Origin: Chryseobacterium culicis | GTDB lineage: Bacteria > Bacteroidota > Bacteroidia > Flavobacteriales > Weeksellaceae | Length of the DNA: 64,000 bases | Direction: 5' to 3' | Assembly (NCBI RefSeq): GCF_900108365.1 | Contig: NZ_FNWQ01000001.1 | Location: 620,001-684,000, forward strand | In this document: positions 1-64,000 of the stretch, in pieces | How positions within the stretch are numbered: position 1 is the first letter of the stretch | Layout of the letters: each line of letters starts with the position of its first letter | Notes under the pieces: generated by a model | What the model was told of the DNA's origin: nothing | The model's database searches: none | Seen by the model: only the letters and a program-made list of their open reading frames with translations | Program-made: the position numbers and the translations under genes

Positions 1-1
1 C

Positions 2-490
2 CTGTCGGTTAATGAGAGAAAATTTGATAAAGACTATAAATCTGAACCGGAAAAAGAAACCTTCTCCGAACCTCTTTCATTGGAAAATACAGGAAACGCA
101 GAAGACAAAGCTACCAGAACAATCTCTGAAGATGTTGCCCAGACTATTTTAGGTGAGCTTGAAATCTTTGAAAGCAAGGATCAGTTTCTCAACAAAGGAA
201 TCACGCTGGGAAGTCTCGCTAAAAAGATTAAAACCAACTCAAAATATCTGTCGGAAATTATCAATACCCACAAAGGGAAGAACTTTGCCACGTACCTCAA
301 TGATCTTCGTATAGATTATGCGATCCGCAGACTGGCTAATGACAGAAAATTCAGGTCTTATAAAATTCCTTTTATTGCCGAAGAATTAGGATATAATAAC
401 GAACAGGCTTTCACTTTAGCATTCAAAAAAAGAACCGGAACACCTCTTTCTGTCTATCTGAAAGAAATTGAAAATATGACCGGAAAATAA
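2..490 (+). CDS. AraC-type regulator, C-terminal part (5' end outside window)
   Basis: The frame is open from base 2 to the stop at 488-490, so the gene begins upstream of the window. The visible part ends in an AraC/XylS-type double helix-turn-helix domain, with the motifs ITLGSLAKKIKTNSKYLSEI and IAEELGYNNEQAFTLAFKK. Flavobacterial regulators of this kind usually carry N-terminal TPR repeats and a membrane segment. None of that is visible here, so the sensor part is inferred only. A short Glu/Lys/Ser-rich linker precedes the domain. It should bind DNA as a transcription regulator; its target cannot be told from the window. No terminator hairpin follows closely. Confidence 0.85.
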   Translation: MSVNERKFDKDYKSEPEKETFSEPLSLENTGNAEDKATRTISEDVAQTILGELEIFESKDQFLNKGITLGSLAKKIKTNSKYLSEIINTHKGKNFATYLNDLRIDYAIRRLANDRKFRSYKIPFIAEELGYNNEQAFTLAFKKRTGTPLSVYLKEIENMTGK

Positions 491-1168
491 GTTTAACTTA
501 CTGATTTTCATTCTATTTATGTTTATAAATTCATGATTTTAGGTATATAAATTTATGAATCTATAAACCATACCCTTGCATCATTATATTGCTTAATGCA
601 TCTTTGCTTCAGGTAAAAACACAGCCATTTATTGTGTATGTGCACAATACAAGAGATCAGTTCCGGGCTTTTGATTTTTTACAAATCAGGCCAGGTACTG
701 TATCATAAAAATTAATTACAGCGAAGATGAAAATGTAAAGTAAACCACCAGAAAATAATAGTAATAATGAGATCATTGTTCAGAAGTTTAAAAATATAAA
801 GTGTAGTGATTATTTAAAAATCAGAAGCATTTGAATGCAAAATCCGGTGGTGAATCCGCCACAATAGTTTAAAAGTAAGTATAGTGTTAAAAATGGATGT
901 GGGGCCGGGTAATTGCCAAAGCGTTATCACTTAAAAAACTAATAACCATTTCAGTAAAACTAATTCCATGAAAGCTCAGAGTAAATAAAATTTTATTCTT
1001 TTAAAAGTGATAGTGTAAAAGCGGCTATTCCGGGCCCATACGGATTTTATTGAAGTTCAGGACAGTATTGAGTGGAAATGTACCCTTCAAATGCAGAAGA
1101 CAAGGCAGAAGAAAAAAGGTGAATTTCCTGAACTGAAAGTTTAAATGCTTGTTAAATGATTTTTAAAG
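491..1168. other. Long intergenic region without a convincing gene
   Basis: No open frame here looks coding. Near 576-606 there is a near-consensus Bacteroidetes promoter (TTG, about 20 bases, CATCTTTG), but no obvious gene follows it. Small stems are visible at about 629-646 (ATTGTG/CACAAT) and 844-858. The stretch 889-1048 holds a large imperfect inverted repeat, listed separately. GC-rich islands at 899-910 and 1021-1040 stand out from the AT-rich surroundings. It could hold a structured RNA or decayed DNA; I cannot assign either. Confidence 0.5.
889..1048. repeat. Imperfect inverted repeat, arms about 49 bases
   Basis: The left arm (about 889-937) and the right arm (about 1000-1048) are partly complementary. 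The block TATCACTT at 925-932 pairs perfectly with AAGTGATA at 1005-1012. The GC block at 899-910 is largely complementary to 1030-1039, and the outer ends share AAAAT/ATTTT. There are several mismatches and small gaps. This could be the closing stem of a structured transcript or the remains of a small mobile element. Confidence 0.45.
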
Positions 1169-1200
1169 ACAGCGCAATCATCAAGTTGCGCTGTTTTTTT
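1169..1200 (+). terminator. Rho-independent terminator upstream of asnS
   Basis: A perfect 9-bp stem ACAGCGCAA (1169-1177) / TTGCGCTGT (1186-1194) with an 8-base loop is followed by a run of T to 1200. It ends any transcript from the preceding intergenic region just before the asnS promoter. Confidence 0.85.
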
Positions 1201-1201
1201 G

Positions 1202-1209
1202 TAACTTTG
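1202..1209 (+). promoter_or_regulatory. asnS promoter, -7 box
   Basis: TAACTTTG matches the Bacteroidetes -7 consensus TAnnTTTG and lies 39 bases before the chosen asnS start. It follows the terminator directly, which argues against the longer in-frame start at 1156 lying inside that terminator. Confidence 0.7.
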
Positions 1210-1248
1210 CAGACATTAATTTTTATACAAAAAATTTATCATCAACAA

Positions 1249-2697
1249 ATGAAAAAGCAAACGATCAAAGAAATCCTGAAGGATTACAAGAAAGTATTAC
1301 ATCATGACATTACAGTTTACGGATGGGTAAGATCCTTCCGTGCTAATCGCTTTATTGCGCTTAATGATGGTTCTACGATTAATAATTTGCAGATAGTTGT
1401 TGATTTCGAAAATTTTGATGAAACGATCATCAAGAATATCAGTACAGCTTCTTCTCTTAAAGTAATAGGAGAAGTGGTAGAAAGCCAGGGAGCAGGACAA
1501 TCTGTGGAAATTATTGCTAAGAAGATTGTGATTTTAGGTGATAACTTTACAGAAGAGCTTCAGAGTACAATTCTTCAGCCTAAAAAACACAGCCTTGAAA
1601 AACTTCGTGAGCAGGCACACTTAAGATTCAGAACCAACCTTTTCGGAGCCGTGTTCAGAGTACGTCATGCTGTAAGTTTCGCAGTTCACTCGTTCTTCAA
1701 CCAGAACCAGTTTTTCTATATCAACACTCCGGTTATTACGGGAGCAGATGCAGAAGGAGCCGGTGAAATGTTTGGAGTAACAAACTTTGACCTGAACAAC
1801 ATGCCGAAAACAGAAGAAGGAGAAATTGATTTTGCACAGGATTTCTTCGGTAAGAAAACCAACCTTACCGTTTCCGGACAGCTTGAAGGAGAAACTGCCG
1901 CTATGGGATTAGGAAGAATTTATACTTTCGGACCTACTTTCCGTGCTGAAAATTCTAACACTACAAGACACCTTGCTGAGTTCTGGATGATTGAGCCGGA
2001 AGTGGCATTCAACAACCTTGAAGACAATATCGACCTTGCGGAAGATTTCTTAAAATATGTGATCCAGTATGTATTGGATAACTGTAAAGATGACCTTGAA
2101 TTTTTAGACAACCGTTTTGCAGAAGAACAAAAGACAAAACCGGAAAAAGAAAGAGCAAAAGAGGGGCTTATCGAAAAACTTCAGAATGTAGTGGCTAAGC
2201 GTTTCAAGCGTGTAAGCTATACTGAAGCTATCGAAATCTTACTGAACTCTAAAGAAAACAAAAAAGGAAAATTTGCATACCCTGTTGAAAAATGGGGAAC
2301 AGACCTTCAGTCTGAGCATGAAAGATATCTTGTTGAAAAACATTTTGAAAGTCCGGTAGTATTATTTGACTATCCGAAGGAAATCAAAGCTTTCTATATG
2401 AAACTGAATGATGACAACAAAACCGTTGCGGCCATGGATGTTCTATTCCCGGGCATCGGTGAAATCATCGGCGGATCAGAAAGAGAAGCGAGATTAGATG
2501 TTTTAAAACAGAAAATGGCAGATATGCATGTAGATGAACACGAGCTTTGGTGGTACCTTGATACCAGAAAATTTGGTTCTGTTCCTCATGCAGGCTTTGG
2601 TTTGGGACTGGAAAGACTGGTTCTTTTCGTAACGGGAATGACGAATATCAGAGACGTAATTCCTTTTCCTAGAACACCGAAAAGTGCTGAATTCTAG
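1249..2697 (+). CDS. asnS: Asparagine--tRNA ligase
   Basis: Charges tRNA-Asn with asparagine in the cytoplasm, using ATP. The 482-residue product has an N-terminal OB-fold anticodon-binding domain ([20 protein letters not shown], near residue 20) and a class II catalytic core. Motif 2 reads [20 protein letters not shown] and motif 3 [10 protein letters not shown] near the C-terminus. Length is close to that of other bacterial AsnS proteins. I chose the ATG at 1249 because the frame further upstream runs through a terminator and the -7 box. The gene stands alone, with its own promoter and a terminator at 2704-2738. Confidence 0.97.
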
Positions 2698-2703
2698 AAC
2701 AAT

Positions 2704-2738
2704 AAAAAAAGCCTTAATCACAAATTAAGGCTTTTTTT
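2704..2738 (+). terminator. Terminator of asnS
   Basis: The stem GCCTTAAT (2711-2718) / ATTAAGGC (2724-2731), extended by A/T pairs on both sides, is followed by a T run. It starts only 6 bases after the asnS stop codon. Confidence 0.9.
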
Positions 2739-2856
2739 ATTATTTAATAGTTTATTATATTAGGATAACTCATGCAAAAATCATGCTAAATGTGTTTTTT
2801 ATCAAATAAATTTATTAAATTCGTAGAATATGTTATGTTAAAACGCAAAGAAGAAT

Positions 2857-4320
2857 ATGCTTAAACAACACTTACAACTCAAATTAGGACAGAAGCTTGC
2901 CCCTCAGCAGATCCAGTTGATGAAGCTTATTCAGCTTCACACTCTTGAATTTGAAGAGGAGTTGGAGAGAGAGTTAGAAGAAAACCCGGCTTTGGAAATT
3001 GCGAAAGAAGATTCTAAAGAGGATGATTATTCTTCTCTGGAAGATGCTTATCAGGATGAGGGTACGGAAAGCATTGAAACAGATTTCGACGTCAATGAAT
3101 ATATCTATGACGATGAACCCAGCTATAAAACCGCGTCCAGCAACTACTCTCCGGATGACGAAGAGTTTGATAACGAAAGTCTTCTTACAGAAGGGCAGTC
3201 CTTATATGATTATCTTACAGAACAGATCCACCTGGTGAATATCGGTGAAGAAGATCTTAAGATTGCAGAATATCTTATCGGAAACTTAGATACAGACGGA
3301 TATCTGAGAAGAGAAATTAAATCTATTGTTGATGATCTGGCTTTCTCGCAGGGAATTTACACTACAAAAGAAAAGGTAGAGGACATCCTCGAAAACTATG
3401 TTCAGAAGCTTGATCCGTCAGGAGTAGGAGCAAGAGGTCTGCAGGAATGTTTATTATTGCAGATTGAAAAGAAAGTAAGCTCAGACAAAGCGGTGTCTCT
3501 GGCTGCCAACATCTTAAGACATCAGTTTGAAGCCTTAACAAATAAGCATTACAATAAGATCATTCAGAAATACGATATTGAAGAAGATGATCTGAAAGAT
3601 GCCCTGGATGAAATCTCAAAACTGTCTCCTAAAGTAGGAGGAAATTTTGATACCCAGACCATTACGATTAATCAGGAAATTATTCCGGACTTTGTGATTC
3701 AGGTGAAGGACGGTCAGGTAATTCCTATGCTGAACAGCAAGAATGCACCTACGCTAAGAGTTTCTGAAGAGTATAAGGATATTCTTACCACTTATTCTCA
3801 TGATAAGAATTCATCCGAACATAAGCAGGCTGCTTTATTTATTAAACAAAAGCTGGATGCTGCAAAATGGTATATTGATGCTATTAATCAGCGTCAGAAT
3901 ACGTTATTGCAGACCATTACAGCCATTGTAAAGTTCCAGAAGGATTATTTCATCACCGGTGATGAAAAATCGCTGAAACCAATGATTCTGAAGGATGTTG
4001 CCGATATTACAGGATTTGATATCTCTACCATTTCAAGGGTTGTTAAAAGTAAATATGCAGATACCCCCAACGGTATTGTATATCTTAAAGATCTGTTCTC
4101 TGACAGCTTAACGAATGACGATGGAGAAGAAGTTTCTACCAAAGAGATCAAAACCCATCTTCAGGAGGTGATCAGTAAAGAAAATAAAAGAAAGCCGCTT
4201 ACAGATGATGCATTAGTGGTCATCCTGAAAGAGCAGGGATATAATATTGCGAGAAGAACGATTGCAAAATATCGTGAACAGCTCAATATTCCTGTCGCAA
4301 GACTAAGAAAAGAACTTTAA
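2857..4320 (+). CDS. rpoN: RNA polymerase sigma-54 factor
   Basis: Directs RNA polymerase to -24/-12 promoters, which need an AAA+ activator for opening. The 487-residue protein has a glutamine/leucine-rich region I at 1-48 (starting LKQHLQLKLGQKL), an acidic region II at about 50-110, and the core-binding and DNA-binding domains. The RpoN box ARRTIAKYRE occupies residues 465-474. No enhancer-binding activator is encoded in the window, so its regulon cannot be inferred here. It is monocistronic, lying between two terminators. Confidence 0.97.
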   Translation: MLKQHLQLKLGQKLAPQQIQLMKLIQLHTLEFEEELERELEENPALEIAKEDSKEDDYSSLEDAYQDEGTESIETDFDVNEYIYDDEPSYKTASSNYSPDDEEFDNESLLTEGQSLYDYLTEQIHLVNIGEEDLKIAEYLIGNLDTDGYLRREIKSIVDDLAFSQGIYTTKEKVEDILENYVQKLDPSGVGARGLQECLLLQIEKKVSSDKAVSLAANILRHQFEALTNKHYNKIIQKYDIEEDDLKDALDEISKLSPKVGGNFDTQTITINQEIIPDFVIQVKDGQVIPMLNSKNAPTLRVSEEYKDILTTYSHDKNSSEHKQAALFIKQKLDAAKWYIDAINQRQNTLLQTITAIVKFQKDYFITGDEKSLKPMILKDVADITGFDISTISRVVKSKYADTPNGIVYLKDLFSDSLTNDDGEEVSTKEIKTHLQEVISKENKRKPLTDDALVVILKEQGYNIARRTIAKYREQLNIPVARLRKEL

Positions 4321-4328
4321 AATAAATC

Positions 4329-4364
4329 AAAAGAGGCTGTCTCAAAAGTGAGACAGCCTCTTTT
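4329..4364. terminator. Bidirectional terminator between rpoN and the lanthipeptide operon
   Basis: A 16-bp stem, AAGAGGCTGTCTCA (4331-4344) paired with 4349-4362 and extended by A/T pairs, has a 4-base loop and T-rich flanks on both strands. It separates the convergent rpoN and the minus-strand operon ending at 4384. Confidence 0.85.
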
Positions 4365-4383
4365 GTTCATTGGCCTCAAACAG

Positions 4384-4755
4384 CTAAGAAATCAGAAATA
4401 CCTGATCGCTGATCTTTTTGAACAGACTGAATGTATTGACCTGTTTTCCGTATTCTTTGCTTTCCCAAAATACTTTTCCGTCCCTGTAATCGTGCATCAG
4501 TACAAAAATTCCCCCATTGATCTTTAAGAATGCAATTGCAGGAAAACTGAGTTCCTCGATATCATTCCAGTCATCAAGCCTTACGACCATGGATTCTATA
4601 TCAAAGTCATTTTGTAGTATATTGTAAAAGCTGTAGAAATTATAATCTTCTATTGGGATGTTATAATCTCGTATTTTGCCTGCTTTTTTATGCTGCTTTA
4701 CAAATTTATTCAACAGAAAGTTGAAAGACAGTAAATACTCATATTTTCCAATCAT
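4384..4755 (-). CDS. Small C39-peptidase-like protein lacking catalytic residues
   Basis: A 123-residue soluble protein, last gene of the lanthipeptide operon and 15 bases after the glycosyltransferase-like gene. Residues about 40-123 resemble the second half of a C39 bacteriocin-processing peptidase domain: FPAIAFLKINGGIFVLM corresponds to the family pattern PxIAHxxxxHFVVL, followed by a KVFWESKEYG segment in place of the usual DP..G and a hydrophobic end. The N-terminal catalytic Cys and the His of HFVV are absent. It therefore probably does not cut. By analogy with C39-like domains of type I exporters it might bind the peptide. The homology is read by eye and is uncertain. Confidence 0.6.
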   Translation of the reverse strand: MIGKYEYLLSFNFLLNKFVKQHKKAGKIRDYNIPIEDYNFYSFYNILQNDFDIESMVVRLDDWNDIEELSFPAIAFLKINGGIFVLMHDYRDGKVFWESKEYGKQVNTFSLFKKISDQVFLIS

Positions 4756-4770
4756 AAATGCTGAAGGTTT

Positions 4771-6006
4771 TTAATAGATATAGTAGGCATGCTCCGTAAT
4801 CCTGTTCTGTATACTCTTAATGCTTATTTTATACGGAATATTTTCTCCGTTTTTATAATGAAAATCAATGGTGCTGATATTCTTTTTGCTTACACCGATC
4901 CATTGGTTGCCCTTAAGCTGGTAAAGAGAAAACTGATTATAATGAAGCATATTTTCGCCTTCGTTAATAATAATCAGTTTGTTTTTATCCTGCGGATAAA
5001 AGGTAATGTGGGTTTTCCCGATTTTATACGACTGCTCTTCCAGGAAATTGACATGCTGTTTCTGAGTATAAGCAAGAAGTTTAGATTTCATCAGTAAAAA
5101 CCTGTAACGTGTATTGGTGACTCTTTTCTCTATCTTCCTCCGGATTTTTTTTATAGGATAGGAAATCTTGTTAGAGGTGTAATGAATTCCCCGAGGTGAA
5201 ATAGAAAATTTACCCTTCGCATCAAACGGATCTATAAAGAAATAAGGATTGTCTTTAAGGTTGATAAGATGAATCAGAAGGTATTGTTTTTCAGTCACCG
5301 TATTGAAAATATTACCTTCCACCCAGTGATGGGTGACATCGGAGTACACGAATTCCTGAACGATGTTTTTGTGATAATATTTAATTTCTTTCTGAAGTTC
5401 AAGCTTCCGGACAACCAGTGTGAAGCTTTCAATTTCAGTCGGGATCTCAGTGATATCTTTGGAATGAACAAGGTTAAATTCAAAATTACATTCGTCAAAA
5501 CAGAAATGGCGGGTATTCTGAAGAATATGTGCATAGTCCTTACTCTTTTTGAAAAGATTGATGCACTGATCATTGTTCTTCAGTAAAGTGAAAAATCCGG
5601 CCGGATAGTTTTTGTGAGGCGATATTACATCATATTTCTTCAGTATTTTCTCTGTGATAAAATACCGGATATTCCCGAAGATAATATCAATGTCACAATA
5701 TCCCCAGAAGTCGTATTCCTTTAAATAGTCCTGAAATATCAGGCCATAGGTTGGCTTAAAATCACATAGTTTGTAACCGTCCAGAACGCTGATAGAAAGA
5801 CCCAGCTTTTCACTGGCTATTGTACTGAATTCGGCGAGGCTGCTGATCCTGATAAAATGCACATTCGGTAAATGAAATGGCGGTTCCAGATTGGTGAATA
5901 ATAAAAAATCAACATCCGGATTGTATTTGCAGCTGTATAAAAAATGATTGAAATACTCAGGCCAGCTTTTGCCAAAATAACAGTTTATTAATGCGATTCT
6001 GGTCAT
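4771..6006 (-). CDS. DUF6625-like glycosyltransferase-type protein
   Basis: The 411-residue protein begins with a Rossmann-like strand (RIALINCYFG) and has KLCDFKPTYGLIF followed by YCDIDIIFG, whose D105-x-D107 resembles the metal-binding DxD motif of GT-A glycosyltransferases. This combination fits the DUF6625 family, which I recognise from memory. No signal peptide or membrane segment is seen. It starts one base after the lanB stop, so it belongs to the same operon, and the parsimonious inference is that it glycosylates the lanthipeptide or a related molecule. The sugar and the acceptor residue are unknown. Confidence 0.7.
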   Translation of the reverse strand: MTRIALINCYFGKSWPEYFNHFLYSCKYNPDVDFLLFTNLEPPFHLPNVHFIRISSLAEFSTIASEKLGLSISVLDGYKLCDFKPTYGLIFQDYLKEYDFWGYCDIDIIFGNIRYFITEKILKKYDVISPHKNYPAGFFTLLKNNDQCINLFKKSKDYAHILQNTRHFCFDECNFEFNLVHSKDITEIPTEIESFTLVVRKLELQKEIKYYHKNIVQEFVYSDVTHHWVEGNIFNTVTEKQYLLIHLINLKDNPYFFIDPFDAKGKFSISPRGIHYTSNKISYPIKKIRRKIEKRVTNTRYRFLLMKSKLLAYTQKQHVNFLEEQSYKIGKTHITFYPQDKNKLIIINEGENMLHYNQFSLYQLKGNQWIGVSKKNISTIDFHYKNGENIPYKISIKSIQNRITEHAYYIY

Positions 6007-6007
6007 T

Positions 6008-9000
6008 TTATGTCAGTTTTTTAATATTCAGCAATGAGTCATAGCTTTTATGTAAAAAATAATACAGAATAGACTCGTGGATATTCGGTTTTGAAGCAAA
6101 CATTCTGTTGATAAACATATGAATATAGCTTACCACCAATGATTGAACCATTTGCTGAGATTGAAGTTCTTTAATCTCCGTAATATAACGGGCGGTTTTT
6201 TTAGTTCTTACATCCAGAATTTCAGAAAATTCATGTGCACCCGCAAGAAGTTCCAGGGTCTGATGCCTGTGATCTCTGTATTTATCTTTCAAAGTCTGTT
6301 TAGAATGATCATCCAGCATGCTTCCGTATCCATTGGCAAGCTGTTGCAGGATGTCTCTTTTTTCTGTCATCGTATACCCGAAATCGTCAAGAATACGGTT
6401 GATGCCTGCTGCGGCAGCTTTCCAGACGGGAGTTTCTGTATATTCAGTTTCTTTCAACAGCTGGCAGACACATTCACTGTCGAAGTAAAAAATGCTTTCC
6501 ATCTGATCTATCGTAGTTTCGCCATAGCGTTCAATTTCCCTGTTGTAAGTATCCAGCATAATTTTATGAATAATCATTTCCCGGGTCAGGAACTTGTCCA
6601 GTAACTGGTAAATCTGGCTGGAAAGGGTATGGTCCTGAGATGCAGTCAGAAACCTCACTCTGATATGCATGTCCGGATCGCTGTAACGGATAAAGAACCA
6701 TTTTTTTATAATTCCTTTTCTGACAAGTCCGTTGGCGAATTTATAGATGGTATCTTTAATAATCTGGTCCGAAACCTTTGTGCTGCAATAGATCTTATAG
6801 AAAAGCCATTCGCTTCCGGGTACGAAATTTCGCACAACCGTATTTTTTACAGGAAAAGGTGTTAGTTTTGATTTCTTTTGGCTGCTTACATTATGCCAGG
6901 GGATAAGAAATTCATTGCTGTGAGGATTCCCGTTTTCATCTCTGGTTACCGTTTTATATTGATCGGAAAGGTTTTCCAGCACTCTTATCTGTTTCTCTTT
7001 TACCAGATGATCAAAGAGAATTTCCAGCGAAAGAGGATTGTTGGTAAATACCGGAAGTTCCATATCTTTTTCGGTAAAAACACAGACCTCAGGAATGTTT
7101 TTCTCCTTTAGATACTCTTTGAAGACCTGAATATCAGGCTTCTTTCCCTTGAATATTTTCTGATCATCCAACAGCCATGATGCTCTGGAAAGGATCACAT
7201 TATTCATCATAATTCTGGGCAGAAATTCGTAATTCACAAACATTCCCCAGTTCCAGTTATAAGACGGCGTCATATGCTGGTACTGAAGATCACACAGAAA
7301 ATGATACATCGGTACTTTATGCAGGTTGTAATTATGCGCCGATGAAAGACTTGGGATTACTTCTTTATGATGCTTTTTGGAACGGAGAACAATTCTGTCA
7401 TTCTGCACCGAAATCATAAGATCCTCCAGATAAACAGGCTCGCTGTCTGCGTGGTGGCGGTTAATGATGGGAATTTCATATTTTCTTAGATGAGGTCTGA
7501 TGGTAATATTCCCGACTCTCGGCTGAGGATTGTGTACCACTTCAGCAATGATCTGCCCGTCATAGAATGATTCTTCTTCCACCAAAGCTTCTTGTACCAA
7601 TTTCTCCAGATGTTCATCCATATGGCAAAAACGTCCCAGATAAGTGGAAGACGAAGGTCCGTCACTGAATTTATGAAAGATAACAGGTTTTCCCTCCTCA
7701 TCTTCATAGATATGGGCAAGCGAAGACATTGAGAACGGGATGTTTTTATTCTCCTCTGAAAATGGAGAAACTTCTTCCTGCGTAATCTGTATTACATTCT
7801 CATTGTTTTTTAAGGCATTAATAAGCTTTTCTCCCAAAAACTGATTCCATTTCAGGGATCCCTGAATGACATTGGTTGTGTTTTCAGACTTAAACTGGAT
7901 TCCATCCGTCAGAGTGGGGTTGTCATTATCCGAATGTAGCGGATAGTTAATTCCCGATAACGGGTCAAGGGCTAACAATACCGGAATTTCCTGCTGATCA
8001 TATCTTGCAGTAAATTCTTTTTTAAAATTCTCCAGCGAATCAATATTGTCGGGTGCGCCGATCTGAAAGACTGTTGAAAGTACCTTTTTAAAATCTTTAA
8101 AAATATTTTTATCCAGCGTATTGGATGTTTTGCCCTTCAGTAAGTCGGTCTGAAGGATATTTTTTTTGTGGTTTTTGATTCCTATGGAATTTAAGATCTC
8201 AGAAATCTGATCAACTGCAAGAAATGTAGTATTGGTTTTATTGGCTTTCTGTACAATTTCAAATATGGTAATTAAACTGCGGATTAATGCTGCATCTTCT
8301 TTGTTTTCTTCATCAGCGGGAATGTTCAGTTCTTTTAAAAACTGATAGATAAAATCCTGAAAATTCTTGTCGGTAACCTTTGGTGAAAGCTCACTGATAA
8401 GAATTTTTGAGTCTATAAGATCATTAACATAGTCGAAACTATCCTCATAAGAAATGTCCTGGTTTACTAATATTTCTATGATGGAAGAAAGCTTCAAGCC
8501 GCTTTTACAGGCTTTTATGATAGAATTCAGGTATTTGTTTTTTTCGGTGGAAATAATTTCATACTTCAACCCGGAATCCCTGATGGTGGGCTCAATATAG
8601 CGGTATTTATTTTTGGTGCTGTAGATCGTATTGTTGGTATAGAAATGACAGACTTTTCTGACCTGCATATTTTCCTCCAGTTTTACCGTAATATCATGCA
8701 GCAGCTGCATATCCAGTCTTGCAAATATCTTATCCTGGTCCTTATCCAGAATGATTTCTGTACGGTCACTCCATTCTCCCTTACTTATTCCGGCATTGGT
8801 TCCGAAGGGGATGGTTCTGAAATGGGTTCTTAGCCAGTATTTCAGCAGTGATTTTTTGATCTTATCCGCTTTTTCTCCGGACAGTTTTTTTTCTTCCCAG
8901 TTGATGAGCTGTTCATACAAATCCGGTGATGACAGATAAATGGTATTGCGAAAGCTTTCTGTATGGATATCCTCCTCCCACTGATCAATGCTTTTTTGTG

Positions 9001-9058
9001 GAAGAAGCGGTGTTCTCAGCAGGTAAAAGCTCAGTTTTTCTATATCGTTGTATTTCAT
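6008..9058 (-). CDS. Class I lanthipeptide dehydratase (LanB)
   Basis: Dehydrates Ser and Thr of the precursor peptide to dehydroalanine and dehydrobutyrine. In this family the reaction uses glutamyl-tRNA as activator, followed by glutamate elimination. The 1016-residue length is that of a full-length LanB: a glutamylation domain spans about residues 1-700 and the SpaB_C-type elimination domain about 745-1010, with the typical motif FFIRYSDPDMHIRVRF. Its start overlaps the end of lanC by 4 bases (ATGA), implying translational coupling. The neighbouring cyclase and precursor confirm the role. I see no interruption. Confidence 0.93.
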   Translation of the reverse strand: MKYNDIEKLSFYLLRTPLLPQKSIDQWEEDIHTESFRNTIYLSSPDLYEQLINWEEKKLSGEKADKIKKSLLKYWLRTHFRTIPFGTNAGISKGEWSDRTEIILDKDQDKIFARLDMQLLHDITVKLEENMQVRKVCHFYTNNTIYSTKNKYRYIEPTIRDSGLKYEIISTEKNKYLNSIIKACKSGLKLSSIIEILVNQDISYEDSFDYVNDLIDSKILISELSPKVTDKNFQDFIYQFLKELNIPADEENKEDAALIRSLITIFEIVQKANKTNTTFLAVDQISEILNSIGIKNHKKNILQTDLLKGKTSNTLDKNIFKDFKKVLSTVFQIGAPDNIDSLENFKKEFTARYDQQEIPVLLALDPLSGINYPLHSDNDNPTLTDGIQFKSENTTNVIQGSLKWNQFLGEKLINALKNNENVIQITQEEVSPFSEENKNIPFSMSSLAHIYEDEEGKPVIFHKFSDGPSSSTYLGRFCHMDEHLEKLVQEALVEEESFYDGQIIAEVVHNPQPRVGNITIRPHLRKYEIPIINRHHADSEPVYLEDLMISVQNDRIVLRSKKHHKEVIPSLSSAHNYNLHKVPMYHFLCDLQYQHMTPSYNWNWGMFVNYEFLPRIMMNNVILSRASWLLDDQKIFKGKKPDIQVFKEYLKEKNIPEVCVFTEKDMELPVFTNNPLSLEILFDHLVKEKQIRVLENLSDQYKTVTRDENGNPHSNEFLIPWHNVSSQKKSKLTPFPVKNTVVRNFVPGSEWLFYKIYCSTKVSDQIIKDTIYKFANGLVRKGIIKKWFFIRYSDPDMHIRVRFLTASQDHTLSSQIYQLLDKFLTREMIIHKIMLDTYNREIERYGETTIDQMESIFYFDSECVCQLLKETEYTETPVWKAAAAGINRILDDFGYTMTEKRDILQQLANGYGSMLDDHSKQTLKDKYRDHRHQTLELLAGAHEFSEILDVRTKKTARYITEIKELQSQQMVQSLVVSYIHMFINRMFASKPNIHESILYYFLHKSYDSLLNIKKLT

Positions 9059-10209
9059 CCTATATTCATTAAGTAAATTTTATCCCAATCCTTTGCTTTT
9101 TCGGGATACTGATAATCCAGCAATACCATTCCTACCCCCGAAATACCTTCCAATAGCCCTGTATGTTCTACCCATTCGTCATTTTTAAGATCATAAGGGA
9201 ATTTGGCTCCTTTTTCCAGCTGGTTCAGAGTAAGAGACATCCAGTAATTGTGTGCTTCTTTCAGTTCTTCGTCTTGAAATATTCTGTAGAATTTATTGAA
9301 TATGTGTGAAATTCCCGCGGTTCCGTGGCATATTCCTGTGTCTATGCAGTCGTTTTTCTGACTGTAAAATACTCCGGATTTGTCTGCTTTTATTTTCGAT
9401 ACATTCAATATAAGGTGATGGCACATTGCTTTCAGGTTTTCGTCCTGCAAAACGGTATACGCTTTCCAGAGCCCGATTGCAACTCCCAGGTCGCCATAGC
9501 ACCATGCCAGTCTCTCGGATAACTGTTTTTCACCTGTTGCAATATTAAGTTTTGAAGGAAATATGTGCTGTGCCTGTTTATTTTCTTCGTAAAGTTCCTT
9601 AAGAAAGGTAACGCTTCCACTGATCAGTTTTGCACAGGTTTCTTTTTTGCATCCTCTGTGATAGCATTCGGCTAAAAAAGATAGGATAGAAGGCTGTCCG
9701 TGGGCAAGACCAAGGTCAATGATGTTCTCTTCTTTTACTATATGATCAATCCAGAAGATGGATTGGTTTCTTTCATGTTTCAGTTGGTCTATATGAGACA
9801 CTATTTTTTCTACGGCATCGAATTTCTTAATTTCAAGAAAGTAAATCCCCAATCCGATCAGGCCGGTAAATAAATCGTATTCTTTTTTATCTGCAGCGGC
9901 AGAAAGCAGTTCAAGAAAAAATTCAATAGAATCTTCTTCCAGACTGTCAATATCTTCATCTGTAATAATATCAGCATTGTGTAAAAGCCTCATAAAGTAA
10001 ATAATGGCTAAGCTTCCGGTTGCAAATGATGAGTAAGAAGCTTCTGAAGCCATATCAATGAGATCCTCAATTTTTTCAATCTCTACATCATTGTTGTAAA
10101 ATAATGAGTAGTATCCGTTTCCCAGGCTGAACGTGATGTTTTCACCTTTATCCTGATTACATTTTTCTGAAATTTGGGCTAAAAAGAAGTCAATTTTATC
10201 TTTATACAT
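9055..10209 (-). CDS. Lanthipeptide cyclase (LanC)
   Basis: Adds cysteine thiols to dehydrated residues to form lanthionine rings. The 384-residue protein shows the alpha-toroid repeats of LanC enzymes. The zinc ligands are present: Cys237 in LAWCYGD, and Cys294-His295 in ICHGTAG. His170 in LAHGQPS matches the proposed catalytic His of NisC, and Arg233 precedes the WCYG motif as in NisC. It overlaps the upstream monooxygenase gene by 8 bases and lanB by 4 bases, so the genes are tightly coupled. All key residues are in place, so the enzyme is expected to be active. Confidence 0.92.
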   Translation of the reverse strand: MYKDKIDFFLAQISEKCNQDKGENITFSLGNGYYSLFYNNDVEIEKIEDLIDMASEASYSSFATGSLAIIYFMRLLHNADIITDEDIDSLEEDSIEFFLELLSAAADKKEYDLFTGLIGLGIYFLEIKKFDAVEKIVSHIDQLKHERNQSIFWIDHIVKEENIIDLGLAHGQPSILSFLAECYHRGCKKETCAKLISGSVTFLKELYEENKQAQHIFPSKLNIATGEKQLSERLAWCYGDLGVAIGLWKAYTVLQDENLKAMCHHLILNVSKIKADKSGVFYSQKNDCIDTGICHGTAGISHIFNKFYRIFQDEELKEAHNYWMSLTLNQLEKGAKFPYDLKNDEWVEHTGLLEGISGVGMVLLDYQYPEKAKDWDKIYLMNIG

Positions 10210-11119
10210 ATTGGCTTAATATTTCAATAGCTGTTAGGGAATCTTTATGTGAACGCGAGATATTGTTAAACATAAATTCATTATATCCGTAGAGTTCTTT
10301 AAATTCCAGCAATTTTTCGTGAAAGAAACTTCCGTCTCCTACAAGGCTTATATTGCTTATATCATTGTTGGTACTCTTTTTAGCAACATTAATCGCCTTA
10401 CGTTTTGTTTTATGGCAGCATCCGGAAAATGTAAGGACCATGGACGGCTCTTTTCCGTGTTTTGCTTTATATTCTGTTCTGAAGTTTTGCAGCTCTTCCT
10501 TAAGATAATCCTTATTTGATTCTCCATGAAATATGGATCTTGCAAAATTGAGATCGTTCTCCAAAGCAACTTTTAAACCTGAGTGTGATGATCCCATATA
10601 CCATACATCCGGAATATTCCCTTTGTAAGGAGGAATGATGAGATCTTTTTCAAGAAATTCACTTTCATCTCTTAAAAAGCTGAGTGTAGATTCCAGTTTA
10701 GGAAGAAAAGAAGAAAAATAGTTTTCTTTATCTACATCTACATTAAAATATTTAAGATCATATTCACCAACCAGACCTTTTACAAATCCAAGGTCTAATC
10801 TTTTGGGATATAAACTGGATAACAGCTTATAATTGTGAGCCACTCTGAATGGGCTTTGCAAGGGAAGAATAACGCCTGCAATTCCTATTTTGATTTTTTC
10901 GGTTAATCCTAATAATATGGGAATCAGCATTTCAGGAGTAGACCACGCCATGTCATGGGCTTTTGAAAAATAGTTTTCGGTAACCCAAAACCTGGAAAAA
11001 CCCAGTTCATCCGCTCTTGTAGCATAGTCGATGATATCGTATAATGATTTCTTAGAATTGTTGAGTGAGTTTTCTCTTATGCCAAATTCTAAAAGGCCTA
11101 TTTTTAATTTATTTGCCAT
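10202..11119 (-). CDS. Luciferase-like flavin-dependent oxidoreductase of the lanthipeptide operon
   Basis: The 305-residue protein belongs to the bacterial luciferase-like (LLM class) superfamily: GLLEFGIRE at the N-terminus, GFSRFWVTENYFS, KIGIAGVILPLQSPFRVAH and PDVWYMGSSHSG are all typical. Such enzymes use FMN or F420 for oxidations or reductions. It is the first modification gene after the precursor and overlaps lanC. One known role of this superfamily in lanthipeptide clusters is the LanJC reductase, which turns dehydro-residues into D-amino acids. That role here is inference. An oxidative modification is the main alternative. Confidence 0.8.
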   Translation of the reverse strand: MANKLKIGLLEFGIRENSLNNSKKSLYDIIDYATRADELGFSRFWVTENYFSKAHDMAWSTPEMLIPILLGLTEKIKIGIAGVILPLQSPFRVAHNYKLLSSLYPKRLDLGFVKGLVGEYDLKYFNVDVDKENYFSSFLPKLESTLSFLRDESEFLEKDLIIPPYKGNIPDVWYMGSSHSGLKVALENDLNFARSIFHGESNKDYLKEELQNFRTEYKAKHGKEPSMVLTFSGCCHKTKRKAINVAKKSTNNDISNISLVGDGSFFHEKLLEFKELYGYNEFMFNNISRSHKDSLTAIEILSQYV

Positions 11120-11138
11120 AATAGAGCTATTAAAAGCA

Positions 11139-11158
11139 GCTACCCCTTACGGAGTAGC
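11139..11158 (-). terminator. Possible attenuator hairpin between precursor and modification genes
   Basis: Read on the minus strand, GCTACTCC and GGGGTAGC form an 8-bp stem (one G-U pair) with a GTAA tetraloop, followed by TGCTTTTAAT. The U tract is weak, so it would stop only part of the transcripts. That would allow more precursor than enzyme, as is common in lanthipeptide operons. Confidence 0.55.
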
Positions 11159-11184
11159 CACAGTTTTTTGTAAAATGTTTCTGA

Positions 11185-11370
11185 TTAAGATACAGGACAA
11201 ACACAAAGGTTAGTAGATCTGCTGCTTCCCGCAGTGCAAGTCCAGTGTGAACAATCGAAAACAGATGTTACTAGCTCTTTTCCAGCTTTTACTGATTTCA
11301 TTTCGTCAGAATTTAATTGAGATAACTTCTCTTTTTTAAGAGTTAACTTCTTTGTAAGCTTTTTGCTCAT
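11185..11370 (-). CDS. Class I lanthipeptide precursor peptide (LanA)
   Basis: A 61-residue peptide with a Lys-rich leader containing LTLKKEKLSQLNSDEM, which matches the LxLxK..I..LN..EM leader pattern of Bacteroidetes class I lanthipeptide precursors. A short VKAG segment follows and may mark the cleavage site. After that the core holds four Cys (VFDC, HWTC, NLC, VCP) and ten Ser/Thr, ending CVCPVS. Four (methyl)lanthionine rings are therefore possible, leaving up to six dehydratable residues without a Cys partner. It is the first gene of the operon with the LLM enzyme, LanC and LanB. No second precursor copy is seen. Confidence 0.9.
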   Translation of the reverse strand: MSKKLTKKLTLKKEKLSQLNSDEMKSVKAGKELVTSVFDCSHWTCTAGSSRSTNLCVCPVS

Positions 11371-11436
11371 GGTTAAAAAAATTTTAATTTGTACCTACTC
11401 GTTAGCTTTTCGGTTTCCGCTTTTTTATCAATTAAA

Positions 11437-13065
11437 TTATATTTTTAAAAATTTGATGACAGATGTGTTGATGGCATCCGGTTTTTCAAACGGCACATAA
11501 TGAGAGGCATCCGGAATAATCAGCAGCTGTGCGTTAGGGATACTGCTATTGATCATTTTGGTATGTTCTTCCCTGATCACATCGTTACTTCCTGCGATGA
11601 TCAAAACCGGATTTTTAATCCCTTTCAGCTGTTCTGTACTGATATGGGGGTGCTGAACCATTAGTTTGATCAGCCTCTGGTTAGGGGCATCTTTTATTTC
11701 AAGCTGTTTTTTAAAAGTATCCAGCGTTTTGGGTTCTATACCTTCCGGATTTGTATTGGCTCCGATAACAACAAGCTTGTTTACAAGATCAGGATGATTA
11801 ATCGTAAACAGTAATCCTGTAATTCCGCCGTCACTCCAGCCTAAAATATTAAATTTACTGATGTTAAGCTCTTTTGTTATGGCTAATAAATCATCAGAAA
11901 ATGTTTCGTACATGTAATCACCAGTGGAAAGATCCGTACTTCTTCCTTGCCCTCTTGTATCGATTGCGATGACTTTGAACTGCTTTGCAAGATCAGGAAT
12001 CTGCTTATAGAAATCTGATATGCTGCCATTGTTTCCATGAAGCAGGACAAGCGGTTCTCCGCTTCCATATTCTTCATAATATATTTTAGCGTTCTTAAGA
12101 TCTATATATTTTCCTGATTTATTCTTTCCATAGATTGTTTTTCTGGCCTGCTCTTTATTATTGTAATAATCCACCAGCGCCTGTTCTTCAGTGCTGTTTT
12201 CTGTTTTGCTTATCGTTTTGGGAGCGCTCCCGTTTTTATCTTTGAGGTAGCTGATGTCTATATTGGAGATGAAACTTCCTTTGCCGGTTTCCCATTTTCC
12301 CTGGCTCTGATAACGGAAAAGCAGGTCATTGGATAAGGTTTTTTTTGCTGAGATTCCGAATACGAAATCTACATTATCCTGCGGCACACTTTCAACGAGC
12401 TGTAAGGTAATGGCCAGCTGATCGAGATCACTATAAATGAGTTTATACTTTTGAAGATCTATCGTTTGCCATCCTGTAGTACCTGTTTTGTAAATAATGT
12501 TTTCATACAGGAGAGATTCCTGCGGAATATTGTCCTTGACAGAATAGATATTCAGTTTCAAAGTAATTTCCTTGAATTTTGAACTCGGAATGATATAAAA
12601 ATTATAGCTGTTAAGTTTGGTCCATCTGTAAATGTTGAATACCTGTCCCTGCTCTATAGTAGGAACATTTTTATCAAACATTTTAGAGAAAGTAAGCATC
12701 GGCCGTTTTGTGTTGCCAACAGCTTCATTTTTTGGCTTTTTCCCTGTTAGATTGATTTCCTGAATCGCATTGGTTTTTTTACTTAATTTGATATGGGCAT
12801 CTGAAATAATTGCCTGCACGGTAACTTTTTTATCGTCATAGCCGTTGGATTCGAAAATAAGGTGATCGCTTTTCCTGGTATCTTCAGGGATTTCTATTGA
12901 GTAGTTCCCATGACTATCTGTAATGGTGCTGATATTTACATTCTCAAGACTTACTGAACAGTAAGAAATTGCCTGGTTGCTTTCATCGGTAACTTTTCCA
13001 GATATTTTTTGAGAGTAAATACTTATACTAAGCAATAACACACCTAGTACCAATATGATTTTCAT
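11437..13065 (-). CDS. Secreted alpha/beta hydrolase with N-terminal CarboxypepD_reg-like domain
   Basis: The 542-residue protein has a signal peptide at 1-18 (ending SISIYSQ) and a carboxypeptidase-regulatory-like beta-sandwich (KISGKVTDESNQAISYCSVS) to about residue 95. A middle region of unknown fold follows, then an alpha/beta hydrolase from about residue 310. The hydrolase has oxyanion motif LLHGNNG, nucleophile elbow GWSDGG, the acid in AGSNDV and the His in DASHYVPF. It probably acts in the periplasm or at the surface; the substrate is unknown. It lies 66 bases upstream of the lanthipeptide precursor on the same strand with no clear terminator between. Co-transcription is possible but not shown. 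Confidence 0.8.
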   Translation of the reverse strand: MKIILVLGVLLLSISIYSQKISGKVTDESNQAISYCSVSLENVNISTITDSHGNYSIEIPEDTRKSDHLIFESNGYDDKKVTVQAIISDAHIKLSKKTNAIQEINLTGKKPKNEAVGNTKRPMLTFSKMFDKNVPTIEQGQVFNIYRWTKLNSYNFYIIPSSKFKEITLKLNIYSVKDNIPQESLLYENIIYKTGTTGWQTIDLQKYKLIYSDLDQLAITLQLVESVPQDNVDFVFGISAKKTLSNDLLFRYQSQGKWETGKGSFISNIDISYLKDKNGSAPKTISKTENSTEEQALVDYYNNKEQARKTIYGKNKSGKYIDLKNAKIYYEEYGSGEPLVLLHGNNGSISDFYKQIPDLAKQFKVIAIDTRGQGRSTDLSTGDYMYETFSDDLLAITKELNISKFNILGWSDGGITGLLFTINHPDLVNKLVVIGANTNPEGIEPKTLDTFKKQLEIKDAPNQRLIKLMVQHPHISTEQLKGIKNPVLIIAGSNDVIREEHTKMINSSIPNAQLLIIPDASHYVPFEKPDAINTSVIKFLKI

Positions 13066-13273
13066 GAGTTAGTTTTTTGTAAATATATTGTTTTATTTCA
13101 AATTAATCACATTTTGTGGAAAAAATATGAAAAAAATATTTATCAAATGAGCTAATATTGTTGATTTTTTATACAATATTTTACATTAATTCTAATAAAT
13201 TATACTTTTTTTATACAAAATGTCAATATTCGGAGAGGGTCTGTATAATTTGTTTTTCACCTGTTTGTGTTTT

Positions 13274-13309
13274 AAATAACTCTACTTTCCGGAGAAAATA
13301 GAGTTATTT
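13274..13309 (-). terminator. Terminator-like hairpin after the acyl-CoA synthetase gene
   Basis: An 11-bp perfect stem AAATAACTCTA (13274-13284) / TAGAGTTATTT (13299-13309). The T run is stronger on the plus strand (13310-13318), although the gene it would serve is on the minus strand; on that strand the hairpin is followed only by a short A/T-rich stretch. Confidence 0.5.
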
Positions 13310-13362
13310 GTTTTTTTTACAAAAAATAATAGCTGATTTTTAATATGGGCAGGCGGGGCATT

Positions 13363-14991
13363 TTAATGATTGATTTTAATAGTGTCCAGCCCAAGTTCTC
13401 TCATAGAAATCTCCCTCATTTCCACCTTCCTTATTTTACCCGAAATGGTCATGGGGAATTCATCTACAAACTTCCAGTATTTTGGAACTTTATAATGGGC
13501 AATTCTTCCTTTGCAATATTCCTGAAGTTCTTCTTCCGTGATGGTAAATCCTTTTCTTACTTTTACCCAGGCCATGACTTCCTCCCCAAACCTTTCACTG
13601 GGAACCCCGATAATCTGAACATCCAGAATGTTGGTATAGGTATACAAAAAATCTTCAATTTCCTTCGGAGAAATATTCTCCCCGCCTCGGATAATAAGGT
13701 CTTTTATCCTTCCCGAAATCGTAATATAGCCATCCTGGTCCATTACGGCCATATCTCCGGTGTGCATCCAGCGGGCATCATCAAGCACTTTTTTAGTGTT
13801 TTCGGGATCATTCCAGTATTTCAGCATTACAGAGTAACCTCTTGTACAAAGCTCTCCATGTTCTCCACGTTGGAGAGTTCTTCCGTTTTCATCAATAATT
13901 TTTATTTCAAGGTGATCCTGAACGGTTCCCACTGTGCTCACCTGCTTTTCCAAGGGTGTTCCTATTAAAGTCTGCGTTGATACAGGAGACGTCTCCGTCA
14001 TTCCGTAACAGATGCTCATTTCTTTAATGTTCATAAGGTTTTCCACCTTTTTCATGATCTCCGGAGGACATACAGAGCCCGCCATAACACCCGTTCTCAG
14101 ACTGGAAAAATCATAAGTATCAAAATCTTTTACAGCAAGTTCAGCAATAAACATGGTAGGTACCCCGTACAAAGACGTACATTTTTCGTCAGAAACAGCT
14201 TTTAACGTAATATCCGGATCAAAGCTGTCATTGGGAATGACCATGCAGGCTCCATGGGCGACACAGCACATATTCCCGATCACCATACCAAAGCAGTGAT
14301 AAAAAGGGACCGGAATGCAGACACGGTCTTTTTCTGTATATCTTAATCTGATACCTATAAAGTAACCGTTATTGAGAATATTATGATGAGAAAGGGTAAC
14401 ACCTTTAGGAAAACCTGTAGTTCCTGATGTATATTGAATATTAACAGGATCATCAAACTGTACATGCTCTTCAAAACTGTGCAGAACTTCATCTGAGATA
14501 TCCTGGCCATTGTTCACAAACTCTTCCCAGTTTTCATCAAAGAAAATCTCATGCTCCAGATTAGGGCATACTTCTTTGGCATATTCTACCATTTCTTTGT
14601 AGTTGCTGCTTTTGAAGCTTAAAGAAGAAAAAATAAAACGGACTTCAGATTGATTAAGAACATAGGTCAGCTCATGCGTTCTGTAGGCCGGATTAATATT
14701 GACTAAAATAGTGCCTATTCTCGCGGTGGCAAACTGCAGAAGAACCCATTCGTAACGGTTGGAAGACCAGATTCCGATTCTGTCACCGGATTTTGCCCCT
14801 AAAAGAAGCAATGCTTTTGCTACAGCAGTGGTCTGATTATAAAATTCCTGGTAAGTAGCTCTGTAATTCTGATGAACACAAACTAAAGCTTCCTGATGAG
14901 GATACTTTTCGACAGTCCTTTTAAGATTTGCTCCAATGGTCTGTCCTAATAATGGAACATCAGAAGTTCCATATACATAAGATAAGGGCAT
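13363..14991 (-). CDS. AMP-binding fatty acyl-CoA synthetase
   Basis: Activates a carboxylic acid, probably a fatty acid, with ATP and CoA through an acyl-adenylate. The 542-residue protein has the AMP-binding signature YTSGTTGFPKGVTL at residues 187-200, the motif YGMTETSP, and WMHTGDMAVMDQDGY. The C-terminal segment MTISGKIRKVEM supplies the catalytic Lys. Chain-length preference cannot be told by eye. It lies 58 bases after the membrane protein gene on the same strand, so it may be co-transcribed with the sigma-factor pair. Confidence 0.9.
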   Translation of the reverse strand: MPLSYVYGTSDVPLLGQTIGANLKRTVEKYPHQEALVCVHQNYRATYQEFYNQTTAVAKALLLLGAKSGDRIGIWSSNRYEWVLLQFATARIGTILVNINPAYRTHELTYVLNQSEVRFIFSSLSFKSSNYKEMVEYAKEVCPNLEHEIFFDENWEEFVNNGQDISDEVLHSFEEHVQFDDPVNIQYTSGTTGFPKGVTLSHHNILNNGYFIGIRLRYTEKDRVCIPVPFYHCFGMVIGNMCCVAHGACMVIPNDSFDPDITLKAVSDEKCTSLYGVPTMFIAELAVKDFDTYDFSSLRTGVMAGSVCPPEIMKKVENLMNIKEMSICYGMTETSPVSTQTLIGTPLEKQVSTVGTVQDHLEIKIIDENGRTLQRGEHGELCTRGYSVMLKYWNDPENTKKVLDDARWMHTGDMAVMDQDGYITISGRIKDLIIRGGENISPKEIEDFLYTYTNILDVQIIGVPSERFGEEVMAWVKVRKGFTITEEELQEYCKGRIAHYKVPKYWKFVDEFPMTISGKIRKVEMREISMRELGLDTIKINH

Positions 14992-15049
14992 AGTGTAAGA
15001 TTTGGTGGGCTAAAAATAATAATTATATCCCGAACTATGCCTATGAATA

Positions 15050-15724
15050 TTAACTTTCCTGAGAATCTATTTCTTTAAGCTGTTTTAAATTTTTATCAAG
15101 CTTTCTGATAATAGTTCCGTATACCAGCCTGTAATAAAACCAGATCATGGATATAGCCAGTAATGTGCTTACCACAATGCCTACAATGATAATGGTGAGA
15201 TTGGAGCCGGTAGGCTGTATATTCTGTGAGTTGAGTGTATAAAAAATAAAGGCTGTAAGTACAAAGGTAAATACTACCAATAATACGATGCTGATCAGTA
15301 TAAATGCATTGACCGTAGTTTTGAACTTAATAATCCTGGTGATGAGCCCTTTCAGGTTTTCTTCAATCTTGATTCTTCTGTAATTCTGGTAGAATTTTAA
15401 GACAAAATAGGCAGTGATCAATAAGCTTAAGATTTTTATAGCTAAATAAACATGACCGAAGTTATTCTCTACTTCAGGAGCCTCCTGAGCGCCCAACCTT
15501 TCCAGCATTTTACGGAAACTGTCGGATTCTTCTTCAGGGACAAGATAAAACAGCCCCAGTACGGAAAAGAACAGAAATTCTACCACGCTGATCCAGAAAA
15601 TATACTTCACATAATTGCGTGATTTTCTATTCAACATCTTAAGAATCTCATTGTTGTCATATTTAGGCTGAACAGGCTGTTCCTGCCATGTTTTTTTAAA
15701 ACTATCTAGATCAAATTCAGGCAT
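15050..15724 (-). CDS. Four-helix membrane protein paired with the ECF sigma factor
   Basis: The 224-residue protein has a cytoplasmic-looking N-terminus of about 40 residues (FDLDSFKKTWQEQPVQPKY), then four predicted transmembrane segments near 43-63, 93-112, 138-160 and 174-196, and a charged C-terminal tail. It overlaps the sigma-factor gene by 8 bases, an arrangement usual for anti-sigma factors. No anti-sigma zinc motif or known domain is visible. Anti-sigma function is therefore inferred from position and topology only. Confidence 0.65.
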   Translation of the reverse strand: MPEFDLDSFKKTWQEQPVQPKYDNNEILKMLNRKSRNYVKYIFWISVVEFLFFSVLGLFYLVPEEESDSFRKMLERLGAQEAPEVENNFGHVYLAIKILSLLITAYFVLKFYQNYRRIKIEENLKGLITRIIKFKTTVNAFILISIVLLVVFTFVLTAFIFYTLNSQNIQPTGSNLTIIIVGIVVSTLLAISMIWFYYRLVYGTIIRKLDKNLKQLKEIDSQES

Positions 15725-16208
15725 ATTTTTCCATCTGTTCTTTAAGGGTTTTCTTTAATCTGTTCATTTTTACACGTGCATTAACCTCAGTGATTCCGAG
15801 GTTTTCTGCAATATCCTTGTAAGGCAGATCGTCAAGATACATCATGACAATAGCTCTTTCCACATTGGGAAGAGTCTTGATTACAGTATACAAAAGTGAT
15901 ACCTGCTGCTGTTTTTCATCATCATCTTCCACAAAATCTCTATGGTTAATGTCCAGCTCGTTAGTAGGAAGGCTTTTGCTTTTTTTTCTAAAAAGAGTAA
16001 TGGCGGTATTGAGCGCTACACGATACATCCATGTGGAAATCTTGGAATTTCCTTTAAAGGAATCATAACTTCTCCAGAGCTGTAACACGATCTCCTGGAA
16101 AAGATCCTCTTCATCCTCCAGAGAATTGGTATAAAGACGCGATACTTTAATAATCAGTCCCTGATTATCTTTGATAAGCTGCGCAAATTCTTTTTCTCTG
16201 GAATCCAT
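15717..16208 (-). CDS. ECF-type RNA polymerase sigma factor
   Basis: The 163-residue protein has sigma-70 region 2 (DEEDLFQEIVLQLWRSYDSF, with GNSKISTWMYRVALNTAI, residues about 30-75) and region 4 (LPYKDIAENLGITEVNARVKMNRLKKTLKEQ, residues about 125-158). Regions 1 and 3 are missing, as in extracytoplasmic-function sigma factors. It is translationally coupled to the following membrane protein, the likely controller. The stress or signal it answers to is not visible in the sequence. Confidence 0.92.
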   Translation of the reverse strand: MDSREKEFAQLIKDNQGLIIKVSRLYTNSLEDEEDLFQEIVLQLWRSYDSFKGNSKISTWMYRVALNTAITLFRKKSKSLPTNELDINHRDFVEDDDEKQQQVSLLYTVIKTLPNVERAIVMMYLDDLPYKDIAENLGITEVNARVKMNRLKKTLKEQMEKYA

Positions 16209-16380
16209 AGATATATAATGGCACGAAGATAATAATAAAGTGGTAATTGGTGAAAATTATAACATAAAATAGTAAAAAGACAAAAAACAAAAGAGAAATA
16301 TTGATCAGCCGGAATCCTCTGCACAGAATTAAAATCCCTGCAGCATTTAGCTGCTTAATATTTTTACCACAAAATTTGCG

Positions 16381-16388
16381 TACCTTTG
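16381..16388 (+). promoter_or_regulatory. rnpB promoter, -7 box
   Basis: TACCTTTG fits the TAnnTTTG consensus and lies just ahead of the predicted 5' end of the RNase P RNA. Confidence 0.7.
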
Positions 16389-16390
16389 CC

Positions 16391-16722
16391 TCCGCGAGAA
16401 AATCGGCCTGTTGATTTCCCGTTGTACGGGAGGTAGGAAAGTCCGGACACCACAGAGCAGCAAAGCGGATAACATCCGTCACCCGTGAGGGTAGGACAAG
16501 TGCAACAGAAAGCAGGTACAGTTCGGCTGTAGTGAAACCAGGTAAACTCTTTGCGGTGCAATGGTAAGTATATCGGTTCTTTCCAGCAATGGAAATAGGG
16601 GCGGCTCGTCCTGAAAACCGAGGGGTAATCAGCTCAAGTGTTGCAGCAATGTACCACGCAGATAAATAACAGGCACTTCTTCGGAAGTACAGAATCCGGC
16701 TTATAGATTTTCTCGTGATTTT
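16391..16722 (+). ncRNA. rnpB: RNase P RNA (catalytic subunit, class A)
   Basis: The RNA that trims 5' leaders from tRNA precursors. The conserved 5' core GGTAGGAAAGTCCGGACACC followed by CACAGAGCAG is present near 16431-16461, and the 3' core CAGAATCCGGCTTATAG at 16690-16706. Helix P1 is formed by CGAGAAAATC (16395-16404) and GATTTTCTCG (16706-16715). The RNA ends in a T run at about 16718-16725 that can act as terminator. Length is about 330 bases. The -7 box lies directly upstream. Exact ends are estimates. Confidence 0.95.
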
Positions 16723-16801
16723 TTTAAACGCTCAAAGCCAGAGCCTGGAAGAGTAAATTTTTTAAACTTCCATTCTCAAGCTCCTATCTTCCAACCCGAT
16801 T

Positions 16802-17671
16802 TTATTCGCTTTCCAATTGTTTTTTAGATTCCTGCAGATCCTGTCTGTCTTTCTCAGAAAGGGTAGGATATTTCAGATCCATTTTTTCCAGGGTGTCAAT
16901 AATAATCTGAATTGCTGCTACTCTTGCGAACCACTTATTATCAGCAGGCAGCACATACCATGGAGCATGATCTTTTGATGTTTCATTAATCGCGGTTTCA
17001 TATGCCCCCATATACTGATCAAATAATGCCCTCTCCGGAAGATCTGCAGCAGAGAATTTCCAGTTTTTTTCCTGTTCATCAATTCTGGCGAGAAGTCTTT
17101 TTTTCTGTTCATCCTTAGAAACATGTAAAAATATCTTTACGATAGTAGTTCCGTTCTGGGCAAGGTGTTTTTCAAAATTCCGGATACTTTCATATCTGTT
17201 TTCCCAGAATTTATCATCAAAATCTTTTACTGAAGACCAAGTTTTTTCACTTAAATTATATTCCGGATGCACTTTACAGACCAGGACACTTTCATAATGT
17301 GAGCGGTTGAAAATTCCAATCATTCCTTTCTGCGGCAGAGCGAGATAGTGTCTCCATAAAAAATCATGCGCATATTCTTTAGAACTTGGTGTTTTAAAAC
17401 TGGTCACATTACATCCCTGTGGATTCACTCCTCCGAAAACATGCTCTATCATACTGTCTTTTCCTGCAGCATCCATGGCCTGAAGCACCACCAGAAGAGA
17501 TTTGCTTCCATCCGCATACAGTCTTTCCTGAAGTTCACGAAGTTTTTCTTTCTCCTGAATCAGCATTTGTGCTCCTTCTTCTTTGGTAAGCTTTCCTTTG
17601 TATGATGTTGAAGCTTTTTTTATTGAAAATTTTCCGCTTATTTTAAAATCATCTGAAAAATCGGTGTCCAT
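16802..17671 (-). CDS. Polyphosphate kinase 2 family protein
   Basis: Transfers phosphate between polyphosphate and a nucleotide (NMP or NDP). The 289-residue protein has the PPK2 Walker A MDAAGKDS at residues 66-73, the G(I)FNRSHYE motif after it, and a lid rich in basic residues (KRLLARIDEQEKNWKFS). This is a single-domain PPK2. Whether it prefers AMP, ADP or both cannot be decided by eye. Immediately upstream of the ATG lie a run of A and ten copies of an 8-bp repeat (17682-17761), which may affect its expression. The gene converges on rnpB. Confidence 0.9.
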   Translation of the reverse strand: MDTDFSDDFKISGKFSIKKASTSYKGKLTKEEGAQMLIQEKEKLRELQERLYADGSKSLLVVLQAMDAAGKDSMIEHVFGGVNPQGCNVTSFKTPSSKEYAHDFLWRHYLALPQKGMIGIFNRSHYESVLVCKVHPEYNLSEKTWSSVKDFDDKFWENRYESIRNFEKHLAQNGTTIVKIFLHVSKDEQKKRLLARIDEQEKNWKFSAADLPERALFDQYMGAYETAINETSKDHAPWYVLPADNKWFARVAAIQIIIDTLEKMDLKYPTLSEKDRQDLQESKKQLESE

Positions 17672-17681
17672 ATTTTTTTTA

Positions 17682-17761
17682 GATTAAATGATTAAATGAT
17701 TAAATGATTAAATGATTAAATGATTAAATGATTAAATGATTAAATGATTAAATGATTAAAT
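17682..17761. repeat. Tandem repeat, ten perfect copies of an 8-bp unit
   Basis: The unit GATTAAAT (ATTTAATC on the minus strand) is repeated ten times without a mismatch. The tract ends 10 bases before the ATG of the PPK2 gene, separated only by an A-rich stretch on that strand. Perfect short repeats change copy number by slipped-strand mispairing, so the length may vary between cells. Confidence 0.97.
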
Positions 17762-17903
17762 AGTGTTATTAAAATTCAATAGAGGTGGTTTGTACTCCGG
17801 CCATTTAAAAAAATCTAAAGGCTTCAGTTACTAACAAAATAATATTTCTATTACCTATTATGATCCAGCCGCTATCTCTCATCTAATCTAACATAAATGT
17901 AAT

Positions 17904-17930
17904 AAAAAAACCGCCTCAATGGAGACGGTT
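17904..17930 (-). terminator. Terminator of the DUF1573 gene
   Basis: On the minus strand AACCGTCTC / GAGGCGGTT forms a 9-bp stem (one G-U pair) with a 4-base loop, followed by a T run. T-rich flanks on both sides could make it bidirectional. Confidence 0.8.
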
Positions 17931-17952
17931 CTTTTATTTTTTTGAGTAGAGA

Positions 17953-18417
17953 TTACTTCGCAGCAGCCTTTTTAGCAAGTTTTGCCGCTTTTTTCTCTGC
18001 TTTAGCAGCTTCTTTCTGCTCAGCCGGAGTCAGTACTTTTGGCTCAGGAGCGTTCGCATCTACGTTACCTTTGATGTAGATTACACTTCTGTTGTTTGCA
18101 GGGTCGTTAGAGAAAACTTCAATCATTTTGTTAAACGGACCAGGGATAGCAGTGTTGTATCCAACCTTGATCTTCGCTGATTTCCCAGGCATAATCGGAT
18201 CTTGGCTGAATTCAGGAGTTGTACATCCACAAGAAGGCTTTACATTTGAAAGGATCAGTGGCTTATCACCAGAATTCGTTACAGTAAAGAATCTTGTACC
18301 ATCAGAGCTAGGTTTAATAGTTCCGTAATCGAAAGTCGTTTTATCAAATGTAATTGTTTGTGCAGATGCCAGAGCAAATGTCCCGAATAATGCAATTCCT
18401 GCAATTAGTTTTTTCAT
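17953..18417 (-). CDS. Secreted DUF1573 protein
   Basis: The 154-residue protein has a signal peptide (MKKLIAGIALFGTFALASAQ) and one DUF1573 immunoglobulin-like domain with the hallmark PSCGCTTPEF. A Lys/Ala-rich tail (KAEKKAAKLAKKAAAK) follows. The domain is frequent in Bacteroidetes exported proteins; its biochemical role is not known to me. I chose the ATG at 18417 because the longer in-frame start at 18462 would overlap the -7 box at 18460-18467 and would bury the signal peptide. It is transcribed divergently from valS. Confidence 0.9.
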   Translation of the reverse strand: MKKLIAGIALFGTFALASAQTITFDKTTFDYGTIKPSSDGTRFFTVTNSGDKPLILSNVKPSCGCTTPEFSQDPIMPGKSAKIKVGYNTAIPGPFNKMIEVFSNDPANNRSVIYIKGNVDANAPEPKVLTPAEQKEAAKAEKKAAKLAKKAAAK

Positions 18418-18459
18418 ATTCTTGAATGTTAATATGTTTGTTAGATAAATTTTGTGAAA

Positions 18460-18467
18460 CAAAGTTA
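18460..18467 (-). promoter_or_regulatory. Promoter -7 box of the DUF1573 gene
   Basis: On the minus strand it reads TAACTTTG, matching TAnnTTTG, 43 bases before the ATG at 18417. Confidence 0.65.
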
Positions 18468-18509
18468 AAAATTATTTTAATTCATGCTTAAAAATTTTTT
18501 TCTTTAGAC

Positions 18510-18517
18510 TATTTTTG
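18510..18517 (+). promoter_or_regulatory. valS promoter, -7 box
   Basis: TATTTTTG matches TAnnTTTG and lies 28 bases before the chosen valS start codon, supporting ATG 18546 over the TTG at 18522. Confidence 0.65.
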
Positions 18518-18545
18518 CAAATTGCAAGCCAAAGAAATAGAATTT

Positions 18546-21161
18546 ATGCAGATTTCAGAAAAGTACAATCCACAAGAGACAGAACAAAAATGGTACAGTT
18601 ACTGGTTGGAAAACAAATTTTTTCATTCAGAACCTAATGACAAACCACCATATACCATAGTCATTCCTCCGCCAAACGTGACGGGGATATTACACATGGG
18701 GCATATGCTGAACAATACCCTTCAAGATGTTCTGGTCCGTCGTGCAAGAATGCGCGGATTTAATGCTTGTTGGATTCCGGGAACAGATCACGCTTCAATT
18801 GCTACTGAAGCTAAAGTGGTTGCTAAACTGAAGTCTGAAGGAGTCAATAAGTCAGATATTACCCGTGAAGAGTTTTTAACTCACGCCTGGGACTGGACCA
18901 ATAAATATGGAGGAACGATCCTCGAGCAGCTGAAAAAGCTGGGATGTTCATGTGACTGGGACAGAACGCGTTTCACGATGGAGGATAAGCTTTCGCAGCA
19001 GGTGATCAAAAGTTTTGTAGACCTTTATAACAAAGGACTCATCTACAGAGGCTATAGAATGGTAAACTGGGATCCCGAAGCCAAAACCAATATTTCTGAC
19101 GAAGAAGTAATATTTAAAGAACAAAACGGGAAATTATATTTCCTTAAATATAAAATAGAAGGATCTGAAGAATTCCTTTCAGTGGCAACTACACGTCCTG
19201 AAACTATTTTCGGTGATACTGCGGTATGCATCAATCCGAATGATGAAAGATATGCCCACCTGAAAGGTAAAAATGTAATTGTACCTATTGTAGACAGAGT
19301 AATTCCGATTATTGAAGATGAATATGTAGATATTGAGTTCGGAACCGGAGCATTGAAAATTACTCCTGCTCACGATATTAATGATTATGAGATCGGACAG
19401 AAACATCAGCTGAAAATGATTGATGCGCTGGATGATGACGGAAATCTTAACGAGCATGGTTTACATTATGCCGGTAAAAACAGATTTGACGTAAGAAAGC
19501 AGATTGCAAAAGAGCTTGAAGAGAAAGATCTTCTGTTAAAAGCAGAAGATTATGTTAATAAAGTAGGAACTTCCGAAAGAACAGGTGCTGTTATTGAACC
19601 TAAAGTTTCAGTACAGTGGTTTCTTAAAATGTCTGAAATTGCTAAACCTGCTTTGGATGTAGTAATGGATGATGAGGTTAAGTTTTATCCTGAAAAATTC
19701 AAAAACACCTATAAGCACTGGATGGAAAACATCCGTGACTGGAATATTTCCCGTCAGCTTTGGTGGGGACAGCAGATTCCCGCCTATTACTATGGAGAAG
19801 GAGAAAATGATTTTGTAGTAGCAGAAAATAAGGAAGAGGCTTTGGAACTGGCAAAGCAAAAAACCGGAAATTCTAACCTGACTGCAGAAAATCTTAAACA
19901 GGATGATGACGCTTTAGATACATGGTTCTCATCATGGTTGTGGCCAATGTCTGTATTTGACGGATTGCTTGATCCTGAAAATAAAGATATCAACTACTAC
20001 TATCCTACATCTGATCTGGTTACAGGCCCGGATATTATTTTCTTCTGGGTTGCCAGAATGATCATGGCCGGACTGGAGTACAGAAAAGAAGTTCCTTTCA
20101 AGAATGTGTATTTTACAGGTATTGTAAGAGATAAGCAGAGAAGAAAGATGTCCAAATCGCTTGGAAACTCTCCGGATCCTCTTGAACTCATGGATAAATA
20201 CGGAGCAGACGGAGTACGTGTAGGTATCTTATTGAGCTCTGCAGCTGGAAATGACCTTCTTTTTGATGAAGACCTGATGCTTCAGGGAAGAAATTTCATG
20301 ACGAAAATCTGGAATGCATTCCGTCTGATCAATATGTGGCAACATGAAGATAAATCTGCTGTAGCTACAGATAACCAGGCTATTGAATGGTTTGAAAACA
20401 AATTAAATAAAACAATAGCTGAAATTAATGATCAGTTTGAAAAATTCAGAATTTCTGATGCACTTCATTTGATCTATAAATTAATTTGGGATGATTTTTG
20501 TGGTTGGTACCTGGAAGCTATCAAGCCTAATTACGGTGAAGGAATCTCTAAAGAAGTTTATAACAAAACCATTTATTTCTTTGAAGAATTAATGAAGCTT
20601 CTCCATCCGTTCATGCCTTTCTTAACAGAAGAATTATGGCAGACGATCTCGGAAAGAAGTATTGATGAGGCTTTGGTGATTGCTCAACAGAAAGAAGCAG
20701 GAGCATTTGATGAAACAATTATTAAAAACTTCGAAACGGCAGCAGAATTAATTTCCGGAGTTAGAAACTACCGTCAGACCAAAGGAATTTCTCCAAGAGA
20801 AGCCGCTGAGGTATTTACTAATGCCACTGAATTTGCCAACGAAGCCGTTGTAAGAAAACTGGCCAATATCTCTGAAATCCACTTCGGACAGAAAACAGAT
20901 AAGCCTAGCTTTACATTCCTGGTAGGAGCCACTGAAGTTTCTATTCCTTTAAGTGAAAACCTGGACTTAGGAGAAGAAAAGGCTAAAACTGAAGAAGAAG
21001 TGAAATATTTAAAAGGATTCTTAGTTTCTGTAGAAAAGAAGCTATCCAATGAAAAATTTGTTGCGAATGCAAAGCCTGAGATTGTAGAGGTGGAGCGTCA
21101 GAAACAAAAAGATGCTTTGGATAAAATAGCGATCCTTGAAGAAAAACTGAAAAGTTTATAA
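18546..21161 (+). CDS. valS: Valine--tRNA ligase
   Basis: Attaches valine to its tRNA and edits misactivated threonine. The 871-residue class I synthetase has the HIGH-type motif HMGH at residues 50-53 and KMSKS at residues 534-538. The editing domain lies between them (ATTRPETIFGDTAV), and there is a C-terminal coiled-coil arm (EEEVKYLKGFLVSVEKKL to the end). This length and order match bacterial ValRS. The alternative TTG start eight codons upstream lies only 5 bases after the -7 box and is unlikely. No clear terminator follows. Confidence 0.97.
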   Translation: MQISEKYNPQETEQKWYSYWLENKFFHSEPNDKPPYTIVIPPPNVTGILHMGHMLNNTLQDVLVRRARMRGFNACWIPGTDHASIATEAKVVAKLKSEGVNKSDITREEFLTHAWDWTNKYGGTILEQLKKLGCSCDWDRTRFTMEDKLSQQVIKSFVDLYNKGLIYRGYRMVNWDPEAKTNISDEEVIFKEQNGKLYFLKYKIEGSEEFLSVATTRPETIFGDTAVCINPNDERYAHLKGKNVIVPIVDRVIPIIEDEYVDIEFGTGALKITPAHDINDYEIGQKHQLKMIDALDDDGNLNEHGLHYAGKNRFDVRKQIAKELEEKDLLLKAEDYVNKVGTSERTGAVIEPKVSVQWFLKMSEIAKPALDVVMDDEVKFYPEKFKNTYKHWMENIRDWNISRQLWWGQQIPAYYYGEGENDFVVAENKEEALELAKQKTGNSNLTAENLKQDDDALDTWFSSWLWPMSVFDGLLDPENKDINYYYPTSDLVTGPDIIFFWVARMIMAGLEYRKEVPFKNVYFTGIVRDKQRRKMSKSLGNSPDPLELMDKYGADGVRVGILLSSAAGNDLLFDEDLMLQGRNFMTKIWNAFRLINMWQHEDKSAVATDNQAIEWFENKLNKTIAEINDQFEKFRISDALHLIYKLIWDDFCGWYLEAIKPNYGEGISKEVYNKTIYFFEELMKLLHPFMPFLTEELWQTISERSIDEALVIAQQKEAGAFDETIIKNFETAAELISGVRNYRQTKGISPREAAEVFTNATEFANEAVVRKLANISEIHFGQKTDKPSFTFLVGATEVSIPLSENLDLGEEKAKTEEEVKYLKGFLVSVEKKLSNEKFVANAKPEIVEVERQKQKDALDKIAILEEKLKSL

Positions 21162-21196
21162 AAATTACCTAGCAAATAGGTTAATTTGTCGGAATG

Positions 21197-21222
21197 TCAG
21201 GCTGAGCGGAGTCGAAGCCTTT
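21197..21222 (+). repeat. 26-bp inverted repeat, left copy (REP-like)
   Basis: TCAGGCTGAGCGGAGTCGAA plus 6 bases. Its reverse complement recurs at 21550-21575 with one mismatch in 26. The core TGAGCGGAGTCGAAG is, from memory, a widespread intergenic repeat in flavobacterial genomes. Its ends AGGCT/AGCCT can pair as a short stem. Confidence 0.85.
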
Positions 21223-21228
21223 TTGAAT

Positions 21229-21603
21229 ATGAAACAATATTTTGTATATATATTAAAATGTTCCGATAATTCCTATTATACAGGAGTTACCAATAATATT
21301 GATTTGAGATTATCTCAACATCAGTCAGGGAAATTTCCTGAAAGCTATACTTATAAAAGAAGACCGGTTGAGCTGGTCTTCTTTTATCTATTTAATGATA
21401 TAATTCAAGCAATTGCGTTTGAAAAACAAGTGAAAGGTTGGAGTCGTAAGAAGAAAGGAGCAATTATAAATAATAACTGGGATAAGTTAAAAGAATTATC
21501 TATTTGCCGGAATGATAGCCATTCTGACAATTTTAAAGGTAAAGATCCCAAAGGCTTCGGCTCCGCTCAGCCTGATACAGAAAACAAAGAACAAATTAAA
21601 TGA
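21229..21603 (+). CDS. GIY-YIG nuclease domain protein
   Basis: The 124-residue protein is a stand-alone GIY-YIG domain: FVYILKCSDNSYYTGVTNNI holds the two signature strands, LRLSQHQSG the conserved Arg, and AIAFEKQVKGW the Glu. These are the metal-dependent nuclease residues of the family. The last 20 or so residues (KGFGSAQPDT) are encoded by the right copy of the inverted repeat, and the left copy ends 7 bases before the start codon. The stop codon overlaps the next ATG (ATGA). I chose ATG 21229 rather than the TTG two codons upstream. Function in the cell is unknown. Confidence 0.88.
   Translation: MKQYFVYILKCSDNSYYTGVTNNIDLRLSQHQSGKFPESYTYKRRPVELVFFYLFNDIIQAIAFEKQVKGWSRKKKGAIINNNWDKLKELSICRNDSHSDNFKGKDPKGFGSAQPDTENKEQIK
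21550..21575 (-). repeat. 26-bp inverted repeat, right copy (REP-like)
   Basis: Reverse complement of 21197-21222 with a single mismatch. It lies inside the 3' end of the GIY-YIG coding region and is translated there. Confidence 0.85.
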
Positions 21604-22235
21604 AACATATAGAAAACATAAAGAAACTATTCTCGAAAGACTTTGTAGAAAGTCCGTTGCTGGAAAGTTTTGAAGTAGGGAAGATCTATCTTTCCAGTGG
21701 TAAGCTTGTCGCCTGTGATCCCCTCATCACAAATGATATGCTTCCTTTTGCTACAGAATTTCCGAAAGGAGATTTTCCTGTAATATTACATAAAGAAAGA
21801 GAAAGCAATTGTGTAGCCTATGCTGAAATAATATTCGAAACTTCTGAAATTAAAGAATGGAAAATGGCAATTACTCCAGGACAGGATATAAAAGAACTTG
21901 CAGAAGGAGAAGTTTTCGGATATCCTGTAGAAAGCGGGATGGGATGCTTCATGGATGTTGATACCCAAAACAGCCTCAACGAACTGGAACAGAGACTGTA
22001 CCAAAATAAAGGAGGAGATTTTATGGGAATCTACGAAGAATTTTTCCACGATTATTTCTTTGATGAAAAAGGAGCAATAGACCAATTTGCATTTCTGAAA
22101 CCTGCAAAAGAACATCCCGGAACTATATTTGCTTTTGAAACAGGATATGGTGAAGGATTTTATGCAAGTTATATAGCTTACAATAAAGATCAGAAACCAG
22201 TTAAAATAATTACTGAATTTATTGAAATAAGTTAA
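21600..22235 (+). CDS. DUF4241 domain protein
   Basis: The 211-residue cytoplasmic-looking protein fits the DUF4241 family: KIYLSSGKLVACDPLI near residue 27, AVYAEI-type strand CVAYAEIIFE, GYPVESGMGCFMD near residue 106, and GYGEGFYASYIAYN near the C-terminus. No enzymatic function is known to me for this family. The ATG overlaps the stop of the GIY-YIG gene, so the two are translationally coupled. No signal peptide or membrane segment is present. Confidence 0.8.
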   Translation: MKHIENIKKLFSKDFVESPLLESFEVGKIYLSSGKLVACDPLITNDMLPFATEFPKGDFPVILHKERESNCVAYAEIIFETSEIKEWKMAITPGQDIKELAEGEVFGYPVESGMGCFMDVDTQNSLNELEQRLYQNKGGDFMGIYEEFFHDYFFDEKGAIDQFAFLKPAKEHPGTIFAFETGYGEGFYASYIAYNKDQKPVKIITEFIEIS

Positions 22236-22247
22236 TTTTAAATTATT

Positions 22248-22255
22248 TATTTTTG
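22248..22255 (+). promoter_or_regulatory. Promoter -7 box of the PfkB kinase gene
   Basis: TATTTTTG fits TAnnTTTG, 48 bases upstream of the ATG at 22303. Confidence 0.5.
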
Positions 22256-22302
22256 GATTGCAATTTTGACATGTATAAATTTTAAAGCTAATACAAAACA
22301 CA

Positions 22303-23193
22303 ATGAATTTCTCATCAGAACAACCCCGGATTATTGTTGTAGGAAGCTCCTCTATAGATTTGGTTCTTGAAACCGAAAAAATTCCTATGCCCAACGAAAC
22401 CGTTTTGGCCGTCAAGTCAGATAGCTATTTTGGTGGAAAAGGAGCTAACCAGGCAGTAGGTACTGCCAGGCTGGGAGCAAGTGTATACTTTATAGGGTGT
22501 GTAGGGATGGATCCTCTGGGACAGCAGATCATGAGAAATCTGGTAAGCGAAAATGTAAATGTAGGTTTTGTTCATGAAACAGATAAGGATGCTACAGGAA
22601 CAGCTTATGTAACAACTTCTCACGGAAATGCAGCTATTGTAGTAGTGCCGGCAGCCAACAAGTATCTGAGCAAACCGCATATAGATGAAGCTGAAAAATA
22701 TTTCCATACGGTAGATCTTGTGCTGATACAGCTTGAAATTTCTATGGATGTCGTAGAGCATACCGTTAAAAAAGCTAAGCAATACGGAAAGAAAGTAGGA
22801 TTATATGCTTCTCCAGCTATGAGAGTGCGGGAAGATATCTTAGAAATGGTTGATTTTATTGTAGCTAAAAGTAACGAACTCTATATCATTTTCGGAGAAG
22901 AAAAAAGAGAAGAAGTCCTTAAGAAATACTTTAACAAAGTTTTTGTAAGGGATGATACCAATTCAACGATCTATTTTGATGGTACAGAGATGAAGTACTA
23001 CAGAAATGATAAAGATGAAAAAGTTCATAAAATGGGAATGGGGGATGCTTTTACATCAGGATTTGCCATTGCCCTCTGCCATGGAAATTCTATTGAAGAT
23101 TGTGTGAAATTCGGAAATGAAGTTTCATCAAGAGTTTCAGGAGGTAAAGGCTCTCAGACAGGGCTGCCGAGAATCTCAGATTTCTTCTCTTAA
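22303..23193 (+). CDS. PfkB-family carbohydrate kinase (ribokinase-like)
   Basis: Phosphorylates a sugar or nucleoside with ATP. The 296-residue protein shows the PfkB layout: IIVVGSSSIDLVLE at the N-terminus, the glycine-rich GGKGANQAVGTARLGA (ribokinase signature 1), and GMGDAFTSGFAIAL near residue 246 (signature 2). The catalytic Asp sits in GMGD, where most members have GAGD. The best match in style is ribokinase, but no ribose transport genes are nearby, so the substrate is left open. A terminator hairpin follows at 23249-23273. Confidence 0.85.
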   Translation: MNFSSEQPRIIVVGSSSIDLVLETEKIPMPNETVLAVKSDSYFGGKGANQAVGTARLGASVYFIGCVGMDPLGQQIMRNLVSENVNVGFVHETDKDATGTAYVTTSHGNAAIVVVPAANKYLSKPHIDEAEKYFHTVDLVLIQLEISMDVVEHTVKKAKQYGKKVGLYASPAMRVREDILEMVDFIVAKSNELYIIFGEEKREEVLKKYFNKVFVRDDTNSTIYFDGTEMKYYRNDKDEKVHKMGMGDAFTSGFAIALCHGNSIEDCVKFGNEVSSRVSGGKGSQTGLPRISDFFS

Positions 23194-23248
23194 AGCTATT
23201 TACGACATATCAAAAGTCTGAAACTTAACATAAAAATATAAGTAAAAT

Positions 23249-23273
23249 GTCCACTTTTATAGTGGATTTTTTC
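23249..23273 (+). terminator. Terminator after the PfkB kinase gene
   Basis: TCCACT (23251-23256) and AGTGGA (23262-23267) form a stem, extended by A/T and G-U pairs, then a run of T to 23273. It stops 10 bases before the next ATG. Confidence 0.65.
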
Positions 23274-23283
23274 TTTTGATACT

Positions 23284-24126
23284 ATGGAAAAACTAACACT
23301 CACCACAGAAGATCATGTTTCCCTTGCCGTGCATCTTTTTAAACCCGAGAAAGATAATGGCAAATTACTGCTGATCAACTCGGCCACAGGAGTAAAACAG
23401 CAGGTCTATTTTTCTTTTGCCAGCTTTTTTGCAGAACAGGGGTTTACGGTTATTACTTATGATTACAGAGGAATAGGCCTTTCCAAACCGGAGAATATGA
23501 GAGGGTTCAAGGGCTCCATGAGATTATGGGGTTCAAAAGATTATAAGGCATTAACCCAATATATTCAAACAAATTTTAATGATTATAGAAAATACTGCTT
23601 AGGCCATTCTGTCGGAGCTTTAATTCTTGGTATGAATGAAGATTCTGAAATATTTGAAGAATTTATTTTTGTAGGAACACAAAATGCTTTTGTAGGAAAC
23701 CTTAAAGGAATTACAAAGGTAGAAGCATATCTGGGCTTTGGAATTGCTCAGCCTTTAACCACTTCATTATTAGGATATTTTCCGGCGCATTGGTTCGGAC
23801 TGGGAGAAAGTCTTCCAAAAAATTGCGCATATGACTGGAGAACCTTAATTTTAAACAAGAAATCAACCAACAGGCTGTTGGAAAAAATGGAGAACTTCTC
23901 TGAAAATCTGACGCAGAAAGTATTTGTAATCCGTGCGGAAGATGATATATGGCTTACGGAAAAAGGGGTATTAAGCTTATTAAATCATACCTATCCTAAT
24001 CTTAAGCCTACTTACAGATTAGTAGCTGTTTCCGAATCTGATAAAAAAGAAATCGGGCATATCAATTTTTTCAGAAGTTACAACAGCAAACTATGGAATA
24101 TTATTTTAAATGAACTGATAGATTAA
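23284..24126 (+). CDS. Alpha/beta hydrolase
   Basis: The 280-residue protein has an alpha/beta hydrolase fold: INSATGVKQQVYFSFASFF near the oxyanion region, YDYRGIGLSKP, and the nucleophile elbow GHSVGALILG. A candidate acid lies in RAEDDIWL and a candidate His in EIGHINFF. It resembles the YheT/serine-aminopeptidase-like group that Bacteroidetes carry in several copies. No signal peptide is visible, so it should be cytoplasmic. The stop overlaps the ATG of the HD gene by one base, indicating an operon. Substrate unknown. Confidence 0.85.
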   Translation: MEKLTLTTEDHVSLAVHLFKPEKDNGKLLLINSATGVKQQVYFSFASFFAEQGFTVITYDYRGIGLSKPENMRGFKGSMRLWGSKDYKALTQYIQTNFNDYRKYCLGHSVGALILGMNEDSEIFEEFIFVGTQNAFVGNLKGITKVEAYLGFGIAQPLTTSLLGYFPAHWFGLGESLPKNCAYDWRTLILNKKSTNRLLEKMENFSENLTQKVFVIRAEDDIWLTEKGVLSLLNHTYPNLKPTYRLVAVSESDKKEIGHINFFRSYNSKLWNIILNELID

Positions 24127-24770
24127 TGAAAAGTACGATTGACAACACCGTAGCATTTGTAAAAGAAAAATTAGAAGGAGCAGAAGCCGGACATGACTGG
24201 TTCCATATTGAAAGAGTCTGGAAACTCGCTGCTCAGATTGCAGAAACAGAAGATTGTGATATAGAGGTTGTGGAATTGTCTGCACTTCTTCATGACATTG
24301 CAGATCCTAAATTCCATGATGGTGATGAAACCATCGCTCCCAAAATAGCCAGAGCATTTCTCGAGGAACAGAATGTTTCTGAAGAAACCATTCAGAAGGT
24401 TTTGTTTGTCATTGAAAATATTTCGTTTAAAAACAGAGATCAGGCGCCGGTAAATCCACCTATTGAGCTTCAGGTTGTACAGGATGCAGACCGTATTGAT
24501 GCTATTGGAGCAATCGGAATTGCCAGAACATTCAACTTCGGAGGCTTTAAGAATAATCTTATGTATCACCCTGATATTAAGCCCCAGCTCGGAATGTCTA
24601 AAGAAGAATATAAAAAATCTAATGGAACCACCATCAACCATTTTTACGAAAAGCTATTGCTTCTGAAAGATATGATGAATACTGAAAAAGGAAAAAAAAT
24701 GGCCGAAGAAAGACACAATTATATGCTGAATTTCCTCGACCAGTTTTATAAAGAATGGAATGTAGATTAG
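24126..24770 (+). CDS. HD-domain phosphohydrolase
   Basis: The 214-residue protein has the HD motifs in order: the first His in GHDWFHIERVW, His-Asp in LLHDIADPKFHDGDE, and the final Asp in QDADRIDAIGAIGIART. This matches the YedJ/PgpH-like group of small HD hydrolases that act on nucleotides or related phosphates. It is co-transcribed with the preceding alpha/beta hydrolase. The exact substrate is not known. Confidence 0.88.
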   Translation: MKSTIDNTVAFVKEKLEGAEAGHDWFHIERVWKLAAQIAETEDCDIEVVELSALLHDIADPKFHDGDETIAPKIARAFLEEQNVSEETIQKVLFVIENISFKNRDQAPVNPPIELQVVQDADRIDAIGAIGIARTFNFGGFKNNLMYHPDIKPQLGMSKEEYKKSNGTTINHFYEKLLLLKDMMNTEKGKKMAEERHNYMLNFLDQFYKEWNVD

Positions 24771-24964
24771 AAAATATTCAATTTGCTTCTGCTTGTCAAA
24801 ATTGACTATCCGAACAAATGATGCTATGTGCAATATTGTTTCGGATCGTTTTCATAGGCAGATTTATTTGAACAATTCAAGAAAAATGAAGAGAGAAAAC
24901 CTTTTTTATTGCCGGTTGAAATTAAAAAAATAGTTTCAGACATACATAAAATATAGAGAAGAAG

Positions 24965-24972
24965 TATCTTTG
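24965..24972 (+). promoter_or_regulatory. Promoter -7 box of the 24979 gene
   Basis: TATCTTTG fits TAnnTTTG and ends 6 bases before the ATG at 24979, where transcription would be expected to start. The transcript may be leaderless. Confidence 0.6.
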
Positions 24973-24978
24973 TAGAAT

Positions 24979-25572
24979 ATGACACTCATTATTCTTATAA
25001 TATTTCTGGCTTCCGTCCTTTCTTTGATCCTGTTTAAGGTGAAATCAGGAAGTATGGCGAAGTGGGCCAAGCTGTTTCGTATTGTAACACTGGTCTTCTC
25101 AATATCTGTCTTTACGTACTGGTTTATTAAGAAAAGTGCGGTGGCATTTGTGGATAATTCTGTAGGCCTGCAGGTGATCAATAAGCTTCCTCAGGCATTA
25201 GACTTTTACATGATTAATGTAAATAAGACCGACAAAAATACAACTCTTGAGCCCAAACACATTGGGATAGTACGTCCGGAATATTACAGAATAGAATACC
25301 TGAAAATGGATAAATCTGATGAATACTGGATCGTAGGATATCTCGGAAAGAAAAATCTGGTTTACTTTTCCCAACATTCTGTACCCAATAAAAATATTGA
25401 TCAGATTGTGGAAGTCCAGAATTACATCAATCAAAGTATGAAGCTTTCTGAAATTGCTAAAAAGCAGGTGGATGCTTACAATTATGAAAATACAAAGCTG
25501 GGCATCTGGATTACCCTGGATTTTCTTCTGCTGTTTCTCAATCTCGTGCTGCTTGTGAGAAAAAATAAATAA
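24979..25572 (+). CDS. Membrane protein of unknown function
   Basis: The 197-residue protein has three predicted transmembrane segments at about 1-20, 32-52 and 172-192. A hydrophilic domain of about 115 residues between the second and third (YYRIEYLKMDKSDEYWIVGY) probably lies outside the cytoplasm. No known domain is recognised. It has its own promoter and a strong terminator, so it is a single-gene unit. Confidence 0.75.
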   Translation: MTLIILIIFLASVLSLILFKVKSGSMAKWAKLFRIVTLVFSISVFTYWFIKKSAVAFVDNSVGLQVINKLPQALDFYMINVNKTDKNTTLEPKHIGIVRPEYYRIEYLKMDKSDEYWIVGYLGKKNLVYFSQHSVPNKNIDQIVEVQNYINQSMKLSEIAKKQVDAYNYENTKLGIWITLDFLLLFLNLVLLVRKNK

Positions 25573-25612
25573 ACAAAAATGGAATGAGTACTACATCTCA
25601 TTCCATTTTTGT
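25573..25612. terminator. Bidirectional terminator
   Basis: A 16-bp perfect stem (25573-25588 with 25597-25612, centre GGAATGAG/CTCATTCC) has T-rich flanks. It serves both the membrane protein gene and the convergent small gene ending at 25617. Confidence 0.85.
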
Positions 25613-25616
25613 TTTG

Positions 25617-25847
25617 TTAAGGATAATCAAGAATCTGCATTACCTGTTCCTTAAATTCTTCAGGACATGCCCTGATGAGTTTGTCTTTAGTATGTTTGTT
25701 GATCTTTTGGGGCACAATCCATTCCGTTTTATTAGAATTCAGACTGTGGCTGTCATAGACTCTTTTTATGGTATTATTTTCATAAAAAATATATTCATCA
25801 CCAAGCCAGTTATTGGCAATACTGATCGTACAAATTTCCTTTTCCAT
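25617..25847 (-). CDS. Small hypothetical protein, 76 residues
   Basis: A soluble protein beginning MEKEICTISIANNWLGDEY, with no recognised domain. The reading frame starts with ATG, its codon choice matches the neighbours, and a strong terminator follows its stop. TATACTTTA on the minus strand upstream resembles a -7 box. These points favour a real gene over chance. Confidence 0.6.
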   Translation of the reverse strand: MEKEICTISIANNWLGDEYIFYENNTIKRVYDSHSLNSNKTEWIVPQKINKHTKDKLIRACPEEFKEQVMQILDYP

Positions 25848-25980
25848 GATTTATGTTTTTTAAAGTATAATGATTAATGAAAAACATTATACTCTAATAT
25901 ACGAAATTTTCGTGATGAAAAAAGGAGTGATTTTCTATTTTAAAATATATCGAAATTATTCTATTTATAGGTGATATCCC

Positions 25981-26871
25981 TTAAAAAAGGGTTCCTGTGC
26001 TCTCTGTAGCCATTTGCGGGATGTGGAGATCTGTTTTCCATTCCTCATTCACTTTTTTAATGAAATAAGCAGACAATAAAGGAGAAGCTTTCTCGATATT
26101 CTGATGCACAAAGAAGTAAAGATTCTGCAGTCCCTCTTTCTTCCATTTGGTAAGATGCTTTAACCAGTCATCCAGTCTTTCATAATCACTTTCTGCATTG
26201 GCGCCTACATAACGTATGAATGCATTGGGCGTCGTAAGACGCATGTGAAGCATATCTCTTCTTCCTGCAGTATCTACAATAATATTGGTGATATGATGTT
26301 TTTCAAAAAGCTCGCAGGTTGTATTCAGAATTTCCTCATCGGTAAACCATTCCGTATTGCGGAGTTCTATAGCTAACGGAACTTCTTTAGGCCATTCTTT
26401 TACAAACTTTTCAAGCCTGTCATAATCCTTAGGCTTAAAATTATCATGAAGCTGCAGGAAAGCCATTCCCAGTTTTTCATCAAAATTGATAACGGAAGAT
26501 GCAAACTGTGTAACAGGATCCGTTACGTCAATCAGTCTTCTGAAATGAGAAACGGTATTGGTGATCTTTGGAAAGAACTTAAAATCTGCCGGCGTTTTTT
26601 CCTTCCATGTAGTTACCTGATCAGGCGTAGGCATTCCGTAGAAAGTAGCATTCAGCTCAATAGAATTAAACTGAGTTGCATAATAGGTAAGCTCATCCTT
26701 GGTTCCTTTGGGATAAAAACCTTTAAGATCCGTTTTGTTCCATTTTGCACATCCGATAGAAATATTTTCAAGTCCTTTTTTATTAAGAGCCAGTATTTCT
26801 TTAGTTCTGGGATGATCTTTAGGTAAAGTGAAATCTATTTTTGAAGGGTCTTCTACTTGTCCGAATTTCAT
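25981..26871 (-). CDS. DUF72 (YecE-like) TIM-barrel protein
   Basis: The 296-residue protein matches the DUF72 family: ISIGCAKWNKTDLKGFYPKG, then YYATQFNSIELNATFYGMPT, FFPKITNTVSHFRRL and PLAIELRNTEWF. The family has a TIM-barrel fold related to sugar-phosphate isomerases, and its reaction is not established. I chose the ATG at 26871 because the -7 box at 26902-26909 lies between it and the more distant start at 26904. Confidence 0.88.
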   Translation of the reverse strand: MKFGQVEDPSKIDFTLPKDHPRTKEILALNKKGLENISIGCAKWNKTDLKGFYPKGTKDELTYYATQFNSIELNATFYGMPTPDQVTTWKEKTPADFKFFPKITNTVSHFRRLIDVTDPVTQFASSVINFDEKLGMAFLQLHDNFKPKDYDRLEKFVKEWPKEVPLAIELRNTEWFTDEEILNTTCELFEKHHITNIIVDTAGRRDMLHMRLTTPNAFIRYVGANAESDYERLDDWLKHLTKWKKEGLQNLYFFVHQNIEKASPLLSAYFIKKVNEEWKTDLHIPQMATESTGTLF

Positions 26872-26901
26872 ATCTGTAATTTTGGTATTAAACAATAAAC
26901 A

Positions 26902-26909
26902 CAAATATA
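26902..26909 (-). promoter_or_regulatory. Promoter -7 box of the DUF72 gene
   Basis: Reads TATATTTG on the minus strand (TAnnTTTG), 31 bases before the ATG at 26871. Confidence 0.6.
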
Positions 26910-27188
26910 AACCAAAATATCAGAGCATTCTAGTAATTCTACAGAAAGTGCTTCACCAGAAAACGATTGTTAATAGTAAAATTTTAAGAAATCAAAACGT
27001 TTTGAAACACTTGTAAGAAAGGATGTTGTTGAAGTGTTGTCTAGAAAAAAGATTAACATTTCCACGCTATTTCTATTAAGTTTTTTTTAAGGAAATATTA
27101 AACATTCTGTTACGTAATGTTAATTCTATGTTACCATACTTCATTTTTACTAGGTCTAATTTTACACCAAGTTTATAGCGAATAAAAT
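26910..27188. other. Divergent intergenic region
   Basis: The 317 bases between the divergent DUF72 and TonB-receptor genes carry the minus-strand -7 box noted above. A near-palindrome surrounds TTACGTAA at about 27111-27118, and could be an operator for the receptor gene. No canonical TAnnTTTG is seen on the plus strand, and no coding sequence is visible. Confidence 0.4.
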
Positions 27189-30100
27189 ATGAAGAAAAAA
27201 ATCATCTGTGCTTTTGCTCTGTTATCATTCGGGTTTGCATTTTCACAGGAAACCAGCTCTAAAATTTTCGGAAGATTAAAGGGAACCTCTTCCGAAGTTA
27301 CAGTAAAGGTAATACATATTCCTACCAACAGTACCTTTGAAACGAAAAGTAACAGCAAGGGACAGTTCAGTTTGGATAATCTTCAGCCGGGAGGACCTTA
27401 TAAAATTGAAATATCTGACGGATCACAGGTTATCTATGAAAACCCCAATCTGCAGCTTTCTCTAGGAAATAACGATTTACCCGTAGTAGAAGTGGGAAGC
27501 AAAGAGAAAACAATTGATGAGGTAAAAATTACTTCCAGAAAAACGACTGCAAAATATGGAGTAGGAATCAGTCAGGCGCAGATTTCCGGACTTCCTAACA
27601 TCAACCGTGGAATTCAGGATGTTACTAAACTGGTTCCCCAAAGTGCCAACAACTCTTTCAACGGAACCAATTTCCGTTATAATAATGTAACGATTGACGG
27701 TTCTATCAATAATGATGCTATCGGATTCAGTCCTTCATTAGGCGGGCAGACCGGTACTTCAGGAATGCCTGGAAGCAGCACGCGTTCCAATTCTATAAGT
27801 CTGGATGCTATTCAGGATGTGCAGGTGTATATTGCACCTTATGATGTGAAATTGGGAAACTTCCTTGGGGGAAGCATTAATGCAGTCACGAGAAGCGGGA
27901 GTAATGATGTTACCGGATCAATTTATGCATATGGAAGAAACGCAGCCATTACCGGAAGAAACAGGGTAGGGGATAATTCTAAAATGCCAAGCGATTTCCA
28001 GGACTTTATCTATGGTGGAAGAGTAGGATTACCGGTTGTAAAAGATAAAGTGTTTTTATTTACCAACCTTGAATATACCAAAAGAACAGACCCGGTTTTC
28101 TATAATGCCAATGATCCGGGTGCATTGGTAAATGAGCAGGTTGCACAGCAGATTTCAGATTTTGTACGAAATAAATATGGATTTAATGTGGGAAGCTTTA
28201 ATCAGTACAATAACTTCTCTGAAAGCTCTAAGCTTTTCAATAAATTAGATTGGAAAATTAACGATAAACATACCTTGTCCATTAAAAACAATACGGTATT
28301 TTCACAGGCATCCAATCTCGAAAGGGATGGAGCCAACTTCAGATTTTCCAGCATGGATTTCGTTCAGAAAAATACAGCGTCTACCACTACACTTGAATTG
28401 AAAAGCCGTTTTAATAATCAATGGAGCAATAATTTGGTGCTGGGTTATTCTTCTATTCATGATTACAGAGATCCTGCTTCCGGCAACGTGATGTTTCCTC
28501 AGGTAGAAATTGCTTACAACGGAGGAACTATTCTTCTTGGAAACGACAGAGAAGCAACGGTTTTCAATATGAAGCAAAAAACTTTTGAAATCACAGATAA
28601 TCTTACTTATAAGACAGGAAATCATACTTTCTTATTAGGAACTCACAATGAACTTTACAACATTGATTATGGTTTTGTAAACGCCTTGAACGGAAGAATT
28701 TCCTATAAAAACTTAACTGATTTTTACAATGGAACACCTTCAAGAATAAGAGGCACCTATCCTTTTAACGGAGACAGCAGACAGACCCTTTTTGATAATC
28801 CGTATGCTCAGTACAAGGTAAATCTTCTTTCCATGTATCTTCAGGATGAAATCAACTGGGGAAGAGTAAGACTTTCACCAGGAGTAAGAATAGATTATAC
28901 AGATTTACCGAATAAACCGCAGCTGAGTCCCTTGGTAACGAATTCGCCTCAGGATCCAAACGCCGGAAATACCTATAATTACACTCCACTAAGCCAGCTT
29001 ACCAACAACTATCTGAATAAACCTACATTCTCCCCAAGACTTGGGTTCACCATTGATCTTACAGAAAACAGATCTATGGTATTAAGAGGAGGTTCAGGAA
29101 TCTTTGTAGGAAGAATTCCTTTTGCATGGTTAGGATATGCTTATTACAATGACGGAGTTGGTTTTGGAAGCTATGATTACAATGGGCCAACAGCAGCACA
29201 GCTTGCTGCCAACGGAGATCCCTTGAACAGCGCCAATTTTCCGAAATGGCAGAATTCTTCAAAAGTACAGGTAGACCTTATTGATAACAATTTTAAAATG
29301 CCAAGAGTCTGGAGAAGTTCATTAGCCTTCGATTATACTTTAGCGGGATATAAACTGACTTTGGAAGGGATATATACAAAAGTGCTTTACGATCTGAAAT
29401 TCCAGCAGGTGAATAAGACCGATAACGTGACGTATTACAGTTATGACACGAACCATGAAATGCCTGTCTATACCACCAATATCAACAGTAACTTCTCCAA
29501 TGCCTATCTTTTATCCAATACAAAAGAAGGATACCGCTATAATCTGACGGCACAGCTTTCAAAGTCATATGATTTCGGATTCAATTTCTTTGTAGCTTAT
29601 ACTTATGGAGATGCTAAAGATATTACCAATGGTATCAGAAATTCAATGGAAAGTAACTGGCAGATGAATCAGTCTCTGACGCCTAATGATCCGAAACTGA
29701 CCACGTCCAATTTTGCCATCAAGAACAGAGTGGTAGCCAATCTCGGATATGCCTTTACTATCTCCGATATGAACAGGTTATACACCAATGTATATTTCAA
29801 TGCTCAGTCCGGAAATCCTTTTTCATGGGGATTTGTAAACAGTACGATTGCCAATACGGGGCAGGCTGCAGGTCTTGCTTATATATTTAAAGATGCTGCG
29901 GAGGCTGCCAAATATATTGTTCCTGTAAAAGATGCTGCAGGAAATGTAGTGGTAACGGCTCAACAGCAGATTGCAGAGTATGAAAATTTTGTCAACAGTA
30001 ATGATTATCTGAAATCCAGACGGGGTAAGTTTACAGAAAGAAACGGAGATGTTACCCCATGGAATATTCAGGCGGATATCAGAATAATGGATGAAATCAG

Positions 30101-30374
30101 ACTGAGTAAGAAATCCAAGAATAATATACAGATCTCTTTAAGCATCATCAATTTTACCAACTTGCTGAACAAAGACTGGGGTAAAGTCTATTTTGTACCT
30201 AATACTTTCAACTCTACAGCGAGTGTTGGATTAACGAAAGTGGGAAATATAGCAACAGGTCAGCCTTCTGCGGGAGATCCTACCTATAATTTCAAAACTC
30301 CGGGACTGCCGTATACGATTGATCAGTTTGCATCAAGATTCCAGGCTCAGCTGGGTGTTCGATACAATTTTTAA
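27189..30374 (+). CDS. TonB-dependent outer-membrane receptor, Oar-like
   Basis: The 1061-residue protein has a signal peptide (MKKKIICAFALLSFGFAFSQ) and a carboxypeptidase-regulatory-like domain (about 25-115, with NSKGQFSLDNLQPGGPYKIE). A plug domain (about 120-250, VTIDGSINNDAIG and GGSINAVTRSGSNDVTGSIY) and a large beta-barrel follow, ending in FQAQLGVRYNF with the terminal Phe typical of outer-membrane barrels. The layout is that of Oar-like receptors. The ligand is unknown, and no SusD partner or exporter is adjacent. Confidence 0.9.
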   Translation: MKKKIICAFALLSFGFAFSQETSSKIFGRLKGTSSEVTVKVIHIPTNSTFETKSNSKGQFSLDNLQPGGPYKIEISDGSQVIYENPNLQLSLGNNDLPVVEVGSKEKTIDEVKITSRKTTAKYGVGISQAQISGLPNINRGIQDVTKLVPQSANNSFNGTNFRYNNVTIDGSINNDAIGFSPSLGGQTGTSGMPGSSTRSNSISLDAIQDVQVYIAPYDVKLGNFLGGSINAVTRSGSNDVTGSIYAYGRNAAITGRNRVGDNSKMPSDFQDFIYGGRVGLPVVKDKVFLFTNLEYTKRTDPVFYNANDPGALVNEQVAQQISDFVRNKYGFNVGSFNQYNNFSESSKLFNKLDWKINDKHTLSIKNNTVFSQASNLERDGANFRFSSMDFVQKNTASTTTLELKSRFNNQWSNNLVLGYSSIHDYRDPASGNVMFPQVEIAYNGGTILLGNDREATVFNMKQKTFEITDNLTYKTGNHTFLLGTHNELYNIDYGFVNALNGRISYKNLTDFYNGTPSRIRGTYPFNGDSRQTLFDNPYAQYKVNLLSMYLQDEINWGRVRLSPGVRIDYTDLPNKPQLSPLVTNSPQDPNAGNTYNYTPLSQLTNNYLNKPTFSPRLGFTIDLTENRSMVLRGGSGIFVGRIPFAWLGYAYYNDGVGFGSYDYNGPTAAQLAANGDPLNSANFPKWQNSSKVQVDLIDNNFKMPRVWRSSLAFDYTLAGYKLTLEGIYTKVLYDLKFQQVNKTDNVTYYSYDTNHEMPVYTTNINSNFSNAYLLSNTKEGYRYNLTAQLSKSYDFGFNFFVAYTYGDAKDITNGIRNSMESNWQMNQSLTPNDPKLTTSNFAIKNRVVANLGYAFTISDMNRLYTNVYFNAQSGNPFSWGFVNSTIANTGQAAGLAYIFKDAAEAAKYIVPVKDAAGNVVVTAQQQIAEYENFVNSNDYLKSRRGKFTERNGDVTPWNIQADIRIMDEIRLSKKSKNNIQISLSIINFTNLLNKDWGKVYFVPNTFNSTASVGLTKVGNIATGQPSAGDPTYNFKTPGLPYTIDQFASRFQAQLGVRYNF

Positions 30375-30413
30375 TAACGCTTTTACATTTTACTTCATAT
30401 AATTCTTTTTCAG

Positions 30414-30442
30414 AGGTCCGGATGTTCTTTCCGGACCTTTTT
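30414..30442 (+). terminator. Terminator of the TonB-receptor gene
   Basis: The stem AGGTCCGGA (30414-30422) / TCCGGACCT (30430-30438) is followed by a short T run. Confidence 0.85.
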
Positions 30443-30465
30443 ATCAATAATGAATAATTACTATA

Positions 30466-30504
30466 TAAAAAACGACAAAAGCACACCTTCCGGTATGCTT
30501 TTGT
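30466..30504 (-). terminator. Terminator of nrdA
   Basis: Read on the minus strand, ACAAAAGCATACC pairs with GGTGTGCTTTTGT (one G-U pair) across a 4-base loop, then CGTTTTTTAT. Confidence 0.8.
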
Positions 30505-30530
30505 AAATATAGCGTGTTTATTACTTGGTC

Positions 30531-32189
30531 CTATGCCTCGCAGCTTGAGCAGGATACGAAGTTAACCATCATTTCTTTAGAAACCGATGAACTTCTTTGG
30601 TAGTACAACGTTTTTACTCCTTTTTTCCATGCTTCAATATATAGATAATTGACATCTTTTACAGGCATTGTAGAAGGAATCTGAAGATTCAGCGACTGCG
30701 CCTGGTCAATATATTGCTGTCTCTGTGCTGCCTGAGAGATGATTTCCATTGGAGAAATTTCTTTGAACGTTTTGAATACTGCCTTTTCTTCAGGAGTAAG
30801 TTCATTCAGGTGCTGTACAGATCCATGGTTGAGCATGATTGTTCTCCATGTTTCTTCGTTATCCAGTCCTTTTTCTTTCAATAGTTTTGCCAGGTATTTG
30901 TTTTTACGCATAAAGTTTCCTTTAGCAAGACCTGCTTTATAGTAGTTAGAAGAGAAAGGTTCAATTCCAGGAGAAGTTTGTCCTAAGATGGCAGAACTTG
31001 AAGTGGTAGGAGCAATAGCCATTGTAGTGGTATTTCTTAATCCGTATCCTTTTAATACTTCCGGTTCTCCGTAGATGTTGGCAAGCTCTCTTGAAGCCTG
31101 TTCAGCCTGTTCTTTGATGTGTCTGAATGCTCTTGCGTTGAACTGAGTCGCTTCAAAGCTTTCAAACGGAATCATATTTTTCTGTAAATAAGAATGGTAA
31201 CCTAAAACTCCTAATCCAAGCGCTCTGTGACGCATCGCGAAGTTTCTTGCTCCCTGTAGGTAATAGTTACCTTCAGTTTTATCGATAAACTCGGATAATA
31301 CAGCATCAAGGAAGTATACTGCTAATTTTACAGCATCTGTATCTTTCCACTCATCGTATAATTCTAAGTTCATGGAAGACAGACAGCAGATGAAAGATTC
31401 TTCCATAGTAGACGGAAGCATGATTTCAGAGCAAAGGTTACTTGCGTTCACCGTCATTCCTAAATCCTTATACACCTGAGGCTTATTTCTGTTCACATTG
31501 TCGGTAAAGAAAATATAAGGAAGACCTTTTTGCTGGCGGCTTTCCAGTACTCTTGCCCAAACTTTACGTTTTTCCATATCACCGTCTATCATATCCTGCA
31601 TCCAGTAGTCGGGTACACATACTCCGGTAAACAGGTTCTGAATAGGGCTTCCGATATCTTTAATGGATAAAAATTCTTCAATATCTCCGTGGTCAATATC
31701 TAAGTAAGCAGCAAAAGCTCCTCTTCTTACGCCTCCCTGAGAAACAACATCCATCGCTGTATCAAAAAGCTTCATGAATGAAACTGCTCCTGAAGACTTT
31801 CCGTTATCCGTTACCGCAGTTCCTCTGTTCCTTAATTCTCCGAAATATCCTGAAGTACCCCCTCCGATTTTGGTCTGCATGATCACTTCACCCATTTTGT
31901 GGGTAATTCCTTCAATGCTGTCCGGAATGTGAGTGTTGAAACATGAGATAGGAAGACCTCTTTCCGTACCCATATTAGCCCATACAGGAGAAGAGAAACT
32001 GATCCATCCTTTTGTGATCATTTCTTTGAATGCCGGTTGAAGTTCAGGTTTGTATAACCTTTTTGCAGCAGCAGTGGTAATTCTGTCGATAGCACCGTCT
32101 ACCGTTTCACCTTTCAACAGATATCCTCTGTTCAGCATCTGCTCAGACTCTTCATTGAGCCACCATATATTTGAATTTTGTTCTTCCAT
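30531..32189 (-). CDS. nrdA: Ribonucleoside-diphosphate reductase, large subunit
   Basis: Reduces ribonucleotides to deoxyribonucleotides. At 552 residues it is short because it lacks the N-terminal ATP-cone that senses ATP/dATP. The catalytic set is complete: redox Cys83 (ISCFN) and Cys268 (ICCLSS), active-site Asn251, Cys253 and Glu255 in NLCSE. The radical-transfer tyrosines lie in TLYYQR, and the C-terminal shuttle pair is Cys547/Cys550 (CSSC). It is the last gene of a leftward group with a small protein and nrdB. Confidence 0.95.
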   Translation of the reverse strand: MEEQNSNIWWLNEESEQMLNRGYLLKGETVDGAIDRITTAAAKRLYKPELQPAFKEMITKGWISFSSPVWANMGTERGLPISCFNTHIPDSIEGITHKMGEVIMQTKIGGGTSGYFGELRNRGTAVTDNGKSSGAVSFMKLFDTAMDVVSQGGVRRGAFAAYLDIDHGDIEEFLSIKDIGSPIQNLFTGVCVPDYWMQDMIDGDMEKRKVWARVLESRQQKGLPYIFFTDNVNRNKPQVYKDLGMTVNASNLCSEIMLPSTMEESFICCLSSMNLELYDEWKDTDAVKLAVYFLDAVLSEFIDKTEGNYYLQGARNFAMRHRALGLGVLGYHSYLQKNMIPFESFEATQFNARAFRHIKEQAEQASRELANIYGEPEVLKGYGLRNTTTMAIAPTTSSSAILGQTSPGIEPFSSNYYKAGLAKGNFMRKNKYLAKLLKEKGLDNEETWRTIMLNHGSVQHLNELTPEEKAVFKTFKEISPMEIISQAAQRQQYIDQAQSLNLQIPSTMPVKDVNYLYIEAWKKGVKTLYYQRSSSVSKEMMVNFVSCSSCEA

Positions 32190-32206
32190 AGATGTTATAT
32201 TTTCGA

Positions 32207-32237
32207 ATTCCGGAGTGATTCTTTCACTCCGGAATTT
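32207..32237 (-). terminator. Hairpin between the small gene and nrdA
   Basis: A 13-bp perfect stem AATTCCGGAGTGA (32207-32219) / 32225-32237 with a 5-base loop. On the minus strand no T run follows, so it is more likely an mRNA-processing or stabilising element, or a weak attenuator, than a full terminator. Confidence 0.5.
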
Positions 32238-32244
32238 TGTTTCT

Positions 32245-32535
32245 TTATATTATTGATTGTAAAATTTCTACTTTGTGGGAACCGTTCAGCCCGCTTTCAT
32301 CTCTTAATCTCTGAAATTCTTTAAAAGACGGAACATTCAGAACTTCATGCTGAACTTCTTCATTAACGTAGTTTGAATAATGTACAAAAGTAACGCCGTC
32401 TTCCTTTACAAAAACCTTGTATTCAAAGGTGGAAGAATCTAAATTTTTAAAATCTTCCAGGAATTTTTGGATATTGGTTTTATTGTCTGGAACAAATTCG
32501 GGGTTTACCGTATAGGTTACAATTACATTGATCAT
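32245..32535 (-). CDS. Small ferredoxin-fold (ABM-like) protein in the nrd group
   Basis: The 96-residue protein has the look of a dimeric alpha/beta-barrel (antibiotic-biosynthesis-monooxygenase-like) domain. It begins INVIVTYTVNPEFVPDN, continues KVFVKEDGVTFVHYSNYVNE, and ends with PSFKEFQRLRDESGL. No cofactor-binding residues can be assigned. It lies 115 bases after nrdB and 55 bases before nrdA on the same strand. Whether it has any part in nucleotide reduction is unknown. Confidence 0.7.
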   Translation of the reverse strand: MINVIVTYTVNPEFVPDNKTNIQKFLEDFKNLDSSTFEYKVFVKEDGVTFVHYSNYVNEEVQHEVLNVPSFKEFQRLRDESGLNGSHKVEILQSII

Positions 32536-32650
32536 TTCTTTTGTATTTGTGCTTTATTAATGAGCAGCAATTCCATTTCCACCTAAAGATCAGAGAAGGA
32601 TAATTCCTAATACTGACTGCTTTGACGCTCGCTTCGCTCGCGCCTTTCTA

Positions 32651-33625
32651 TTAAAACAAATCGTTTGCTGTAATACTCTTATCGTGCTTCGTGTAATCTA
32701 CAGGTCTTTTTGCAAAGAAATCATCAAGTGAATTGGCGAAAACTTCCTCTTCGAACCATACCATTGGTTTGTATTGTTCCGGAGTGATGTTGTATCTTGT
32801 TTTCATGTTGATTTTCTTCAAGCTGTCATCTACACGGTATTTCATGAAGTTTAATAAATCTTCTTTAGAAACATTGTCGATTTCTCCCAGTTCAAAGATC
32901 CAGCTAAGGATATCACCTTCTCTTGCGATAGATTCGTCTACTAATGTGTAGATGTCTTCAATATCACTGTCTGTTAATAAATCAGGCTGTTCTTCACGGA
33001 TTTTATTGATCAGGTAGATTCCTGCGTTGGCGTGAATCTGCTCATCTACGGAAGTCCATGCAATGATATTGGAAACATTTTTCATGAATCCTTTGAATCT
33101 TGTGAAAGAAAGGATGATGGCAAACTGCGAGAAGAGAGAAACGTTTTCTACTAAGATACTGAATAACAGTAAAGCAGAAACATACTCTTTAGGGGTTGCA
33201 GAATTAGCATGTTTTAAAGCATTTCCTAAAAACTCAATTCTTCCTTTTACGGCAGGGATCTCAATAACGTTAAGGAATTCGTCATTATATCCTAATACCT
33301 CTAATAAACGGGAATATGCTTCAGAATGACGAAACTCGCATTCAGCAAAAGTAGATCCTAATCCATTGAATTCCGGCTTTGGCAAATGGTTGTATAAATT
33401 TCCCCAGAATGTCTTTACAGACACTTCGATCTGTGCAATGGCTAACAGCGCATTTTTCACAGCATGCTTTTCGTGTGGTTCCAACTGCGAATGAAAATCC
33501 TGAACATCTGCAGTAAAGTCCACTTCCGAATGTACCCAGAACGATTTGTTGATTGCCTCTACAAATTGAAGAACCTCCGGGTATTCAAATGGCTTATAAC
33601 TTACTCTTTTATCAAAAATTCCCAT
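32651..33625 (-). CDS. nrdB: Ribonucleoside-diphosphate reductase, small subunit
   Basis: Supplies the radical for NrdA. The 324-residue ferritin-like protein has the metal ligands EFRH (E-x2-H) and VEN, then DEQIH (E-x2-H). A tyrosine in RHSEAY sits where the E. coli radical Tyr122 lies, so a tyrosyl-radical enzyme is predicted. There is no N-terminal ATP-cone. I chose the ATG at 33625 (MGIFDKRVSYKPFEYPEV); the 85 residues that could be read further upstream are low-complexity and unlike the family. A perfect DnaA box lies 36 bases upstream. Confidence 0.95.
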   Translation of the reverse strand: MGIFDKRVSYKPFEYPEVLQFVEAINKSFWVHSEVDFTADVQDFHSQLEPHEKHAVKNALLAIAQIEVSVKTFWGNLYNHLPKPEFNGLGSTFAECEFRHSEAYSRLLEVLGYNDEFLNVIEIPAVKGRIEFLGNALKHANSATPKEYVSALLLFSILVENVSLFSQFAIILSFTRFKGFMKNVSNIIAWTSVDEQIHANAGIYLINKIREEQPDLLTDSDIEDIYTLVDESIAREGDILSWIFELGEIDNVSKEDLLNFMKYRVDDSLKKINMKTRYNITPEQYKPMVWFEEEVFANSLDDFFAKRPVDYTKHDKSITANDLF

Positions 33626-34049
33626 ATTAAATATCTTTATAATTAAATAATTTAGATCCTTGTGGATAACGTTCCTGAAATACTTAACTTTTTGTTTATC
33701 TGTAGGTTGTGAATTAAAGTTATTCACTTTTGCAAATCCATATTTCTTGTAAAGAACTAATAGCAAAGTTCGAAAAAAAGAACTGATTTTGAAAGAGGTA
33801 AATACTAATAGGCTGACTTTTAGCCCGAAAAGTTTTCCACATTTACATGAAACAGGCTCGAGTAATAGGCTGGACCGCAATCTCAGGGGTAAATGAATGA
33901 AAAACTAAAGTTACAGTTAAACAAAATTTCATAAAGTACTATGGATAAAGGTTAAAATTATTAAACAAAAAAATATTTGAATAAATTTTTATTCTTGTAA
34001 CAATTTGAAAATATCATCTACTTATTGGGTATAAAACATACATCACTTA
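33626..34049. promoter_or_regulatory. nrdB / ABC-exporter divergent intergenic region
   Basis: The 424 bases separate nrdB (leftward) from the exporter operon (rightward). A consensus DnaA box, TTATCCACA on the minus strand, lies at 33661-33669. Weaker ones are TTATTCACT at 33720-33728 and TTTTCCACA at 33833-33841. GTGAAT/ATTCAC forms an inverted repeat at 33709-33727. No canonical TAnnTTTG is found for nrdB, and no gene is seen. Confidence 0.55.
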
Positions 34050-34739
34050 ATGTTAGTAATTCAGGATTTAAACAAGTCATACGATACAGGGAAAAGCAAG
34101 CTTCATGTTCTCAAAGGAATTAATCTGAATATTTCTGAAGGGGAGTTTGTTTCTATTATGGGAAGTTCCGGTTCCGGAAAATCCACGCTTCTTAATATTA
34201 TCGGGATTCTGGATGAGAAAGATTCAGGAACTTATGAACTGGACGGAGTTCCTATCGAGCATCTTTCTGAAGTAAAGGCTGCAGAATACAGAAGCAGATT
34301 CCTGGGATTTATTTTCCAGTCTTTTAACCTTATCAATTATAAAACGGCTTTGGAAAATGTAGCACTTCCCCTGTACTATCAGAACGTACCGAGAAAGGAG
34401 CGAAATAAGAAAGCTCTGGAATATCTGGAAAAAGTAGGGCTGGCACAGTGGGCAAACCACCTTCCCAGTGAGCTTTCCGGAGGTCAGAAACAGAGAGTGG
34501 CTATAGCAAGAGCTTTGATTACCGACCCAAAAGTAGTACTGGCAGATGAGCCTACCGGAGCATTGGATTCCAAAACAACTCATGATATTATGAAACTGCT
34601 TCAGGATATCAATAATGAAGGGAAAACAATCATCGTTGTAACCCACGAGCCGGACGTGGCTGCACAGACCAAAAGAAATGTAGTGCTGAAGGACGGGATT
34701 ATTGAAAGTGATGAGTTTATTAAGCAGATTGTACTATAG
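34050..34739 (+). CDS. ABC transporter ATP-binding protein (MacB/LolD type)
   Basis: The 229-residue ATPase has Walker A GSSGSGKST, Q-loop in FIFQSFNLI, signature LSGGQKQRVAIARAL, Walker B VVLADEPTGALDS and the H-loop VVTHEP. Length and the DEPTGALDS sequence are typical of MacB/LolD-type ATPases that power mechanotransmission rather than classical import. It is followed by two FtsX-like permeases and a membrane-fusion protein, so it is the motor of a tripartite exporter. Confidence 0.95.
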   Translation: MLVIQDLNKSYDTGKSKLHVLKGINLNISEGEFVSIMGSSGSGKSTLLNIIGILDEKDSGTYELDGVPIEHLSEVKAAEYRSRFLGFIFQSFNLINYKTALENVALPLYYQNVPRKERNKKALEYLEKVGLAQWANHLPSELSGGQKQRVAIARALITDPKVVLADEPTGALDSKTTHDIMKLLQDINNEGKTIIVVTHEPDVAAQTKRNVVLKDGIIESDEFIKQIVL

Positions 34740-34831
34740 GAATTTGATAATTTGAAAATAAGATAATTTGAAAATTTTACTGATTTTGTTTTTAATCTTT
34801 AAATTTTTCAATCTTTAAATACCCATAAAAA

Positions 34832-36061
34832 ATGTTTGACCTAGATCGTTGGCAGGAAATATTCAGTTCTATCCGGAGCAATGTGCTCAGGACGGTACTT
34901 TCAGGGTTTACAGTAGCCTTGGGGCTGTTTATTTTTATTGTGCTTTTCGGAATTGGAAAAGGGCTTCAGAATGCTTTCTCAGAAGGATTCTCAGGCGATG
35001 CCAAAAACCTGATTACCATTGTTACAGGGAAAACTACAATAGCTTATAAAGGACTGCAGTCTGACAGAACAGTTACATTGAATAACGGTGATTATGATTT
35101 CCTTATTAATGCAGATAAAAAAAATGTAGGCGCTTCAAGTCCCAGGTACAATGCCAGCTTAATGGTAAAATATGGAAAAGAAAGCGGAATTTATCAGGTT
35201 CACGGAGCTGAACCCGGAGAGCAGGTCATTGAAAACCGAAAGATGATTGACGGCAGATATATCACTCCCCGAGATTTAGAAGGAAAACAAAATGTGGCGG
35301 TTATCGGAAGAATGGTTCAGAGGGATTTAATTAAAAACGGGAGTCCTGTAGGAAAAGAATTAGACATTAATGGATCCATATTTAAGGTAATAGGTGTTTT
35401 TTCAGATGATGGCGGAGACTGGGATGAAAGACATATCACTGTACCTATTACGACCTTACAGCAGATGAAAAAAGGCTCAGATACGGTGAATATCGCTTAC
35501 ATTTCATACAGTGATAAGCTGACTCCGGAGCAGGCCATTAAATATGGGGATGAGCTGAAAGATAAATTAAAATCGAGAAAAAATGTATCTCCTGATGATG
35601 AAAACGGAGTGCGTGTCTGGAACAATGCAAAGAACATGAATGATACCTTTATATTTATGGCAGTTCTTACAGCCATTGTAGGATTTATTGGTCTTGGAAC
35701 GCTGCTTGCCGGAATTATCGGGATCAGTAATATCATGGTGTACATTGTAAAAGAAAGAACCAAAGAGATTGGGGTACGAAAAGCCATCGGAGCAAAACCA
35801 AGCGGAATTGTAGGACTGATTGTTCAGGAAAGTGTTGTCATTACAGTAGTATCAGGGCTTGTTGGAGTAGGCATAGGTGTTCTGACCTTAAGTCTTATTG
35901 GGGATAGTCTTGAAGAATTCTTCATTAAAAGTCCAAGTGTAGGATGGGGATCTATTATGATGGCATTCATTGCTTTGATTTTCTCAGGATTGATCGCAGG
36001 ATTTGTACCCGCATACAGAGCTTCAAGAATTAAACCGATAGAAGCATTGAGAACGGAATAA
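34832..36061 (+). CDS. ABC transporter permease, MacB/FtsX type
   Basis: The 409-residue protein has one transmembrane segment near 20-42, a periplasmic MacB-PCD-like domain (about 50-270), and three segments in the C-terminal FtsX domain near 275-400. It ends YRASRIKPIEALRTE, the family's typical closing. It begins FDLDRWQEIFSSIRSNVLRT and shares the layout of the next gene, implying duplication and a heterodimeric permease. Confidence 0.93.
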   Translation: MFDLDRWQEIFSSIRSNVLRTVLSGFTVALGLFIFIVLFGIGKGLQNAFSEGFSGDAKNLITIVTGKTTIAYKGLQSDRTVTLNNGDYDFLINADKKNVGASSPRYNASLMVKYGKESGIYQVHGAEPGEQVIENRKMIDGRYITPRDLEGKQNVAVIGRMVQRDLIKNGSPVGKELDINGSIFKVIGVFSDDGGDWDERHITVPITTLQQMKKGSDTVNIAYISYSDKLTPEQAIKYGDELKDKLKSRKNVSPDDENGVRVWNNAKNMNDTFIFMAVLTAIVGFIGLGTLLAGIIGISNIMVYIVKERTKEIGVRKAIGAKPSGIVGLIVQESVVITVVSGLVGVGIGVLTLSLIGDSLEEFFIKSPSVGWGSIMMAFIALIFSGLIAGFVPAYRASRIKPIEALRTE

Positions 36062-36122
36062 TAATTTGAAAAAGATAAACGAATTAAGAGAACTTATAAT
36101 TCATAACTAATAATTCAGCAAG

Positions 36123-37394
36123 GTGAATATCATATTTAAAAAAGATACTTGGCAGGAAATTTATTATTCTTTGAGGAATAATAAGCTCCGAACATTTCTT
36201 ACCATGATTGGCGTAGGATGGGGAATGTTTTTGTATGTAAGCCTTCTTGGAGCTGCAAAAGGAATGGAGAACGGTTTTGATAAATTGTTCTCAGGTTTTG
36301 CTACCAATTCCATCTTTCTGTGGGCGCAGAAAACCTCCATTCCTTATGAAGGATTTCCAAAAGGAAGAGAAGTTCATCTGAACTTAACCGATATGGAAAT
36401 GCTGAAAAGAAAAGTAACCGCCATAGATTATATATCACCTCAAAATGCAAGAGGAAGTTTTACCGGAACACCGGGAGAATCGATGTCCAGAAACGGAAAG
36501 AACGGAACGTATTCGCTTACCGGAGACTACTCTGTAGGAAATAAAATTTCGGAAAAGAAACTGATCTTCGGACGTTACATCAATGATGCCGACGTTTCAG
36601 GAAATAAAAATGTAGTGGTAATTGGGGAAGAAATTTATAAAAACTTCTTTGATGCCAAGAAAAAAGAAAATCCGATAGGAAAATCAATCAATATTAAGGG
36701 GCTGTTCTTTAATGTAATTGGAGTTTTCCGTGTGAAAAAAGGAGGCGGATTTGAAAATGACCAGACGGCTTTTATTCCACTTTCTACATACACAAAAATG
36801 TATAATGCGGGAGATCAGATAGACATGTTTGCCATCGTAAGTAAGCCGAATGCCAATGTGAATTCTGTAGAAGAAGACGTAAAGCAGGTGCTGAAATCAA
36901 AAAATAAGGTTTCACCCGAAGATACCAACGCATTTGGAAGTTTCAACTTAGGAAAAGAATTTAAAAAACTGACAGGTTTCCTTACGGGAATGCAGTTGTT
37001 AACCATCATTGTAGGTACACTAACCATCCTTGCAGGAGTTATTGCTATTTCGAATATCCTTCTGATTACGGTCAAAGAAAGAACCAAAGAAATCGGGATC
37101 AGAAGAGCGTTGGGAGCCAAACCGGCAGAGGTAAGAAATCAGATTTTGCTGGAAAGTGTCGTCATTACGCTCTCCTCGGGGTTACTGGGCTTTATGTTCG
37201 GAATTTTTGTACTGATGATTCTAAACGCCGTTACCCAGGGACAGGATTCATTTCCTTTCTATAACCCGACGGTCAATTACGGAAACGTATTTGCGGCAAT
37301 GGCGGTAATGGTCATTTTAGGACTGGTAATCGGGATGATTCCGGCGCAAAGAGCAGTTAAGATCAGACCTATTGAAGCATTAAGAACAGAATAA
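36123..37394 (+). CDS. ABC transporter permease, MacB/FtsX type (second)
   Basis: The 423-residue protein has the same MacB/FtsX layout as the preceding permease. It starts NIIFKKDTWQEIYYSLRNNK and ends QRAVKIRPIEALRTE. The start is a GTG at 36123; no ATG lies in a suitable place in this frame. The two permeases probably pair with the ATPase as a heterodimer. Confidence 0.93.
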   Translation: MNIIFKKDTWQEIYYSLRNNKLRTFLTMIGVGWGMFLYVSLLGAAKGMENGFDKLFSGFATNSIFLWAQKTSIPYEGFPKGREVHLNLTDMEMLKRKVTAIDYISPQNARGSFTGTPGESMSRNGKNGTYSLTGDYSVGNKISEKKLIFGRYINDADVSGNKNVVVIGEEIYKNFFDAKKKENPIGKSINIKGLFFNVIGVFRVKKGGGFENDQTAFIPLSTYTKMYNAGDQIDMFAIVSKPNANVNSVEEDVKQVLKSKNKVSPEDTNAFGSFNLGKEFKKLTGFLTGMQLLTIIVGTLTILAGVIAISNILLITVKERTKEIGIRRALGAKPAEVRNQILLESVVITLSSGLLGFMFGIFVLMILNAVTQGQDSFPFYNPTVNYGNVFAAMAVMVILGLVIGMIPAQRAVKIRPIEALRTE

Positions 37395-37443
37395 TTAATT
37401 TTCCACATCATTCAATCTATTTAATAAAAAATAAACTATACAT

Positions 37444-38655
37444 ATGAAAAAGAAATTCACCTGGAAAAAAGCCATTTATATAGTACTGGGGCTTTTATTT
37501 GCAGTGGCATTGTTCTCGGGGCTCGGTTATCTTATCAAATCAAACTCTAAAGAAGGTGAGGCTTTCCTTACCCGTAAGCCTACAGTCCAGAATATGGATG
37601 ATAAAGTAATGGCTACTGGGAAAATTGTTCCGAAAGAAGAAATTGAAATCAAACCGAATATTGCAGGGATCATAGATAAAATCTTGGTAAAGGAAGGCGA
37701 TAAGGTAGAAGTGGGGCAGCTGATAGCCACTGTAAAAATTGTTCCGAGCATCTCCGAAGTAAATGCTGCACAGCAGGAAGTTCAGAATGCACAGATCCAG
37801 ATCAGCAACGCCCAGATGAACGTAGGAAATATGCAGAAGCAGTTCGAAATGCAGGATAAATTATACAAGCAGGGAGTCGCTTCAAAACAGGAATTTCTGA
37901 ATTCCCAGCAGCAGTTATACGCTCAGCAGCAGACTTTGAAAAATGCACAGCAGCAATTAAATACCGCTCAGAAAAGATTACAGATTGCCAAAACAGGAGC
38001 AACTCCTGAGCTTAAAGGGCAAGGTTTAGCTACTACGGAAATCCGTTCCAAAGCTTCAGGTACTGTACTTGAAGTTCCTGTAAAAGCGGGAAGCCAGGTG
38101 ATTGAAGCCAATAACTTTAACGCCGGAACTACCATCTGTTCCGTAGCAGATCTGAATGTTCTGATCTTTAAAGGTGAAATTGATGAAGCACAAGCCGGAA
38201 AACTAAGCGAAGGAATGGATATGAACATCGTAATCGGTGCCCTACAGAACAAAACTTTCCCAGGAAAACTAACCATGATCGCGCCTAAAGGAAAAGATAA
38301 TGCAGGAACTATCAAATTTCCGGTAGAAGGTAATGTAACTAATCCTAATAATGATTATATTAGAGCAGGTTTTTCTGCCAATGGTGAAATTGTTTTGAGT
38401 TCTCAGAAAAATGCATTATTATTGGACGAGTCTTTAGTTCAGTACGAAAAGAAACAGGGAAAAGATGTTCCTTTTGTAGAAGTGAAGCAAAAAGACGGGA
38501 AATTTAAGAAAGTATATGTGAAACTGGGAGCAAGTGACGGTATCAACGTACAGATTCTTCCTGGATCCAATATTACAAAAGACACTGAAATAAAAGTGTG
38601 GAACCCATCTGATAAAGATAAAGAAGAGCTTAAAGAAAAAGCGAATAAAAAATAA
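37444..38655 (+). CDS. Membrane-fusion protein of the efflux system (MacA/HlyD type)
   Basis: The 403-residue protein has one N-terminal membrane anchor (about 9-28), a barrel-sandwich lipoyl domain (VMATGKIVPKEEIEIKPNIA), and a long Gln/Ala-rich coiled-coil hairpin at about 105-180. The second lipoyl half (IRSKASGTVLEVPVKAGSQV) and a beta-barrel domain follow. It bridges the permeases to an outer-membrane channel; no TolC-like gene is nearby, so a shared channel is likely. The exported substrate is unknown. A terminator follows at 38684-38722. Confidence 0.93.
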   Translation: MKKKFTWKKAIYIVLGLLFAVALFSGLGYLIKSNSKEGEAFLTRKPTVQNMDDKVMATGKIVPKEEIEIKPNIAGIIDKILVKEGDKVEVGQLIATVKIVPSISEVNAAQQEVQNAQIQISNAQMNVGNMQKQFEMQDKLYKQGVASKQEFLNSQQQLYAQQQTLKNAQQQLNTAQKRLQIAKTGATPELKGQGLATTEIRSKASGTVLEVPVKAGSQVIEANNFNAGTTICSVADLNVLIFKGEIDEAQAGKLSEGMDMNIVIGALQNKTFPGKLTMIAPKGKDNAGTIKFPVEGNVTNPNNDYIRAGFSANGEIVLSSQKNALLLDESLVQYEKKQGKDVPFVEVKQKDGKFKKVYVKLGASDGINVQILPGSNITKDTEIKVWNPSDKDKEELKEKANKK

Positions 38656-38683
38656 TAAACTACACTATACACTTTTAAACTGT

Positions 38684-38722
38684 GAATCCTGGAGGAATTT
38701 TTTTCTCCGGGATTCTTTTTTT
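38684..38722 (+). terminator. Terminator of the efflux operon
   Basis: GAATCCTGGAG (38684-38694) pairs with CTCCGGGATTC (38705-38715, one G-U pair), followed by a T run. Confidence 0.85.
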
Positions 38723-38750
38723 AATCAAAATTTTTACAATAGTAAATTCC

Positions 38751-38758
38751 TATATTTG
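38751..38758 (+). promoter_or_regulatory. Promoter -7 box of the zinc-ribbon pseudogene
   Basis: TATATTTG fits TAnnTTTG, 22 bases before the ATG at 38780. Confidence 0.5.
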
Positions 38759-38779
38759 AATGATATAAATTCATGGAGA

Positions 38780-39345
38780 ATGTGCAGGTACGCCGGGAAA
38801 ACTTATAAATCACATTATGTCTGTTTTAAATGTAGAAAATCATTTAAGCAGCCGGAATCATATGATATTATAAGAAGGATTGAAAAAGAAAAAATATACC
38901 ATGAGCTAATGGGAAGTCAGTTCGTAAAGTAGGATATGCCTTCACAAAAACAGAAACAGAAGAATTACAAAAAATTGTTTCCGAAATTGAAAACAGAACT
39001 ATAAAATGTCCTGAATGCAGCAGTCCTATGGCTGATTTGGGGAAAGATTTCAAAGCACCCAAAAAAACAGCAGTCAAAGAATGGAAAATTATAGAAAGCC
39101 TTTTTAAAACAGGAAAATATTTTCATACCTGTGGATGTGATGGAATAGGTTATATTCCTAAAAATCCCAATGACTATAAAATTTATTTAAAAACCATATT
39201 GCAGTCCTACGAGGAATCATTGATTTCCTGTCAGAATAAACCAATAGAAGAATTTACTGATAAGAATGAGGAGATTAATTATTGGTCAGACAAAATTCAA
39301 AAGATAAAAACCGAAATTACTGATAATAAATTCGAAGAGGTGTAA
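38780..39345 (+). pseudogene. Zinc-ribbon protein gene, frameshifted
   Basis: The first part (38780-38932) starts MCRYAGKTYKSHYVCFKCRK and stops early at 38930. The rest continues in another frame (from about 38905 to 39345) with KCPECSSPMADLG and FHTCGCDGIGYIPK. Joined by one extra base near 38908, the two frames give a single protein of about 188 residues, with paired Cys motifs characteristic of a small zinc-ribbon protein found in Bacteroidetes. I recall the family but know no function. The lesion is a one-base deletion (CTAAAT expected, CTAAT seen), real or a sequencing error. Confidence 0.75.
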
Positions 39346-39395
39346 CGAAAAGTAAATTTAAAATGTCTTAATTTTAAATTCCAAACTATACCTCC

Positions 39396-40922
39396 ATGAA
39401 AAAAGATTATTGGATCCTGCTGCTTTTTATCATCGCAAAGTTTATCCTTCAATATTCATTGATAAGCCCTGAGTATGAACTTCACAGAGATGAATACCTG
39501 CATCTTGATCAGGCCAATCATCTGGCATGGGGTTACCTCTCCGTTCCTCCTGTTAACTCATGGCTGGCATGGATGATTAAAATATTGGGAAATTCCATAT
39601 TTTGGGTTAAATTTTTTCCAGCGCTGTTCGGAGCTTTAACCATTGTATTGACATGGAAAGTAGTTGAAGAGCTTAATGGAAGTCTATTCGCTAAAGTCCT
39701 GGCTTCTTTAGGTATATTATTTTCAGTACTTCTTCGCGTTAATATGCTGTTTCAGCCGACATCTTTAGAAATTTTCCTGTGGCTGTTCCTTTATTATAGC
39801 CTGATTAAATATTTCAATTCCCAGCAAGTAAGATGGATCTACATAGGAGCCATCATTTTCGGAATAGGAGTATTAAATAAATACAATATTGCTTTTTCGT
39901 TATTAGGGCTTATCCCTGCATTATTATTAACGGAGCAAAGGAAGATTTTTATGCAGTCTCATGTGTATTGGGCTGCACTTTTAGCATTAATCATTATTTT
40001 TCCCAATCTCCTCTGGCAGTATCAGAACCAGTTTCCGGTAATTCATCATATGAAAGAACTTTCAGAAAATCAGCTTGTGCATGTAGACCGTATGGATTTT
40101 ATGAAATCTCAGATCCTGTTTTTCATAGGTGTTATTTTCGTAATGATAACAGGATGGGGAGCACTATTATTGTACAAGCCATTTGAGAAATTCAGATTTT
40201 TCTTCTGGAGCTATATTATAACAATCACTCTTTTTTTATTTTTCAAAGCAAAAGATTACTATGCGATAGGACTGTACCCTGTCTATATTGCTTTTGGTTC
40301 CGTTTTTCTCGGGCATTTGCTTGAAAAAGGATGGAAAAGATTTTTGAAACCCGTCTGCATTCTCGTTCCGGTACTTTTATTTCTTCCTTTATATAATGTA
40401 GCCTTTCCGAATAAAAGTCCTCAATATATAGAATCCCATCAGGATCAGTACAAAAAATTCGGACTGCTTCGCTGGGAAGACGGAAAAGATCATGCGCTGC
40501 CTCAGGATTTTGCAGATATGCAGGGCTGGAAAGAACTGGCTCAAAAAGTAGATAAAGAATATTCCCGGCTGTCAAAGTCAGGAAATACGATGGTTTTGTG
40601 CGATAATTATGGGCAGGCCGGTGCTATCAATTACTATTCAAAGGCCGGTGTTGTAGCAATGTCTTTTAATGCAGACTATATCAATTGGATCGATTTAAGC
40701 AAAAAATATAAAAATGTGATCAGAATCAAAGAGGCTTCTGAAGCAGGAAAAGAGCTCAGTGAATCCGGTTCGTTTTTCGAAGCTGCTAAATTAAAAGATT
40801 CTGTTGCCAATCCCTATGCAAGAGAAAGAGGAACTGCCATTTTCAGATTACAGGGAGCCCGAATAGATGTTATTAAAAGAATAAGGGAAGAAATCATCGA
40901 AGTTAAAAATGAATGGAAATAG
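39396..40922 (+). CDS. Membrane glycosyltransferase, GT39/PMT-like
   Basis: The 508-residue protein has 10-12 predicted transmembrane segments and a C-terminal soluble part from about residue 340. The N-terminal loop carries ELHRDEYLHLDQ, with the Asp-Glu pair of GT-C glycosyltransferases of the PMT/ArnT type. Such enzymes transfer a sugar from a lipid-phosphate donor outside the inner membrane. The acceptor here is unknown. It stands alone between the zinc-ribbon pseudogene and the thioredoxin-reductase-like gene. Confidence 0.85.
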   Translation: MKKDYWILLLFIIAKFILQYSLISPEYELHRDEYLHLDQANHLAWGYLSVPPVNSWLAWMIKILGNSIFWVKFFPALFGALTIVLTWKVVEELNGSLFAKVLASLGILFSVLLRVNMLFQPTSLEIFLWLFLYYSLIKYFNSQQVRWIYIGAIIFGIGVLNKYNIAFSLLGLIPALLLTEQRKIFMQSHVYWAALLALIIIFPNLLWQYQNQFPVIHHMKELSENQLVHVDRMDFMKSQILFFIGVIFVMITGWGALLLYKPFEKFRFFFWSYIITITLFLFFKAKDYYAIGLYPVYIAFGSVFLGHLLEKGWKRFLKPVCILVPVLLFLPLYNVAFPNKSPQYIESHQDQYKKFGLLRWEDGKDHALPQDFADMQGWKELAQKVDKEYSRLSKSGNTMVLCDNYGQAGAINYYSKAGVVAMSFNADYINWIDLSKKYKNVIRIKEASEAGKELSESGSFFEAAKLKDSVANPYARERGTAIFRLQGARIDVIKRIREEIIEVKNEWK

Positions 40923-41014
40923 TTTTTAATAAGATTGGAGATAATGATGGGTAGGGCATATCAATTTAATAGATAAATATTATCGCAACCTTGTTGCTTT
41001 AATTTATTTTATGG

Positions 41015-41022
41015 TAACTTTG
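41015..41022 (+). promoter_or_regulatory. Promoter of the thioredoxin-reductase-like gene
   Basis: TAACTTTG (-7) with TTG at 40994-40996 placed 18 bases upstream matches the Bacteroidetes promoter. Three perfect copies of ATCAACT follow in the leader (41027-41047). Confidence 0.7.
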
Positions 41023-41026
41023 CACC

Positions 41027-41047
41027 ATCAACTATCAACTATCAACT
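41027..41047 (+). repeat. Three tandem copies of a 7-bp unit in a leader
   Basis: ATCAACT repeated three times without mismatch, starting 4 bases after the -7 box and ending 5 bases before the ATG. Confidence 0.9.
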
Positions 41048-41052
41048 GAACT

Positions 41053-41958
41053 ATGGCAAACAAAAACTTTGATGTTATTATAATAGGAGGAAGCTATTCG
41101 GGATTATCAGCAGCAATGGCTTTAGGAAGGTCTTTGAGAAACGTTCTCATTATTGACCACGGAAAACCTTGTAACAGACAAACTCCGCATTCGCATAATT
41201 TTGTTACCCACGACGGCAAAACACCTGGAGAAATTGCAAAGCTGGCCAAAGAAGACGTAGAAAAATATGAAACCGTTCGCTTTTACAACGGAAGCGTAGT
41301 AAAAACAGCGAAAACAACTGAAGGTTTTGAGATTGAAGGTTCTGCCGGAGAAAAATTTCACGCTAAAAAACTGATTTTGGCTTCAGGTGTTAAAGACATT
41401 ATGCCGGATATTCCCGGGTTTGCAGAATGCTGGGGGATTTCTGTGATCCATTGTCCATACTGCCACGGCTATGAAGTGAAAAACCAAATAACAGGTATTC
41501 TTTCTAACGGAGAAATGGCGTACGAATTTTCAAAACTGATCTTTAATCTGACCAAAAACCTTACTTTGTTTACCAATGGAAAGGCTGCACTTTCAAAAGA
41601 ACAGATTGAAAAACTGAATCAGAATAAAATCATTCTTAACGAAGATGAAATTAAAGAAATAAAACATGAACAAGGTTCTATTCAAAAAATAGTTTTCAAA
41701 AACGGAAAGGAAATTCCATTACAGGCCTTGTATGCTAAAATTCCTTTTGAACAAAATATACAGGTATCTGCTGATCTGGGATGTGAACTGACAGACAATG
41801 GATTTATCAAAGTGGATATGATGCAGAAAACAAACATTCCCGGCGTTTTTGCCTGTGGAGATAATGTCACCATGATGAGGTCCGTAGCCAATGCTGTTGC
41901 ACAGGGAAATTTTGCAGGAGCTGTAGTGAATAAAGAGCTCTGTGATGAAGAATTTTAA
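41053..41958 (+). CDS. NAD(P)/FAD oxidoreductase, thioredoxin-reductase-like
   Basis: The 301-residue flavoprotein has the FAD-binding motif VIIIGGSYSGLSAAMALGRS, the redox-like motif CPYC in HCPYCHGYEVK, and the C-terminal FAD motif GVFACGDN. The fold is that of low-molecular-weight thioredoxin reductases. However, the usual GxGxxA motif for NADPH appears degenerate (GILSNGEMAYE), so the reductant or partner may differ. It resembles the diverged TrxR-like family common in Bacteroidetes. It has its own promoter. Confidence 0.85.
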   Translation: MANKNFDVIIIGGSYSGLSAAMALGRSLRNVLIIDHGKPCNRQTPHSHNFVTHDGKTPGEIAKLAKEDVEKYETVRFYNGSVVKTAKTTEGFEIEGSAGEKFHAKKLILASGVKDIMPDIPGFAECWGISVIHCPYCHGYEVKNQITGILSNGEMAYEFSKLIFNLTKNLTLFTNGKAALSKEQIEKLNQNKIILNEDEIKEIKHEQGSIQKIVFKNGKEIPLQALYAKIPFEQNIQVSADLGCELTDNGFIKVDMMQKTNIPGVFACGDNVTMMRSVANAVAQGNFAGAVVNKELCDEEF

Positions 41959-42048
41959 AAGCTTTCTTGGAAAATAAAGGAGGAGTATTTTCATTTTTTA
42001 GTGTTGAAAAATCATTTTTTCAATAGATAAATCTCAATGAAAATTCCG

Positions 42049-42056
42049 TACATTTG
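42049..42056 (+). promoter_or_regulatory. glyA promoter, -7 box
   Basis: TACATTTG fits TAnnTTTG. Transcription would start near 42062, which supports ATG 42086 and argues against a GTG start at 42059. Confidence 0.65.
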
Positions 42057-42085
42057 GGGTGGAAATTTCAAAAACTAAAAGTAAA

Positions 42086-43351
42086 ATGGATATTATTTTC
42101 GACCTGATTGAAAAAGAAAGACAAAGACAAACCCATGGATTAGAGCTTATCGCATCAGAAAATTTTGTTTCTGAAAACGTGATGAAGGCAATGGGAAGTG
42201 TACTGACAAATAAATATGCTGAAGGATATCCCGGAAAAAGATATTACGGAGGATGTGAAGTAGTAGATGAGGTTGAAACATTGGCGATCAACAGAGCTAA
42301 AGAACTTTTCGGAGTAGATTATGTGAATGTTCAGCCACATTCAGGTTCTCAGGCGAACGCTGCCATTTATCTTGCGGTTTTGAAACCAGGTGACAAAATT
42401 ATGGGGATGGATCTTTCAATGGGAGGACATCTTACGCACGGTTCTGCAGTGAACTTCTCCGGTATCCAGTACAACGTAGTTTCTTACGGAGTGCAGCAGG
42501 AAACAGGTCTAATTGATTATGACCAAATGAGAGAAGTAGCATTAAGAGAAAAGCCAAAAATGCTTATCGCAGGTTTCTCAGCATACTCAAGAGATTTGGA
42601 TTATGCTAAATTCAGAGAAGTTGCAGATGAAGTTGGTGCTACACTTTGGGCAGATATTGCTCACCCAGCTGGTTTGGTAGCAAAAGGATTATTAAATTCT
42701 CCATTCGAACACTGTCACGTAGTAACCACCACCACCCACAAAACCCTGAGAGGGCCAAGAGGAGGAATGATTATGATGGGTAAGGATTTCGAAAATACCT
42801 ATGGCCACAAAACGCCGAAAGGAGAAATCAAAATGATGAGCCAGGTGCTGGATGGAGCTGTATTCCCGGGAATTCAGGGAGGACCGCTGGAGCATGTAAT
42901 TGCCGGTAAGGCCGTAGCTTTTGGTGAAGCCCTGGATGTACAGTTTGAAACCTACGCAAAACAGGTTAAATCTAATGCTCAGGCATTATCAAAAGCAATG
43001 ATCGACAGAGGATTTGACATCGTAAGTGGTGGTACAGACAATCACCTGATGCTGGTAGATCTTAGAAACAAAGGGGTAAACGGTAAAGAGACAGAAAAAG
43101 CATTAGTGCTTGCAGATATTACTTGTAACAAGAATATGGTTCCGTTTGATGATAAGTCTCCGTTTACTACATCCGGTATCAGATTAGGAACTGCTGCTAT
43201 CACAACAAGAGGACTGAAAGAAAATGATATGGATACTATTGCAGGATTAATTTCTGAAGTAGTAGATAACATTAAAAACGAAGAGGTTCTTGGATCAGTT
43301 AGAAAGAAAGTTAACGAATTAATGGAAGGAAAAGCCCTGTTCAATTACTAA
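42086..43351 (+). CDS. glyA: Serine hydroxymethyltransferase
   Basis: Interconverts serine and glycine with tetrahydrofolate, feeding one-carbon metabolism. The 421-residue protein has the family N-terminal motif [28 protein letters not shown] for the cofactor site, and the PLP-binding Lys in [14 protein letters not shown]. Length and motifs are complete. The start was set by the -7 box. A terminator follows the stop at 43372-43402. Confidence 0.97.
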
Positions 43352-43371
43352 CAGGTATTCCGATATCAGAT

Positions 43372-43402
43372 AAAGAATGAGCAGAATGCTCATTCTTTTT
43401 TT
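43372..43402 (+). terminator. Terminator between glyA and recX
   Basis: AGAATGAGCA (43374-43383) / TGCTCATTCT (43387-43396) with a 3-base loop and a following T run. Confidence 0.85.
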
Positions 43403-43408
43403 ATACAA

Positions 43409-43867
43409 ATGGACAAAAAATCTTATACCTTCGAAGAGATCAAACAGAAACTGGTGAATTATTGTGTTTACCAGGATCGCTGCCATGCAGAAGTGGAACA
43501 GAAGATGAGAGAATTTCTGCTCATTGATGAAGCAAAGGAAGAAATTATTTTATACCTCCTGAAAGAAAATTACCTTAATGAAGAAAGGTTCACAAGAAGC
43601 TATATCAGAGGTAAGTTTTACATCAAGCACTGGGGCCGAAACAAAATCAAAATGAATCTGAAGCAAAAACAGATATCCGAAAGACTCATCAATTCCTGTT
43701 TTGATGAGATCTATGAGCCTGACTATGAAAAAACAATCAGAAAGATTTTTGAAGATTATTACTCGAAACAAACAGGCTTGAAGGAATATCAAAAAAAAAC
43801 CAAGACAATAAAATATTTGATGAGTAAAGGTTTTGAATATGAGAAAATAAATGATATTTTTGACTAA
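43409..43867 (+). CDS. recX: Regulatory protein RecX family
   Basis: The 152-residue protein is helical and has the RecX tandem three-helix repeats: YCVYQDRCHAEVEQKMREF, NYLNEERFTRSYIRGKFYIKHWG, then KIKMNLKQKQISERLI. RecX binds RecA filaments and usually limits them. Its start lies only 7 bases after the glyA terminator, so its expression may depend on read-through or an internal promoter. recA is not in the window. Confidence 0.88.
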   Translation: MDKKSYTFEEIKQKLVNYCVYQDRCHAEVEQKMREFLLIDEAKEEIILYLLKENYLNEERFTRSYIRGKFYIKHWGRNKIKMNLKQKQISERLINSCFDEIYEPDYEKTIRKIFEDYYSKQTGLKEYQKKTKTIKYLMSKGFEYEKINDIFD

Positions 43868-44203
43868 ATTTTAATAAATTTAAAAAAAACTAGACCGTGA
43901 TTTCCTTAAATAAAACAAAAAGTTCATTGAAAAAGATTGATATATAGATATTTAATAATTATTTTAAATATAAAACAGCTAAAACAAGAAAATTTTACAG
44001 ATAAATGTCATCTTTGTGAGAATTTTTGTGGTATGGTTTTTGTCAGTGAGTTTAGCTGTATTATGATGAAATTGTTAGATTTCATAAATGTAACATCAAA
44101 TTTATTTTCGATTTCAACATATTGAGATAAATTTATTTATTTTTGCATGATTGTATCGGAATTATCTTTGATTGGATGATTAGATATTAGACTATAATTA
44201 AAT
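43868..44203. other. Leader region of the polysaccharide locus
   Basis: About 340 bases without a convincing gene. It contains AT-rich palindromic sequence near 43950-43975. The likely promoter of the whole locus is TTTG at 44142-44145 with TATCTTTG at 44163-44170. A long leader before the operon could allow antitermination-type control, but no known element is recognised. Confidence 0.5.
44142..44170 (+). promoter_or_regulatory. Promoter of the polysaccharide operon
   Basis: TTTG (44142-44145), 17 bases, then TATCTTTG (44163-44170): the best full match to the Bacteroidetes promoter in the window, 53 bases before the first large gene. Confidence 0.75.
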
Positions 44204-44239
44204 ATGAACACCAATAAAGACAATGTACAATTCTCTTAG
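44204..44239 (+). other. Possible 11-codon leader ORF
   Basis: ATG at 44204 begins MNTNKDNVQFS and stops at 44237-44239, overlapping the first 17 bases of the next gene in another frame. It lies downstream of the locus promoter. Translation is not shown. Confidence 0.3.
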
Positions 44240-46151
44240 GAAAACAATATTTGGAGGGGATAATGTTGTCAATCTCTCAGACGTAAGATATCTTCCTAGA
44301 TGGATAATTCTTGTAATAGACATTATTATTCTGGTTATATCTTTATTTCTTTCTACTTACATTATCGAAAAAATTACCAAACAGGAGTTCATTTATCACG
44401 AAGATAAAAGTATGATTTTCGCTTTTATCATTTTGATAAATACTGTTTTTATGTATGTTTTTAAAACCTATGCGGGGATTATCCGCCATTCAACATTCAT
44501 AGACTTATTTAAGCTTTTGATATCGTGCTTTTGCACAATGCTGGCTGTCGGAACTGTAAATATCTTTTATTTCTGGGTAACCGGAAGTAAGTTTATACTT
44601 ACACCGTATCTGATCCTGTATTTTGTGATTTCCTTTATGGGGCTGTTTCTCTTTAGATTATATGTGAAAGAGTTTTTCCATATAGTAAGAGAATACAGAA
44701 GAAGTGCTCTGAAAAAAAGAATTCTCGTATTGGGTATTGATGAACAGTCCATTGCTATTGCCAGAGCTATTCTGGACAATCCCAGTCTTCCCTATCAGGT
44801 CGTAGGATTTCTGACTCAAAGGACAGATTCAAAAAGAGCCTCATTACTTGGGAAGCCTATCTATGAAAAGAAAAAAATTGAAGAAAATACCAAAGAAGAT
44901 CTCATTATAGATGGTGTCCTCATTGTAAAGGAAATGATGGCAAGAGATGAAGTGAACGCCTGGGTGAATTTATTTCTGGAGAAGGACCTTAATATTTTTA
45001 AAGCTCCATCCGTACAAAAATTAAGAGATAGTGATTTAGGAGGATCTATCAGAACTCTTCAGATTGAGGATTTACTGAACAGAAAACCGATTAAAATTCA
45101 AAACGAAAAAGTTAAAAGCAGACATTTTGAAAAAACTGTACTGGTAACCGGTGGGGCAGGATCGATAGGAAGCGAAATTGTAAGACAGGTCGCCAATTTT
45201 AACCCTTCTTTAATAGTGGTATTGGATCAGGCAGAAACGCCGCTTTACGAAATTGAACTCGAAATGAGGGAAAAATATCCTCAAATTGCTTTCAAGTTTG
45301 TCTTAGGTGATGTCTCCAACCAGCACAGAATGGAAGCTCTGTTCCAGATGTATAACTTCTCAATGGTTTACCATGCAGCGGCTTATAAGCATGTTCCGTT
45401 GGTGGAAGAGAATCCTCACGAAGCCATCTTTGTTAATATATTAGGTTCAAAGATTGTTGCAAAGTTATCCAGCAAATATAAAGTAAACAGATTCGTTATG
45501 GTATCTACAGATAAAGCTGTAAATCCTACTAACGTAATGGGCGCCTCAAAACGTGCTGCGGAACTTTTTGTACAGTCACTGCAGAATGTTGAGGGTAACG
45601 TTACAAAATTTATTACAACAAGATTTGGAAACGTATTAGGATCCAATGGGTCAGTAATTCCTCACTTTAAAAAGCAAATTGAAGCCGGAGGTCCTGTAAC
45701 CATTACCCATCCGGACATTGTAAGATACTTTATGACCATTCCTGAAGCCTGTGAACTGGTTCTTCAGGCAGGTACCATGGGAGAAGGTGGAGAAATCTTT
45801 GTTTTTGATATGGGGGAACCTGTTAAAATTCTTGATCTTGCTAAAAGAATGATCAAGCTATCAGGCTTTGAGCCCAATATTGATATTAAAATTATTTATA
45901 CGGGGTTAAGACCGGGGGAAAAACTGTATGAAGAACTTTTAAGCGATGATGCAAAAACGCTTCCTACTCACAATGAGAAAATTATGATTTCTAAAGATCC
46001 TTCTATGGGATTTGAAGAGATAGATACTCTCACAAAACAAATCACAAAGGCCTCCTTAAGAAGGGATAAAGTAGAGGTAGTAAGAATCCTTAAAACTATA
46101 GTTCCGGAATTTAAAAGCAATAATTCTATATTTGAAGCTTTAGATAAATAA
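44223..46151 (+). CDS. Membrane-anchored nucleotide-sugar 4,6-dehydratase (WbpM/CapD type)
   Basis: The 642-residue protein has four N-terminal transmembrane segments (about 20-145), a Rossmann-like linker, and a long-chain SDR domain from about residue 300. The SDR domain has VTGGAGSIGSEIVRQ for NAD(P), YHAAAYKHVPLVEENP, and the catalytic region STDKAVNPTNVMGASKRAAE. This matches WbpM/PglF/CapD enzymes, which dehydrate UDP-GlcNAc at C4/C6 as the first step to deoxy-amino sugars. It opens the polysaccharide operon. Confidence 0.92.
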   Translation: MYNSLRKTIFGGDNVVNLSDVRYLPRWIILVIDIIILVISLFLSTYIIEKITKQEFIYHEDKSMIFAFIILINTVFMYVFKTYAGIIRHSTFIDLFKLLISCFCTMLAVGTVNIFYFWVTGSKFILTPYLILYFVISFMGLFLFRLYVKEFFHIVREYRRSALKKRILVLGIDEQSIAIARAILDNPSLPYQVVGFLTQRTDSKRASLLGKPIYEKKKIEENTKEDLIIDGVLIVKEMMARDEVNAWVNLFLEKDLNIFKAPSVQKLRDSDLGGSIRTLQIEDLLNRKPIKIQNEKVKSRHFEKTVLVTGGAGSIGSEIVRQVANFNPSLIVVLDQAETPLYEIELEMREKYPQIAFKFVLGDVSNQHRMEALFQMYNFSMVYHAAAYKHVPLVEENPHEAIFVNILGSKIVAKLSSKYKVNRFVMVSTDKAVNPTNVMGASKRAAELFVQSLQNVEGNVTKFITTRFGNVLGSNGSVIPHFKKQIEAGGPVTITHPDIVRYFMTIPEACELVLQAGTMGEGGEIFVFDMGEPVKILDLAKRMIKLSGFEPNIDIKIIYTGLRPGEKLYEELLSDDAKTLPTHNEKIMISKDPSMGFEEIDTLTKQITKASLRRDKVEVVRILKTIVPEFKSNNSIFEALDK

Positions 46152-46187
46152 GAGGAATATAAGTGTATATTTGTACAATTTTAAAAT

Positions 46188-47006
46188 ATGAAAGGGAAAA
46201 TATTAGCTATATCATTAGGTATTTTATTGGTTTCTTGTAAGACGAATAAGAATGCACAAAATGATTTAAATTATATGCAGAATATAGAGCAGGTGGCTAT
46301 AGATGCTTCTGTGAAAAATTCTGGCAATGCAATACAGACAGGTGATCAGCTTATTATTCTGATTACCGCAAAAGATATGGATGTTGTAAAACCATTCAAT
46401 CAGAATTATTCTTCATCAGATGTGATACAGCCTAATGGTGGCGCGGGGGGAAATACTCCTTCGCAGGGTGCTACAAGTATTACAGGACCTACTTATATTG
46501 TAGACGCTAATGGAAATATTGATTTTCCGGTTTTAGGCCAGATCAATACAACCAATAAATCACTGGTCGATTTTAAAAATGAAATTCGCGAAAGATTAAC
46601 GAAATATATTATAAATCCAACTGTAAACGTAAGGCTTGCCAATTTCAAAGTTACAGTACTTGGAGAAGTAAACAGACAGGGAGATTATACTATATCTAAC
46701 GGGCATGCAACTATTTTAAATGCTCTCGGTCTCGCTGGTGACCTTACTATGTACGGAAAGAGAGATGATATCCTGATTATACGATCAGAGAACGGACAGA
46801 TTACTCATGGAAAAGTGAATCTGCAGGATGCCAATCTTATCAACTCGCCTTACTATAATCTGAAACAAGGAGACGCTATCGTAGTAGCATCTAATAAAGC
46901 AAGAAATATTGCCGCAAAACAAAATCCTAATACAGGTATTTATTTAACAGCAATTTCAATTGGTATTACGGCAATCGCTGTAGTAATAAGTCTATTCAAG
47001 AAATAA
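46188..47006 (+). CDS. Polysaccharide export lipoprotein (Wza-type, OPX)
   Basis: The 272-residue protein has a lipoprotein signal with lipobox LLVSC (Cys17). It is followed by the Poly_export domain ([20 protein letters not shown]) and an SLBB-like domain ([17 protein letters not shown]). One C-terminal hydrophobic segment lies near 247-270. It should form the outer-membrane or periplasmic exit channel for the polymer together with the Wzc-like protein encoded next, 4 bases on. Confidence 0.93.
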
Positions 47007-47010
47007 ATTA

Positions 47011-49395
47011 ATGAACAATCAGGATCCTACTCAATTTTCTCAAACAGAAGATCATCTTAATATTAATGATATTGTTAGGCCATATATTAAAAGATGGCCA
47101 TGGTTTGTGATTTCAGCTTTTTTATTTGTATTGGGTGCTTATATCGCTTTTAAATTTATAACTCCTGTATACAACGTAAAAACTACCATTTTAATTAAAG
47201 ATACCAAAAATGCTCCTAGCGCAACTAATGATGCCAGTGTTTTACAAGATTTATCAGGCTTTGGGGGAATGAAAACCAACAGTATCGAGAATGAGATTGA
47301 AATTCTAAAGTCTAAAAGACTGATGAAAGATGTAGTAATTACTAAAAATCTTCAGGTTGATATTTTTGCCAAGGGAAAAATTATTAAAAAAGAATTATAT
47401 AAAAATACTTCACCTATAATTGTAAAAGTAATCAACGAAAAACCTCTTGCAAAGTTCCCGGGTAAACCCTTAAATGTTTCATTAAAAGGAAATGAAATTA
47501 CTATTACTTCAGATGAATTAGATAAAAGTATTGTTTCTGGTTTCGGAAAAACAATTAGTCTTCCTTTTGCCAATATTATTATCATTAAAAATGATAAGTT
47601 TAATCCAAATGAAGTCAAAGAGTTAAATACTAGTGATTTAGAAATCAGTATTTCACCAATAGAGGCAAAAGTTAATAGCTTACAAAATCAAGTCGGTATT
47701 GGAGTAGTAAATAAAGAAACTACTGTTGTAGGGCTTGAAATAAACTATCCGGAGACAGCTAAAGCCGCAGACATTTTGAATACTTTAGTTGTAATGTATA
47801 ATAATGATGCAATTACCGATAAAAATCAGGAATCTAAAAAAACTCTGGACTTTATTGAAGACAGAGTAAAAAAGCTATCTGTTGAACTTGGTCAGGTAGA
47901 AAATGAAAAAGAAAACTTTAAGTCTAGAAACAACTTAACAGACCTGGAAACAGAAGCAAAGATTAATTTGGAGAGTTCTGCAGCAGCAAGGGCGAAACAG
48001 TTAGATGTAAATGCTCAGTTAGAGCTTACCAATTCCTTGATGAGCTTTGTTTCTAAGCAAGGGCAGTATCAGGTACTTCCATCTAATGTAGGTCTTAATA
48101 ACTCTGAAGCAGTAGCAGGAATTGTAAATTATAATCAATTAATACTGCAGAGAAACAGGTTGCTGGAATCTGCTACACCAGAAAACCCAGCAGTTGTCGA
48201 TATTACAAAACAGATTAATTCTTTACGTACTTCAATCGTTCAAAGTTTACAAAGAAATCAAGCAGGGCTTGAACTTGCTCGAGGTGAATATTTAGGAGAA
48301 CAAAACAAAGTTTCTGAAAAAATTTCTAAACTTCCATCCATCGAAAAAATGTTTAGAGGTATTGAAAGACAACAGCAGATAAAGGAAAACTTATATTTAC
48401 TATTATTACAAAAAAGAGAGGAAACAGCTATTGCACAGTCTATTACAGCGCCTAAAGCTAAAGTGATAGATACAGCATATTCATCACAAGCTCCGGTGGC
48501 TCCTAAAAAAGCTTTAATTCTTTTAGCTTCATTTATTGTCGGATTATTGATTCCGGTTGTTGTTATATATCTAAAAGATTTATTTAATAATAAGGTTAAA
48601 ACTAAACATGATCTGGAAAAAATTATTCATGCTCCAGTAATTGCAGAATTGCCAAGTCTTGAAAAAGGGGATTCTGAGATTGTGAAGGTGAATGATATTA
48701 CACCAATGGCAGAAGCATTTAGAATTCTTATTACCAATATGAATTTCATGCTTCCTAAGGATAAAAAAGGGAAAATTGTATTCGTTACATCTACTGTAAA
48801 AGGGGAAGGAAAAACTTTCACTTCTGTAAATTTAGCTTTGACACTTGCTAATCCCAAGAAGAAAGCAATAATAATCGGGTCAGATATCAGAAATCCGCAA
48901 TTGCAAAGATATAATCCTGCCAGAAAAGGTCTTACTGGACTTACTGAGTTCCTTTACTCGGATAATACTAAACTTGAAGATATTATTCACGTATCATCTT
49001 TTAATCCTCATTTGGATGTTATTTATTCAGGAATGATTCCTCCTAATCCAACAGAATTATTATCTAACGGACGTTATGAGATTCTTTTAGATGAATTGAA
49101 AGGAAAGTATGACTATATTATTCTAGATACAGCACCGCTGCTTCTAGTAACAGATACATTCCTTATTGCTGATCTTGCTGATGTCACGATCTACGTATCA
49201 AGATCCAGATATACAGAAAAATCATTAATGGAATTTGCCAATATTAATATTGATCAGAAAAAGATCAGAAACGTAGGCTTTGTTCTTAATGATGTTAACA
49301 GAGAAAATTTAGGGTATAGTAACAAATACGGTTATGGATATAATAATCATGTTGAAAAATCATGGTTTGAAAAAATAAAAAATAAACTTAGTTAG
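47011..49395 (+). CDS. Wzc-type polysaccharide co-polymerase and BY-kinase
   Basis: The 794-residue inner-membrane protein has a Wzz domain with transmembrane segments near 30-50 and 505-525 around a large coiled-coil-rich periplasmic part. A cytoplasmic tyrosine-kinase domain follows: Walker A VKGEGKTF near residue 598, Walker A' [11 protein letters not shown], Walker [15 protein letters not shown]. The C-terminus has a tyrosine cluster ([13 protein letters not shown]) for autophosphorylation. It controls chain length and export with the Wza-type lipoprotein. Confidence 0.94.
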
Positions 49396-49397
49396 TG

Positions 49398-50690
49398 ATG
49401 AAAGACTATAAAATAGCAGTTATTGGACAAGGTTATGTGGGACTTCCCTTGTCATTGGAATTTGCAGCTCATTACCCTGTATTGGGATTTGATATCAATA
49501 CGCAGCGTGTAAATCAGCTTAATGATGGACAGGATATTACCCTGGAAGCCGATATAGAAAAACTTAATGAAGGCTTAAGAAAATATAATGAATCTGATGG
49601 TACATTAGGATATAAAGCTACCAGTGAGTTATCAGATATTGCTGTGGCAAGTATTTTTATCGTAACAGTTCCTACACCTATAGATAGATATAACGCACCG
49701 GATCTTAATCCATTGATTTCTGCTTCAAAAATGTTGGGGGGAATCATTAAAAAAGGAGATATTGTTATTTATGAATCTACTGTTTTCCCAGGGTGTACAG
49801 AAGAAGAATGTGTACCGGTTTTGGAAAAATATTCAGGATTAAAATACAATGAAGATTTTTTTGTAGGATACTCTCCCGAAAGAATTAACCCTGGAGATAA
49901 AGTAAATACACTTACCAGTGTAAAAAAAGTAACCTCTGGTTCTACAGACGAAATTGCTGAAGAAGTGGATCTTTTGTATAAAAAAATCATTACTGCAGGA
50001 ACTCATAAAGCATCAAGCCTTAAAGTGGCTGAAGCCTCAAAAGCAATTGAAAATGCACAGCGTGATGTTAATATCTCCTTCGTAAATGAATTGGCATTGA
50101 TCTTTGACAGGATAGGAATTGACACAAACGATGTTTTAGAAGCAGCCGGAACAAAATATAATTTCCTGAAATATAAACCAGGATTAGTTGGAGGACACTG
50201 TATTTCCGTAGATCCTTATTATTTAGCACATAAAGCAGAACAGTTGGGATACCATCCTGACGTGATTTTATCCGGACGTCGTGTTAATGACTCAATTGCT
50301 AAATTCATTGCTGCTAAAGTGGTAAAACTTATGATTGCCAAAGGTGGAGTTATTAAAGATTCCCAGGCATTGATCTTAGGAGTGACGTTTAAAGAAAACT
50401 GTCCCGACGTAAGAAATACAAAAGTAGTGGATATTTATACTGAACTTTCAGATTATGGAGTTAATGTAGATATTTATGACCCTTGGGCAAGCAAAGAAGA
50501 AGTGAAACATGAATACGGAATAGATATCCTGGATGCCCTTATTGAAGGTAAAAAATATGATTCTCTGATTATCGCTGTATCCCATAATGAATTCCTTCAA
50601 ATGGATCTTAACACGCTGAAAAAAGGAAATTCTGTAGTTTTTGATACTAAAGCCTGTTTAGACAGAGATTTGGTAGACGCCAGATTATAA
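49398..50690 (+). CDS. UDP-N-acetylhexosamine 6-dehydrogenase (WbpA/WbpO type)
   Basis: Oxidises C6 of a UDP-HexNAc to a uronic acid with two NAD+. The 430-residue protein has the NAD motif IAVIGQGYVGLPLS, TVPTPID, FVGYSPERINPGD, and the active-site Cys in GGHCISVDPYYL. This is the layout of the UDP-GlcNAc/GalNAc dehydrogenase group. With WbpB, WbpE and WbpD homologues downstream it would start the route to UDP-2,3-diacetamido-2,3-dideoxyglucuronate. A GTG one codon earlier overlaps the wzc stop; I chose the ATG. Confidence 0.92.
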   Translation: MKDYKIAVIGQGYVGLPLSLEFAAHYPVLGFDINTQRVNQLNDGQDITLEADIEKLNEGLRKYNESDGTLGYKATSELSDIAVASIFIVTVPTPIDRYNAPDLNPLISASKMLGGIIKKGDIVIYESTVFPGCTEEECVPVLEKYSGLKYNEDFFVGYSPERINPGDKVNTLTSVKKVTSGSTDEIAEEVDLLYKKIITAGTHKASSLKVAEASKAIENAQRDVNISFVNELALIFDRIGIDTNDVLEAAGTKYNFLKYKPGLVGGHCISVDPYYLAHKAEQLGYHPDVILSGRRVNDSIAKFIAAKVVKLMIAKGGVIKDSQALILGVTFKENCPDVRNTKVVDIYTELSDYGVNVDIYDPWASKEEVKHEYGIDILDALIEGKKYDSLIIAVSHNEFLQMDLNTLKKGNSVVFDTKACLDRDLVDARL

Positions 50691-50699
50691 ACATTTACA

Positions 50700-51890
50700 A
50701 TGAACTATGATATCATAATTGTTGGAGCCGGGTTAGTAGGACTCGCTACGGCATATCAATTAAAAATTAAAAAACCAGACGCTAAAATTTTGGTTTTAGA
50801 AAAGGAAAATGATGTATCACTACATCAATCCGGACATAACAGTGGAGTGATTCATAGTGGAATATACTACAAGCCAGGTAGTTTAAAAGCGAAAAATTGT
50901 ATTGAAGGTTATAATTCTGTAATCAATTTCGCTAAAGAACATGGTATCCGCTATGATCTTTGTGGAAAAATTATTGTTGCCACTTCACAGGAAGAACTGC
51001 CGCTTTTAGATAATATTTATAAAAGAGGTGTTGAGAACGGACTTCAGGAACTGAAATACCTTTCAAGAGAAGAATTTCGTGAAATTGAACCTCATTGTGA
51101 AGGTGTGAGAGCAATCAAAGTCCCGCAGACAGGGATTATTGATTATCCCGGAGTGGCCAAAAAAATTAAAGAGCTTTTTCAAGAATTAGGAGGAGAGGTT
51201 AAATTCAATAGCGAAGTAAGAAATATTATCAATAATAACGCTGAAATCATCGTTAAAACTCAAGCTTCTGAATTCAAAACAAAGAAACTTATTTCATGTG
51301 CAGGACTGTATTCTGATAAGATTACAAAAATGACCAATGAAAAGAATGATGTTATTATTATTCCTTTCCGTGGCGAATATTATAAAATAAGGGATGAAAA
51401 AAAACACCTGGTAAAGCACCTTATTTATCCTGTTCCTGATCCTAATTTCCCATTTTTGGGCGTTCATTTCACAAGAATGATTGACGGTAATATTGAAGCC
51501 GGCCCCAACGCGGTGCTAGCTTTTAAAAAAGAAGGATATAAATTCTTCGATTTTGATCTGGAAGAAACCATGCAGACATTAATGTGGCCCGGATTTAGAA
51601 AAATTGTTGCCAAATATGGTAAAACAGGACTAGGCGAAGTACATCGCTCATTATCCAAATCCGCATTTACCAAAGCTCTTCAAAAACTTATGCCTGAAAT
51701 TCAGGAATCTGATCTTGTACCGGGCGGTTCGGGAGTTCGGGCGCAGGCTTGTGACAGAAATGGAGGTTTAATTGATGATTTTGACATTGTGAAAAATGGA
51801 AACATTATTCATGTAAGAAACGCGCCTTCACCAGCAGCCACATCTTGCCTTTCTATTGGAAATAAGATAAGCGAGTTAATTGAAAACTAA
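50700..51890 (+). CDS. lhgO: L-2-hydroxyglutarate oxidase-like FAD enzyme
   Basis: The 396-residue flavoprotein has the FAD motif IIVGAGLVGLATAYQL and the LhgO signature HQSGHNSGVIHSGIYYKPGS. It carries QTGIIDYPGVAKKIKELFQE, and near the end PGGSGVRAQACDRNG. LhgO oxidises L-2-hydroxyglutarate to 2-oxoglutarate, passing electrons to the membrane quinone pool. Its position inside the Wbp-like gene set is unusual and suggests removal of 2-hydroxyglutarate formed by the WbpB-like enzyme. That link is inference. Confidence 0.87.
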   Translation: MNYDIIIVGAGLVGLATAYQLKIKKPDAKILVLEKENDVSLHQSGHNSGVIHSGIYYKPGSLKAKNCIEGYNSVINFAKEHGIRYDLCGKIIVATSQEELPLLDNIYKRGVENGLQELKYLSREEFREIEPHCEGVRAIKVPQTGIIDYPGVAKKIKELFQELGGEVKFNSEVRNIINNNAEIIVKTQASEFKTKKLISCAGLYSDKITKMTNEKNDVIIIPFRGEYYKIRDEKKHLVKHLIYPVPDPNFPFLGVHFTRMIDGNIEAGPNAVLAFKKEGYKFFDFDLEETMQTLMWPGFRKIVAKYGKTGLGEVHRSLSKSAFTKALQKLMPEIQESDLVPGGSGVRAQACDRNGGLIDDFDIVKNGNIIHVRNAPSPAATSCLSIGNKISELIEN

Positions 51891-51917
51891 CCTCCAAGAC
51901 TAAAATATACATTTCAT

Positions 51918-53048
51918 ATGAAAATTCAAATGGTTGATCTTAAAGGTCAATACGAAAAAATAAAGCATGAAGTAAATGCAGGGATTCAGGACTGTCTTGA
52001 TAATACTGCTTTTATTAATGGTCCTGCAGTAAAAGAATTTCAACAGGATTTTGAAAAATACCTTAATGTAAAACATGTGATCCCATGCGCAAACGGAACA
52101 GATGCGTTACAGATTGCTATGATGGCGCTGGACTTACAGCCAGGAGATGAAGTAATTTGTCCTGCTTTTACATATGTAGCAACTGCAGAAGTAATAGGGC
52201 TTCTTGGTTTAAAGCCAATTATGGTAGATGTTGACGAGAATACTTTCAATATTGAATTGGAAGGACTGGAAAAATATCTTACTCCCAATACTAAAGCCAT
52301 TGTTCCTGTACATCTGTATGGACAGGGAGCCGATATGGAAAAAATCCTTGAATTCGCTGAAAAGCATAATCTGTTTGTTATTGAAGATAATGCTCAGGCC
52401 ATCGGATCTGATTACACATTTACAGATGGAAATGTAAAAAAGACCGGAACTATAGGCCATATAGGATGTACATCTTTTTTCCCTTCCAAAAACCTGGGCT
52501 GCTATGGAGATGGAGGAGCTTTAATGACGAATGATGATGATCTGGCAATGAAAATAAGAATGATTGCCAATCATGGTCAGCAAAAAAAATATTATCACAA
52601 AGTTCTGGGATGTAATTCCAGGCTAGATACCATCCAGGCTGCTGTTCTAAAAGTAAAATTAAAGCATCTCGACGAATATTCTACGGCAAGAAACAAAATG
52701 GCTGCATATTATGATGAGAATCTAGAATCAATAGCAGAGATTCAGATTCCACAAAGAGCAGAAAATTCTACCCATGTTTTTCACCAGTATACATTAAGGG
52801 TAAAGAATGGGAAAAGGGACGAATTACAAAAATTCTTGGGCGAAAAAAATATTCCAAGTATGATTTATTATCCTCTGCCGTTATATAAGCAGGAAGCTTT
52901 TGCACAATATGTAGAACCTGATTTTACATTGCCCGTTACAGAACTCCTTTGTTCAGAAGTGATTTCCCTTCCTGTTCATACAGAATTTAATCAGGAGGAA
53001 GCCGATTTTATTATTTCAGAAATCAAAAACTTTTTTAATAATAACTAA
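51918..53048 (+). CDS. DegT/DnrJ/EryC1 sugar aminotransferase (WbpE type)
   Basis: The 376-residue PLP enzyme has IQMVDLKGQYEKIKHEV at the N-terminus, PCANGTDALQIAMMALDL, and the cofactor Lys191 in FFPSKNLGCYGDGGA. It transfers an amino group, usually from glutamate, to a keto-sugar. In a WbpB-E-D context it would place the 3-amino group on UDP-GlcNAcA. Its neighbours at both sides support this assignment; close relatives act on other keto-sugars. Confidence 0.9.
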   Translation: MKIQMVDLKGQYEKIKHEVNAGIQDCLDNTAFINGPAVKEFQQDFEKYLNVKHVIPCANGTDALQIAMMALDLQPGDEVICPAFTYVATAEVIGLLGLKPIMVDVDENTFNIELEGLEKYLTPNTKAIVPVHLYGQGADMEKILEFAEKHNLFVIEDNAQAIGSDYTFTDGNVKKTGTIGHIGCTSFFPSKNLGCYGDGGALMTNDDDLAMKIRMIANHGQQKKYYHKVLGCNSRLDTIQAAVLKVKLKHLDEYSTARNKMAAYYDENLESIAEIQIPQRAENSTHVFHQYTLRVKNGKRDELQKFLGEKNIPSMIYYPLPLYKQEAFAQYVEPDFTLPVTELLCSEVISLPVHTEFNQEEADFIISEIKNFFNNN

Positions 53049-53073
53049 TAATCAACTATAAAAAGAAAAAAAT

Positions 53074-53646
53074 ATGTCGGATTTTTTTGCACACGAAACG
53101 GCAGTTATTGATGAAGGCTGCAGCATAGGAGCCGGAACAAAAATTTGGCACTTTTCTCACATTATGCCAAATTGTATTTTAGGAGAAAAATGTAATATCG
53201 GGCAAAACGTAGTTGTTTCTCCTGGTGTGATCTTAGGAAAAAATGTAAAAGTTCAGAACAATGTCTCTATATATGAAGGAGTAACCTGTGATGATGATGT
53301 ATTTCTTGGCCCTTCAATGGTTTTTACTAATGTTATTAATCCTAGAAGTGCAGTTAACCGAAAAAACGCATATCTTAAAACACATGTGGGCACAGGAGCC
53401 TCTATCGGGGCTAACGCAACAATAGTATGTGGTCATAATATTGGAAAATTTGCTTTTATCGGCGCTGGAGCAGTAGTAACAAAAGAAGTTCCAGCTTACG
53501 CATTGGTCGTAGGGAACCCTGCAAGGCAAATGGGTTGGATGAGTGAATTTGGGCACCGTCTGAATTTTGACGCAGAAGGTATTGCCGTGTGTGAAGAAAG
53601 TGGTGAAAAATATAAATTAGATAATAATCAAGTTTCAAAAATTTAA
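53074..53646 (+). CDS. Sugar N-acetyltransferase, left-handed beta-helix (WbpD type)
   Basis: The 190-residue protein is made of hexapeptide repeats (VIDEGCSIGAGTKIWHFSHI, CNIGQNVVVSPGVILGKNV, GASIGANATIVCGHNIGKFA). This is the LbH fold of acetyl-CoA-dependent sugar acetyltransferases such as WbpD, and it should acetylate the 3-amino group made by the aminotransferase. It lies 25 bases after that gene and 6 before the oxidoreductase, in one operon. Confidence 0.9.
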   Translation: MSDFFAHETAVIDEGCSIGAGTKIWHFSHIMPNCILGEKCNIGQNVVVSPGVILGKNVKVQNNVSIYEGVTCDDDVFLGPSMVFTNVINPRSAVNRKNAYLKTHVGTGASIGANATIVCGHNIGKFAFIGAGAVVTKEVPAYALVVGNPARQMGWMSEFGHRLNFDAEGIAVCEESGEKYKLDNNQVSKI

Positions 53647-53652
53647 TATAGA

Positions 53653-54669
53653 ATGTCTGAAAAAATAAAATTTGCCGTTGTAGGCTGTGGGCATATAGGA
53701 AAAAGACATGCAGAAATGGTGTCTAGAAATGCCGAATGTGAATTGGTAGCTTTAATTGACGTAAAAGATAAATCCTCTTTAGGGATTGAGAATTATGAGG
53801 TGCCTTTTTTTTCTTCACTAGATGCATTTCTTAATTCAGGAATTGAAGTAGACGTTATCAATATTGCTTCACCCAATGGTTTTCACTTTGAACAATCTTA
53901 TAAAGCAATATCGGCAGGAAAACATATTGTGGTTGAAAAACCAATGGCACTGAATAAACAAGATGCGGAAAAACTTATTTTTCAGGCTTTACACAAGCAT
54001 AAGCAAGTTTTTGCAGTGATGCAAAACCGTTATTCTCCTCCTTCTGCTTGGGTTAAAGAAATGGTAGAAAGCGGAAAGCTTGGTAAAATATTTATGGTAC
54101 AGCTTAACTGTTATTGGAATCGTGATGACAGATATTATAAGCCGGAATCCTGGCATGGAAAGCTGGATCTGGACGGAGGTACATTATTTACCCAATTCTC
54201 ACATTTTATTGATATTATGTACTGGCTATTTGGGGATATTACCAACATTAAGGCTAAGTTTGCAGACTTCAATCATAAAGATCTTACAGATTTTGAAGAT
54301 TCAGGTTTTGTAAGTTTTGATTTTGTGAATGGAGGAATGGGATCTCTTAATTATTCTACATCCGTTTGGAATCAGAATCTTGAAAGCTCAATGACTATTA
54401 TTGCAGAAAATGGAGCCGTGAAAATTGGTGGTCAGTATATGGATAAAGTAGAGGTTTGTAACGTAAAAGATTATGTAATGCCGGAATTGCCACCTACAAA
54501 CCCAGGTAATGACTACGGCGCCTATAAAGGTTCTGCTGCAAACCACCATTATATTATTGAAAATGTTGTGGATGTAATCAAAGGGAGAAACACAATTACT
54601 ACAAATGCCCTTGAAGGACTAAAAGTGGTAGATATTATTGAAAGAATTTACGAACTGAAAAATTCGTAA
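53653..54669 (+). CDS. Gfo/Idh/MocA sugar oxidoreductase (WbpB type)
   Basis: The 338-residue protein has the NAD motif FAVVGCGHIGKRHAEMV and the catalytic Lys in VVEKPMALNK of the Gfo/Idh/MocA family. Between the acetyltransferase and the flippase it matches WbpB, which oxidises C3 of UDP-GlcNAcA to the 3-keto form. In Pseudomonas WbpB, bound NADH is recycled by reducing 2-oxoglutarate to 2-hydroxyglutarate. Whether this protein does so is inferred, though the lhgO gene in the operon supports it. Confidence 0.88.
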   Translation: MSEKIKFAVVGCGHIGKRHAEMVSRNAECELVALIDVKDKSSLGIENYEVPFFSSLDAFLNSGIEVDVINIASPNGFHFEQSYKAISAGKHIVVEKPMALNKQDAEKLIFQALHKHKQVFAVMQNRYSPPSAWVKEMVESGKLGKIFMVQLNCYWNRDDRYYKPESWHGKLDLDGGTLFTQFSHFIDIMYWLFGDITNIKAKFADFNHKDLTDFEDSGFVSFDFVNGGMGSLNYSTSVWNQNLESSMTIIAENGAVKIGGQYMDKVEVCNVKDYVMPELPPTNPGNDYGAYKGSAANHHYIIENVVDVIKGRNTITTNALEGLKVVDIIERIYELKNS

Positions 54670-54718
54670 TAATTGCTAGCAACAATTTTGTTGTGGGAAA
54701 ATGTAATGATAAAATAGA

Positions 54719-56053
54719 ATGGTTGAAAAAATATTAAACCTGATAAAAAAGCCTGCAATTTTATATTCAATTGCCAATATGCTTTTTTTGTCTACTATTT
54801 TTTTAGCAGATGTTATAGTGGCAAGAACTTATTCTTTGGAACAGGTAGGAGGCTGGAAACAGCTTATATTGCTTGTACAGTTTACTGCTACACTTTTGTC
54901 TTTTGGATTTATTGAAGGTTTTAGGTATAATATTGCCAAACATCACGATAAAATAAAAGAGCTTCTGGGAACAGTAACATTTATTTTTTTAATAATAAGT
55001 GTTGTCATTTTTGTTTTTTTAAGTTTTGACACTGTATCAAAAACATTTGGCGAATTATTAGGTATTAATGTTATAGTAAAAGCTGGCTTTTTAATTCCAC
55101 TTTTGTATTTCCTGCTTTCTGCAAATGGTATTTATTTACAGATTTGCTTATCTGTAGGTAAGATTAAGGTAATATTAATCTCAATGGTGGTGTTCTGTGT
55201 TGTATTGGCTGTCAGTCTCTTTACATTTTTAATAAATAATTTTTTTGATTTTCAAATCAATATTTTTTTACCTTTTTTATTGGCATTGGGTTTACAGCTA
55301 CTGACTTACGTGGTTATTTTGAAAATCTATCCAAAGGTGAATATGAACGGAGCAAATATTTCCATAATGTTTAAATATGGTTTTCCATTATTTATCGCTA
55401 CTTATTTAGGAATGTTTACTTTGCACATTGATAAGGTTATTATTAATAAAATTGGAGGGTTAAGTGAATTTGCTATTTATTCTATTGGGGCATTGGAAAT
55501 TCCTTTTGCAGGATTAATTACAAAATCAATAGTTAGTGTGAGCTATCCGATAATAGTACAGCATGTAGAGAATAATGAGATCGAAAAAGGAACAGATATT
55601 TGGCTGAATGACATTAAAAAAGCCTCATACTTTATTTTTCCCTTGGTCTTTGCATGTATATTATTTTCTAAACAGATTATTTTAGGATTATTTGGGGACA
55701 GGTATGCTGCAGCCGTTCCTGTTTTTGAAGGATATTGTCTCATATTGCTATGGAGAAATGCAACATATGGTACAATATTGTCAATTAAAGGAAAAACAAA
55801 TTATATTACTCTTGTTTCTTTAATATCATTAATTGCTAATATCATCCTTATTTATTTTTTTTACCAGATGTGGGGAATTATGGGGATTGTACGGGCTTTA
55901 TTTTGTTCAGTTTCAATTTGGAATATTAGTAGTTTATATTTTGAGAAAAATATAAAAAAATATTTTTCGATATATAAAGATAAATGGATGTTTATATTAA
56001 TATTAGCAGTTTTTACATTATATATTTTTAAACAATGGTTCCATTATTTATAA
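54719..56053 (+). CDS. wzx: Wzx-type polysaccharide flippase
   Basis: The 444-residue membrane protein has about 12 predicted transmembrane segments and the layout of the MOP-superfamily O-unit flippases, with few charged residues inside helices. It would move the lipid-linked repeat unit across the inner membrane. This stretch is visibly more AT-rich than the biosynthetic genes before it, as is common for the variable part of such loci. Its placement next to polymerase and transferase genes supports the call. Confidence 0.87.
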   Translation: MVEKILNLIKKPAILYSIANMLFLSTIFLADVIVARTYSLEQVGGWKQLILLVQFTATLLSFGFIEGFRYNIAKHHDKIKELLGTVTFIFLIISVVIFVFLSFDTVSKTFGELLGINVIVKAGFLIPLLYFLLSANGIYLQICLSVGKIKVILISMVVFCVVLAVSLFTFLINNFFDFQINIFLPFLLALGLQLLTYVVILKIYPKVNMNGANISIMFKYGFPLFIATYLGMFTLHIDKVIINKIGGLSEFAIYSIGALEIPFAGLITKSIVSVSYPIIVQHVENNEIEKGTDIWLNDIKKASYFIFPLVFACILFSKQIILGLFGDRYAAAVPVFEGYCLILLWRNATYGTILSIKGKTNYITLVSLISLIANIILIYFFYQMWGIMGIVRALFCSVSIWNISSLYFEKNIKKYFSIYKDKWMFILILAVFTLYIFKQWFHYL

Positions 56054-56128
56054 GGGATTGTTAATCGTAAAATTATTATTTGTTGAACAAATCACATTTT
56101 ATAATATAAAATTTAAAACAAAAATCAA

Positions 56129-57883
56129 ATGTGTGGAATAGCAGGAATTATAAGTCAAAGTAGAGAAATTTTAACTTACCAGCAATTAAAAAAAATGACG
56201 GATGCTATTGAGCATCGCGGGCCTGATGGTGAAGGACAATGGATAAATGATAGTAATGTAGTAGGGTTAGGACACAGAAGGCTGTCCATTATAGATTTAT
56301 CTGATGCAGGAAGCCAGCCAATGCATTATTTAGACAGATACAGCATTGTTTTCAATGGTGAAATATATAATTACATCGAGGTTAGAGAATTTCTGAAAAC
56401 AAAAGGATATACATTTGTTTCAGATTCTGATACGGAAGTATTAATGGCTAATTTCGACTATAAAAGAGAAAAGTGTCTTGAAGACTTTGATGGTATGTTT
56501 GCTTTTGCTCTTTGGGACAAAAAAGAACAGACCTTATTCTGCGCAAGAGACAGGTTTGGAGAAAAACCGTTTTTTTATCACCAAAGCAACAATAGTTTTT
56601 ATTTTGGATCTGAAATGAAAGCCCTTTGGAGCGCAGGTGTTCCGAAAGAAACAAATAACAGAATGCTTTTCAACTATTGGCATTTTGGTTATATTAATAA
56701 TTCAAATGATTTATCTGAAACCTTTTATAAGGATATTTTTTTACTTGAACCGAGTCACTATATTGTTGTAGATCCTAATGGTAAAATTCTGAAAAAACAA
56801 AAATATTGGGATATTGATTATAAAAATCAATTGGAAAAAATTGATTTTAATGAGGCTAAGGATACATTTTTCAGATTATTTGAAACCTCAATAAGCAGAA
56901 GACTGCGCTCCGATGTAGCTGTGGGAACAAGTTTATCAGGAGGTCTTGATAGTTCTTCAACAGTTTGTATGATTAATCATATGAAGGTTAATAATGTGGA
57001 GCAAAAAACGTTCTCTGCTCGTTTCCCTAATTTTATCAAAGATGAATCTGTTTATATAGACAAGGTATTAAACAGTGTCAACGCAAAAGGAATAAGCTGC
57101 TTCCCAACTACAGAAAGCATGCTCGCTAATGTTCAGGAGATTATTCATCATCAGGAAGAACCATTCGGTACACTAAGTATTGCTGCTCAGTACGAAGTAA
57201 TGAAATTAGCCCGAGACAATAATGTTATTGTGCTACTGGATGGGCAGGGTGCAGACGAATACCTTTGCGGTTATCATGGTTTGATAGATTCTTTCTTTAT
57301 TGAATTAAAAAATAAAGATAAGAAAGCATATAAGGAACAATTGGAAACGTATAAGAAAGTACATGCTTCAAACCAGATTAATAGTGTGTCAAGAAGACTC
57401 AGAAATAATTTTCTGAAAGAGAAGCTATCTGATGCCCAAATAGACAGATTACTGGGCATAAAATCCGGCATTGATAATTTTACAAAGAAAGATGCCAAAA
57501 AGGATCTGTATTCTAAATATAAGAATGAACAGTTTGAAAGAAAATACAGTGCTTCATCATTAAATGAAATGCTTTATCATGCAACTTTCAGAGGAGGCTT
57601 ACAAGAATTGTTAAGATATGCCGACAGAAACTCTATGGCACATTCTTTAGAAGTTCGATTACCATTTTTATCTCATGAATTGGTAGAATTTGTATTTACC
57701 TTACCATCAATATGTAAGGTAAATAATGGTTTTTCTAAATATATACTTAGAGAAGCGATGAATGATATCGTACCAAAAGATATTGTCTGGAGAAAAGATA
57801 AGATTGGATATGAACCGCCTAATAATAAAACTATTGATGGGCTTTCATTAAAAAATTATTTGGTAAGAGAAATTGGCCTTTAA
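56129..57883 (+). CDS. AsnB-like glutamine-dependent amidotransferase
   Basis: The 584-residue protein starts MCGIAGIISQ, with the Cys2 nucleophile of class II glutaminases. It continues with FNGEIYNYIEVREFL, and has an ATP-pyrophosphatase synthetase domain with SLSGGLDSSS near residue 271. Housekeeping AsnB makes asparagine. Inside a polysaccharide locus such proteins can amidate the carboxyl group of a uronic acid. That role is inferred from the predicted uronic acid pathway; a second asparagine synthetase remains possible. Confidence 0.88.
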   Translation: MCGIAGIISQSREILTYQQLKKMTDAIEHRGPDGEGQWINDSNVVGLGHRRLSIIDLSDAGSQPMHYLDRYSIVFNGEIYNYIEVREFLKTKGYTFVSDSDTEVLMANFDYKREKCLEDFDGMFAFALWDKKEQTLFCARDRFGEKPFFYHQSNNSFYFGSEMKALWSAGVPKETNNRMLFNYWHFGYINNSNDLSETFYKDIFLLEPSHYIVVDPNGKILKKQKYWDIDYKNQLEKIDFNEAKDTFFRLFETSISRRLRSDVAVGTSLSGGLDSSSTVCMINHMKVNNVEQKTFSARFPNFIKDESVYIDKVLNSVNAKGISCFPTTESMLANVQEIIHHQEEPFGTLSIAAQYEVMKLARDNNVIVLLDGQGADEYLCGYHGLIDSFFIELKNKDKKAYKEQLETYKKVHASNQINSVSRRLRNNFLKEKLSDAQIDRLLGIKSGIDNFTKKDAKKDLYSKYKNEQFERKYSASSLNEMLYHATFRGGLQELLRYADRNSMAHSLEVRLPFLSHELVEFVFTLPSICKVNNGFSKYILREAMNDIVPKDIVWRKDKIGYEPPNNKTIDGLSLKNYLVREIGL

Positions 57884-57933
57884 TTAAGGGCTATTTCCAG
57901 AAGTTTAAATTAAGAAAAGGTTACTATTTATTT

Positions 57934-59169
57934 ATGAAGGTTTGCTATCTAAGTTGGGGAGAAACTCCCAGGTCATACGGTGTTTTTGGATCACAGGTTT
58001 TAGGACAGTTTATCGAAACAAGAAAACAAATGCCCGAAAGTGAATTTTATTTCATTTCTGGAGTTCCTATTATACATAGTGGGTTAGTGAGAGAAAAACT
58101 GAAATATAATGAGGAAGTAAGCAAAGTAAAGACCAAGCTTGGAGATATAAAATTTGCTTGGGTTCCTATATTCTGCCCTCAGAATATAGTATATTCTTCA
58201 AGACACTTTTTCAATTTTCTTGTATATGGAGCGGACATTCTACTAAAAAAACAATTTTTAAAGATTAAACCGGATATCGTACATTGTAGATCTTATGGAG
58301 CAGCCTGGGTAGCTTTAAAAGTGAAACAAAAGTATAAATTAAATTATAAAATCATATTTGATGCCCGAGGTCTTTATCCGGAAGAGCATGCCTTGAAAAA
58401 TAACTTTTCTAATACTAATAAAAACTATTTATTTTTAAAAAAAATTGAGAAAAAACTTTTAGATGAATGTGATTTGACAATTGCCGTATCGGATACAATG
58501 AAAAATTATTTTGAATCTCTGAAGGCAAAAAAAGTGGAATGTATCTATTTAAGCGCTAACACTGAAAAATTATTTACAGAAAGGGAAAAGAATAAAGATG
58601 AAGTGGTATTTGGCTATGTAGGAGCACTAAGTGAAAGTACTTGGCACAGAACCTCCGAATTACTGAAACTATATCAGAAACTAAGACTCACTGTAAAGAA
58701 CCCGAAGATTCATATCATCACAACTTCCAGCCACCATGATGTAAAAGAGATGTTTAAAGAAATTCCTGAAAATGAAATTTATTTATCTTCAACCCGTACT
58801 GTGGATGAATTGAAAGAAGAAATGAAGAAATTTGATTTTGGAATAATGTCTTATTTTAATGCAAAAAATGAATTTCAGCTTACTTTAAGTGATATGGTTT
58901 TAGCCGTAAAATCAGCTGAATATTTAGCAGCAGGTCTTCCGATGATTGTTAATAAAAAATGTGGGGGTATTTCATACATTATCAATAAACATAATTTAGG
59001 AATTGCCTACGATCCAGATTCATTCGATGAAATTAGTACAGAGAATATTTATAGGTTTGTAAATGATAATAAAGATGCAGAAAGATCTCAACTATCATTA
59101 GAGTTGTTTGATTACAAAAACAATGCAATTCGGTACATGAATTATTATAAATCTTTAGTAAAGCAATAA
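57934..59169 (+). CDS. Glycosyltransferase, GT4/GT1-type (GT-B fold)
   Basis: The 411-residue protein has a GT-B layout: an N-terminal half with IVHCRSYGAAWVALKVKQKY and IIFDARGLYPEEHAL, and a C-terminal nucleotide-sugar domain with FGYVGALSESTWHRTSELLK. The segment SAEYLAAGLPMIVNKKCGGIS includes the conserved Glu. It adds one sugar of the repeat unit, probably on the cytoplasmic side. Donor and linkage cannot be predicted. Its stop is followed directly by the polymerase start. Confidence 0.88.
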   Translation: MKVCYLSWGETPRSYGVFGSQVLGQFIETRKQMPESEFYFISGVPIIHSGLVREKLKYNEEVSKVKTKLGDIKFAWVPIFCPQNIVYSSRHFFNFLVYGADILLKKQFLKIKPDIVHCRSYGAAWVALKVKQKYKLNYKIIFDARGLYPEEHALKNNFSNTNKNYLFLKKIEKKLLDECDLTIAVSDTMKNYFESLKAKKVECIYLSANTEKLFTEREKNKDEVVFGYVGALSESTWHRTSELLKLYQKLRLTVKNPKIHIITTSSHHDVKEMFKEIPENEIYLSSTRTVDELKEEMKKFDFGIMSYFNAKNEFQLTLSDMVLAVKSAEYLAAGLPMIVNKKCGGISYIINKHNLGIAYDPDSFDEISTENIYRFVNDNKDAERSQLSLELFDYKNNAIRYMNYYKSLVKQ

Positions 59170-60153
59170 ATGTATTTTTTTATAGTATTACAATTATTTT
59201 TATACATCTTTTCTATTAAATTATTAAAGCACAAACCACTATTTGTGGCACTTACTATACTTCATCTTATCGTATGTTTTATAGTACGTGATATGACTCC
59301 GTTTTCTATAAATGCAGATTACGATGCTTATTATTATGGTTATGGAGATCTTGATTTCAGTACTCCATGGTTCCTGAGACTATTCCGGGAGCCTTATTTC
59401 TATTACTTAAAAAGCATAGCAGGTCTATTTGCTTTTGATAAAAAAGAAATGTTTAATTATATTTATTATTTCAATTTTTCAATAAGTGCACTATTTTTTA
59501 TATGGCTTGCTCAATTAAAGGATGTAGCGTTATGGAAAAAAGTAATATTCTATGTCATTTATTATTTCTTATTTTCATTTACTGTTCTCAGAAACTCTCC
59601 GGCATATATTTTAGTAACAATATTATTTTATTATCTACAAAGAGATAAAAGATGGTATTGGGGATATTTGGCATTTTTTGCCCATATCAGTAGTATAATT
59701 GCGTTAGGTGTATCTGTTTTTAAAAATAAAAAACCGACATTCAAATTTTTAATCTATGCTATTTCTGCATGTGTACTGATATTTGTATTTTCAAAGATAC
59801 CAATATTCTCTGCACTGCTTTTTAAATTTGATGCATACTCTACCCTTGCGAGAAAGGCTTCTATCTCTCATATAGTATTTTTTCTGGCATTTAACTGTGC
59901 AACTATTTTTGTATATTTTAAAAACAGAAAAATCGTATTCAACAACGTTTATATTTTATTATATCTTATTTGTGTTGTTTTATTTACCATAAACCCGGTA
60001 ATGTTTTTTCGATTTTCGATTTATGCTATTTCCTACTTGATAACAAGCCCTACCGAAAAACTGACAAGTATAGATAAAATTCTTAATAATGCAGTGTTTT
60101 TACTCTTCTTTTATTTTATATATACTTTTAATGCCAATAATATAACCATATAA
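59170..60153 (+). CDS. wzy: Wzy-like polysaccharide polymerase (EpsG family)
   Basis: The 327-residue protein has about 10 hydrophobic segments and an extracytoplasmic loop after the second (INADYDAYYYGYGDLDFSTP). It also has VLRNSPAYILV and FFAHISSIIALG, the RxxxA and H-x-S features of EpsG-like polymerases. It would link repeat units after flipping. The assignment rests on topology, these motifs and position; polymerases diverge strongly in sequence. Confidence 0.8.
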   Translation: MYFFIVLQLFLYIFSIKLLKHKPLFVALTILHLIVCFIVRDMTPFSINADYDAYYYGYGDLDFSTPWFLRLFREPYFYYLKSIAGLFAFDKKEMFNYIYYFNFSISALFFIWLAQLKDVALWKKVIFYVIYYFLFSFTVLRNSPAYILVTILFYYLQRDKRWYWGYLAFFAHISSIIALGVSVFKNKKPTFKFLIYAISACVLIFVFSKIPIFSALLFKFDAYSTLARKASISHIVFFLAFNCATIFVYFKNRKIVFNNVYILLYLICVVLFTINPVMFFRFSIYAISYLITSPTEKLTSIDKILNNAVFLLFFYFIYTFNANNITI

Positions 60154-60190
60154 ATTATTAATAAGATACCCATAAAAATCACTATATGTT

Positions 60191-61114
60191 ATGAAAAAAG
60201 TTATAGTATTGATATCTACCTACAATGGAGAAAATTTTATTAGAGAACAGATGGATTCTATTCTGATGCAGCAGGATGTAGAAATAGAAATTCATGTAAG
60301 TGATGATAATAGTAGGGATAATACAGTCAATATTATTAAATCTGAATACTCTGATAAAATTTCAAATTTAAATATTAATAAAATAGGTACAGGAGCAGCT
60401 GCAAAAAATTTCTTACAGCAGCTAATGAGGCTTTCAGAATCTGATACCTTTGATTATGTAGCATTATCTGACCAGGATGATATATGGAATCCTAGAAAAA
60501 TGATAGCAGCAGTTGAAGCATTAGAGAAATCGAACTCAAAGATGTATGCTTCAAATCTGACAATTTGGAATAATAGCGACAACAGTACACAGTTATTCAA
60601 AAAAGATTTCCCCCAAAAAAAGTACGATTATCTTTTTGAGGGAGGAAGTGCAGGATGTACTTATGTACTGACAAGAGATATAGTTCTGGAACTTCAACAG
60701 ATAATAAAAAATATAGATTACTCAGAATGGCCAAATTTTTCACATGATTGGCTGCTTTATTTTTTAGTTAGAAATTTGAATGAGAAAGTATTTATAGATG
60801 GTAATCCTTATATCAATTACCGAATTCACGATCAAAATGTACATGGCCATATGAATACTTTGTCTGTAAAAATGATTAAAGAGAGAACAAAATTATTTTT
60901 TAATGGATGGTATCATCATCATGCCTTACATTACAAAAAATTATTACAGAGCAATTCCTTGGAATATAAAATTTTAGATAACTTTACAAAGTCATATTTT
61001 TCACGAATGGGAGTTTTGTTAAAATATAATTTCCAATTAATGCGTGATAACAAGAAATTTTTAATGTTTTTTTTCTTTACAATGATAAACTTTAAAACAC
61101 CAAAAGATGTATAG
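60191..61114 (+). CDS. Glycosyltransferase family 2
   Basis: The 307-residue protein starts VIVLISTYNGENFIREQMDS, then has IEIHVSDDNSRDNT and FDYVALSDQDDIW, the DxD of GT-A fold family 2 enzymes. GSAGCTYVLTRDIV and SHDWLLYFLV follow. The pattern is close to rhamnosyltransferase-like members, but the donor is not predictable. It ends 8 bases inside the next gene. Confidence 0.9.
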   Translation: MKKVIVLISTYNGENFIREQMDSILMQQDVEIEIHVSDDNSRDNTVNIIKSEYSDKISNLNINKIGTGAAAKNFLQQLMRLSESDTFDYVALSDQDDIWNPRKMIAAVEALEKSNSKMYASNLTIWNNSDNSTQLFKKDFPQKKYDYLFEGGSAGCTYVLTRDIVLELQQIIKNIDYSEWPNFSHDWLLYFLVRNLNEKVFIDGNPYINYRIHDQNVHGHMNTLSVKMIKERTKLFFNGWYHHHALHYKKLLQSNSLEYKILDNFTKSYFSRMGVLLKYNFQLMRDNKKFLMFFFFTMINFKTPKDV

Positions 61115-61691
61115 AAGAATTATTAAAAGATTTTTAGATATTATTATTTCGTTTACCGTTATTTTATTCTTATTCCCTCTATTTTTGGTAGTTTATATCT
61201 TAGTTAAATTAGATAGTCCAGGGAAGTTTTTTTTCTTTCAGGAAAGGTTAGGATACAAAGGACAAGTATTCAAAATCTATAAGATACGTACTATGTACGA
61301 TAAGGAAAGAGTTGCAGATAGGGAAATATTAAAAGGAGATGTAGAAGTAACAAAAATAGGTCACTATTTAAGACGTTTCAAGATAGATGAACTTCCACAA
61401 ATTATTAATGTTTTTCAAGGTGATATGTCGTTAGTAGGACCAAGACCATGCTTGCCTAGACAATTGGAAGAATTTAATGAAGACGGGAAGATGCGTATTA
61501 AGGTAACTCCCGGTCTTACAGGTCTTGCACAAGTAAACGGGAATATTCATTTATCATGGGAAGAAAGATGGAAGTATGACAGAGAATACGTTGAAAAACA
61601 AAGTCTTTTATTAGACTTAAAAATTGTATTTAAAACCTTTTTGATACTTCTTAACGGCGAAGATAAATATATAAAACGTCCTAATGTATAG
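61107..61691 (+). CDS. Initiating sugar transferase (phosphoglycosyl transferase, PglC-like)
   Basis: The 194-residue monotopic membrane protein has one N-terminal hydrophobic hairpin (about 10-32) and then the PGT catalytic core. The core holds FFFQERLGYKGQVFKIYKIR, the Asp-Glu pair in RRFKIDELPQIINVFQGDMS, and LVGPRPCLP. It transfers a sugar-1-phosphate to undecaprenyl phosphate, the first membrane step of repeat-unit assembly. It overlaps both neighbours (8 bases each), so expression is coupled. Confidence 0.93.
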   Translation: MYRRIIKRFLDIIISFTVILFLFPLFLVVYILVKLDSPGKFFFFQERLGYKGQVFKIYKIRTMYDKERVADREILKGDVEVTKIGHYLRRFKIDELPQIINVFQGDMSLVGPRPCLPRQLEEFNEDGKMRIKVTPGLTGLAQVNGNIHLSWEERWKYDREYVEKQSLLLDLKIVFKTFLILLNGEDKYIKRPNV

Positions 61692-62643
61692 AATATTAGT
61701 AATAGGAGCTGTAAACTCTACAGCAAGGATCATTCAAAAGCTTATCAGCCATAAGCTGGAGATAGTTGGTGTATTAGGGCATGAACCTAAAGATAAAAAC
61801 AAAGTTTCTGGTTGGGCAGATTTAGCTTCATTGTGTCTCAATTCAGGAGTTGATTATAAAAGTTTTGTAAAAATCAATGATGAAGAAAATCTTAACTGGG
61901 CTAGAGAGAAAAATGTAGATATTATTTTTGCTGTTGGGTTCTCACAATTACTCTATTACCAGTGGTTTTCAGTTGCCAAGTTGGGGTGTATAGGTTTTCA
62001 TCCTACAAAGCTTCCGTTAGGAAGAGGAAGAGCTCCCCTGGCATGGGTTACTCTAGAACAGACTCATGGCTCTGCAACATTTTTTCTTATGGGAAAGGGC
62101 GCAGATGACGGACCTATTTTTGCTCAGTCTATTTTTAAAATTGAAGAAAATGATGATGCTGGAAGTGTTGAAACCAAAATTTTAGACCATATTGATATTG
62201 CGTTAGACCAATGGCTGCCAGAGTTGAAAGACGGTTTATGGAATCCAGTTCCTCAATGTGAACACTTAGCTTCTTATTATGGGGTTCGTAAAGAGGAAGA
62301 TGGACTGATCAACTGGAATGATAATGCTCAATATATTAACAGACTCATTAAAGCGGCATCAAAGCCTCATCCAGGAGCTTACACCTATTGTAAGGATGAA
62401 AAAATTACTGTTTGGTCCTGCCGTTTGGAGAAAGACCTTCAATTCAAAGGAGTTATTGGAAGAGTCCTGTTAAAAAATGAAAAACAGGAATGCCTTATTC
62501 AGACAGGAGAAGGATTGTTATGGATAGAAGATTATGAGTTTAAAGAACAGCCTGTTATCCAAATTAATGTAGGAGATAAACTTGGATACAGCATAGAAGA
62601 CGAAATTTATAGAATAAAAACCATATTAAAAAATAATAAATGA
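61684..62643 (+). CDS. Formyltransferase-like protein, catalytic Asn replaced
   Basis: The 319-residue protein has a formyltransferase fold with a C-terminal OB-like domain. The active-site His106 lies in GFHPTKLPLGRGRAPLAW and the Asp142 in GADDGPIF. The Asn usual two residues before the His (NxH) is Gly104 here. Such proteins add a formyl group from N10-formyl-tetrahydrofolate to an amino sugar. Paired with the PIG-L deacetylase that overlaps its stop, it suggests exchange of an acetyl for another acyl group. Whether it still formylates is uncertain. Confidence 0.8.
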   Translation: MYRILVIGAVNSTARIIQKLISHKLEIVGVLGHEPKDKNKVSGWADLASLCLNSGVDYKSFVKINDEENLNWAREKNVDIIFAVGFSQLLYYQWFSVAKLGCIGFHPTKLPLGRGRAPLAWVTLEQTHGSATFFLMGKGADDGPIFAQSIFKIEENDDAGSVETKILDHIDIALDQWLPELKDGLWNPVPQCEHLASYYGVRKEEDGLINWNDNAQYINRLIKAASKPHPGAYTYCKDEKITVWSCRLEKDLQFKGVIGRVLLKNEKQECLIQTGEGLLWIEDYEFKEQPVIQINVGDKLGYSIEDEIYRIKTILKNNK

Positions 62644-63314
62644 ATAGAGTAGTAGTAGTAGCACCACATGCCGATGATGAGATAATTGGATGTGGAGCAA
62701 CCATTGCCAGACATATAAAATCAGGAGATGAAGTAACTGTAGTTGTTGCAACTAATGCTTCTCTTGGAGCTCCAGAACTTTATAGACAAGACCAAGTAGA
62801 AAATACACGCTCCGAAGCTCTTGCCGCACATAAGTTTTTAGGAATAAAAGAAACCATTTTTATGGACTTCCCAGCTCCTGCCCTTAATGCTTTTCCCGAA
62901 TTCAAGATTTCCTTGGAAATTTCCAAAATATTCAATAGAATAAATCCTACACATTTATATCTTCCTCATCCCGGAGATATTCATCAGGATCACAAAGCGA
63001 TCTATAGAGCTTCCTTAGTAGCTGCCAGGCCACAAGGAGAAAATAAAATTTATAATATATACTGTTACGAAACGCTTTCTGAAACAGAATGGACCCCAAT
63101 GCAAGAGAAAGCTTTTATCCCAAATCATTTTGTGGATGTAACGGATGTATTCTCAAAAAAAGCAGAAGCAATGAAGTTTTTTGGCTCACAAATAAAAGAA
63201 TTTCCTCATTCCCGATCAACAGAAGCATTTGAAGCTTTAGCAATGTATAGAGGTGCTACGGTAGGAGTAGCAAGGGCAGAAGCCTTTGTAGTAGAAAGAC
63301 AATTGGTTTTGTAG
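62640..63314 (+). CDS. PIG-L (LmbE-like) N-acetyl sugar deacetylase
   Basis: The 224-residue zinc enzyme has the metal motif PHADDE at residues 9-14, and HPGDIHQDHKAI with the second His/Asp set. It removes an acetyl group from an N-acetyl sugar. The ATG overlaps the formyltransferase stop (ATGA). Deacetylation followed by N-formylation is a plausible joint job. It is the last complete gene of the locus in the window. Confidence 0.9.
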   Translation: MNRVVVVAPHADDEIIGCGATIARHIKSGDEVTVVVATNASLGAPELYRQDQVENTRSEALAAHKFLGIKETIFMDFPAPALNAFPEFKISLEISKIFNRINPTHLYLPHPGDIHQDHKAIYRASLVAARPQGENKIYNIYCYETLSETEWTPMQEKAFIPNHFVDVTDVFSKKAEAMKFFGSQIKEFPHSRSTEAFEALAMYRGATVGVARAEAFVVERQLVL

Positions 63315-63662
63315 TTAAAAATTGAATTAATCTTTTGTTTGTGAAATAGAAACTTACAAAGAAATTCGTTAAAAGATAAGGGAATAAAAAGGATATATAT
63401 ATTTGTTAGTACTACTATCGCTTTTACAAAAACACCTATCTTTGTGTAGCAAATTTCAGGTGAGAATAGGGAATAAGAATTGAATATCAGAATTAAAAAA
63501 ACAGAGAAAAATATTATATCTCTAATAATAAAGATGCTGGGTATTATTCACTTTTAGGTTTAATTTAAGATTGTTTTACTGATAAAATAGTCGCTTTCAA
63601 ATAAGTAGGAATTAAAGGTAAGATAATAGCAAAGCCGAAGAATTTAAAGGATCAAAATAAAT
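63315..63662. other. Intergenic region before the KAS III gene
   Basis: About 350 AT-rich bases without a gene. Two candidate -7 boxes are visible: TATATTTG at 63398-63405 and TATCTTTG at 63437-63444. The second suggests a leader of over 200 bases for the following gene. No terminator after the deacetylase gene is clear. Confidence 0.5.
63437..63444 (+). promoter_or_regulatory. Possible promoter -7 box upstream of the KAS III gene
   Basis: TATCTTTG fits TAnnTTTG; no TTTG is found at the expected distance upstream, so support is limited. Confidence 0.45.
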
Positions 63663-64000
63663 ATGGGAGCACAAATAAAAAAAATAGAATATGTATTTCC
63701 TGAAATTGTAGTTACAAATGAAGATTTGAAAAGAGATTTTCCGGATTACGATTTCGAAAGGTTTGAAGAAAAAGTAGGAATTAAAAAAAGATATATTGCA
63801 GGCGGAAGCGAAACAGGCTTAGATCTTGCTGAAAAAGCATGTAATAAGCTGTTTGAGAATTTTGATAAACAAAAAATAGACTACATATTATACTGTACAC
63901 AAAGCCCGGAATATTTTCTTCCGACAACAGCCTGCATTCTTCAGGATAAATTAGGGCTGAGAACAGACATCGGCGCGTTGGATTTTAATTTAGGGTGTTC
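63663..64000 (+). CDS. 3-oxoacyl-ACP synthase III family protein (3' end outside window)
   Basis: The first 112 codons are visible, starting MGAQIKKIEYVFPEIVVTN. The sequence follows beta-ketoacyl-ACP synthase III: FEEKVGIKKRYIAG, YILYCTQSPEYFLPTTACIL, and DFNLGC at the window edge, where the catalytic Cys is expected. KAS III enzymes condense acyl-CoA with malonyl-ACP, or transfer acyl groups in related members. In polysaccharide loci they may supply an acyl decoration. Too little is present to choose. Confidence 0.85.
   Translation, partial: MGAQIKKIEYVFPEIVVTNEDLKRDFPDYDFERFEEKVGIKKRYIAGGSETGLDLAEKACNKLFENFDKQKIDYILYCTQSPEYFLPTTACILQDKLGLRTDIGALDFNLGC

What the first reader, a model, noticed from the sequence alone, without database searches (positions are those of the whole stretch)
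4384..11370. Complete-looking class I lanthipeptide operon without a transporter
Precursor (four Cys, ten Ser/Thr in the core), LLM flavoenzyme, LanC, LanB, a DUF6625-type glycosyltransferase-like protein and a C39-like protein overlap or abut each other on one strand. LanC zinc ligands and the LanB C-terminal domain are intact. Few lanthipeptides are described from Bacteroidetes (the pinensins are the example I know), and this set of tailoring genes is unusual. No LanT, LanP or immunity gene lies within the window.
Basis: partly seen in the sequence, partly recalled or inferred. Interest (0 to 1): 0.7.

Follow-up and report, generated by a model that had tools for sequence, protein, structure and literature searches.

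The report
Lanthipeptide operon lacking its own exporter
This is a real, conserved set of genes for a sulfur-bridged peptide (a class I lanthipeptide) in Chryseobacterium, carrying an unusual pair of extra genes (a probable sugar-adding enzyme and a disabled protease-like protein) and lacking an exporter of its own, which it probably borrows from another place in the genome.

Summary
lanA, an LLM flavoenzyme, lanC, lanB, a DUF6625 gene and a 123-aa gene run on the minus strand at 11370-4384. The same six-gene order, without a C39 exporter nearby, occurs in 12 other Chryseobacterium genomes, and a related cluster with a near-identical core in another family.

New points. (1) The 123-aa protein is a free-standing, catalytically dead C39 peptidase domain: relatives pass Pfam's Peptidase_C39 cut-off, and Cys, His and Asp are lost in 15 of 15. 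In 320 genomes of the family it sits beside a full-length DUF6625 match in 15 of 15 carriers, 12 in lanthipeptide and 3 in NRPS clusters. (2) DUF6625 keeps an invariant DxD and often neighbours C39 exporters, so it is probably a peptide glycosyltransferase. (3) lanA carries a DUF805b cis-RNA (Rfam RF02914) that also precedes bacteriocin-like peptides, one inside the genome's C39-ABC/HlyD exporter locus on another contig. That exporter type lies beside the homologous cluster in the other family, so export in trans is the likeliest answer to the missing transporter.

New variant of a known kind. Glycosylation, substrate holding and export in trans are inferred, not shown.

The parts
11437..13065 (-). 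CarbopepD_reg-like plus alpha/beta-hydrolase protein (542 aa) with a signal-peptide-like start, 66 nt upstream of lanA; possible accessory gene (maturation protease or self-protection), membership uncertain
   Evidence: Pfam. A 32%-identical homologue with both domains follows the C39-like gene in the G787 cluster. Still upstream of lanA in L016 and L024, where rpoN and asnS are not adjacent. Against: only the N-terminal 277-313 residues match in L019-L023.
11392..11423 (-). DUF805b cis-regulatory RNA element (RF02914), ending 21 nt before the lanA start codon
   Evidence: 39.3 bits, gathering score 35.6, E 1.5e-9. Its 27-nt core is identical in the window and in 21 of 21 orthologous loci. 15 hits in own genome, 10 over cut-off.
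11185..11370 (-). lanA precursor, 61 aa: leader 11281-11370 ending VKAG, core 11188-11280 with 4 Cys and 10 Ser/Thr (cleavage site inferred)
   Evidence: NF038153 29.9 bits. 13-sequence alignment: S-x3-C-[ST]-x-WTCTAGS-[ST]-RS-x3-C-x-C kept in all.
11136..11161 (-). Stable hairpin between lanA and the LLM gene, read as a partial terminator or processing site (function inferred)
   Evidence: -18.1 kcal/mol, z -3.3. A hairpin at a similar place in 11 of 11 orthologues folded, with differing bases.
10202..11119 (-). LLM flavoenzyme (305 aa), candidate LanJC-type reductase of dehydroamino acids
   Evidence: PF00296 66.5 bits; TIGR03558 128.8 bits, below its 166.95 cut-off.
9055..10209 (-). LanC cyclase (384 aa)
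   Evidence: PF05147 150.5 bits; WCYG and CHG motifs aligned with solved LanC-like proteins.
6008..9058 (-). Full-length LanB dehydratase (1016 aa), N-terminal and C-terminal domains fused
   Evidence: PF04738 and PF14028; PDB relatives 9g04 and 5ehk.
4771..6006 (-). Long DUF6625 protein (411 aa): putative GT-A-like glycosyltransferase domain plus a C-terminal extension of about 160 aa
   Evidence: PF20330 195.6 bits over residues 6-251. D105 and D107 invariant in 17 of 17 divergent members aligned.
4384..4755 (-). Free-standing degenerate C39-like domain (123 aa), proposed docking partner of DUF6625
   Evidence: PF03412 22.9-34.8 bits, over cut-off, in 10 of the 15 family genomes that carry it and 39.7 bits in G787; the window's own copy is below cut-off. 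hhalign to C39 domains 93%, E 2.7e-7. Catalytic Cys, His and Asp absent in 15 of 15 aligned.
4329..4364 (.). Perfect inverted repeat flanked by A and T runs: probable bidirectional terminator shared with convergent rpoN
   Evidence: Read from the sequence.

Best explanation
The operon makes a class I lanthipeptide. LanB dehydrates Ser/Thr of the core using Glu-tRNA, and LanC closes up to four thioether rings (simplest assignment S36-C40, S/T41-C45, S52-C56, S/T53-C58). The LLM enzyme reduces one or more of the left-over dehydro residues to D-amino acids (LanJC-type). The DUF6625 protein adds a sugar to a residue left in the core. The small C39-like protein, a protease domain that has lost its catalytic residues, holds the peptide substrate for DUF6625 instead of cutting it. 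Leader removal and export are done in trans, most likely by the C39-ABC/HlyD exporter on contig C18, whose locus carries the same DUF805b cis-RNA that precedes lanA. Shown here: the gene set, its conservation, the dead C39 homology (by sequence), the DUF6625/C39-like pairing, and the shared cis-element. Inferred: every chemical step, substrate holding by the C39-like protein, and the identity of the exporter.
For: Families and intact domains. Six-gene order in 21 of 21 loci from 12 other Chryseobacterium genomes and purifying selection against five relatives. Core nearly identical in a different family, G787. LanJC precedent for LLM enzymes (PMC7268733 passages). C39-like protein and full-length DUF6625 match in the same 15 of 320 genomes, adjacent on one strand by coordinates in 15 of 15: 12 in this operon (window) and 3 in NRPS clusters. 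Catalytic residues lost in 15 of 15 C39-like proteins; known C39-like domains recruit substrate without cutting (PMC6363468 passages). D105/D107 invariant in 17 of 17 DUF6625. C39-ABC gene in 9 of 27 other DUF6625 loci read, about 8 kb either side. G787 has HlyD and a C39-ABC (56% identical to the C18 one) next to the cluster. DUF805b before lanA and before a peptide gene between the C18 ABC and HlyD genes, but not at gathering score in the C9 cluster that has its own LanT.
Against: No product, expression or mass data. The leader ends in AG, not GG, in 12 of 12 Chryseobacterium precursors aligned, and C39 leaders are described as ending in GG, GA or GS. C39 domains are in 27 of 27 Chryseobacterium genomes tested, 12 of them without this operon or the NRPS-type pair, so their presence does not discriminate. 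The pair also sits in NRPS clusters where I saw no leader peptide, which weakens leader docking. No GT fold was shown for DUF6625: model pLDDT 46.5, no PDB sequence match, no glycosyltransferase family among Pfam hits. No C39 chain was among the fold-search rows. G787's cluster has no DUF805b match at gathering score, and its LLM gene (26% to the C9 LLM as best hit) is separated from lanA by a gene on the other strand. 10 of 27 DUF6625 loci have neither a C39 exporter nor a VKOR-type protein nearby, four of them among glycosyltransferase-like genes by eye.
Confidence: 0.55

Rival explanations
1. Class I lanthipeptide operon as above, but DUF6625 and the C39-like protein form a self-protection pair rather than tailoring the peptide, for example by modifying the cell envelope target or sequestering the peptide.
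For: I saw no other candidate immunity gene. The pair occurs in a lanthipeptide and in an NRPS pathway, as a resistance or target-modifying pair could. DUF6625 also occurs among glycosyltransferase-like genes (G519, G711, G940, G224; by eye).
Against: The pair is the last part of a tightly packed biosynthetic operon. Other DUF6625 genes lie beside C39 exporters and, in some loci, GG-leader-like peptides, which fits peptide tailoring better. The C39 fold is a peptide-binding fold.
Confidence: 0.2
2. The exporter is the LanT of the second cluster (contig C9), used by both precursors, rather than the C18 exporter.
For: Both are class I systems with related leaders (NF038153 hits); the C9 LanT is a C39-ABC of 735 aa.
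Against: The C9 precursors end in GG and the focal one in AG. DUF805b is in the C18 locus and not, at gathering score, in the C9 cluster. The exporter beside the G787 cluster hits the C18 ABC first, at 56% identity.
Confidence: 0.2
3. The product is not exported by a C39 system at all: the neighbouring alpha/beta hydrolase or another hidden protease removes the leader and another pump exports the peptide.
For: The VKAG leader end is non-canonical in 12 of 12 Chryseobacterium precursors aligned. An alpha/beta hydrolase with a CarbopepD_reg-like domain accompanies the cluster here and in G787. Unclustered lanthipeptide proteases are known (PMC8960859, abstract).
Against: In G787 the leader is GG and a C39-ABC lies beside the cluster. 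The upstream gene matches only over its N-terminal part in L019-L023.
Confidence: 0.15
4. The operon is silent or decaying and makes nothing.
For: No C39 exporter in the locus; one relative, L023, has a broken DUF6625 frame.
Against: dN/dS well below 1 in each of the six genes where it could be calculated; an invariant 27-nt cis-element; full-length lanB and lanC in 10 of 10 named relatives. In L023 the neighbouring rpoN is also split, which suggests assembly error.
Confidence: 0.05

Closest known systems
Chryseobacterium sp. OV715 ChmABC and Runella limosa RuiABC class I lanthipeptides (PMC9993889, passages and section 7 read)
   Same: Bacteroidota class I LanA/LanB/LanC; same genus for ChmABC; both made in E. 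coli with the Chryseobacterium GluRS/tRNA-Glu.
   Different: ChmA formed three rings with all Cys used and seven dehydrations; the focal core has four Cys and ten Ser/Thr. Those sequences were not at hand, so I did not compare them directly.
LanJC (luciferase-like monooxygenases that reduce dehydro residues, birimositide; PMC7268733, passages read)
   Same: PF00296 LLM enzyme encoded with a lanthipeptide.
   Different: LanJC was proposed from a two-component system of the lacticin 3147 type in Streptomyces; no activity was tested here and no sequence comparison with that enzyme was made.
Second lanthipeptide cluster of the same genome (G000:C9)
   Same: LanA, LanC, LLM and LanB with related leaders.
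   Different: Has five precursors, two LanC and its own C39-ABC exporter; I saw no DUF6625 or C39-like gene in its ORF list, and no DUF805b at gathering score.
C39-like domains of type I exporters (HlyB-type CLD; PMC6363468, passages read)
   Same: C39 family domain without a working active site.
   Different: Those are the N-terminal part of an ABC transporter; this one is a separate 123-aa protein paired with DUF6625.
Glycosylated RiPPs (glycocins, PMC9576775 passages; class V cacaoidin, PMC8068269 listing and start of abstract only; NAI-112 recalled)
   Same: Ribosomal peptide cluster with a glycosyltransferase.
   Different: DUF6625 is not, as far as I recall, a family used there; searches of the held library listed no class I lanthipeptide with DUF6625.
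DUF805b RNA (Rfam RF02914)
   Same: The element before lanA passes the curated score.

Membership tests
Class I lanthipeptide pathway | LanB dehydratase with N-terminal and C-terminal (elimination) domains | tested here: met
   PF04738 34-681 and PF14028 751-1006 of 1016 aa
Class I lanthipeptide pathway | Separate LanC cyclase with zinc-ligand motifs | tested here: met
   PF05147 150.5 bits; WCYG and CHG aligned with solved LanC-like chains; that these are the zinc ligands is recalled
Class I lanthipeptide pathway | Precursor with class I leader and Ser/Thr/Cys core | tested here: met
   NF038153 29.9 bits, cut-off 22; LxLxKx5L leader visible (LTLKKEKLSQL), motif from PMC7268733
Class I lanthipeptide pathway | (Methyl)lanthionine rings in the product | not testable with these tools
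   needs expression and mass spectrometry
Class I lanthipeptide cluster, usual layout | LanT or C39-ABC exporter in the cluster | tested here: not met
   both own-genome C39 domains lie on other contigs; no ABC hit over 200 aa to either own exporter, and no HlyD hit, in 21 of 21 relatives' loci of 19.5-23 kb
LanJC | LLM (PF00296) enzyme in a lanthipeptide operon | tested here: met
   66.5 bits, cut-off 27.9; gene between lanA and lanC
LanJC | Reduction of dehydro residues to D-amino acids | not testable with these tools
   no activity data
Peptidase C39 (active protease) | Catalytic Cys, His and Asp | tested here: not met
   absent in 15 of 15 C39-like proteins aligned with 8 C39-ABC domains that have them
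C39-like (degenerate) domain | Sequence membership of PF03412 | tested here: met
   by family, not by the window copy: window protein 14.8 and L024 18.1 bits are below the 22 cut-off, L055 35.9 and G787 39.7 over it; 10 of 15 genomes over cut-off in six-frame search
C39-like (degenerate) domain | C39 fold | tested here: inconclusive
   model pLDDT 69.7; no C39 among the Foldseek or VIA-align rows shown
GT-A glycosyltransferase (DUF6625) | DxD motif | tested here: met
   D105 and D107 invariant in 17 of 17; that this is the GT-A DxD is recalled knowledge
GT-A glycosyltransferase (DUF6625) | GT-A fold | tested here: inconclusive
   model failed, pLDDT 46.5; no PDB sequence relative up to E 10
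DUF805b RNA (RF02914) | Score over the gathering cut-off | tested here: met
   39.3 bits, cut-off 35.6
DUF805b RNA (RF02914) | Paired stem kept by compensatory changes | tested here: met
   34 distinct sites from 45 hits: two of seven pairs tested hold 32 and 33 of 34 standard pairs against shuffle means 23.8 and 21.8 (max 28 and 27); two others scarcely vary; one (26 of 34) has no change on the second side; the two outer ones do not beat shuffles (6 of 34 and 23 of 34)

The most novel reading that the evidence does not exclude
DUF6625 plus a free-standing dead C39 domain is a portable peptide-glycosylation module: the protease fold has been turned into a substrate-holding subunit for a glycosyltransferase and moves between lanthipeptide and non-ribosomal pathways. 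The lanthipeptide it serves belongs to a Chryseobacterium-wide DUF805b-RNA regulon of bacteriocin-like peptides that share one C39-ABC/HlyD exporter.
Probability: 0.3. Interest if true: 0.8.

Novelty: new variant of a known kind. Interest (0 to 1): 0.6.

Why it matters
If right, it gives a function to two nameless things (DUF6625 and the DUF805b RNA), shows a peptidase fold recruited as a tailoring partner, and explains how transporter-less peptide clusters of Bacteroidota could get their product out. Each point can be tested with a few genes in laboratory strains. The precursor core is almost unchanged between two bacterial families, which suggests a strict target worth finding.

Tried and rejected
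Structure: AlphaFold2 of the C39-like protein with 11 sequences gave pLDDT 69.7; Foldseek found no hit at E 0.001 or better (50 of 377 rows shown), and the VIA-align rows shown (50 of 66 with Z 2 or more, best Z 3.6) held no C39 chain, so homology rests on sequence profiles. DUF6625 modelled badly and was not fold-searched.

Rejected: that the C39-like protein is a working leader protease (active-site residues gone); that it is just the leftover of a lost LanT (it also occurs beside NRPS genes and, in G787, alongside a full C39-ABC); that the presence of C39 exporters in operon-bearing genomes is evidence in itself (27 of 27 tested genomes have a C39 match). Of the weak A1 hits in 432-462-aa frames, the two I read (L059, L060/L046) look like M16-type peptidases by eye; all of those weak hits were dropped. 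A flavobacterial TTG/TAnnTTTG promoter was searched for in 150 nt before lanA and not found in 11 of 11. The MFE fold of the isolated DUF805b region of lanA is weak (z +1.34), so its structure rests on Rfam and on covariation.

Rows dropped: L023 from the DUF6625 alignments because its frame is broken; L024b (second lanA copy) because it contains Ns; three of 23 regex-flagged 'GG peptides' among the 30 relatives' DUF805b loci (L212, L214, L220), which look like Sec signal peptides by eye. A6 used 9 of at least 13 unbroken DUF6625 sequences then in hand. G282 and the second G093 DUF6625 locus, and the second and third G444 ones except as ORFs in L147, were not followed. In the Rfam search of other loci six of the nine sources first asked for were run; L019, L145 and L147 were not.

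Full report
WHAT IS THERE. On the minus strand at 11370-4384 lie lanA (61 aa), an LLM flavoenzyme (305 aa), LanC (384 aa), LanB (1016 aa), a DUF6625 protein (411 aa) and a 123-aa protein. Pfam and NCBIfam confirm LanB (both domains), LanC, the LLM, DUF6625 and a class I lanthipeptide leader for lanA. LanB aligns almost end to end with 9g04, a protein named for thiopeptide-type bacteriocin biosynthesis, and over residues 41-872 with the lantibiotic dehydratase 5ehk. The LanC motifs that I recall as zinc ligands align with those of solved LanC-like proteins. rpoN lies convergently downstream, followed by asnS.

IT IS CONSERVED. A pattern scan of the genome-contig collection, which finds close relatives, gave 12 loci with a relative of this LanB. 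Ten are Chryseobacterium, and in ten of ten the six genes stand in the same order on one strand; in one, L023, the DUF6625 frame is broken. With G097 and G178 this makes 12 other Chryseobacterium genomes; 21 of 21 loci checked (nine genomes twice, judged by equal contig lengths) have the six genes in order, the 27-nt cis-element described below, and no ABC or HlyD match to the two own-genome exporters. Of the ten named loci, eight lie beside rpoN; L016 and L024 lie elsewhere, with the hydrolase gene still upstream of lanA. The other two of the twelve (a Chitinophaga MAG and a Bacteroidetes MAG) match only in LanC and LanB (LanB 31% and 30%), with a C39-ABC gene directly after LanB. dN/dS of the window genes against five relatives is 0.007-0.25 in 22 of 30 comparisons; eight were saturated and gave none, and the lowest value rests on a near-saturated dS.

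A RELATIVE IN ANOTHER FAMILY. G787 (same class, different family) has LanA, LanC, LanB, DUF6625 (36%), a C39-like gene and a CarbopepD_reg/alpha-beta-hydrolase gene in a row, then HlyD and a C39-ABC on the other strand; an LLM gene lies upstream, behind a gene on the other strand, and is closest to the C9 LLM (26%). Its precursor is 56% identical to the focal one, with a GG leader. Across 13 precursors (12 Chryseobacterium and G787) the core keeps S-x3-C-[ST]-x-W-T-C-T-A-G-S-[ST]-R-S-x3-C-x-C. The simplest ring pattern is four short rings closed by S36-C40, S/T41-C45, S52-C56 and S/T53-C58; this is inference. In a search of 395 genomes of the class, 17 had a match at E 0.001 or better, but only G000, G033 and G787 had matches over 100 bits; the others score 35.3 bits or less and mostly cover the leader.

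THE 123-AA PROTEIN IS A DEAD C39 DOMAIN. Alone it scores 14.8 bits against Peptidase_C39 (cut-off 22), but relatives score up to 39.7, and in 10 of the 15 family genomes that carry it the Pfam model passes its cut-off in six-frame search. Its family profile finds C39 exporters (E down to 2.6e-7), hhalign gives 93% (E 2.7e-7, 63 columns) against three C39 domains, and the G787 member's best PDB match by sequence is a C39 peptidase (7n87, E 0.024, weak). The catalytic Cys, His and Asp are missing in 15 of 15. Fold comparison did not confirm this: the model was mediocre and no C39 chain was listed.

IT IS COUPLED TO DUF6625. In 320 genomes of the family, strong matches to the C39-like protein (E below 1e-19) occur in 15 genomes (nine further genomes have weak matches only), and full-length DUF6625 matches occur in the same 15 (in G137 the frame is broken). 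The two genes are adjacent on one strand in 15 of 15 by coordinates. Twelve are this operon (window). Three are not lanthipeptide loci: there the pair follows NRPS genes, an ABC gene without C39 match, and hydrolases, and in the two read further upstream also a macrolide-type glycosyltransferase. So the pair behaves as a unit that serves different peptide pathways. The other 16 family genomes with a DUF6625 match at E 1e-20 or better have partial matches only, and none of them is among the C39-like carriers.

DUF6625 AND PEPTIDE EXPORT. I read 27 further DUF6625 loci, about 8 kb either side or to the contig end. In 9 a C39-ABC gene lies nearby (G444, G336, G448, G819, G787, G432, G110, G150, G168), in G444 together with LanB and LanC. 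In 8 more a VKOR/thioredoxin protein of the C18 type lies nearby; seven of those eight appear to be one orthologous locus. Pfam found no C39 match in the two VKOR proteins tested, so their C39-like N-terminus rests on alignment only and on one profile hit (G547). In 10 there is neither; four of these (G519, G711, G940, G224) sit among glycosyltransferase-like genes by eye. With two C39 exporters in 4.9 Mb, such a window would hold one about 1% of the time by my estimate, a few times more in genomes with more exporters. D105, D107 and E172 are invariant in 17 of 17 divergent members. That pattern suggests a GT-A enzyme, but no fold was shown.

A SHARED CIS-RNA. Before lanA a 27-nt stretch is identical in the window and the relatives while its surroundings vary. 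It is a DUF805b RNA, RF02914 (39.3 bits, cut-off 35.6). The genome has 15 hits, 10 over cut-off, and 97 of 98 Chryseobacterium genomes have at least one. In the 45 loci read the element ends 18-29 nt before the first ATG frame of at least 35 aa. In the own genome 8 of 15 sites precede a short peptide with a double-glycine-type leader (lanA counted); of the 30 sites in relatives, one per genome from the top of the list, 20 do so after I removed three false positives by eye. These are the best sites, not a random sample. Of five such peptides that I chose, four pass NCBIfam's 'bacteriocin-like protein' leader model; the fifth, the C18 peptide, scores 20.9 against 23.5. Two base pairs covary well above shuffles; the two outermost pairs do not.

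WHY EXPORT IN TRANS. One DUF805b site lies in the C18 locus between the C39-ABC gene and HlyD, before a 64-aa GG peptide. The second lanthipeptide cluster, which has its own LanT, has no DUF805b at gathering score. The homologous G787 cluster sits next to an exporter whose first hit is the C18 ABC (56%). Together these point to the C18-type exporter. Against this, the Chryseobacterium leaders end in AG where C39 leaders are said to end in GG, GA or GS, C39 exporters are present in genomes without the operon too, and G787 has no DUF805b at gathering score.

HAIRPIN. The 65-nt gap between lanA and the LLM gene holds a strong hairpin (-18.1 kcal/mol, z -3.3), and similar hairpins form in 11 of 11 orthologues folded. 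I read it as a device that keeps more precursor than enzyme message; this is inference.

PUBLISHED CONTEXT. Class I lanthipeptides of Bacteroidota with LxLxKx5L leaders and C39 proteases are described in PMC7268733, which also named LanJC (passages). Chryseobacterium and Runella examples have been made in E. coli (PMC9993889, passages and section 7). LanB is absent from Bacteroidales in one survey (PMC10352776, passages). PMC10734526 and PMC9576775 were seen as passages. A Pedobacter study was seen only as a reference-list entry and is not held. Searches for DUF6625 and for DUF805b each returned 0 papers; a DUF805/RNA motif search listed 10 of 31 papers, none with DUF805. Combined searches on lanthipeptide, Chryseobacterium, glycosyltransferase and C39 terms listed none that, from titles, abstract starts and the passages I read, describes this operon. 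Most subscription papers are not in the library.

VERDICT. This is a real and functional-looking class I lanthipeptide operon, known in kind. The DUF6625/dead-C39 pair, its presence in NRPS clusters, and the DUF805b link to a shared exporter are the parts that deserve attention.

Noticed in passing
G000 contigs C8, C9, C11, C17, C18, C19 (L224-L238); L194-L223 in relatives: The DUF805b RNA (RF02914) occurs in 97 of 98 Chryseobacterium genomes and often sits about 20 nt before start codons of bacteriocin-like GG peptides, but also before other genes such as a caspase-like and a tail-collar-like protein (names by eye).
   Followed up: partly
L027 (G000:C9:640001-660000): A second, complete class I lanthipeptide cluster: five near-identical precursors, two LanC, LLM, LanB and a C39-ABC exporter.
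   Followed up: partly
L055-L057, L061, L062: NRPS clusters of three Chryseobacterium genomes carry a DUF6625 plus C39-like pair and hydrolases, two of them (the two read upstream) also a macrolide-type glycosyltransferase-like gene; the product is unknown.
   Followed up: partly
L024:7289-7880: Two tandem DUF805b-lanA units in Chryseobacterium sp. SSA4.19; the first copy runs into Ns.
   Followed up: no
L145/L147 (G444): A Flavobacteriales-order lanthipeptide cluster with a LanB split into 745 and 304 aa, a DUF6625 gene and a C39-ABC/HlyD exporter side by side (order name inferred from kinship to Chryseobacterium).
   Followed up: partly
L174 (G432): Three DUF6625 pieces interleaved with large GG-leader-like proteins (283 and 451 aa) upstream of a C39-ABC/HlyD pair.
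   Followed up: no
window 34050-38655: MacB-type ABC ATPase, two FtsX-like permeases and a membrane fusion protein (identified by eye); no link to the operon seen.
   Followed up: no
window 44223-63314: Polysaccharide/O-antigen-type biosynthesis cluster (identified by eye).
   Followed up: no
L001 (G000:C15:299335-300120): A stand-alone Lant_dehydr_C protein (open frame 288 aa) elsewhere in the genome, a possible further RiPP locus.
   Followed up: no
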